Translations under genes and position numbers: made by a program | In this document: one piece after another, positions 1 through 34,763 of the stretch | Numbering within the stretch: position 1 is the first letter of the stretch | Layout of the letters: every line of letters starts with the position of its first letter | The notes under the pieces: generated by a model | Database searches by the model: none | Seen by the model: only the letters and a program-made list of their open reading frames with translations | Told to the model about the DNA's origin: nothing | NCBI GenBank assembly: GCA_002868945.1 | Contig: PKTX01000040.1 | Span: forward strand, 58,902-93,664 | DNA: 34,763 nt | Direction: 5' to 3' | Origin: Desulfobulbaceae bacterium | GTDB taxonomy: Bacteria > Desulfobacterota > Desulfobulbia > Desulfobulbales > SURF-16

Positions 1-551
1 ATTTTTTCGTCGCTACGAAAATAAAAATCCTCACATATGCCCGATATGCTGCGGTTTTTATTTTCTATGCTTTTCTAACTCGAACAAAAAATCTAATAAT
101 TCAAGATACCCTTGAATCATTATTCAAGAGACCTTTCTGTTACTATTAATGGCGTCGCAAGAGTTCCTTGTCTTCTGCCTTGTGGCGGCATCGCGGCGGC
201 CTGGGCGTATCATCTGTACGCTGCCGCGCCCTGCGCGTCGCCACTCCCTATCCTTGTATATCAAGAAATATTTATTGTCAAAACAGAATGTTATAATGCC
301 CGAAACAGAGTATGGCAGGTCCGTGTTTGGCAAACAAGCTGTCCGGCCGGCACTGCCGTGGCGACCGGTCTTATGGTATGAGTCGCCTTGAGCCAAAAGG
401 TTTCAGAAACTCTTTGTGCGGTTTTGGCAGGGCCGCCCTGGGGGGAGAATCGAGGCGCCGCCATGTCAGGGTCGGGTACGGTCGGAAGAAAGAGGAGGCA
501 GGGGCACGCCGGAGAAAGCGGTGAGTCGGCCGTGGTGCCGGGCCGGCATTC
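1..551. other. Non-coding region downstream of gspN
   Basis: I see no convincing gene here. The short open frames overlap each other on both strands, lack ribosome binding sites and have no recognisable domain. The first 90 bases are AT-rich and hold a nested palindrome (listed separately), while the rest is GC-rich. A TATAAT at 292-297 on the plus strand has a TTGTCA only 11 bases upstream, which is too close for a standard promoter. A CAGGGC-C-GCCCTG palindrome lies near 429-441 with no T-run after it, so I cannot name a clear terminator for the secretion operon. Confidence 0.6.
17..65. repeat. Nested palindrome in an intergenic repeat
   Basis: The outer arms GAAAATAAAAA (17-27) and TTTTTATTTTC (55-65) are exact reverse complements. 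CC (29-30) can pair with GG (53-54), and an inner CATAT (34-38) pairs with ATATG (44-48). The flank at 55-86, read on the minus strand, matches 15369-15400 on the plus strand at 28 of 32 positions. I infer a REP-like dispersed repeat. It lies about 490 bases beyond gspN, so a terminator role is possible but less likely. Confidence 0.6.
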
Positions 552-1442
552 CTATTGTACGACGGGATGGGCCAGGGTGCCGCCAAGTTTCAGTTCATGA
601 TGACCGGCCGCTGTTGGTCGGGCAACAAGCTCAAGAAGGCCTACCAGCAAGGGATCGGTGGTATCGGCCGGCACTATGCGGGCCTGCAGGGAGAAGCGGC
701 TGGCCGGGGCATGCTGCTGGTTGAGCAGTAATCTGCCGTTACCCTTTACGGCAAATTGGCCACCCTCTGCGGCAAGGCTGTCCATTGCAAAGGTGGTGCC
801 CGTGCCTGTTATATGCACGGAAATATCCCCCAGGGCAATATCCTGCTGCCGCCCTTCCATGCCGCGCAGGGTGACGTTGCTCAAGTGCAGGGCGAGTTCA
901 CTGCCGGTGTCCCGACGCAGGGGCAGGCTGCCGTGGCCCCGGGCCTGCACGAGCCGGCCGCTCAGGCGCAGTTGCGAATCGGCGCGCACCGGCAGGTCCA
1001 GGCTCAGGTTCGAGGCCGTCATGGACATGCTGCCGTCACGCCGGAACTCGGCCAGCAGCTCGCCATGCATCGCTTCGACTCGGCAGCGGAGCGTGGGGTT
1101 TAGGGACAGCAAGGAGAGCCATGCCGGTGTAATTTCCAGAGAGTTGAGCCGAATCGGTGGCCAGTTGCCTGTAGTGGGTTGGATGGTCAGGTCTGTGCCG
1201 CGCATACGATGGGGGGGCCACAGCTCCAGGTGGCGGGCGCTGATTTTGACACGACCACGGTTTTCTGCTTCGGCGAGCAGACGTTTCTCCAGGGCAGCGC
1301 CGGGAAAGGAGAGGGCCAGGCCAATGAGCAGACCAGCGCTAAAGAACAGCAGACCGATCAAAAGCCGCGTTGCCTTGCCGCCGGAGCCGGCCTGCGGCCC
1401 TGTCATCCCTTGGCTGCCCTGTTGGCCGAAGAGGCCTTTCAT
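552..1442 (-). CDS. gspN: Type II secretion system protein GspN
   Basis: This 296-residue protein is the last gene of the secretion operon. It has a short cytoplasmic N-terminus, one hydrophobic segment at about residues 26-48 (signal anchor), and a beta-rich periplasmic remainder, as in GspN, an accessory inner-membrane component of the type II secretion machine whose exact role is unclear and which many systems lack. The assignment rests on its position after gspM and this layout, since the family diverges strongly in sequence. Its ATG overlaps the gspM stop as ATGA, and a GGAG sits about 6 bases upstream inside gspM, so translation is probably coupled. The stop is a TAG at 552-554. Confidence 0.85.
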   Translation of the reverse strand: MKGLFGQQGSQGMTGPQAGSGGKATRLLIGLLFFSAGLLIGLALSFPGAALEKRLLAEAENRGRVKISARHLELWPPHRMRGTDLTIQPTTGNWPPIRLNSLEITPAWLSLLSLNPTLRCRVEAMHGELLAEFRRDGSMSMTASNLSLDLPVRADSQLRLSGRLVQARGHGSLPLRRDTGSELALHLSNVTLRGMEGRQQDIALGDISVHITGTGTTFAMDSLAAEGGQFAVKGNGRLLLNQQHAPASRFSLQARIVPADTTDPLLVGLLELVARPTAAGHHELKLGGTLAHPVVQ

Positions 1443-1975
1443 TGCTTTCTCCGGAACAGCGAAATGGTCATGGCCATGTCCAGTTGCGATTTATCGTCAA
1501 AACGTTGTTTGATCTGGAGATTTTTTGCCAGCATGTGGACCGGCGCGCCTTCGACCCCCTGCAAGAGGCGGACGACGTCCTGCAGGGAAAGCTTCTCAAA
1601 TTTGAGATCTATGTTTTCAATAACGATTTCCCCCTGGATCTGGGCAGGCTGGGGACGAATGGCCAGGATCTTTTGGCGGCTGCCGGCCTTGGTGGCGATA
1701 TCCTCGGCCAGGGCCAGGGAGGAGGTTGCGGTTGCCGGGGCCAATTTGGCCTCTGCCCGCTGCATACTGTTGCGCAGGGCTTGATATTCGGCCTGCACCT
1801 CTCTCAGTTCCTGTAGCTGCAGGCGTTTGGCGGCAATACTTTTATCGGCGCGCTGCATGGCCTTGGCGTACGGTTGCAGGATGCCGTAAAAAAGTGCCAC
1901 GGCCAGGAGGAAGAGAAGGCCGGCCCCGAGAAAGATTTTTTCACGCTGTTCCAGCTGGTCAATATGGCTGATCAT
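1439..1975 (-). CDS. gspM: Type II secretion system protein GspM
   Basis: This small bitopic inner-membrane protein (178 residues) partners GspL in the assembly platform. The sequence shows a charged cytoplasmic N-terminus, one membrane segment at about residues 15-34, a coiled-coil-like stretch rich in Lys, Glu and Gln (about 38-75), and a C-terminal ferredoxin-like periplasmic region containing the segment LSLQDVVRLLQGVE, typical of the GspM/PilO class. The start overlaps the gspL stop by four bases (ATGA), and an AGAGGA ribosome binding site lies about 9 bases upstream within gspL. The length is normal for the family. Confidence 0.9.
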   Translation of the reverse strand: MISHIDQLEQREKIFLGAGLLFLLAVALFYGILQPYAKAMQRADKSIAAKRLQLQELREVQAEYQALRNSMQRAEAKLAPATATSSLALAEDIATKAGSRQKILAIRPQPAQIQGEIVIENIDLKFEKLSLQDVVRLLQGVEGAPVHMLAKNLQIKQRFDDKSQLDMAMTISLFRRKQ

Positions 1976-3369
1976 CGGCTTGTTTCCTCTCCGACAAGGT
2001 GCAAGATAAGACGAAAGTTGATTTTGTTTGCCGCCGGCGTCATCTGCGCCTCGGCAATCTGTACTTTCGTAAAGAGGGGTGAGGCGGCCAGGTGCTCGCT
2101 GATCCGATTGACGGATTCAAAGGATTCGGCATGACCTCTCAGGCGCACTTCCTCCAGGCTATAGCCCAGTTCCGTGATCACCACCCGGGCAGTGTCCGGT
2201 AGGGCAGAGACGCTTTTCAGAACCGCCAGGGCACCGGGCGACGAGCCGCCGATCAGGGCACTGCGGGTGCGGAGATCCTTGAGGGCGCTTTGCATCTGCA
2301 GGGGGATATCCACTATCCTGTCCGCATCAGGAAAGGTCTGACGATAGATCTTCACCATGCTTTGCTGCAGCGTGTCGATCTGCACTGTTTTGGTGTGGTA
2401 ATTGAGAACGGCGCTGCCGGTCAGGGTGGTAAGGATCAGACAGAGAAGGCAGGCCATGGCAATAAGGGATTTTTTGATCTTCTGCCACTCGCCCTTGAGG
2501 GCAAAGGGGCCTCGGCGAAAGTTGAAGGAGTGCTGCTCCCGGTTGGTGGCGGCCCTGAGGGCCAGGCTTGCCGCGGCAATGTATGCCTCGGGGATTTCCT
2601 CCCCGGCCAGACGCAGGGCAAGTTTCTCCACGCTATGCCCCTGTCGCCCGAGGCGCCGGAGCATCTCGTCATCCACTGCCGTGCCGGTAACATAAACCGG
2701 TACATCTGGTTGGCCGGCCTTCACCAGCAGGGCTCTGATTTCCCTTTCTATGTAGGCAATGCGCTCAGCAACGCCCAGGTCGGTGGTGCCCGGCAGGAGA
2801 CGATAGTCAACCGGTTGACCGGCCAGGAGCAGGGAGATGGTGGTTTCGACCTCGCCGGCAGAGACGAGGATGCCGTCGCTCAGGCGGCCGCCCAGTCCGG
2901 AGATCAGGGCAAAGGGTTGCAGGTCAAGAATATGCAGGGGAAGGGCCGCCCTGTCGGCCGGCTCCAGGATGGCGCGGACAGATTGCGTGGGCACGGCCGC
3001 GGCACTGACTCGGGCCGGGCCATCCTTGTCCAGGCAGAGATAGCGTACCGCCAGGGCGCACTCCTCTACTGCCAGGGGAATCTGCATGTTGATTTCATGC
3101 GGCAGGGCGGCGGAGATTTTTTTCTTGTCGTGAAAGGGAAATTGCAGTTCCCTGACATAGGCGGTCTTGGCCGGCAGGGCAGCGGCCAGACGGTCACTGA
3201 TGCGGAATTCACCGCGCCACTTCTCCTGCAGCTCCGTCAACTGTTGCAGGAGGTCTTCCCGGCCGCTTTCCAGCAGCTCTACTTCGCGTAATTGCCCCTT
3301 GTCGTAGGCAAGGACGCAAAGCCGCGTCCGGCCGGGGGCAATATCCAGTCCCAAAAAACGTTTCATCAT
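1972..3369 (-). CDS. gspL: Type II secretion system protein GspL (PilM-like)
   Basis: GspL links the cytoplasmic ATPase GspE to the inner-membrane platform. The 465-residue protein opens with an actin-like/PilM-type fold (FLGLDIAPGRTRLCVLAYD at residues 5-23). A single membrane segment follows at about residues 305-328 and then a periplasmic ferredoxin-like domain containing ITELGYSLEEVRLRGHAES. The N-terminal domain should bind GspE and the periplasmic part GspM. It starts 5 bases after gspK, with AAGGTGG across the gspK stop as a possible ribosome binding site. A second ATG follows directly (ATGATG), so the start could shift by one codon. Confidence 0.92.
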   Translation of the reverse strand: MMKRFLGLDIAPGRTRLCVLAYDKGQLREVELLESGREDLLQQLTELQEKWRGEFRISDRLAAALPAKTAYVRELQFPFHDKKKISAALPHEINMQIPLAVEECALAVRYLCLDKDGPARVSAAAVPTQSVRAILEPADRAALPLHILDLQPFALISGLGGRLSDGILVSAGEVETTISLLLAGQPVDYRLLPGTTDLGVAERIAYIEREIRALLVKAGQPDVPVYVTGTAVDDEMLRRLGRQGHSVEKLALRLAGEEIPEAYIAAASLALRAATNREQHSFNFRRGPFALKGEWQKIKKSLIAMACLLCLILTTLTGSAVLNYHTKTVQIDTLQQSMVKIYRQTFPDADRIVDIPLQMQSALKDLRTRSALIGGSSPGALAVLKSVSALPDTARVVITELGYSLEEVRLRGHAESFESVNRISEHLAASPLFTKVQIAEAQMTPAANKINFRLILHLVGEETSR

Positions 3370-3374
3370 GCCGC

Positions 3375-4340
3375 TTAATCCACCTTGATCAAGAGAAGGG
3401 TATTGTCTCGTTTGTCTACTTCCGCGACAAGCCGTTGCTTGCCATCGGCAATGCTCCCTTCCGAGGTAATACGGTAAAAGGAGCTCGTTGTCGTCAGTTG
3501 ATGCTGGTTGGCCAGGCTTTTCAGGACGCTGTAGGTCCGGTTCGGCAGAAGATCGGCCAGTTCGCTGATGCTTTTTATGGGTGCCTGCTCTCTTCTTTCG
3601 ATCAGGGTGGCGGCGACCTCTTTGCTGATCAGGCTGTCAAGGGACATCAGCACCTTGTCGCTGGCCGTGTTGATATTAATGCGCGTATCACCGTTGACTG
3701 TCAGGTGCGGCGCGGCGATCTCCACCACTTGTCGCGTAAATCCCCGCACCAGCAGAAGTTCCTCAAGGCTGTCAAGGGGACCGTTCTTGCAGGAGGAGGG
3801 CGACTGGCCATGCTGATATGCAGGGTTTTCCGCGCCCACCACCGGGATGTTCAGGTTGTCGGTCCGGATGAGCTGATAGGGGTCGTCGTCCTCATCCAAC
3901 CAATCAATAAGGGCTGCGGTCAATTCGGCCGGATCAGCCAGGTGCTCAATGCCAAGGGCCGCAAAGAAGCGATAGAAACGATCCACCACAAAGGCCTGGG
4001 CATTATTCTGCCGGACCAGTTCATTAATGGCAAGTCTGCCGTTTAAATCCTCAATGGCAATGGAAACCGCTCCCTCTGCCGCCGGGTAGTTGATAATCTC
4101 CTGTGCCCATCTCTCATGCCTGGAGTCGTAGGCGTTGCCATCCTCCTGGAGAAACATGCGACCGGCTGTTATGCCGCCCCGGGCCAGGTAATAGGCACGG
4201 GTCCGGTCACGGAATGTTTCCGTCAGTCGCAGGTCCACCAGGGTGGAGAAGGCCAGCTCCAAGGTCAGGGTGGTGAGCAGGGCAACAATGACCAGTACCA
4301 CCAGCAGGGCCATTCCTTTCTGGCCGCCGGCCGCCGTCAT
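3375..4340 (-). CDS. gspK: Type II secretion minor pseudopilin GspK
   Basis: GspK is the large minor pseudopilin that caps the pseudopilus tip with GspI and GspJ. The prepilin motif is KGMALLVVLVIVALL near residue 8. Like other GspK proteins it lacks the usual Glu at position +5 of the mature chain. The 321-residue length and helical alpha domain, with a DINTA-like segment (ININTASDKVLMSL) resembling a helix-hairpin-helix, are typical. The ATG overlaps the gspJ stop as ATGA, with GGGAG 8 bases upstream. Processing needs the prepilin peptidase GspO, which is not in the window. Confidence 0.95.
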   Translation of the reverse strand: MTAAGGQKGMALLVVLVIVALLTTLTLELAFSTLVDLRLTETFRDRTRAYYLARGGITAGRMFLQEDGNAYDSRHERWAQEIINYPAAEGAVSIAIEDLNGRLAINELVRQNNAQAFVVDRFYRFFAALGIEHLADPAELTAALIDWLDEDDDPYQLIRTDNLNIPVVGAENPAYQHGQSPSSCKNGPLDSLEELLLVRGFTRQVVEIAAPHLTVNGDTRININTASDKVLMSLDSLISKEVAATLIERREQAPIKSISELADLLPNRTYSVLKSLANQHQLTTTSSFYRITSEGSIADGKQRLVAEVDKRDNTLLLIKVD

Positions 4341-5056
4341 GGCGCTGTCTCCCTGCCGGGCAGCTCAAGGGTGGTCAGAAAGGGGACGCCCTCCGGCGTA
4401 TCGTCGGCAAGGCGCAGGCTGACTTCAATCAGATCCGGCAAGCCGCCTGCCGTTGCATCCCATTCGTCGTGCCAGGTGCCGGCGGCATAAAAGCGCATTT
4501 TAAAAAGGCGGATGCCGGGGGCCAGCCGCAGAGCAGTGGCTCTTGCCTCGTTATCCCTCCGGCCCAGCAGCGCTTCTTCCGAACGCATCAAGACGTTGTC
4601 GCCGTCATTGGCCCGGTGATCCTTTTCAACGGTGTAGCGCACCAGGGCAAGGCCGGCGGCTTCATTGCCGGCCGGTGACACCGTTGTGGTGTTCAACTCA
4701 AAAAAGAAAAGGCCATTGCCCTGTTCTCCGCCCCGGAGATGGGCGGCGCGGCCCGGCGTGCCCAGGGCGGCGCCATGGATTTCCCGGCTGAGGCGATCAA
4801 TAATGATGCGAGCCCGATGATATGCCGCACTGCTTTTATCAAGGCGTTCCTTGGCACCGCTGACGGATGAAAAAACGCTGTAAACGGCGGATAACACTAT
4901 GGCAATGATGGCGATTGACACCAGGACCTCAATCAGGGTGAAGCCCGCTGCCGTGCGGCCATGTTCTCCCGGGCCGGGCCGTTGAAAAAGGAGGGCGTTT
5001 GTCTCTTTTTTCAAGGGGCGCTCAAAAGATAAAGGAGGTGATATCCACCGATTCAT
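4337..5056 (-). CDS. gspJ: Type II secretion minor pseudopilin GspJ
   Basis: This is a minor pseudopilin of the tip complex. The prepilin peptidase motif AAGFTLIEVLVSIAIIAIV carries the conserved Glu at +5, followed by a GspJ-type globular domain rich in Arg and acidic residues. From the ATG at 5056 the leader before the cleavage Gly is unusually long (about 37 residues) and the gene overlaps gspI by 35 bases. A TTG near 5019, just after the gspI stop, would shorten the leader to about 23 residues. I cannot decide between them, because the ATG has an AGAGG about 10 bases upstream. Its stop overlaps the gspK start. Confidence 0.92.
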   Translation of the reverse strand: MNRWISPPLSFERPLKKETNALLFQRPGPGEHGRTAAGFTLIEVLVSIAIIAIVLSAVYSVFSSVSGAKERLDKSSAAYHRARIIIDRLSREIHGAALGTPGRAAHLRGGEQGNGLFFFELNTTTVSPAGNEAAGLALVRYTVEKDHRANDGDNVLMRSEEALLGRRDNEARATALRLAPGIRLFKMRFYAAGTWHDEWDATAGGLPDLIEVSLRLADDTPEGVPFLTTLELPGRETAP

Positions 5057-5441
5057 TGTTCTTTTCCTCTCCCCAATAGACCGTCACCGTGATCATGCGG
5101 ACACCGGCAAGCTCCGTGGTGGAATATGCAAGGCGCCAACCATAGCTGTTGAAAGGTTCGGCAAAAAGACCCTCACTCTTTGCTCCTGCCTGCCATGCCG
5201 CCTGGCCGGCGCTCTCAACCTCAGCCATTTTATGCTGGGCCAGCATGGTTGCCTGGGTGATTTTCCGCAGACGCTGGTGAACATCAATGGCGCGGTTGTT
5301 CAGCGCCATGAGCGCCACCAGGCTGATACTGACTATGGCCAGGGCGATCAACACCTCCAGCAGGGAAAAACCGGCTGCCCCGGCTGGCGCGGCACTGCCA
5401 TGACGGCGGTTGGCCGCTGTTGTGGTGATCCTCTGGCTCAT
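5022..5441 (-). CDS. gspI: Type II secretion minor pseudopilin GspI
   Basis: This 139-residue minor pseudopilin has the prepilin motif AAGFSLLEVLIALAIVSIS after a basic leader of about 24 residues, followed by the short GspI-type globular domain (LAQHKMAEVES, then FNSYGWRLAYSTTEL). In the family it seeds the pseudopilus tip with GspJ and GspK. The ATG shares one base with the gspH stop (TAATG). The ribosome binding site is weak (AAAGG about 14 bases away), which fits translation coupled to gspH. Confidence 0.94.
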   Translation of the reverse strand: MSQRITTTAANRRHGSAAPAGAAGFSLLEVLIALAIVSISLVALMALNNRAIDVHQRLRKITQATMLAQHKMAEVESAGQAAWQAGAKSEGLFAEPFNSYGWRLAYSTTELAGVRMITVTVYWGEEKNNESVDITSFIF

Positions 5442-5962
5442 TACTGTTGGCGCTTGCCTTTAAAAATTTCCGTGGAACCGGTGAGCGGGTTGACGTGCAG
5501 GGTAAGGGTGTACTCCTTGGCGTCGCTCAGCTCGATGATGGTTTCTTCCATCCAGCCGCTCGGATGAATCCGTACCGTAACTTGTCCTGCTGTAAAGCGG
5601 CCGCGGCCGGGCAGCTGCAGGGCGCTGAAGCGGACCTGGTCGGCCAGGTATGTCTCCGTGCTCCATCTGCCCATCTCCAGCAGATTGCCGTCGCCATCCA
5701 GGCGGTGGGCCAGGAAGAAAGAGTGGTCCAGATCGTAGAGCACTTGGTGCTCCCGGCCGGTCAAGACCGCCTCATTGAACAGGTATTTGATGGTCCCTGA
5801 TACTTTTCGGGCCGATCGTTGGACGTTGTGGCGACTGGTACCGGAAAAAACAGGCAGAGTCAGCAGCGCGAAAAGGCTGATCAGCAGAAGGACCAGTGCC
5901 AGCTCAATCAGGGTGAAGCCCCTTTGTCTAGTCCAGTTCCCAGTTGTTGATGTCCGCCTCAA
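5441..5962 (-). CDS. gspH: Type II secretion minor pseudopilin GspH (TTG start)
   Basis: This minor pseudopilin has the motif QRGFTLIELALVLLLISLFA and a GspH-type C-terminal beta domain. There is no ATG in a suitable place. The frame could begin at a TTG at 6010, but that overlaps gspG by 83 bases. I prefer the TTG at 5962, which has GGGAGG about 9 bases upstream, gives a leader of about 15 residues and leaves only a 35-base overlap with gspG. With the upstream TTG the protein has 189 residues, with the preferred start 173. The weak start codon and coupling to gspG may keep the minor pseudopilin far less abundant than GspG; that is inference. Confidence 0.9.
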   Translation of the reverse strand: MRRTSTTGNWTRQRGFTLIELALVLLLISLFALLTLPVFSGTSRHNVQRSARKVSGTIKYLFNEAVLTGREHQVLYDLDHSFFLAHRLDGDGNLLEMGRWSTETYLADQVRFSALQLPGRGRFTAGQVTVRIHPSGWMEETIIELSDAKEYTLTLHVNPLTGSTEIFKGKRQQ

Positions 5963-6368
5963 AACCTTCGCCTCCCTGTTCCCCGTCCGCGCCTCTGGAG
6001 ATGAGGTCAAAATCCTTGCTGTGCGTACCGGGGGAGATATAGAGATATGGAGTGTTCCAGGGATCCAGGGGAACCTTCCGCAAATAACCGCCTTCCGGGA
6101 ATTTTTCGGGGATGCGACCTTGTGTCGGTTTCTTCACCAGGGCCTCGAGCCCCTGCTCAGTCGAGGGGAAGAAACCGTTGTCCAGCTTGAAGAGCCCCAG
6201 TGATTGTTCGAGGCCTTTTATGTCCATTTGCGCCTTGGTGACCTTGGCCTGGTCGGGCCGATCAAGCAACCTGGGTACGACAATGGCAGCTAATATTCCC
6301 AGGATGACAACGACAACCATGATCTCAATGAGGGTAAAGCCGCGATTATCAGAATAAAGATGTTTCAT
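5928..6368 (-). CDS. gspG: Type II secretion major pseudopilin GspG
   Basis: GspG is the main subunit of the pseudopilus that drives substrates through the secretin. The leader MKHLYSDNRG is cut before FTLIEIMVVVVILGILAAIV, with Glu at +5. The C-terminus has the family's calcium-site loop (SRGADGEQGGEG, then ADINNWEL). An in-frame TTG lies 9 bases upstream, but the ATG at 6368 is preferred because AAGGAG sits 9 bases before it and the leader then has a normal length (146 residues in all). It follows gspF by 18 bases and overlaps gspH. Confidence 0.97.
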   Translation of the reverse strand: MKHLYSDNRGFTLIEIMVVVVILGILAAIVVPRLLDRPDQAKVTKAQMDIKGLEQSLGLFKLDNGFFPSTEQGLEALVKKPTQGRIPEKFPEGGYLRKVPLDPWNTPYLYISPGTHSKDFDLISRGADGEQGGEGFEADINNWELD

Positions 6369-6386
6369 ACAATTCAACTCCTTTGC

Positions 6387-7601
6387 TTAAAATCCCTGGC
6401 TTACTTGAAAAATAGGCAGCAGAATGGCCAGTACAACAAAACCGACCACCGTGCCCATGAGCAGAATGATCAATGGTTCAAGAAGGGCGAGCAGGCCGGT
6501 AATAGCCATATCGGTTTGATGTTCGTAGGTCTCGGCAACCCGCATGAGCATCTCTTCCAACCGGCCGCTTTTTTCACCGGCCGCAGTGACCTGTGCCAGC
6601 ATGGCAGGAAAGACGGCGCTTTCCTTGAGGGTTGCGGCCAGGGAACCACCATCCCGGACGCTGCGGCAGGCGGTGACAATGGCGCTGTGAAGCACCTGGT
6701 TTTTCAGGAGCTCGCCGGAGATCTGCATGGCCATGAGCAGCGGCACACCGCTATGCAGCAGGGTGGCCAGGGTTCTGGAAAACCAGGCGGTGGCCATGAG
6801 GAGGTGCAGGCGTCCGTAGAGCGGCAGGCGAAGCAGTATCTCATCTGTCTTGAGGCGGCCCGCGTCTGTGGCCCGGTAACGCAGCAGAGCCGCGGTGCCT
6901 GCCGCGATGATTGCGGCGATCAGCCACCACCAGCCGGCCAGGACCTCGGTGGCGGAGATGAGCAGGCGGGTCGGCCAGGGCAGGGCCATGTTCATGTCAT
7001 GCAGCATGCGGGTTATCTTGGGAACCACAAAGGTGAACAGAAAAATGAGCACCCCGGCACCGACCACGGTCATGAGCACCGGATAGGCCAGGGCCGCCTG
7101 AATCCGTGATCTGATGCGGGCCTGGTTTTCCAGAAAATCGGCAAGACGCTGCAGGGTCCGGTCCAGGGTGCCGCTGTTTTCGCCGACATGCACCATGCTG
7201 ATGAACAGGTCCGGGAAGATGGCGCCTTGGCCGGCCAGGGCGTCATGGAGGCTGCCTCCCTCCATGACCTCTTCCCGGATGGCAGCAAGGGCGTGGCTCA
7301 GGATTGCCTGGTCCGTCTGTTCGGCGACCGTGGCCAAGGTCTCGTCAAGGGGCAAACCAGCGCTGAGCAGGGTGGCCATCTGGCGGGTTGCAGAGGCCAG
7401 GTCTGCGGCGGCAACGTGACGCCGCCGGAAAGACCAGGGGATTTTCCCCTTGCGGCTGTCCGGCACTGTTTCATGGAGATCCGTGGGGAAAATTCCCTGT
7501 TGCCGCAGTTTTTTGGCAACGGCCTGGCGGCCCGGCCCGTCGATCGTGCCGCTGACCTTGCCGCCCTTGGCGTTGAGCCCCCAATACTCAAAGAGCGACA
7601 T
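6387..7601 (-). CDS. gspF: Type II secretion inner-membrane platform protein GspF
   Basis: GspF is the polytopic core of the assembly platform, working with GspE and GspL to extend the pseudopilus. The 404-residue sequence has two GspF cytoplasmic repeats (LATATRQMATLL-like and TLATLLHSGVPL-like blocks) and three hydrophobic segments at about residues 170-195, 215-240 and 375-398. The start FEYWGLNAKGGKVSGTIDG is typical. The ATG shares its A with the gspE stop (TGATG). A strong AAGGAGG lies 7 bases upstream inside gspE, so the two should be made in balance. Confidence 0.96.
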   Translation of the reverse strand: MSLFEYWGLNAKGGKVSGTIDGPGRQAVAKKLRQQGIFPTDLHETVPDSRKGKIPWSFRRRHVAAADLASATRQMATLLSAGLPLDETLATVAEQTDQAILSHALAAIREEVMEGGSLHDALAGQGAIFPDLFISMVHVGENSGTLDRTLQRLADFLENQARIRSRIQAALAYPVLMTVVGAGVLIFLFTFVVPKITRMLHDMNMALPWPTRLLISATEVLAGWWWLIAAIIAAGTAALLRYRATDAGRLKTDEILLRLPLYGRLHLLMATAWFSRTLATLLHSGVPLLMAMQISGELLKNQVLHSAIVTACRSVRDGGSLAATLKESAVFPAMLAQVTAAGEKSGRLEEMLMRVAETYEHQTDMAITGLLALLEPLIILLMGTVVGFVVLAILLPIFQVSQGF

Positions 7602-9301
7602 CAGGAGGCCTCCTTGCCAGTGACGCGCAGCACTTCCTCAAGGGAGGTGTCGCCGCGCAGGGCCTTGGCCAGGCCCGAGGCGCGCAGGGGGCGCATGCCG
7701 CCCTCTATGGCGGCATGGCGAATGGTGGCGGTATCCTTGTTTTGCAGGAGGAGCTCCCGCACCGCATCATCAACAGTGAGCAGTTCATAGATACCGGTAC
7801 GGCCCCAGTAACCGATATTCATACAGTGTGGGCAGCCGCGGCCTCGATAAAAAACCGGCGCCTCGGCCAGGCCTTTCTCGCCAAGCTCTTCCAGAAGCTC
7901 TGCCGGTGGCTGATACTCCTCGCGGCAGTGGTGGCAAATGCGGCGCACCAGGCGCTGGGCCAGGATCCCGACCACGCTGGAGGCGGCCAGGAAGGGTTCG
8001 ATGTCCATCTCCACCAGCCGGGTCAGGGCGCCGGCGGCATCATTGGTGTGCAGGGTGGAAAAAACCATATGACCGGTGAGGGCGGACTGGACGGCGATTT
8101 CCGCGGTTTCCCGGTCACGGATCTCCCCCACCATGATAACATCCGGATCCTGGCGCAGGATGGAGCGCAGGCCGTTGGCAAAGGTCATGCCTATTTTCGA
8201 ATTGACCTGTAGCTGGGCAACACCGGCCAGCTCGTACTCAATGGGATCTTCCACGGTGATGATGTTCTTTTCATGGTGGTTGATGCGACTGAGGGCCGAG
8301 TAAAGGGTTGTGGTTTTGCCGGAGCCTGTTGGTCCGGTAACCAGGAAGACGCCGTGCGGCATGGCGATCATCTCCAGGATATGGCGGAGCAGGTCTTCAT
8401 CCATGCCGATTTCTTCCAGGGAGAGAATGGTGGCGGCCCTGTCGAGCAGACGCAGGACAACGCGCTCGCCGTATGCCGTGGGCAGGGTAGAGACACGGAT
8501 GTCCACGTCGCTGCCTGCCACCCTGACCCGAAAACGGCCATCCTGCGGCAGTCGTTTCTCGGCGATGTTGAGATGAGACATGATCTTGAGGCGCGAGACA
8601 ATGCCGGGGTGCGCCTTGATCGGCGGGTGCAGGACTTCATAGAGGATGCCGTCGATGCGATAGCGGACAATCAGTTCCTTTTCATAGGGCTCAATATGGA
8701 TGTCACTGGCCCGGTCCTTATAGCCCTGCTTGATGAGGCTGTTGACAAAACGGATAAGGGGCGCCTCGTCTGAGGTATCGAGCAGATCTTCGGGCTCCAG
8801 GTCATCGCTCAGATCCGTGCTGCTCTCCCCCTCGATTTCCTCAATGACCTCACGGGTTGCGCTGCTCATCTTTTCATAGCCGCGATTGATGGCCCGCATG
8901 ATTTCCTGGCTGCTGCTAATGCACGGTTCGATAATGGCGCCGCACAGGGCTGCCACATCGTTGAGTACCTGGGAATTCAGGGGGTCGGCCATGGCAAGCA
9001 GCAGCCTTCCTTGCCGCCGTTCAAGGGGATAGATTTTGTTCTCCTTGGCAAAGGAGATCGGCAGACGCTGCAGCAGATCTTCGACGCCGGCCTGGTCCGG
9101 CAGGGTCTGTCTGAAGGGGAGATCCTGCTGTACGGCCAGGGCGCGGCCCAGAATCTCTTCGCTCAGCCACTTTTTTTTCACCAGGATTTCTCCCAGTCGG
9201 GCCTGGCCCTGTTGCTGAGCCGCCAAGGCCGCTTCAATATGTTCATTGGTGATGTTGAAGTCATCCCGCAGGATTTCTCCCAGCAAACGCCACTGCTTCA
9301 T
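7601..9301 (-). CDS. gspE: Type II secretion ATPase GspE
   Basis: GspE is the hexameric cytoplasmic ATPase that powers pseudopilus assembly. In the 566 residues I see an N-terminal T2SSE_N domain (about 1-150), Walker A GPTGSGKT (323-330), the Asp box ITVEDPIEY (348-356), Walker B with VGEIRD (391-396) and the His box STLHTND (415-421). A tetracysteine zinc site follows: CHHC at 456-459 and CPHC at 490-493, a GspE hallmark. All catalytic motifs look intact. The start at 9301 has GGTGG close upstream. It lies 47 bases after gspD and overlaps gspF. Confidence 0.97.
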   Translation of the reverse strand: MKQWRLLGEILRDDFNITNEHIEAALAAQQQGQARLGEILVKKKWLSEEILGRALAVQQDLPFRQTLPDQAGVEDLLQRLPISFAKENKIYPLERRQGRLLLAMADPLNSQVLNDVAALCGAIIEPCISSSQEIMRAINRGYEKMSSATREVIEEIEGESSTDLSDDLEPEDLLDTSDEAPLIRFVNSLIKQGYKDRASDIHIEPYEKELIVRYRIDGILYEVLHPPIKAHPGIVSRLKIMSHLNIAEKRLPQDGRFRVRVAGSDVDIRVSTLPTAYGERVVLRLLDRAATILSLEEIGMDEDLLRHILEMIAMPHGVFLVTGPTGSGKTTTLYSALSRINHHEKNIITVEDPIEYELAGVAQLQVNSKIGMTFANGLRSILRQDPDVIMVGEIRDRETAEIAVQSALTGHMVFSTLHTNDAAGALTRLVEMDIEPFLAASSVVGILAQRLVRRICHHCREEYQPPAELLEELGEKGLAEAPVFYRGRGCPHCMNIGYWGRTGIYELLTVDDAVRELLLQNKDTATIRHAAIEGGMRPLRASGLAKALRGDTSLEEVLRVTGKEAS

Positions 9302-9348
9302 AATTCCACCCGGCCCCTGTCTGAAGGTTACTCCGCCCTGGTGCCCGG

Positions 9349-11397
9349 CTAAGAGCCTGCCTCGTCATCCGCCGGAACCGCGGAAGACGGCCCGCTCTGC
9401 TGCGCCGGGGGGAGAAAATCCGCGGGCAGCATGGTGCGTGTCTTGTCGGTCAGAAAATCATGGGTCTTATTCTTATGTTTGCTGGTCACTGCGGCCAGAT
9501 CCTCGGGGCTGTTGATAATCGTAGGGGTAATAAAGACGAGAAGATTGGTCTTCTGCTCCGTGGTCCGTTTATGTTTGAAGAAAAAGTTGAGGAGGGGGAT
9601 GTCGCCGAGCAGAGGTACCTTTGAGACTGTTTCCTGGACATTGGTGCCGATCAGGCCGCCGAGCACAACGGTTCGGCCGTTTTCAGCCAAAACCGTATTG
9701 CGGAGCAGGCGTTTGGTGAGTGTCGGTCCTACCTGGTCGACATTGCCGACACTAAAGGAGGCCAGATCAGTGATTTCCTGGAAAACGTTTAATCTGACCA
9801 GGTTGCCTTCCGTGACCTGGGGGGTGAAGCGCAGGGTGAGGGCCACGTCTTGCCGTTCAATGGTAACGCTTTGGGCCAGGCCGGCGCCGCCGGCATCGGT
9901 TAACCGGTCCGTTATGATGGGAATATTGGAACCGACAATAATTTCAGCTTCTTCGTTGTCTGAGGTGAGCAGGCGGGGGGCGGAAAGGATGTTGATGTCG
10001 GAATCTTTTTTTGACAGATCAATGAGCACTGAAAAGGCCGGCACAGTCACCAGACTGCCGTCAAGGCCGGTAACGGTAATGGGATTGAACAGCCCTCCCA
10101 TGAGAATGCCGTCTATGGTTTCGCCGAGCAGGCTTGGCACATTGGTGCCGGAAAAATCGGTCAGGCTGGCATTGCCGGCATTGAGATTACTGCTGCTGAA
10201 GGCAACTCCGTCGTCCCCCACCTCGAAAGCGCCCTGCAGAGAGGTGCCCAGGGCCAGAGTGGCATCCATGGACAGCTCAAGGATCAGGGCCTCCACGTAG
10301 ACCTGCTTTCGCTTGATATCAAGTTTCTTGATAATGCTCTCCAGCAAGGCATAGTCATTGGGTTGGGCGTTGATGATCAAGGCATTGGTGGGCTTGTCCG
10401 CCGTGATGCTCACCGAGTCCGGGGTCAAAGAGGCCGGCTCTGTTACAGCCTTGTCCGTCTGGTCCGGGGGCGCTGTTTTTACACCTGAGATGATTTGGCT
10501 GAGTGTGGCGGCCAGCAGCTCCGCGTCGGCATTTTCTAGGTAATAGACCTGAATGTGGGATTGCTGGCGATCTGTCTGTTGATCAAGCAGGGCCACCACT
10601 TTTTTGATCATGGCCATATCCTTGTCGTCGGCCAGCAGAATCAGGGAGTTGGTGCGCGGATAGGGAATAATTGTGCTTTGTCCCGGGGCATCGCTCCTGG
10701 CGGTGGCCTGTTGGCGCTGTTTGGCGATGATGGCCGTGCAGATGCGGGCCAGGTCTTCGGCGTTACCGTGCCGGAGGGGAAGGAGTTCGAGGCTGCCGCT
10801 GATGTCGGCCCGGTCGATTTTTTTCAGGATTTTCACCATGCGATCAATGGTGGCGGCGCTCTCGGTCAGGATGAGTGTGTTGGTGGGGGCATGGGTGATA
10901 ATGCTGCCGGTGGGCGGCATCAGAGGGGTGAGGACGCTTTTGGCGACATGCTCCGCCTCCAGGTTGTCAAGGCGTATCAGGCGGGTGATGAACTGTTCCG
11001 AGAAACCCTGCTGGTCGACCTCGTGCACGGGCAGCCCCTCCTGCCGTACTGTCCTGGTCAGCACAATTTTTTCCATGGCACCGGAGGGCACAACGGTATA
11101 TCCCTTGGCGTTGAGGGCGGCCAGAAAGAGCTGGTAGGTCTCCTCCAGGTTCATGCTTTCCGGCGACAGGATAGTTACCTTTCCCTTGATATTATCGTCA
11201 TAGAGAAAGTTCTTGCCGGTCAGTTCGCTGATGGTTTTGATCAGGTCGATCAATTCCACATCCTTAAAGTCAAGGGATATGCGATCTTCGGCCGGCGGGG
11301 CCGAGGGTGCTGCTGTTGCCCGGGCCATGGGACTGATGACAAGGAAAAGAAGGAGGGCCAGGTAACAGGCTGGATGGTGAGGTTTCGCAAAGACCAC
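9349..11397 (-). CDS. gspD: Type II secretion secretin GspD (GTG start)
   Basis: GspD forms the outer-membrane channel. The 682-residue precursor has a signal peptide (about 1-30, with a hydrophobic core and ARA-like cleavage region), an N0 domain (ISLDFKDVELIDLIKTISEL), three N1-N3 repeats (for example TLILTESAATIDRMV and NSLILLADDKDM), then the secretin beta-barrel domain with VPLLGDIPLLNFFFK near the C-terminus. A variable tail ends in DDEAGS. The start is a GTG with AGGAG 8 bases upstream. There is no pilotin gene nearby, so outer-membrane targeting must use an unlinked factor or none. Confidence 0.97.
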   Translation of the reverse strand: MVFAKPHHPACYLALLLFLVISPMARATAAPSAPPAEDRISLDFKDVELIDLIKTISELTGKNFLYDDNIKGKVTILSPESMNLEETYQLFLAALNAKGYTVVPSGAMEKIVLTRTVRQEGLPVHEVDQQGFSEQFITRLIRLDNLEAEHVAKSVLTPLMPPTGSIITHAPTNTLILTESAATIDRMVKILKKIDRADISGSLELLPLRHGNAEDLARICTAIIAKQRQQATARSDAPGQSTIIPYPRTNSLILLADDKDMAMIKKVVALLDQQTDRQQSHIQVYYLENADAELLAATLSQIISGVKTAPPDQTDKAVTEPASLTPDSVSITADKPTNALIINAQPNDYALLESIIKKLDIKRKQVYVEALILELSMDATLALGTSLQGAFEVGDDGVAFSSSNLNAGNASLTDFSGTNVPSLLGETIDGILMGGLFNPITVTGLDGSLVTVPAFSVLIDLSKKDSDINILSAPRLLTSDNEEAEIIVGSNIPIITDRLTDAGGAGLAQSVTIERQDVALTLRFTPQVTEGNLVRLNVFQEITDLASFSVGNVDQVGPTLTKRLLRNTVLAENGRTVVLGGLIGTNVQETVSKVPLLGDIPLLNFFFKHKRTTEQKTNLLVFITPTIINSPEDLAAVTSKHKNKTHDFLTDKTRTMLPADFLPPAQQSGPSSAVPADDEAGS

Positions 11398-11408
11398 GTA
11401 CGTTTCTC

Positions 11409-12290
11409 CTACTCGATTACATATGCAAAATTAAGAGGTGTACCGTCCCGCTCGGCATCGACGCTAAGCTGCCTTGCCTCACGCAACTGCTGGAAAATCT
11501 GCAGGGCTTTTTCGGGACTGGTCAGGGACATGCCGTTCACCTGGAGGATGACATCGCCGCGCCGCAAGCCGATTTTATGGAGAATTGAACGGCTCTGCAT
11601 GCTTTTTATGGCAAAACCGCTGGTTTTGCCGGCAATGATACGCGGCTGCAACTGCGCCATGCGCAACTCCTGGGCCAGGTTTTGTCTGGCCATCTCTGCC
11701 GTCTCTCTGGGGATTAACCATTTGTTAGTGTCTATCTCCCGAATCTGGGCTGTCGTCTGCGGCCCGGTGGCGGAAAGATTCGGTCTCCCAGGCGGCGTTG
11801 CCTCAATCGCCAGGGTTGCCGTGGAGCGGTCAGCGTAGCGGATGATAATCAGGTTTCGCTGAATTTCCTCAATATGGCCGCCGTCGGCAAGTTCGTCGCC
11901 AAGAAGGTAAAGGTGGATATCCCGGTCATTACCGACGAGGGCCAGGGATTTGCTGTGGCCGGTCACCGTGCCCAGAAGCGTCAGATTTTGCCGCCGGGAG
12001 GTGGTGGCCAAGGCCTGTTGACGGCCTGAACCGTCACTTTCTGTTCCGGCGGCAACGGCGCTGCCACCGGCCGGATCAAAGATGTTGCGTTGCAGGATCA
12101 GGTTGAGATCGGTGCTTGAGGCGGCGCTCGCCTGGTTTGCACTTTCCGGGAGAGTGTCTCGTTGTGCCGTTGTACCTGATTGAAGAGAAGATTCCAGCAG
12201 GGTTCCAGTTAATATGCCGGCGGAAAGTCCCAGCAGCAAGAGAAGGAGCAGGTTGATCGGAGTAAGGTATTTCTGTAAAAAAGTGAGCAT
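11409..12290 (-). CDS. gspC: Type II secretion system protein GspC
   Basis: GspC connects the inner-membrane platform to the secretin and takes part in substrate choice. The 293-residue protein has an N-terminal membrane segment (about 13-32), a linker, the homology region beginning LILQRNIFDPAG that in the family contacts the N0 domain of GspD, and a C-terminal PDZ domain (KIGLRRGDVILQVNGMSL, about 240-290). It lies 50 bases after gspB and 11 before gspD. The ribosome binding site is modest (ACAGG). Confidence 0.95.
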   Translation of the reverse strand: MLTFLQKYLTPINLLLLLLLGLSAGILTGTLLESSLQSGTTAQRDTLPESANQASAASSTDLNLILQRNIFDPAGGSAVAAGTESDGSGRQQALATTSRRQNLTLLGTVTGHSKSLALVGNDRDIHLYLLGDELADGGHIEEIQRNLIIIRYADRSTATLAIEATPPGRPNLSATGPQTTAQIREIDTNKWLIPRETAEMARQNLAQELRMAQLQPRIIAGKTSGFAIKSMQSRSILHKIGLRRGDVILQVNGMSLTSPEKALQIFQQLREARQLSVDAERDGTPLNFAYVIE

Positions 12291-12340
12291 ATACCTGTGT
12301 CTATGGGGTCTGTTTCTGGAAATAATTTTCCGACACGCAA

Positions 12341-13015
12341 TCAGCCACCCGGTTTGTCAACTTCAAAAAGGAGATCCTGGTAGTCAAAAATGGTGGCTGA
12401 CGGGGTAATGCTGTGAATGGAGAGTCCAATGTCAACAGTTTCACCCTCACGAAAAAAGTGATTGTTGATACGTACCATACGGCGCTCGGGGTTGTCGCTG
12501 AAAAAATGCAGGGATATCTCCAGCGGCGGCAGGGTCTGACGTAGTTGTCGGGGTAGATCCGTGTAAGGGATCGGTTCACCGGCCAGCGGCCCGGCGGCTG
12601 CGGCGGCAGGGGCGGGCTCACGGTTATCTTGCTGGCTGGAGGCGGCAAGCGGCACAGGGGCGGTTGCAAGCCTGATGGGCGCTGTTCCGGTCGGCAGCCG
12701 TGTGGGGGTTGTGGGCGGGGCTGTCTTCGGCGTTTTCCTGCTGCTCTGCTGCTCGGCAGGGCCGGGTGGCGGCTGTTTTTTGACGTCCCGGAATGCAGGG
12801 TCTGCTGTCTCGGACGAGTCTTTTGGTGAGATGGGGCTGCTCCCCAGCCACCATCCGCTGAGCAGGGCAAGGGGAAGGAGCAGGAGAATCGCCCGGGAAG
12901 AACGGCGGCTGTGCTGCTGGGCGCCCAGGTCAAGGACCATCTTGCCGGAGTCCGTCAGCTGTTCCGTGTCACGAAGCTCGTCTGATTTTTTTAAGGCATT
13001 AAGGATAAAGGACAT
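12341..13015 (-). CDS. gspB: Type II secretion assembly protein GspB
   Basis: This 224-residue protein works with ExeA/GspA to place or assemble the secretin across the peptidoglycan. It starts MSFILNALKKSDELR, a conserved GspB opening, has one membrane segment (about 43-58), a Pro/Ala-rich periplasmic linker (about 65-135) and the C-terminal GspB domain (ISLHFFSDNPERRMVRINN, then the REGE motif). The open frame extends 99 codons upstream within exeA, but the conserved opening sets the start at 13015, where ATG shares a base with the exeA stop (TAATG). The linker fits a protein spanning the cell wall. Confidence 0.94.
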   Translation of the reverse strand: MSFILNALKKSDELRDTEQLTDSGKMVLDLGAQQHSRRSSRAILLLLPLALLSGWWLGSSPISPKDSSETADPAFRDVKKQPPPGPAEQQSSRKTPKTAPPTTPTRLPTGTAPIRLATAPVPLAASSQQDNREPAPAAAAAGPLAGEPIPYTDLPRQLRQTLPPLEISLHFFSDNPERRMVRINNHFFREGETVDIGLSIHSITPSATIFDYQDLLFEVDKPGG

Positions 13016-14712
13016 TACTGTACCCCTGAACGGTAAAGGCGCGGGCCGGGAGAGTCGCTTGCCCGCTGGAGATGGATAATGGTTTGCGGACCCAGGGCGC
13101 CGTCCGGAGTCAGTCCGGCCGAGAACTGGAAGCGCTTCAGGGCCGCCAGCAAGGTGCCGTCCAGGCGGCTCTCCGTGCCTGTTTGCCTGTAGAGGCCCAG
13201 TTCGGTGAGCACGGCTGAGAGCCAGACAACATTTCGGCCCTGGCCGCCCGGCAGGAGGACCTGGTCGAATTGGCCACCATTTCGCCAGAGCAGGCGATAT
13301 TCGCCAAACCAACGGCTTTCAATGGCCCTGATGTCCATGTGCCGCTCCTGGTTGCCGGAGATGAAGCGGGCCCGGTTTTCCGTAAGCCCGGCCAGCACCA
13401 CATAAAAGGGGGCGCCGTCATCGTCATAGAGGGTGAGAACCGCCGGCCTGTTATAGCCTCGCAGGGTTTCGAGACTGTCTTGTCTCTCCAGACAACGCAG
13501 TCCGGCATTACTTGCAAACCGGCACGGCACATCAAGTTCCGGCAGGTAGTCGAGCCCCCAGAGGGCGGCAAGATCCGCAAAGGCGTCTTGGGGACTGGTA
13601 CCAAAGGCAAAATCAGCGGGCCAGGCCGTGGCCGGCTCCTGCCCGGTGGTTTGGGGTTCTTCTACCGGTGCGGCGTTGGTGAGCACGGCGCTGGGCTGGG
13701 CGGTTATGCCGGTTCTGTTAAGCGGCAGAAACAGCCAGGCGCTCAGACCGATGATCATCAGCACCCCGGCCATGATGGCGGCCAGCAGGGGGAAGCGTCC
13801 GTTCCGGGCGGGCAGATCAAAGATCTCGCGGTATGCCTGACGGATGATGGCGCCGTCAATACGATCTTTGCGCATGGAGTAGGCACCGAGCAGGGCCCGG
13901 TCGCAGAGGAGATTGATCAGGCGCGGTACCCCTTTGCTCAGACGATGGATGCGCCTGACCATGGCGGGCGGAAACAATAGCCTTTCGCAGCCGGCCACCT
14001 GCAGCCGGTGTTCAATGTAGGCGGCAACCTCCTTTCCGTCGAGAGGCCCCAGGTGGTAACGGGCCGTCAGACGCTGGGCCAGTTGGCGCAGCCGCGGCCC
14101 GTTGATCATGTCGCGCAGTTCGGGCTGGCCCAGCAGGATGATCTGCAGCAGTTTGCGCTGGTCCGTCTCCAGATTGGTCAACAGGCGCAGCTGTTCCAGG
14201 ACATCGGGCGCCAGGTTCTGGGCCTCATCGATGACCAGCACGGTTTTACGGCCTTGGGCGTTGGTTGCCAGCAGGCGGGTATTGAGGCTGTCCACCAGGC
14301 TTTTGATGCCGGCATCGGCGGCAACCGCAATGCCCAGTTCATCGCAGATCGTTTCCAGCAGCTCACTGACATTCACCTTGGGGTTCAGGATAACGGCCAG
14401 GTCGATATGGTCCGGCACCTGTGCAATGAGTTGGCGGCAGATGGTGGTTTTGCCGGTGCCGACCTCGCCGGTGAGCAGGACAAAACCGCCGTCGTTTTTC
14501 AGGCCGTAGAGCAGATGGGCAAGGGCTTCTCTGTGCCGAGCACTCATGTAGAGGTAGCGCGGGTCAGGGGCAATGGAAAAGGGGTGCGCCTTGAGGCCGA
14601 AATAGTCGACGTAGAGGGGGAGCTCCCAGGGATGCCTGGCCATCTTCCTCTGCTGCTGTGTGTCACTGGTTGACATTGTCCGGGCCCCCGCATGTGGTTT
14701 AAAAGAAGTCAT
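13015..14712 (-). CDS. exeA: ExeA/GspA-family AAA ATPase with peptidoglycan-binding domain
   Basis: This is the first gene of the secretion operon. The 565-residue protein opens its conserved part at YVDYFGLKAHPFSIAPDPRY (about residue 34), has Walker A GEVGTGKT (82-89), Walker B VLVIDEAQNL (158-167), a membrane segment (about 303-327) and a periplasmic part ending in a peptidoglycan-binding domain (LAALKRFQFSAGLTPDGALG). In Aeromonas, ExeA with ExeB remodels or binds peptidoglycan for secretin insertion. The start is uncertain: the ATG at 14712 has GGAG only 1-2 bases away, which is too near, while ATGs at 14676 and 14643 lie closer to the conserved part. Confidence 0.94.
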   Translation of the reverse strand: MTSFKPHAGARTMSTSDTQQQRKMARHPWELPLYVDYFGLKAHPFSIAPDPRYLYMSARHREALAHLLYGLKNDGGFVLLTGEVGTGKTTICRQLIAQVPDHIDLAVILNPKVNVSELLETICDELGIAVAADAGIKSLVDSLNTRLLATNAQGRKTVLVIDEAQNLAPDVLEQLRLLTNLETDQRKLLQIILLGQPELRDMINGPRLRQLAQRLTARYHLGPLDGKEVAAYIEHRLQVAGCERLLFPPAMVRRIHRLSKGVPRLINLLCDRALLGAYSMRKDRIDGAIIRQAYREIFDLPARNGRFPLLAAIMAGVLMIIGLSAWLFLPLNRTGITAQPSAVLTNAAPVEEPQTTGQEPATAWPADFAFGTSPQDAFADLAALWGLDYLPELDVPCRFASNAGLRCLERQDSLETLRGYNRPAVLTLYDDDGAPFYVVLAGLTENRARFISGNQERHMDIRAIESRWFGEYRLLWRNGGQFDQVLLPGGQGRNVVWLSAVLTELGLYRQTGTESRLDGTLLAALKRFQFSAGLTPDGALGPQTIIHLQRASDSPGPRLYRSGVQ

Positions 14713-14777
14713 ACTCCTTCAATACCCCATGATTTTAATTTTGCAATCCGCGGCGATTTGATTTTTTGTCTGATCTT

Positions 14778-14806
14778 GCCCGGTGCCGTGCCGGGTCTCT
14801 CTTTTT
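14778..14806 (+). terminator. Possible small terminator-like hairpin (plus strand)
   Basis: CCCGG (14779-14783) pairs with CCGGG (14791-14795) around a 7-base loop, followed by TCTCTCTTTTTG on the plus strand. No plus-strand gene leads into it, so it may stop stray or antisense transcription, or act as a hairpin in the exeA leader when read from the minus strand. The stem is only five pairs. Confidence 0.3.
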
Positions 14807-14823
14807 GTAACTGCACAGAGCGC

Positions 14824-14856
14824 CGGGGCGTGCCGGTCCGCAAAGCACTTGCCCCG
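14824..14856 (-). promoter_or_regulatory. Hairpin in the probable leader of the secretion operon
   Basis: CGGGGC (14824-14829) plus GTGC (14830-14833) pair with GCAC (14845-14848) and GCCCCG (14851-14856), leaving a 2-base bulge and an 11-base loop. This strong structure lies 112-145 bases upstream of exeA. I compared it with c-di-GMP, cobalamin and other common riboswitch cores and it fits none well. It could be a structured leader element, protein site or relic. Confidence 0.4.
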
Positions 14857-15189
14857 TATATCTTCATGCTTGAACCTGAAAAGTGAAAAAATGACAAAAT
14901 TTCGAGCCGTTAAGGTGGTCGGCAAGGTGAGGTTGGCAAAGAAAAACAATATGGCCCCTACCAGTGTGACAAGTCGGCACCCGAGAGAACGGGGAGGCCA
15001 CGGTTCCGGCAATACTCATGGAGTATTTTTTTGAGGGTAAGGGCGGGAAGGCAAAAACAACAACAAGGTTTTTGAACGACTCACAGAAAAGAAGGAGCGT
15101 GTGGAGTCAATCCTTTTACATCTCTCCAGATTGAATCCGCAGAGGTGACTCGGCGTGGGCGGCTTTGCCTTTTACACTTTTGTGACGCT

Positions 15190-15219
15190 ATTATGGCTGT
15201 GATCAGCTGAAAAGCGCAA
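15190..15219 (-). promoter_or_regulatory. Possible sigma-70 promoter for the secretion operon
   Basis: Read on the minus strand, TTGCGC (15219-15214) is followed after 18 bases by CATAAT (15195-15190), five of six to the -10 consensus. The -35 is weak. If used, the exeA leader would be about 470 bases long and include the hairpins nearer the gene. Confidence 0.3.
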
Positions 15220-15368
15220 CGGCTTTTTTCCTCTCCTGGCGCGGTATGGGCTCCTTCTTCTCCTGGCCCACACCTTGTCAGACAGAAAAGGGTCTGCTGA
15301 GGCACCATTATCTCTGTAGGATATCATGAATAATTGGTTATTTCTGAGTCTCGCTCCGCTCGCTCACC

Positions 15369-15400
15369 TGTTCGAGTTTGAGAAGCATGGAAAACAAAAA
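15369..15400 (+). repeat. Degenerate copy of the left-edge repeat
   Basis: This stretch (TGTTCGAGTTTGAGAAGCAT and the 12 bases after it) matches the minus strand of 55-86 at 28 of 32 positions, with no gap. The match ends where the palindrome of the left-edge copy would begin, so only the flank of the element is kept here. Confidence 0.55.
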
Positions 15401-15594
15401 AGATCGCCCTGAAAGAAGTGCCCTTAGGGTGTTCCTCCAGCTTCACCCGGGAATGATAGCTGAGATTTCATGGTAATCAGCTGGAAAGAGGGGGGAGGCG
15501 TATGGCAGGAGGCGCTGAAGGAGGACAGGGATGCTGCCATATCAGAGGTCGCCGGTGCCGTGAGTGTCTTGAACGGCTAGGCTGTCGTGCAGGA

Positions 15595-16119
15595 TCATGG
15601 AGATTGTTGTCTGCCCAGGATGCGGTCGATATCAAGCAGGATCTTGACCCCGTCGTCCAGTTTGGCCATGCCGAGAATGAAGGAGGTATCCGGGCCGGAG
15701 CTCAAGGCCGGCGGTTCTTCGATGACGGCATCCTTGATTGTTGCAACCTCGGCAACAGAGTCGACGATAATGCCTGTGGTGCGGTGTCGGTGGTCTCCAT
15801 TGACGACCTCCACGACAATAATGCAGGTGCGATCCGTGGCAGGAGTCTCCTGCATGGCAAAGCGCCGGCGCAGATCGATAATGGGGATCACCCTGCCGCG
15901 CAGATTGATGACACCTTTGGCATCATCCGGCATATCGGGCACCGGGGTTATCGGCATGATACCGATGATCTCCCGGATTTTGATAATGTCAATGCCGTAG
16001 ACCTCCGGGCCGAGATGAAAGGTGAGGTATTTCCCTTCAAGGGTGGCAGTGCCGGTGGCATGCGGCTCGCCGGGGCGATGGCTTTGCCGCTGCTCTTCGT
16101 CGGTGGTCGTCTTGCTCAT
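15595..16119 (-). CDS. cheW: CheW-type chemotaxis coupling protein
   Basis: CheW links chemoreceptors to the CheA kinase at the cytoplasmic face of receptor arrays. After a polar N-terminus (about 1-28) the 174-residue protein has the CheW fold: YLTFHLGPEVYGIDIIKIRE, GVINLRGRVIPIIDLR with the conserved RG-(R)-V-P-I core, and a C-terminal VKILLDIDRIL. It lies 17 bases downstream of a chemoreceptor gene and is probably co-transcribed with it from the sigma-54 promoter near 18290. No CheA is in the window, so it must serve a kinase encoded elsewhere. AGGA lies about 10 bases before the ATG. Confidence 0.95.
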   Translation of the reverse strand: MSKTTTDEEQRQSHRPGEPHATGTATLEGKYLTFHLGPEVYGIDIIKIREIIGIMPITPVPDMPDDAKGVINLRGRVIPIIDLRRRFAMQETPATDRTCIIVVEVVNGDHRHRTTGIIVDSVAEVATIKDAVIEEPPALSSGPDTSFILGMAKLDDGVKILLDIDRILGRQQSP

Positions 16120-16136
16120 CTTTTTGTTGTCCTGTG

Positions 16137-18164
16137 TTAAAAGTCCTCAAAGTCATCGTCGTCAAAGGGGATGGCCTTGGCTGCCTCTTCCTTTTTTTCC
16201 GGTTGGGGCTTTGGAGTCGCCGGTGCAGCCGGGGCGCTCAGGGCTGCCGTCTGCTTTTTCGGGGCTGTGGCCGGCTGTGCTGCCGGGCGGTGACGGGCAG
16301 CTCCGGTCGGTTGCTGTAGCTGGCGGTCGAGGGGCTGATTGCCCATGGTGGCCTGCGCGGCAGAGCCGCCTTCAACCAGGGCCAGCAATTCGCCGACATA
16401 GTCCATCATCTGGGAGGCCATGGCGCTCAACTCCTCTGCTGCGGCTGCCGATTCCTCCGAGTTGGCGGCAGTGCGCTGGACCACGGTGTCCATCTCGCTC
16501 ATGGCCTGATTGAGCTGACCGATGCCCTGGGCCTGTTCGCCGGAGGCAGCGGCAATTTCTCCCACCAGGCCGGCCGCCTTCTCCGTGCTTGTCGCCACCT
16601 CGGCAAAGGTACTGTTGGTTTGATGGACCAGGCTGGAGCCTTGGCCGACGCGGCTGACGGTCTCGTCAATGAGGACGGCGGTATCCTTGGCCGCCTCTGC
16701 GGCCCGCATGGCCAGATTACGGACCTCGTCGGCCACCACGGCAAAACCGGCGCCGGCCTCACCGGCCCGGGCCGCCTCCACGGCGGCATTCAAGGCCAGC
16801 AGGTTGGTCTGAAAGGCGATTTCGTCAATGGTTTTGACGATTTTCTGGGTCTCGGTGCTGGCAGAATTGATCTGCTCCATGGAAGTGGTCAGTTCCGACA
16901 TGGCGTCAGCCGCCTTCTGGACGATGCCACCTGTGTCGCGCATCAGGGTGTCGGCCATGCCGGCATTATCGGCATTCTGTTTGGTCATGGAGGAGATTTC
17001 ATCCAGGGAAGAGGAGGTCTCTTCCAGGGAGGCGGCCTGTTCGGCGGCGCCGTCCGCCAGCTCCTGGCCGCTGCCTGCCACCTGGCCGGCAGAGGAGGAT
17101 ACCTGCGAGGCGCCGTCGTTTAAGCCGTTGCTGATCCGGGAGAGTAAAAGCACCATGCCGCGGATAATAAAGAAGTTGAATAAGATACAGGCAAGCATGG
17201 CCATTATGGCTATGGTGCCGATGATCAGGACCCGGTGCATCAGGTTACGGGCCGCCACTGATTCGCTGCGTACCTCTTGTTCATCTATTTCCGCCAGCAG
17301 GGCCCAGGTCAGGCCGTTAAGGGTGACCGGTGTATAGGCGGAAAGGACGGGGTTGCCGTTATAATCGATAATGATCTCTTCACCGCTGCGACCTGCCAGG
17401 GCGGCCCGCACCGCCTCGGTCTCCACCTTGCCGCGGCTCGGATCGGCAAAGGAGGCGGCCACCGAGTGGTTCTCCGGGTCGAGAAAGGAGTCGGAGCGCA
17501 TCAGGTTGTCGGGCCCCACCAGGTAGGTCTCGCCTGTTTTGCCCATGCCGGTGCGTTCCTGCATGATGCTGTTAACAGCCGTAAGGGGAATCTGCAGGGC
17601 CACCACCATCTGCACGGAGCCGTTTTTGATCAGGGGGTGGGCGACAAAGGCGGCAGGTTCGTCATTGCTGGGGGCGTAGGGCGCGAAGTCCGCCATTTCA
17701 AAACTGCGGCTTTCCATGACCCGTCGGACCAGTTGCCCCAGGTTTGAGTTGCGGTAGGGACCGGTGAGCAGGTTGGTCTGATAATCCGCCTCCTTGGCCG
17801 CACTGTAAAAACAGTGGCCCTGTGCATCAATCAGGAAGAGGTCGTAATAGCCGTAGGTCTCCTTGTAGTTGTCCAGCAGAGCGCCATATCTGGCGGCAAG
17901 GTCGCCCGGGCTGTCCAGTTGATCCTGCAGGGCGCCGACCATGGCAACCAGCACCTCCATGTCACCCTGTCGCTCCCGGAAGAAACCTTCAATCTGGTTC
18001 TTCTTGATCTCCCGGATGGAGGAGAATTGCTCAAATTTATTCTGGATAAAGGAGTCCCGGGCCGTCAGCACGGCAGATACCCCCATGACCAGGAAGGCGC
18101 TTAAGGCAATAATGGAGAGGGTCAGGGTGTTGATGTTTAATTTTTTACCGATGGACATGGACAT
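16137..18164 (-). CDS. Methyl-accepting chemotaxis protein with Cache-like sensor and acidic tail
   Basis: This is a transmembrane chemoreceptor of 675 residues. It has a first membrane helix (about 12-34), a periplasmic Cache-like sensor (about 36-305, with [17 protein letters not shown] and a second PAS-like lobe around [16 protein letters not shown]), a second helix (about 311-334) and no clear HAMP. The cytoplasmic coiled coil carries the highly conserved tip ([20 protein letters not shown], about 455-475). A Pro/Ala linker ends in DDDDFEDF, an acidic-aromatic tail rather than the NWETF-type CheR pentapeptide. The start has AGGAG 8 bases upstream. A good sigma-54 promoter lies about 125 bases upstream. 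The ligand is unknown. Confidence 0.95.
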
Positions 18165-18287
18165 TTTTTTCTCTCCTAAAAGGTGGGAAACGTATTTTTC
18201 CGGCCGCAGACCAGACCGAAACGGCCATGCCGGCCAGGCGGTCTTGTCAAGGGGGTCGTTCTGATTATCCGGCAGGGTGACATGGAA

Positions 18288-18303
18288 AGCAGATTATGTG
18301 CCA
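18288..18303 (-). promoter_or_regulatory. Sigma-54 promoter for the chemoreceptor-cheW pair
   Basis: The minus strand reads TGGCACATAATCTGCT. Against the consensus TGGCACG-N4-TTGC it matches the -24 TGGCAC fully and the -12 TGC, with exact GG-to-GC spacing. The start of transcription would be near 18277, giving a leader of about 113 bases to the ATG at 18164. The adjacent upstream gene encodes a sigma-54 activator. Confidence 0.75.
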
Positions 18304-18405
18304 AATGAGGTGTTGTTCTGTGTTGTGGCGGGAAAAGACGTGAATGCGGCTGGATACTAGATGGCAAGCGCCACGGTACGGGTCGGGCCCAACGGCCGAG
18401 CCGTC

Positions 18406-18434
18406 CCACTTTTGGCGCGCCATGCCAAAAGTGG
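18406..18434 (-). promoter_or_regulatory. Perfect inverted repeat, probable enhancer site for the NtrC-type regulator
   Basis: CCACTTTTGGC (18406-18416) and GCCAAAAGTGG (18424-18434) are exact reverse complements around 7 bases. The centre is about 143 bp upstream of the predicted sigma-54 start site, a normal distance for an activator enhancer. It also lies just past the regulator stop, but no T-run follows on either strand, so an intrinsic terminator is less likely. Confidence 0.55.
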
Positions 18435-18463
18435 CATGGCCTGCCAAGGAGTGGTGTTCCGTG

Positions 18464-19900
18464 CTATGCTCTGAGTTGATACTTGCGGAGGAGGCGATAG
18501 AGCTGCGAGAGGGAGAGTCCGGAGGTATGGCAGGCCTGCTGCATGTTGCCGTCGGTTTGCCGCAAAAGCTCTGTCAGGTACTCGTGCTCAAGCTCCTTGG
18601 TTGCCGCCTTGCGGACGTCCTGCAAGGGCGGCAGGGGCCGGCCCATGGCCCATGGTCTGGAGGGGGTGGCGCCAGGGGACATTCCGGCATGAGCGGGCAC
18701 GGCTGCCGCCGACCTCTGGGGCGGGATAACCTTTCTGCGAAGGTGGGCGCGGATGTCGGCGGACAGGTGGATGTCATAGAGAATGGGTTCGTCGCCGGCC
18801 TGGACAAAGGCGGTGCGGACGGCGTTGAACAGTTCACGGACATTACCGGGCCACTCATGGGCCAGCAGGGTTTCCAGGAAGCCGGGGCACAGGCCTTTGA
18901 TCGGCGTGCCGGCCTGGTGTGCCAGCTCGGCCAGGTGCGTCAGGGTGAGCTCGGCGATGTCCTCACGACGCTGCCGCAAGGGGGGCAGCTCGCAGACCAC
19001 CTCCTGCATGCGGAAAAGCAGGTCCCGGCGAAAGAGGCCGCGTGTCGCCATCTCATCCAGGTTGCGGTTGGTGGCTGCCAGCAGCCGGAAGTCGCTGTTC
19101 ATTTCCCGGGCAGAGCCGATGGGGCGGAAACGCTGCTCCTGAAGGACGCGCAGGAATTTTTTCTGAAGGCCCAGGGGAAGTTCCCCCACCTCGTCAAGAA
19201 AAAGGGTGCCGCGGTGGGCCTGGGCAATGAGGCCGCTACTGGCCTGGTCGGCATTGGTGAAGGAGCCTTTTTCATGGCCGAAGAGGATGCTCTCCGCCAG
19301 GGAGGCAGGCAGGTTGGCGCAGTCGACAATAACGAAATCGTGGCGGGCGCGTTGGCTGTTGTCGTGGATGGTGCGGGCAAAGATCTCCTTGCCGGTGCCG
19401 GTTTCACCGGTGAGCAAGACGGCAACATCGCTTTCAGCCGTCCGTGCGACCAGGTCGAGGCTACGTTCCAGGGCCGGACTCTTACCGATGATGCGGTCGC
19501 GGCGCAGGAGGCGGGGGCCCTGGGCAGCCTTTTTGCCCTGCCGGTACTTGAGGGCCCGGTCCAGGCAAAGCTGCACGTCCTCCAATGACAGGGGTTTGTG
19601 GAGGTAGTCCCAGGCCCCGTTTTTGATGGCCAGTTCAGCGCCGTTAACGGAGCCTTCACCGGTGATGATGATAATTTCCGGAGCGGATGGGCTGCCCTGT
19701 ATACGGCTGATTGTCTCCAGGCCGTTGCCGTCCGGCAGGTAGACATCAAGCAGCACCAGGTCGGGATCATAGGAGGCCAGTGTTGCCAACCCTGCATGCA
19801 GGCGCCCGTCTTTCTCGGCTTGGTGGCCCAGATGAAGTACGAGATCCGCCAGGACATTGCGGGTACCCGGGTCATCGTCAATAATGAGAATGCGCGCCAT
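18464..19900 (-). CDS. NtrC-family sigma-54 response regulator with GSFTNA loop
   Basis: This 478-residue protein has a receiver domain (acidic Asp9/Asp10, phospho-acceptor Asp52 in LVLLDVYLP, Lys102), a sigma-54 AAA+ domain (Walker A GETGTGKE 165-172, Walker B GTLFLDE 231-237) and a C-terminal Fis-type helix-turn-helix (about 433-475). The sigma-54 contact loop, usually GAFTGA, reads GSFTNA (212-217); the key Phe and Thr are kept. The frame opens 42 codons further upstream, but the receiver begins at MARILIIDDD, so I place the start at 19900, overlapping the kinase gene by 23 bases. It is probably phosphorylated by that kinase and probably activates the adjacent sigma-54 promoter. Confidence 0.95.
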   Translation of the reverse strand: MARILIIDDDPGTRNVLADLVLHLGHQAEKDGRLHAGLATLASYDPDLVLLDVYLPDGNGLETISRIQGSPSAPEIIIITGEGSVNGAELAIKNGAWDYLHKPLSLEDVQLCLDRALKYRQGKKAAQGPRLLRRDRIIGKSPALERSLDLVARTAESDVAVLLTGETGTGKEIFARTIHDNSQRARHDFVIVDCANLPASLAESILFGHEKGSFTNADQASSGLIAQAHRGTLFLDEVGELPLGLQKKFLRVLQEQRFRPIGSAREMNSDFRLLAATNRNLDEMATRGLFRRDLLFRMQEVVCELPPLRQRREDIAELTLTHLAELAHQAGTPIKGLCPGFLETLLAHEWPGNVRELFNAVRTAFVQAGDEPILYDIHLSADIRAHLRRKVIPPQRSAAAVPAHAGMSPGATPSRPWAMGRPLPPLQDVRKAATKELEHEYLTELLRQTDGNMQQACHTSGLSLSQLYRLLRKYQLRA

Positions 19901-22640
19901 GGGCTCCGTTTCCTTGGTGTAGTTCCTGGTTGTCGAGAATGCGACGGATGGTGGCGGCAAAGTCGTTGCGGCGCAGAGGTTTGAGCAGCAGGGCGGAGAT
20001 GCCCAGGGCCATGGCTGCTGATTCATCCAGTTTACTGGTATAGCCGGTGCAGAGAATAATGGGCAGATCGCTGCGCAGCTCTTTGACTGCCAGGGCCAGA
20101 TCCGTGCCCTTGAGTTTGGGCATGTTGTAGTCAGTGATCAGCAAGTCGTAGGCGGCGGGCTCTGCCTGCACCATGGCCAGGGCCTCCTGGCCGCCCGGGG
20201 CAGTGGTCACCGTGTAGCCCAGGCTGGTCAGGGTGTCGGCCTCCGCCCGCAGCACGGCCGGATCGTCGTCCACCAGCAACAGGTGTTCGTTGCCGCCCAC
20301 CGGCCGATTCATTTCCGTTGCCATGTCTTCACTGTCAAAACTGAGGCCGGGCAGCAGCACCTCAATGGTGGTGCCTTTGCCCGGCGTACTGTGCACCTGG
20401 ATGACGCCGCCGTGCCTGGTAATGATGCCGTGTACCACAGAGAGGCCCATGCCGGTGCCGTGGCCTTTCTCCTTGGTGGTGAAAAAGGGGTCAAAGAGTC
20501 GGGGGATGTTGTCCGGCGCAATGCCGCAACCGGTGTCAATGACGCTGAGCTTCAGCCAGGTCCCTGGGGATTGCGGGTCCGGGCGGTGATCAGGCGGCGC
20601 TTTGCTTTCTTCAAGACGGATGGTCAGTTCGCCCTGCTGCTCACCGATGGCGTGCATGGCATTGATGCCGAGATTCATGATCACCTGCAGCAGTTGGGTG
20701 GGGTCTGCCAGCAGGCCGTCATGTTCCGTGTTGATTTCCTGTTTGATGGTGATGTTGGCCGGCATGGAGGTCTTGAAAAACTTTATGGCCTCCTTGATGA
20801 TGGGCGTGAAGTTGGCCGGTTGTGCTTCATGCTTGCCCTGGTGGCTGAAGTCGAGGATCTGCCTGACCAGGGCGGCGGCTCGGTCGGCGGCCTTGCTCAC
20901 CTGGAGAAGGCGATTGGCGACAGGGTTGTCCGGCTCCATATCCTGCAGGGCAAGTTGGGTGTGCATCATGATCGGGGTCAGGATGTTGTTGAAATCATGG
21001 GCGATGCCGCTGGCCAGGAGTCCCATGGCCGCCATTTTGTCGGCCTGCAGCTCCCGGGCCTCCATCGCTTTGCGTTCGCTGATATCCTGGATGGTGCCAT
21101 GCATGCGCATGGCTGCACCGGCATCATCCCGCACTACTTCGCCTTTTTCGTAAACCCAGGCCTGGCTGCCGTCGGCCCGTATCACCCGGTGTTCAATAGC
21201 ATAGTCCTGATCCTCTTGCAGGGCCTGCTCCACTGCTTCCTGCAGGGCCTGGCGGTCTTTGTCGGGCAGAAGCTCCAGAAAGGCGTCGTAGGTGGGGGTG
21301 AATTGCTGCGGGGTGACGCCGAAGATGCGATACGCCTCGTCGGACCAGGAAAGGCGGCCGCTGGCGATGTCCCACTCCCAGCTGCCCAGTTTGGCAATAC
21401 GCTGTGCCACCAAGAGGTTGGCATGGCTGCGGGCCAGGGCCTCTTCCATGCGGGCGCGTTCGCTGATGTCGCGTACCATGGCCAGAATGTATTGCCGGCC
21501 CTGGTGTTCAAAGTAGTTGGCACTGATCTCCACAGGAAAAGTGCGGCCCTGCCGGGTGCGATGATGGCTGGTAAAGAGCAGCGAGCCTTGGCGGTGCACC
21601 TGCTGCCAATGGCTGTGCCAGGTGGCGGCGTCCATGTCCCGGTCAACGTCGAGCACCCCCATGCCGAGCAGTTCCGGCCGTTCATAGTCCAGGGCACGGC
21701 AGGCGCCCAGGTTGACATAATGAAATCTGCTGTGCCGATCAATGAGGTAGGCGGCCTCCTCCACATTGTCCAGGGCATAATCCAGCAGGGATATCTGCTG
21801 CTGGGCCTCCTCCAGTTCCACATAGGGTTGTTTGATGTTCTCCAGAAAGATGGCGCGGTAGATGAGAAGATAGGCCAGTACCTTATAAACATGGCCGAGA
21901 AGGTTGAAGCTGTCCGAGGCGTATCTGTACATGGTGAAGAAAAGTTCACTTCCAACCAGCAAAACCAGGGCCGGGGCCAGGTAGCGCCGCAGGGCGGTGG
22001 GCAGGTAGCGGCCTTGGCCGAAGAGGAGGGCCAGGGTGGCCAGATGGATAAAAATCACCAGCCATTCCAGGATAAGCTTGAGAGGAGTAAGGCCCCGGTC
22101 CACCTCGTAGGTGGCGGGCAGCCGGTCCGGCATATAGACGCCGAGATAGGCCCACAACAGGGAATAGGCCAGGCAGGCCGCCAGGATAAAATGGCGCGGC
22201 GGCCGCGGCCTGGTCATCCAACCGGGCAGCCATGGCGCCGGTATACTGTAGAACAGAAGGGCGATTGCCGCTAAAAAGCGGGCCGCCAACCAGAGAACAA
22301 TGCCTTTGTGGGTGGTGTTGGGGGTGATGAAATCCGTCATGCCCGGATAGGAGAGGGCGTGCAGAAAGTCGAGGAAGCCGACGCCGACAAAGGCGCAGGC
22401 CAGGAAGATTGAGCCAAGGGGTTGGCCCTTGGTCAGGGTGTGGTAGCCTGATGAAAAGATCAACAGGGCCACCACTGTGGCAAATATTTCTATGGCACTG
22501 TGCAGGACCAGAAAGGTTGGTTGCGCCATGATAACCGGGATGGTCACCAGGCCGCTCCAGGCCGTCAGGGCCAGGGCCGAGAGCAGGATGAGCGCCGCCG
22601 GACCGCCGGCTGTCATGAGATTATGGAGGGAAAATTTCAA
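19878..22640 (-). CDS. MASE3-PAS-PAS hybrid sensor histidine kinase
   Basis: This is a membrane-bound hybrid kinase of 920 residues. The first 265 residues form a multi-helix MASE3-like sensor (SGLVTIPVIMAQPTFLVLHS, then FLDFLHALSYPGM). Two PAS domains follow (about 285-395 and 405-520), then HisKA with His548 in SGIAHDFNNILTP, an ATPase domain (NLGINAMHAI; DTGCGIAPD; GTGMGLSVV) and a C-terminal receiver with Asp837. The start is weak: a TTG at 22640 with an in-frame stop just upstream, or an ATG at 22616. The gene overlaps the NtrC-type regulator by 23 bases, so the two form a pair. MASE3 domains are of unknown ligand. Confidence 0.93.
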   Translation of the reverse strand: MKFSLHNLMTAGGPAALILLSALALTAWSGLVTIPVIMAQPTFLVLHSAIEIFATVVALLIFSSGYHTLTKGQPLGSIFLACAFVGVGFLDFLHALSYPGMTDFITPNTTHKGIVLWLAARFLAAIALLFYSIPAPWLPGWMTRPRPPRHFILAACLAYSLLWAYLGVYMPDRLPATYEVDRGLTPLKLILEWLVIFIHLATLALLFGQGRYLPTALRRYLAPALVLLVGSELFFTMYRYASDSFNLLGHVYKVLAYLLIYRAIFLENIKQPYVELEEAQQQISLLDYALDNVEEAAYLIDRHSRFHYVNLGACRALDYERPELLGMGVLDVDRDMDAATWHSHWQQVHRQGSLLFTSHHRTRQGRTFPVEISANYFEHQGRQYILAMVRDISERARMEEALARSHANLLVAQRIAKLGSWEWDIASGRLSWSDEAYRIFGVTPQQFTPTYDAFLELLPDKDRQALQEAVEQALQEDQDYAIEHRVIRADGSQAWVYEKGEVVRDDAGAAMRMHGTIQDISERKAMEARELQADKMAAMGLLASGIAHDFNNILTPIMMHTQLALQDMEPDNPVANRLLQVSKAADRAAALVRQILDFSHQGKHEAQPANFTPIIKEAIKFFKTSMPANITIKQEINTEHDGLLADPTQLLQVIMNLGINAMHAIGEQQGELTIRLEESKAPPDHRPDPQSPGTWLKLSVIDTGCGIAPDNIPRLFDPFFTTKEKGHGTGMGLSVVHGIITRHGGVIQVHSTPGKGTTIEVLLPGLSFDSEDMATEMNRPVGGNEHLLLVDDDPAVLRAEADTLTSLGYTVTTAPGGQEALAMVQAEPAAYDLLITDYNMPKLKGTDLALAVKELRSDLPIILCTGYTSKLDESAAMALGISALLLKPLRRNDFAATIRRILDNQELHQGNGAHGAHSHY

Positions 22641-22972
22641 AGCTGTTTATGCCTTCAGGGGGAATAGGGGCTCTGCTGTCCATGCCGGTGTGCGGGAGTC
22701 GTCGCAGGCCTGTTGCATGCTAGGTATGGCGGCTTCCTCTTATGGGTGAGCAGCGATACCCTATTCTAGGTCAGCGGTGCGGCGCGGAGCAAGCAATAAC
22801 CTGCTTTTCTTGCAAGCAATCTGCCGCTATTTCTTACAACCGATCAGCACCGGCTCTTCGTCTCTCCTCCGCGCAGGTCTCATGTCGTCTGTTCCACGTA
22901 ACCCCCTGGCACGTGCAAGCCGGACGCGATAAAGGCGCGCAGGCTGTGGCGTGTCAGGCGATGCGGCCTCTC
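22641..22972. other. Intergenic region with direct repeats and a possible promoter
   Basis: The nonamer GCAAGCAAT occurs at 22789-22797 and again at 22812-22820, 23 bp apart. On the minus strand TTGCTC (22792-22787) and TAGAAT (22768-22763) with 18 bases between could be a sigma-70 promoter for the hybrid kinase. The first repeat overlaps its -35, so the repeats could be an operator. I see no gene here and no clear terminator for the mauE-like gene upstream. Confidence 0.35.
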
Positions 22973-23449
22973 TCAGGAGGTTCTGAAGCGTTGGCAAAGG
23001 GTGTAGTGTTGCAGGTGGCGACTGAAGAAGAGGAGCGGCACGGCAATCATGACATTGCGCAGGATGAGAACAAGGGCGGGGGTGGCGGCGTCGCCGGCGC
23101 CGAAGCAGCCGCAGTAAATGGGCAGCAGAAGATAGCCTTGGGAGGCCAGGGCGATGGCGCCGCTGAAGAGCAGGTAGATGGCGGCCAGCAACCAGGCCAT
23201 TTTTCTGGCCTGCCAGCCGTAGAGGGCGATGGTGCCGATGATGAGTTCAACAGGGACCTGCCAGCGGTCAATGGCCAGCACGACCTGGAAGGGGAGTATT
23301 TCGAGCTCATAGAGGCTGAGCAGCAGTTCGCTGAGCTCCGGTTTATTCCACACTTTCAGCAGGCCGGCCACCAGGAGCAGCAGGGCGGCCAGATAATAAT
23401 CCGCCACCAAAAGGCGCTCATACCAGGCAAGACGGCCCGCTGCTCTCAT
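22973..23449 (-). CDS. MauE/DoxX-like redox-associated membrane protein
   Basis: This 158-residue integral membrane protein has four hydrophobic helices and the MauE-family pattern: [20 protein letters not shown] near the N-terminus and a CGCFG motif (113-117). In methylamine utilisation, MauE is needed for disulfide formation in the enzyme subunit; relatives are thought to pass electrons or disulfides across the membrane. Its ATG overlaps the stop of the preceding chemoreceptor (ATGA), so the two are translationally coupled. An exported rhodanese lies first in the same set. This suggests thiol or sulfane-sulfur chemistry. The exact substrate is unknown. Confidence 0.85.
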
Positions 23450-24924
23450 GAATACTCCGGCAGGGGGGCTGCTTCCTGCCGCTGGACAGGGGGTTTACCT
23501 TCCCAGAAGATAATGAGTTGGTCCACCAACCTGTTGAGGGCGGCCACCTGATCGGTGATCTCGTGGACCGTGGCAGCCCCTTCTTCGGACATGGCGGCCA
23601 GGGATTGCACGGAAGAGTCAATGGTGGCAATGGCCTGGTTGACCTGGTCAAGGTTGTCCGACTGTTCGCTGGAGTTGCTGATGATTTTCACCATCTGCTC
23701 GGCCACGGTAGTGCTTGACTCATGTACCCGTGGAAAGGTGTTCTCCAGGGCCGTGACCACCTTCTCGCCCTGGTGGATCTTGGTGTCCAGACGACCGATC
23801 AGGTCGCCGACGTTCTGGGCCGCCACCGTGGCGCGACCGGCCAGACTGCGCACCTCGTCGGCCACCACGGCAAAGCCGGCGCCGGCCTCACCGGCCCGGG
23901 CCGCTTCCACGGCGGCATTCAAGGCGAGCAGGTTGGTTTGGAAGGCGATTTCTTCAATGTCGCGCACCAGCGATGAGATCTGTTTGTCCGCCTCAATCAT
24001 CTCCGCCATGGCGGCCACCACATCCTTGATAGCCTTGTCCGACTCGGCGGCGGTCTGCAGAACCTCTTTGGTGGAATCCTCGGCGCTGCGCGCCACATCG
24101 AGGTTGTCCCTGGCCCTGCCTGCCATGTGGCCGGAGGTGGAGCTTATCTCGTCAAGATTGGTGGCGGACGAGGAGGAGGCAATGCTCAGTTGATTGGTCA
24201 TGTCGTTGATGTAGCTCATGGAGGTGAGCAGCGAGGTGGCCACGGTGGCCGATTCCTCCGACATGTTGGCCAGGTGTCTCGACATGTTGGAGATCAGCCA
24301 GAAACAGGTGATACCGATAACGGACAGCAGGATAAAGGCAATGGTCATGGTGGTGGTCAAGCGACCGAAGACGTGGAGGATATGGCCCATGCTGCTCTGG
24401 TGCAGGTTGGAGCTGCTCTCCACCATCTCCCTGAGGGTGGTGAGCATCAAGAGGTTGTGGGCGTCAAACTCCCGGCTGAGATCGCCCTCCATGGCAAAGT
24501 CCATGTCAATGGAGGCCCTGACCATCCGCGTCCCCGTCTCATAGGAGGCCTGGTAGGCCTGCTGCAGCAGGGGGGCGCTCTCGACTATCTTTTTGTCGGC
24601 ACTGGCCCGGCACAGGGGAGCCAGTTCGGCCAGCAACTCTTCCACCCGCTTGTTCAGGGGGTCGATCTCGCTGAGACGGGAGGTGCTGGCCGCCGCCTTG
24701 GCAACATTGAACTTTTCCACCACCTGGCCGATGAGGCCTTCCATCTCAATGGCGAGCTTGGTGAGGGGATAGATCTGATCGCTCACCGTTTCCACGTCCT
24801 TCCTCAGTGTGTTGATGGAGTAGAGGGCAAAAAGGATCAGAAAGGAGGAAAGCGCCCCCAACAGGAGAAAGGTGAGGTAGAGGCGGTACTTGTTGCCAAG
24901 GTTTTTGATGGCGGAAGTGTTCAT
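23446..24924 (-). CDS. Methyl-accepting chemotaxis protein with four-helix-type sensor
   Basis: This 492-residue chemoreceptor has a first membrane helix (about 15-37), an all-helical periplasmic region (about 38-188) that looks like a four-helix-bundle sensor, a second helix (about 190-213) and a cytoplasmic signalling domain. The tip motif is [20 protein letters not shown]. The sensor holds a single Cys (in LAPLCRAS, about residue 104). No CheR-binding pentapeptide is seen at the end (PLPEYS). The ribosome binding site is weak. It lies 68 bases after the rhodanese gene and overlaps the MauE-like gene, an unusual place for a chemoreceptor that suggests a linked redox or sulfur signal. Confidence 0.94.
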
Positions 24925-24992
24925 ATGCAGCTCAACGTTATAGGGAAGGCAGATCCCTTTGATGTGACCATTGCAGGTGAGGAGGCCAGGCG

Positions 24993-25724
24993 TTACTTGG
25001 TCACCGGCAGGCCGGCCCGAATCCAGGCAGCCACGCCGCCGTCCATGACCGCGACATCGTTATAGCCCTTCATGGCCAGAAATTTGGCGGTGACCACCAC
25101 CTGTTTGGCGGCATGGTCGACAACGACGATTTTCTTGTCGCGGGGCAGGGCGGTATACTTTTCCTGGAGGTTGTCCAGAACGATCTCCGTGGCACCGTTG
25201 ATCCGGCCCAGTTGTTTATGCTTGGCGCCGCGGATGTCGAGGATGACAATGGAGTCCCGCATGCCGTGCACCTGGTTCGGGGAGAGACGGCTTACCTCAA
25301 TGGCGGGGTATGCCACGTTCTTTGCCAGGGGATAGCGGTGTTTGGCCCAGGCAGGCAGGCCTTCATTGTAGACCATGACGTTGCTGTAACCAAGTTGTAC
25401 CGCCTTGCCGGCGGCAATGCGACTCTTGCCGCACTTGGGGCCCTTGCAATAGAAAATAAGCAGGGTGCCCTTGTCGGCCGGCAGGTTGGCGTTGCCCGCC
25501 ACCTGGCTGGCCGGAATACTGACCGACCCCTTAATGGAGAGCTCATCATGTTCAATGGGGCTGAGGGCATCGGCCAGGACAAGCTGCTCACCGGCATCCA
25601 TTTTGGCCTTGAGCTCGGCGGTGGAGATAAAGGGAATATCCCCGGCCAGGACCGGGTGAGCGGTGAAGACAAGGAACAGGATGCAAAGGACAAGGCGAGG
25701 CAGGGTGAAGATCTGTTTGAGCAT
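24993..25724 (-). CDS. Exported tandem rhodanese-domain protein
   Basis: After a signal peptide ([20 protein letters not shown], cleavage likely after HPVLA) the 243-residue protein has two rhodanese domains. Domain 1 (about 30-135) keeps the active-site Cys93 in [10 protein letters not shown], with Cys98 five residues on. In domain 2 (about 145-240) the catalytic position in [11 protein letters not shown] is Asp203, so that half is likely inactive. Rhodaneses move sulfane sulfur between thiols, and this one should act in the periplasm. The frame opens 31 codons upstream, but GAGGAG lies 8 bases before the ATG at 25724 and the signal peptide begins there. It is the first gene of a set with a chemoreceptor and a MauE-like protein. 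Confidence 0.92.
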
Positions 25725-25788
25725 GTGTTTCTCCTCTCTGGGGGGTATGGGTTTGCTGGGAAAAAGAGGGGGGTAACTACTGTTAATC

Positions 25789-25817
25789 AGTTTAGGGTTG
25801 AATGTCCGGGGATGCAA
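25789..25817 (-). promoter_or_regulatory. Candidate sigma-70 promoter of the rhodanese-chemoreceptor-mauE set
   Basis: On the minus strand TTGCAT (25817-25812) is followed after 17 bases by TAAACT (25794-25789). Both hexamers are imperfect, which would suit an activator-dependent promoter. The start would be near 25782, about 58 bases before the ATG. Confidence 0.4.
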
Positions 25818-25836
25818 GCATTAATGTCTGTTAATA

Positions 25837-25850
25837 TTGATAAAAATTAA
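25837..25850. promoter_or_regulatory. FNR/CRP-type binding site
   Basis: TTGATAAAAATTAA matches the FNR consensus TTGAT-N4-ATCAA at nine of ten defined positions. Its centre lies about 61.5 bp upstream of the start predicted from the -35/-10 pair, the classic class I activator position. It would place the rhodanese set under oxygen or redox control. Confidence 0.5.
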
Positions 25851-25902
25851 TGAAACATTTCTTTTGTCAGGAACTGTTTGGGCAGGAGGGGGTAGAGGGG
25901 CC

Positions 25903-26526
25903 TCAACGCTCAAGAAGGCGGCTGATGGTTTCCAGGGAGAGCTCCACCTCGTTTCTCTCGTCAATGTCCTGGGGGCAGATGATAAAGAGATAAAAAGGCG
26001 TGGAGCTGATCATGAATTTGCGCACCACGGCCTTGTCTGCGTAATTGATGTCCATGGAGATGTTGTTGGCCTCGTGCTGGTCGAGAAAATGGCTGGCCTG
26101 GGCAATGGCGCCGCCGAGAACCGTGGCAAAGGCGGCCAGAACATCGGTCTCCACCGGGCTGTTGAAATCAGCCAGGGCCAGGCCCTGGTCATCGGCAATA
26201 ATGGCGCTGCTGAAACCGCCGCGCTGGCAGAGGATCTTCAGGGCGTTTTCCAGTTTTTCCTCGGTGTGGCCCTGTTCCAGAGGGAGGGGAGCGGTTTGCG
26301 TTGGTACGGTTTGGTGGCCCAGGTGTTCCGCTGTCGGTCGGGCCGGGCCGGCGGCCGGATCGGCAAAAGGAGCCGGGAAGAGGGACTGCTCTCCGGCAAG
26401 AGTGCTGCGCTCTGTCGGCTGCGGTACCTCGAAGGTAAGGTAGTCGGCAAGGCCTCCCGGCGGCAGAAGTTCTTGCAGGAGGGCGTGGCATTCCGTTATT
26501 TCAAAAGAGTCTTTCAGGTTGGGCAT
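25903..26526 (-). CDS. Roadblock/LC7-like protein with long N-terminal linker
   Basis: This 207-residue soluble protein has a short N-terminal segment (about 1-35), a Pro/Ala/Thr-rich probably disordered linker (about 36-85) and a C-terminal domain (about 88-205) resembling Roadblock/LC7 folds: KILCQRGGFSSAIIADDQGL followed by two helices and a strand. Roadblock proteins commonly regulate small GTPases (MglB on MglA) or act as scaffolds. It overlaps the ParA-like gene by 26 bases, and an AGGAAAC ribosome binding site lies within it. It is the last gene of the five-gene cluster. The N-terminal segment may be a docking peptide for the ParA-like ATPase, which is inference. Confidence 0.75.
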   Translation of the reverse strand: MPNLKDSFEITECHALLQELLPPGGLADYLTFEVPQPTERSTLAGEQSLFPAPFADPAAGPARPTAEHLGHQTVPTQTAPLPLEQGHTEEKLENALKILCQRGGFSSAIIADDQGLALADFNSPVETDVLAAFATVLGGAIAQASHFLDQHEANNISMDINYADKAVVRKFMISSTPFYLFIICPQDIDERNEVELSLETISRLLER

Positions 26527-27310
26527 GATTGTTTCCTGCTGATTGGCCGGCGGTGAGGCGGTTGATAACCTCCTCTGCCAACTGGTCGTAAAGGTGGTTC
26601 ATCTCCCTGGTCTGACCCAGGAGCTGAATGGCGCTAGCGTGGGCGGCTGCCCTTTCAAACTGGTGGGAGCGCGGCATAATGGTTGAAAAAAAGAGGCCCT
26701 GGGTAAAGGTGGTGCGCATGGCAGCCAGGGTGTCGATTTCATAGGGGTTCTGCTTGTCGAAATGGCTGGCCAGGATACCGAGCAGATGCAGCTCGGGGTT
26801 GAGTTTCTTGCGGACGCGGACCATGAGCCGCAACAGACCGGGCAGCGTCCTGACGGCATTGGCATGGCACGGCAGGACCAACAGGAGGGTGTGGCTGGCG
26901 GCAAAGGCCATGGCGCTCATGGCCTCGATGCCGCTTGGTGTGTCCAGCAGAACATAGTCATAGTCCTCGGCCAGTGAGCGGATAAGGGGCAGCAGGCCCC
27001 CTTTTCTGGCCTGCTGCTCCAGAAAAAAGGCGTCAGTCGGCTGTTTGACGCCGTTGCCGAGCAGGGCCAGGGGGAGTGCCAGGCTGCTCTCGATAATGGC
27101 TTGGTTCGGTGCGCAGCCCTTCATGATCTGCACCAGTCCGGCCTGTGTACCGGCCGGCAGGCCGGCTGCGGCCGCAACAGCCCCCAGGGGGTCGGTGTCC
27201 ACCAGCAGTACCCGGTGGCCCCGGCGCGCCAGGCTGATGCCCAGATTCATGGTGGTGGAGCTCTTTCCGGCACCTCCCTGGTGCCCTGCAATACTGATTA
27301 TGGTAGCCAC
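26501..27310 (-). CDS. ParA/MinD-family ATPase lacking the signature lysine
   Basis: This 269-residue ATPase has the deviant Walker A loop GHQGGAGKSS (9-18), an A' motif VLLVDTDPLG (about 34-43) and Walker B DYVLLDTPSG (about 98-107). In ParA/MinD proteins the P-loop begins with a signature Lys (KGGxGKT). Here that position is Gln11, while the catalytic Lys16 is kept. The carboxysome-positioning ATPase McdA is a known case with a changed signature lysine. The start is a GTG with AGGAG 5 bases upstream, inside the end of the preceding response regulator gene. No ParB or plasmid partition site is nearby, so a role in placing a protein complex fits better than DNA partition. Confidence 0.88.
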   Translation of the reverse strand: MATIISIAGHQGGAGKSSTTMNLGISLARRGHRVLLVDTDPLGAVAAAAGLPAGTQAGLVQIMKGCAPNQAIIESSLALPLALLGNGVKQPTDAFFLEQQARKGGLLPLIRSLAEDYDYVLLDTPSGIEAMSAMAFAASHTLLLVLPCHANAVRTLPGLLRLMVRVRKKLNPELHLLGILASHFDKQNPYEIDTLAAMRTTFTQGLFFSTIMPRSHQFERAAAHASAIQLLGQTREMNHLYDQLAEEVINRLTAGQSAGNNHAQPERLF

Positions 27311-27312
27311 TG

Positions 27313-28269
27313 TTACTCCTGTGTCCTGTTTTTTGGTCCGGCATCTTCAGATGCGGCCTGGTAGTCGATAATCCCACGGGCCCGGGCCGTTGCAACCAGG
27401 GTCACGTTGTCCGGCAGATCGCCCGGCATGCTCGTCAGGAGGTCGAAGAGGGCCATGGGAAAGGCGTCGGCAACGGCCTGGATGGCGGGGAAATCCGTAG
27501 CCTCGCCTGTCAGCCTGACCACCATGTTGTCCGGCCCCAGTTGCCGGGCCCTTTCCCTGAACTCGTCGGCCTGGCTGACGCTGTAGAGCAGCAGGTGTTC
27601 AATGGTGGAGTTCTCTTCGCTTGCTGTTTCATCAAGGATGTCATAGCGGGCCAGAAAGGTGCCGTGTTGCCGTAAAATGAGTCTGATCAGGGCCTGCCTG
27701 CCGCGAAAGCGACCTTGCCGAATGCGGACAATGGCTCCTGCTTTGATGGCAATCTCGCCTGCCATCTCCGGAAAAGTAATGGTACATGTCTTGGCGGCCA
27801 GCGCCATGCCCTGCAGCAGTTCCGCCAGGCCAACCGCCTCTATACGGCCCTGCATGGTGCCGGGCGGCACGGCGGCCGGTTTCCGGGCGCGGCGCAGCAC
27901 TGCCTTGATCCGGGCGGTGAGTTCGGCACTGTCAAAGGGCTTGGTGATATAATCATCACCACCCCCTTCAAGGCCTTTGATCTTCAAGTATTGGCGATTG
28001 AGGCTGCTGAGGAAGATCACCGGGATATCCGCCAGGCCGGTCTTGGCCCGCAACGAGGTCAGGGTCTGAAAGCCGTCCATGCCCGGCATGTTGATGTCGA
28101 GAATAATCAGGTCAACAGGGGTGGTGGCGGCAATCTCCAGGGCCTCCTGGCCGCTGTAGGCGTGCAGGACCGCGTAGCCGCTGAGTTTGAGTTGATGTTC
28201 GAGGATGAGATGCTGGCCCTCGTCATCGTCAATTATCAGTATCTGGGTGGTTGTCACTGCCTGCCTCAT
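27313..28269 (-). CDS. Response regulator with DUF4388 (PatA-like) output
   Basis: This 318-residue protein has an N-terminal receiver (Asp14/Asp15, phospho-acceptor Asp58 in LIILDINMPGMDG, Lys110) and a C-terminal DUF4388 domain (about 139-235: MQGRIEAVGLAELLQGMALA, then GAIVRIRQGRFRG), then a helical tail. DUF4388 domains occur in gliding and chemosensory regulators and have no known DNA-binding role. The frame opens 70 codons upstream, but the receiver sets the start at ATG 28269; a GTG at 28257 with GAGG 6 bases upstream is a good alternative. Two bases separate its stop from the ParA-like gene. The HPt hybrid kinase across the divergent promoter is a natural phosphodonor. Confidence 0.9.
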   Translation of the reverse strand: MRQAVTTTQILIIDDDEGQHLILEHQLKLSGYAVLHAYSGQEALEIAATTPVDLIILDINMPGMDGFQTLTSLRAKTGLADIPVIFLSSLNRQYLKIKGLEGGGDDYITKPFDSAELTARIKAVLRRARKPAAVPPGTMQGRIEAVGLAELLQGMALAAKTCTITFPEMAGEIAIKAGAIVRIRQGRFRGRQALIRLILRQHGTFLARYDILDETASEENSTIEHLLLYSVSQADEFRERARQLGPDNMVVRLTGEATDFPAIQAVADAFPMALFDLLTSMPGDLPDNVTLVATARARGIIDYQAASEDAGPKNRTQE

Positions 28270-28360
28270 GTGTGACCTGGTGCGCATGGAAGATGCTGAT
28301 AGACGGCCCGGTGTGACCCTCGACCTGTACGAAGCAACGTCGCGCCGGTCGGGCCCCTGT

Positions 28361-29107
28361 TTACGGGATGGGGTAGCTGTCACCCAGCCGATCAAAGCCG
28401 CATTCCAGGCTGTCAACCCAGTCAATGAAGCGCTGAACCATCTCCGGCCCGGCAAAAACACCGCCGTGTTGAGGAGCAATGGTGTCGATTTCCAGCTGGC
28501 GCACGGTGTTGACCCACATCTTCAGCGGTTTGGTGCCGGGCATATAGCGGTGATGGAAGCCCTCCATGAATTGAATATGGTGGTCAAAATCTTCGACAAA
28601 CTGATTTTTGCCGCCCACGGAGGCCCCCAGGTCGCCGCTGTAGAGGATCCTGGCCTGCGGATCATATACCTGGAAGTTGCCCGGCGAGTGCAGGAAGTGG
28701 GCCGGTATCAGTTTCAGTTCACAGCCGCCCAGGTTGACGGCCAGACCATCGTCCGGGATAGGTGTTATTTGGTTGAGCACCATCTTGTCCACACCGAAAT
28801 GGGTGATAAAGCGCATCCAGATCTCCGGCAGGAGGCCGCGGGCCGATGTGGTCATCAGCCAGCCGTTGGCGGCGGCGATGATGTCTGGGTCCTGGTGGGA
28901 GAAGAATATATACTTGAGATTGTTGATGGAGGTCAGGGAGGTGATTTCCGTAAAAAGCTTGGTGAAAATCTTGTGGCCACCGGGATCAAGGAGCATGGCC
29001 TCGTTGTTGTGGACGATAATGTGCTGGTTGCTGTCAACCATATGGGCAAAGGAGAGGTCGTTGACGCAGATGTTTTTGTGACCGTCGGCTTCATAGAGAG
29101 TGTACAT
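28361..29107 (-). CDS. ODP-like diiron metallo-beta-lactamase-fold protein
   Basis: This 248-residue protein is a stand-alone metallo-beta-lactamase domain of the flavodiiron type. All six metal ligands can be placed: His71, Asp73 and Asp75 in SHQDPDI, His140 in HFLHSPGNF, Asp159 in YSGDLG and His214 in PQHG. It lacks the flavodoxin domain of FprA enzymes and has no membrane segment. Its closest described role is the oxygen-binding diiron protein (ODP) of Treponema denticola, which signals O2 to the chemotaxis machinery. Here it sits between a Roadblock protein and a response regulator, so an O2 sensor is more likely than an O2 or NO reductase. GGAG lies 6 bases before the ATG. Confidence 0.85.
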   Translation of the reverse strand: MYTLYEADGHKNICVNDLSFAHMVDSNQHIIVHNNEAMLLDPGGHKIFTKLFTEITSLTSINNLKYIFFSHQDPDIIAAANGWLMTTSARGLLPEIWMRFITHFGVDKMVLNQITPIPDDGLAVNLGGCELKLIPAHFLHSPGNFQVYDPQARILYSGDLGASVGGKNQFVEDFDHHIQFMEGFHHRYMPGTKPLKMWVNTVRQLEIDTIAPQHGGVFAGPEMVQRFIDWVDSLECGFDRLGDSYPIP

Positions 29108-29175
29108 GGCAGCTCCGAAAGTGGCATGGGTGAGTAAAGGGCAATGTTAAGGCGGGAAGGGAGGAGAAAGGGGGC

Positions 29176-29544
29176 TTAGGCAATGATCTCCGCCAGTTCC
29201 CGGGCTGCCCTGGACATGTCGAGAAAGATGAGGCCCAGCTTGGCCTCTTTCCTGGTCAGGGCCACCAGCACGGCATGGGGGCCGGCGTGAGACATGATGA
29301 TATAGCCCTCCTTGCCCTTGACAAAGAGTTGCTCAAGGTCCTTTTTGTTGAGTTCCGTACAGATTCTGACTCCCATGGATATCATCACGGAGCTGATGGC
29401 GGCCACATGATCTTCATCCATGCCCTGGGGCAGGGCGCTGGCAATAATCAGACCGTCCTCGGTAACAACGGCGCATGCCTCGATGTCGGCGGACGTGGCC
29501 TTCAGATTGCTTAAGGATTGATTCAGCTGGTCGGTCCTGGTCAT
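29176..29544 (-). CDS. Roadblock/LC7 domain protein (MglB-like)
   Basis: This 122-residue single-domain Roadblock/LC7 protein carries ADIEACAVVTEDGLIIASALP and the helix-strand pattern of MglB-type proteins. In the family such proteins form dimers that regulate Ras-like GTPases or serve as scaffolds. No MglA-type GTPase lies in the window. It is the first gene of the five-gene cluster, with AAGGAGA 5 bases before the ATG, and is divergent from the HPt hybrid kinase. The next gene, 68 bases on, is the diiron ODP-like protein. I infer that it is a partner or scaffold in the same sensory module. Confidence 0.92.
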   Translation of the reverse strand: MTRTDQLNQSLSNLKATSADIEACAVVTEDGLIIASALPQGMDEDHVAAISSVMISMGVRICTELNKKDLEQLFVKGKEGYIIMSHAGPHAVLVALTRKEAKLGLIFLDMSRAARELAEIIA

Positions 29545-29723
29545 ACTCTTCTCCTTGAAATGGTAGGCAACATTTGCTAATAATTATTCTTATCATGTAA
29601 CGTGAAAAAAAATGAAATTTCAAGAGGAAATGTAGCCTCTTCGGCGCGTGCGACAAAATGCCGCGCTTGCTGAAGGGGAAGAGGGGGTCTGCTGTGTCAC
29701 GTCAGGAACAAGGGGGCAAAATA
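29545..29723. promoter_or_regulatory. Divergent promoter region between Roadblock cluster and hybrid kinase
   Basis: This AT-rich region must hold promoters in both directions. On the minus strand TTGAAA (about 29622-29617) is five of six to the -35 consensus, but the hexamer 17 bases on (TTACAT) is a poor -10. A short inverted repeat AAGAGG-N8-CCTCTT lies at about 29621-29640. I see no clear activator site. Confidence 0.35.
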
Positions 29724-31763
29724 ATGGTTGCGGCTGATAACCGCGAGGCGGCCGGCCTGGTTGCCGAGCATACCGCCCTGCCTTTGGCCTTGGTGCGGCA
29801 GGGAGATATCGTCTGGGTAAACCGCGCTCTGGCGGATCTCTTTGCCTGCCGGCGCCGCGATCTGCTTGGCCGAAAGTGGCACGACTTTCGGATGTCCGTC
29901 TTTGCCGGTGAGATCGGCATCAGTGTCGAAGGGGTCAGCTACTGTCTGCGGCTTCGTAACTGCCGGGGCGTGCACTTCTGGGCTGATTTCTCCGGCAGTC
30001 CGGTTGATGAGGAAGACCCGGAGGCCGGCGAGGTCTGGACCATTCGTGATATTACCGTGCAGAAAGAGGCGGCAGACGCCCTGCAGCTGGCCAAGGAGGC
30101 GGCGGATCAGGCCACTCGGGCCAAGGGTGAATTCCTGGCCAATATGAGTCATGAGATCCGCACTCCCATGCATGTGATTGTCGGCATGACCGGTCTGGTG
30201 CTGGAAGGGGAGATGGCTGCGCAGCAGCGCTCCTACCTGCGCCACATCAAGGAATCGGCCCACTCTCTGCTGGGTTTGCTCAACGATATCCTCGACTATT
30301 CCAAGGTGGAAAGCGGTGGCATGGACTTGGAGCAGGCGCCCTTTGCCTTTGATGAGCTGGTCAGCGGTGTGGTGGAAAGTTTCAGGCATTCCGCCGCGGA
30401 AAAAGGTCTTTTCCTGAAGGGAGAGGTCGCCTGCCGGACCTGTGCCCTGCCGGTGGGTGACGCCCTGCGTCTCAGACAGGTTCTGGTCAATCTGGTGAGT
30501 AATGCCGTCAAGTTTACCGGCAGGGGCGGCGTGACCATCAGGGCGACCCTGAAAGAGGAGAGCGCTGACCGGCTGCAGGCCACCTTTGCCGTCCATGATA
30601 CCGGCATTGGTATTGCCGAAGATAAAAGGGAGCGGATCTTTGCCGACTTTGTGCAGGCGGACAGTTCAACGTCGCGACACTATGGCGGCACCGGTCTTGG
30701 CTTGGCCATCTGCCGGCAGTTGGTGGCGCTGATGGGCGGCATAATCGAGGTGGAGAGCAGCCAGGGCTGCGGCAGTATCTTTTCCTGTACCATGCCTCTG
30801 GCCCGGCAGCGGCCGGGTCGGGGGAGGTCTGCCGTGGCCGGCAGGGCCGTGCATCACGGCGCTGTCAGCCGCCCTGCCGAGCCCAGGGCCATTTTGCTGG
30901 CCGAGGATCATCCGGCCAATCAGGAGCTGGCCCTGGCCATTCTGGAGCAAGCCGGTCACCAGATCACCCTGGTCGACAACGGACTGCAGGTCTTGGCAAA
31001 GCTGGCGGAGCAGGATTTTGATCATATCCTCATGGACATGCAGATGCCGGAGCTGGACGGCCTGACCACCAGTCGATATATCCGTTCCCTTGAGCAGGGC
31101 AAGCCGGTCAGCCTGCCTGCCGGGGTCGTCGGTCTGCATGATATCCTGGCGCGGCGCCTGACCGGTGCTCATAACCATATCATCGCCATGACCGCGGATG
31201 CCATGCCGGAGCAGAAGCAGCGATCTTTGGCCGCCGGTATTGATCACTACCTGGTCAAACCGTATGAGAAGGAGGTTCTGCTCGCCATGGTCGCCGATCG
31301 TCCTGATCGGGAGCGGCCGGCCCGGTCGGCGGTGCTGCCTGGTTGCGGCCTGGCAAAGGTATGGCGGCATCAGGTGTGGGACAATGTGGCCCGCGCCTTT
31401 GGCATGAACGAGGAAAAAACCAGCAAGGTGGTGGATACCTATGGTCGTTCACTGCTGAAAAACTTTGTTCATCTGGACCAGGCCCTCTCCACGGGGAATT
31501 ATCAGGAAATCGAGTATCATGCCCACTCCATCAAGGGTGCCTTCTTGAACCTGGGCCTGCCGGCCTTTGCCGAGCTTGCCGGAGATATGGAAAGACGGGC
31601 GGCCGGCCAGGATGACAGGGGGTTTGGGGAAATGACGGCCGCCATGCTGGACAATCTCCAGCCCTATCTGGCGGAATTCCCCGAGTTTGTCGACTACCGG
31701 CCCCGATTTTCCGGGGTGCGCCGTGCCGGTTCCGGGCCGGACGGTGCCGACCAGGTCGGCTGA
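29724..31763 (+). CDS. Cytoplasmic PAS-hybrid histidine kinase with HPt domain
   Basis: No membrane segment is seen. From MVAADNREA the 679 residues hold a PAS domain (about 14-115), HisKA with His143 in NMSHEIRTPM, an ATPase domain (NLVSNAVKFTG; DTGIGIAED; GGTGLGLAIC), a receiver with Asp438 in ILMDMQMPELDG, and an HPt domain with His601 (HSIKGAFLNLG). This is a complete His-Asp-His phosphorelay in one chain. The receiver has an insertion of about 25 residues (456-482) before its fourth strand. The frame opens at 29658, but that ATG has no ribosome binding site; ATG 29724 has AAGGGGG 7-8 bases upstream and GTG 29694 is also plausible. Its phospho-target may be the DUF4388 response regulator. 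Confidence 0.92.
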   Translation: MVAADNREAAGLVAEHTALPLALVRQGDIVWVNRALADLFACRRRDLLGRKWHDFRMSVFAGEIGISVEGVSYCLRLRNCRGVHFWADFSGSPVDEEDPEAGEVWTIRDITVQKEAADALQLAKEAADQATRAKGEFLANMSHEIRTPMHVIVGMTGLVLEGEMAAQQRSYLRHIKESAHSLLGLLNDILDYSKVESGGMDLEQAPFAFDELVSGVVESFRHSAAEKGLFLKGEVACRTCALPVGDALRLRQVLVNLVSNAVKFTGRGGVTIRATLKEESADRLQATFAVHDTGIGIAEDKRERIFADFVQADSSTSRHYGGTGLGLAICRQLVALMGGIIEVESSQGCGSIFSCTMPLARQRPGRGRSAVAGRAVHHGAVSRPAEPRAILLAEDHPANQELALAILEQAGHQITLVDNGLQVLAKLAEQDFDHILMDMQMPELDGLTTSRYIRSLEQGKPVSLPAGVVGLHDILARRLTGAHNHIIAMTADAMPEQKQRSLAAGIDHYLVKPYEKEVLLAMVADRPDRERPARSAVLPGCGLAKVWRHQVWDNVARAFGMNEEKTSKVVDTYGRSLLKNFVHLDQALSTGNYQEIEYHAHSIKGAFLNLGLPAFAELAGDMERRAAGQDDRGFGEMTAAMLDNLQPYLAEFPEFVDYRPRFSGVRRAGSGPDGADQVG

Positions 31764-31800
31764 CACAACGGCCGGCCGTGCTCCATCCGCATTGCATTCT

Positions 31801-34151
<2,351 letters not shown>

Positions 34152-34203
34152 GTCGGCGGTTGTTGGGCTGTGCAACAATCAATAAGGCAAATTTCTTTTG
34201 TCA

Positions 34204-34232
34204 GTGAAGGGTGAGGCGTCAGGGGTGAGGAG
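34204..34232 (+). repeat. Degenerate heptamer tandem repeat
   Basis: Four consecutive 7-base units read GTGAAGG, GTGAGGC, GTCAGGG and GTGAGGA, followed by GT. The units vary by one or two bases. Such heptamer arrays are common intergenic minisatellites in some bacterial genomes. Confidence 0.5.
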
Positions 34233-34285
34233 TAAAAAAGCTCTCGCTCAGCGGTTTTCTTGATTCCCTTTACAGCTCTTTCCTT

Positions 34286-34348
34286 ATCCACTGTTCGCAA
34301 GAATGGGAAGGTGCGGAATGAGGATAAGCCGGGAGTCAGAAGACCTCC
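34286..34348 (+). ncRNA. 3' half of a cobalamin riboswitch (probably a remnant)
   Basis: The order of conserved blocks matches the end of the cobalamin riboswitch: CCACTG (34288-34293), a small TTC-GCAA-GAA hairpin, GGGAAGG (34305-34311), GGAATGAGGATAAGCCGGG (about 34315-34333) and AGTCAGAAGACC (34334-34345). I cannot find the 5' half (the GGTGAAAATCC and GCAACTGT blocks) upstream, so it looks truncated. No gene follows within the window. Confidence 0.6.
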
Positions 34349-34415
34349 CTTAAACGTGAAGGTGCAGATCCCCGTGGACCAGGGATTTCGCCAGGTTATC
34401 TGTGGAAAAATCAGG

Positions 34416-34455
34416 AAATCCCCGGATCAATGTTTATTGGTCCGGGGATTTTTTT
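34416..34455 (+). terminator. Strong intrinsic terminator
   Basis: The stem AAATCCCCGGATCAAT pairs with ATTGGTCCGGGGATTT (one G-T wobble) around a GTTT loop and runs into seven or more Ts. It could end icd transcription or be the expression platform of the riboswitch-like element just upstream. Confidence 0.85.
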
Positions 34456-34663
34456 GCCCTTATCTCCGGACCGTGGGAAGGGCAAACACGCTGCTCGCCG
34501 CCGGTGTCCTTTCTGCTTGACCAGTAGCCCGATTCGAGGCCCTTTTATAAAGATTTTGCTATTACCCGGGGTTGTGACGTAAAATAGTCGGCAGATTGCA
34601 GTCCACGCCAGCATGGGTTTTGTCTTACATGGTTGATGGACACGCAAAAATTCCATTTTTTCG

Positions 34664-34763
34664 TTAACAGCCCGTTGAAAAACTACTGCGCTCGAAGGTC
34701 TCTCTTCGTTCGCTATCTACTGATGCGTCGTCAAAATTCGGCTCAAAATGCTCATTTACCCAT
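34664..34763. repeat. Partial dispersed intergenic repeat at window edge
   Basis: The stretch begins with CAGCCCGTTGAAAAACTACT and includes a hairpin: CGAAG (34693-34697) with CTTCG (34704-34708), extended by GCG and CGC across an internal mismatch. From memory, similar CGTTGAAAAAC-type elements recur between genes in Desulfobacterota genomes. It is cut by the window end, so its full length is unknown. Confidence 0.45.

Follow-up and report, generated by a model that had tools for sequence, protein, structure and literature searches.

Related systems

The oxygen-binding diiron protein (ODP) of Treponema and Thermotoga (Muok et al. 2019; PDB 6qrq, 6qnm) is reportedly the oxygen sensor of chemotaxis. 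A role as O2 sensor for chemotaxis is documented for the Treponema denticola protein (PMC7666581), and ODP genes were previously known in operons with various signalling genes (PMC7319448). The conservons of Streptomyces (CvnA-D), which are actinobacterial G-protein systems, each encode a kinase together with a P-loop NTPase and a Roadblock protein of MglB type in a single operon, some of them with a soluble accessory sensor, and one conservon, Cvn8, controls gene expression (PMC8510531, PMC13343842). In Myxococcus, the MglA/MglB/RomR polarity system joins a Roadblock protein to a receiver regulator and an NTPase switch, and in the eukaryotic Rag GTPase-Ragulator (LAMTOR) complex an NTPase with a C-terminal Roadblock domain meets separate Roadblock proteins. 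Cyanobacterial regulators such as PixG, PilG and TaxP2 (REC-PATAN) contain a receiver and a PATAN-type domain.

We analysed a stretch of 34,763 nt from a Desulfobulbaceae bacterium (the window, whose numbering is used for coordinates unless another locus is named) that holds a five-gene cassette resembling each of these systems in part. Its ODP is like the Treponema and Thermotoga proteins in family, metal-ligand residues, stand-alone form and location in a signalling operon, but their partners are a chemoreceptor and CheA, whereas the constant partners of the cassette ODP are Roadblock, REC-DUF4388 and ParA proteins. The nearest logic is that of the conservons and of MglA/MglB. However, conservons have a Ras-like GTPase and a CvnC of a different domain where the cassette, which occurs in other phyla, has a ParA ATPase, a second Roadblock protein, the ODP and the REC-DUF4388 regulator; neither a CvnC-type protein nor a Ras-like CvnD GTPase was among the Pfam matches of the cassette proteins. 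Relative to the Mgl module, whose MglB is close in fold to the second Roadblock protein, the cassette has an ATPase instead of MglA, and both the ODP and a kinase are built in. The absence of MglA, remarked on in the earlier note, holds for the cluster but not for the genome, which carries an MglB-like/MglA pair elsewhere (L102). The Rag-Ragulator complex recalls, as an analogy of layout only, the ParA-Roadblock fusions described below, its NTPase class being unrelated, and the cyanobacterial regulators have the domain order of REC-DUF4388 reversed. In its logic the cassette is like a Roadblock-NTPase switch, but it fits no named system: it has neither the Ras-like GTPase and CvnC that a conservon requires, nor the MglA of an Mgl module, nor the ParB of a partition system. 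The earlier note knew of no described system with this exact set, and in the open-licence literature we likewise found none for Roadblock with ParA or for DUF4388 with Roadblock. The cassette is real and conserved, and it is undescribed in the open-licence literature searched.

Organization of the locus

The cassette occupies 25903-29544 of the minus strand; its genes run Robl1, ODP, REC-DUF4388, ParA, Robl2 (Table 1), with gaps of 68 nt between Robl1 and ODP, 91 nt between ODP and REC-DUF4388 and 2 nt between REC-DUF4388 and ParA. The ORFs bear out the place and order that had been read from the letters alone, and Pfam matches and fold comparison bear out the families. All members of the proposed five-gene set are present, but the unit is wider than that: the histidine kinase probably belongs to it, and so, often, does another REC-DUF4388(-TPR) protein. 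Promoter and terminator scans returned matches at no more than chance level.

Table 1. Features of the cassette and of the adjoining kinase gene in the window.
Feature	Positions	Strand	Evidence
Robl1, Roadblock/LC7 protein, 122 aa, ODP partner	29176..29544	-	PF03259 4.3e-17 (62 bits)
ODP, stand-alone oxygen-binding-diiron-type metallo-beta-lactamase-fold protein, 248 aa	28361..29107	-	PF19583 2.6e-70
REC-DUF4388 (PATAN-like) response regulator	27313..28269	-	PF00072 6e-28, PF14332 2.5e-5
ParA-superfamily ATPase, GTG start, signature lysine replaced by Q11	26501..27310	-	PF13614 5.3e-24
Robl2, 207 aa: N-terminal helix, Pro-rich linker, divergent C-terminal Roadblock domain	25903..26526	-	AlphaFold
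ParA 3' end overlapping Robl2 5' end in another frame, 26 nt	26501..26526	-	
Divergent hybrid histidine kinase PAS-HisKA-HATPase-REC-Hpt, probable phosphodonor	29658..31763	+	Pfam

Several other genes of the window are of signalling or secretion type. Downstream of Robl2, a chemoreceptor with an MCP signalling domain and a double rhodanese are encoded at 23446-25817 (minus strand); neither is conserved beside the cassette in other loci. Further along the same strand, at 18464-22640, the ORFs of a MASE3-PAS-kinase-REC hybrid histidine kinase and of a sigma-54 NtrC-type regulator have about 150 nt in common. A type II secretion operon on the minus strand at 552-14712 encodes GspN, GspL, GspF, GspE with MshEN, GspD and GspC, together with a GspA-like ATPase with a peptidoglycan-binding domain. 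This operon, 11 kb away, was dropped as a candidate target of the cassette because it is not conserved beside it.

Conservation and distribution

The cassette recurs in Desulfobacterota, Myxococcota and Acidobacteriota. An ODP scan of 84,980 species genomes led to 14 loci, six of which (L001, L003-L007; Deltaproteobacteria/Desulfobacterota, Myxococcota and Thermoanaerobaculia) have the full set, while the short contig L002 carries Robl1, ODP and the beginning of the kinase gene. Searching genomes with a profile of Robl2 brought in L039 and L040 from the window's phylum, L094 and L096 from the phylum of L007, and L097 from the phylum of L005, the last with partial synteny and its ODP on another short contig. 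Among 395 genomes sampled evenly from the same phylum, strong Robl2 matches (>200 bits) and strong ODP matches (>440 bits) fell in the identical four genomes and in none besides (hypergeometric probability about 1e-7 with the window's own genome left out, the genomes being not fully independent). Gene order in related genomes, on which the earlier note had staked its proposal beforehand, is conserved far beyond chance, which supports reading the genes as one conserved unit that includes an O2/diiron-type sensor.

The cassette is rare and patchy, present in about 1% of the window's phylum, which suggests that it has spread horizontally. Its composition also varies. A relative from the same family as the window (L016/L045) has only Robl1, ODP and a ParA-Robl2 fusion, suggesting that these form a minimal core, and the G011 locus is without REC-DUF4388. 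A single transcript is not universal, since L006 and L007 encode Robl1-ODP on one strand and the ParA block on the other. G509 has a second, divergent Robl1-ODP-REC-DUF4388-ParA set (L105) followed by a protein of Robl2 layout with a marginal profile score. An apparent degraded cassette was seen at L093 2589-4960, where a truncated Robl1 is close to Robl2 and a REC-DUF4388-type gene and the stretch from ODP to ParA is missing. We also observed similar extracellular solute-binding proteins (SBP_bac_11) in or near two independent loci, at L001 8963-9934 and L042 2791-3756.

The diiron-type protein

The window ODP matches the solved oxygen-binding diiron proteins 6qrq/6qnm (phmmer, 1.7e-62), and its HxDxD...H...D...H metal site aligns with theirs. 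Across 22 homologues no change is seen at the ligand positions H71, D73, D75, H137, D159 and H214, and Pfam finds no flavodoxin domain beside the stand-alone MBL domain. An O2 step in cassette signalling is likely, with O2 as the presumed ligand by homology to these ODPs. The L039 cassette is flanked by cydAB (cytochrome bd) and rubrerythrin, and genes for a flavodiiron protein and a multihaem cytochrome are nearby; a protoglobin gene follows the L097 block.

In a tree of ODPs, those of 12 of the 13 full cassettes and one from a Robl1-HTH case form one group with support of 83/91, which is short of firm; the thirteenth, from L105, is in another group. ODPs that adjoin chemoreceptors in the window's phylum (L120, L123) group away from the cassette ODPs. 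In a different ODP clade (L121 5644-7288, L122 5719-7487), the genes for the ODP and for a 274-aa DUF4388 protein form a divergent pair, which makes the link between ODP and DUF4388 wider than the cassette.

Roadblock proteins and the ParA-type ATPase

Robl1 is a Roadblock protein by its Pfam match (Table 1), and the orthologues that adjoin ODP in cassette loci are 56-66% identical. For Robl2 the Pfam Roadblock match (E = 0.025) is not confident. Its AlphaFold model, built with seven homologues, has a helix at the N-terminus followed by a Pro-rich, disordered linker and, at 88-206, a predicted domain that is clearly of Roadblock fold, with VIA Z-scores of 18.4 to 3kye, a Streptomyces Roadblock domain, and 17.7 to M. 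xanthus MglB.

Robl2 is closely tied to ParA. In 12/12 unfused loci the two genes share 20-29 nt in different frames, and in four others (L016, L041, L042, L043) they encode one protein; so far as gene arrangement can tell, a Roadblock-ParA link is well supported. DUF4388-Roadblock fusions were found beside the ParA-Robl2 fusion in L042 and L043 and beside an MglA-type GTPase in L044. At L044 6358-8768, L046 7171-8696 and L047 3660-5186, such a GTPase occurs with two Roadblock proteins and takes the ParA place, the DUF4388-Roadblock protein of L044 being additional. Other Robl2 domains adjoin Robl1-ODP on different proteins: in L095 an HTH_17-Robl2 fusion (Robl2 profile, E = 1.1e-32) directly follows the pair, and in L010, L098 and L109 a Robl2 relative near it has a hydrophobic N-terminus, read as a membrane anchor. 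From these DNA-binding and membrane-anchored forms, the Robl2 domain looks like an exchangeable receiver of a Robl1-ODP signal that is carried on different effectors, and the simplest reading of Robl1-ODP is as a sensor unit. Genomes G403, G269 and G201 have ParA-Robl2 fusions and no such ODP anywhere, which suggests that ParA-Robl2 can serve other sensors. In L041, L042 and L043, whose genomes have no close ODP, the fusion adjoins a protein of about 205 aa, the L042 copy of which has no Pfam match; this set is apparently a separate, undescribed module.

ParA belongs to the superfamily by its AAA_31 match (Table 1) and by similarity to T. thermophilus Soj (1wcv, 3.9e-25), and it reached the cut-off of no NCBIfam subfamily. 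Positioning by ParA/MinD proteins depends on the signature lysine of the deviant Walker A motif. The window ParA reads HQGGAGKS against the signature KGGxGK[ST], so that this lysine is absent (Q11). Among 16 aligned ParAs it is kept in 14, the window and L016 having Q, and both lysines are kept in 13; in L003 the P-loop lysine is replaced by Q and D40 is also lost. Some cassette ParAs may therefore lack a normal ATP-driven dimer cycle, to judge from these residues, and the losses weaken the classical gradient-positioning model for the window's own locus. No ParB is next to ParA in the cassette loci, the next gene being Robl2. A conserved C-terminal LF of ParA was set aside as a binding motif because it lies within the Robl2 overlap and is inseparable from the overlap constraint.

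Response regulator and kinases

The DUF4388 match of the window regulator, whose start (ATG 28269) was picked by alignment, is 24.7 bits, 0.3 bits below the Pfam cut-off, and the second REC-DUF4388 copies of L004 and L006 have DUF4388 above it. The phosphorylatable D58 and K110 are invariant in an alignment of relatives. Its structure model has two folded domains, the Foldseek and VIA matches are taken up by receivers, and Pfam recognises no DNA-binding domain.

The hybrid kinase gene begins 113 nt from Robl1, with 29724 as a possible alternative start. We count it into the unit, of which it is probably a part, because an orthologue that matches over its full length (35% over 670 aa, 4e-108) is found upstream of Robl1 in L001, the closest relative. 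In L003, L004, L006, L039, L094 and others, a large kinase stands between ODP and REC-DUF4388 or adjoins the latter; where scanned, it combines PAS, HisKA and HATPase with two domains of HD type. Several loci also have a REC-DUF4388-TPR protein after Robl2. The window cassette has neither of these, and has the divergent hybrid kinase instead.

Proposed mechanism and alternatives

We consider it probable that the cassette signals in response to O2 or redox state, its Roadblock proteins linking a diiron sensor and a phosphorelay with a ParA-type ATPase. The signal would pass from O2 or redox state through ODP/Robl1, together with the phosphorelay, to Robl2 and on to ParA. ODP would bind O2 at its diiron site, as its homologues suggest, and act via its constant partner Robl1, which would engage the Roadblock domain of Robl2. 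Robl2, physically tied to ParA, would in turn set the nucleotide or partner state of the ATPase, and the histidine kinase would phosphorylate REC-DUF4388, thereby tuning the same complex or carrying an output. O2 as the ligand, the Robl1-Robl2 contact and the direction of signalling are predictions; the observed basis consists of linkage, domain identity, the ParA-Robl2 and DUF4388-Roadblock fusions, and the intact metal ligands and receiver.

Other readings of the same genes differ in what ParA and ODP do. The O2 state could control a ParA gradient that places cargo such as pilus machines or receptor arrays, as superfamily membership, the retention of both lysines in most aligned ParAs and the MglA found in the ParA place of related loci would allow; the helix and disordered linker of Robl2 are also frequent in ParA partners. 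We regard this as rather unlikely, given the replaced lysines of the window, L016 and L003, the lack of a conserved cargo gene and a ParA with no ParB beside it. It corresponds to the positioning or polarity role proposed in the earlier note, against which it also counts that genes for arrays, poles or motility do not recur next to the cassette. Less likely still is that Robl1-ODP regulates transcription through proteins with a Robl2 domain, ParA being nucleoid-bound: the HTH_17-Robl2 fusion of L095 and the precedent of Cvn8 speak for it, but a DNA-binding output occurs in one locus only and REC-DUF4388 has no recognised DNA-binding domain.

It is improbable that ODP is an enzyme or scavenger that consumes O2 or NO, with the remaining cassette genes serving unrelated signalling. 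Its fold is common to flavodiiron proteins and O2-defence genes lie near the L039 cassette, but it lacks the flavodoxin domain seen in the protein at L039:1470-2660, and Robl1 and signalling genes adjoin nearly every member of its clade. We give very little weight to the view that Robl1 and Robl2 act on an MglA encoded elsewhere, with ParA a bystander. The MglB-like/MglA pair at C77 (L102) offers such a target, but that MglA has its own adjoining Roadblock protein, and in 16/16 loci tested ParA and Robl2 either overlap or are fused.

Output and implications

Within the coupling of diiron sensor and phosphorelay to ParA that we favor, the most likely output is surface motility by type IV pili, a candidate we put forward with reserve and by analogy. 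DUF4388 is what we take to be the PATAN domain. In Synechocystis, PATAN-type regulators bind the pilus motor PilB (PMC10519157), and it is on this analogy that pili are suggested. PilT was found in 13/14 carrier genomes and was missing from a single 1.2-Mb genome, which is probably partial. Because many members of the carrier phyla have PilT, its presence is weak evidence for a pilus output. Flagellin is present in 6/14 carriers and absent from 8/14, so flagella cannot be the general target; the window's own genome has both PilT and flagellin.

More broadly, and tentatively, the cassette could represent a new class of bacterial signalling switch in which Roadblock heterocomplexes read a diiron O2 sensor and drive a ParA-class ATPase, with exchangeable outputs (ParA, DNA-binding or membrane-anchored Robl2), an ATP-based counterpart of conservons, MglAB and Rag-Ragulator. 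The conserved pairing of Roadblock and ParA, down to gene fusion, would add ParA ATPases to the partners of Roadblock proteins, and the cassette, a compact gene set with a testable signal, would add a use of diiron O2 sensors outside chemoreceptors.
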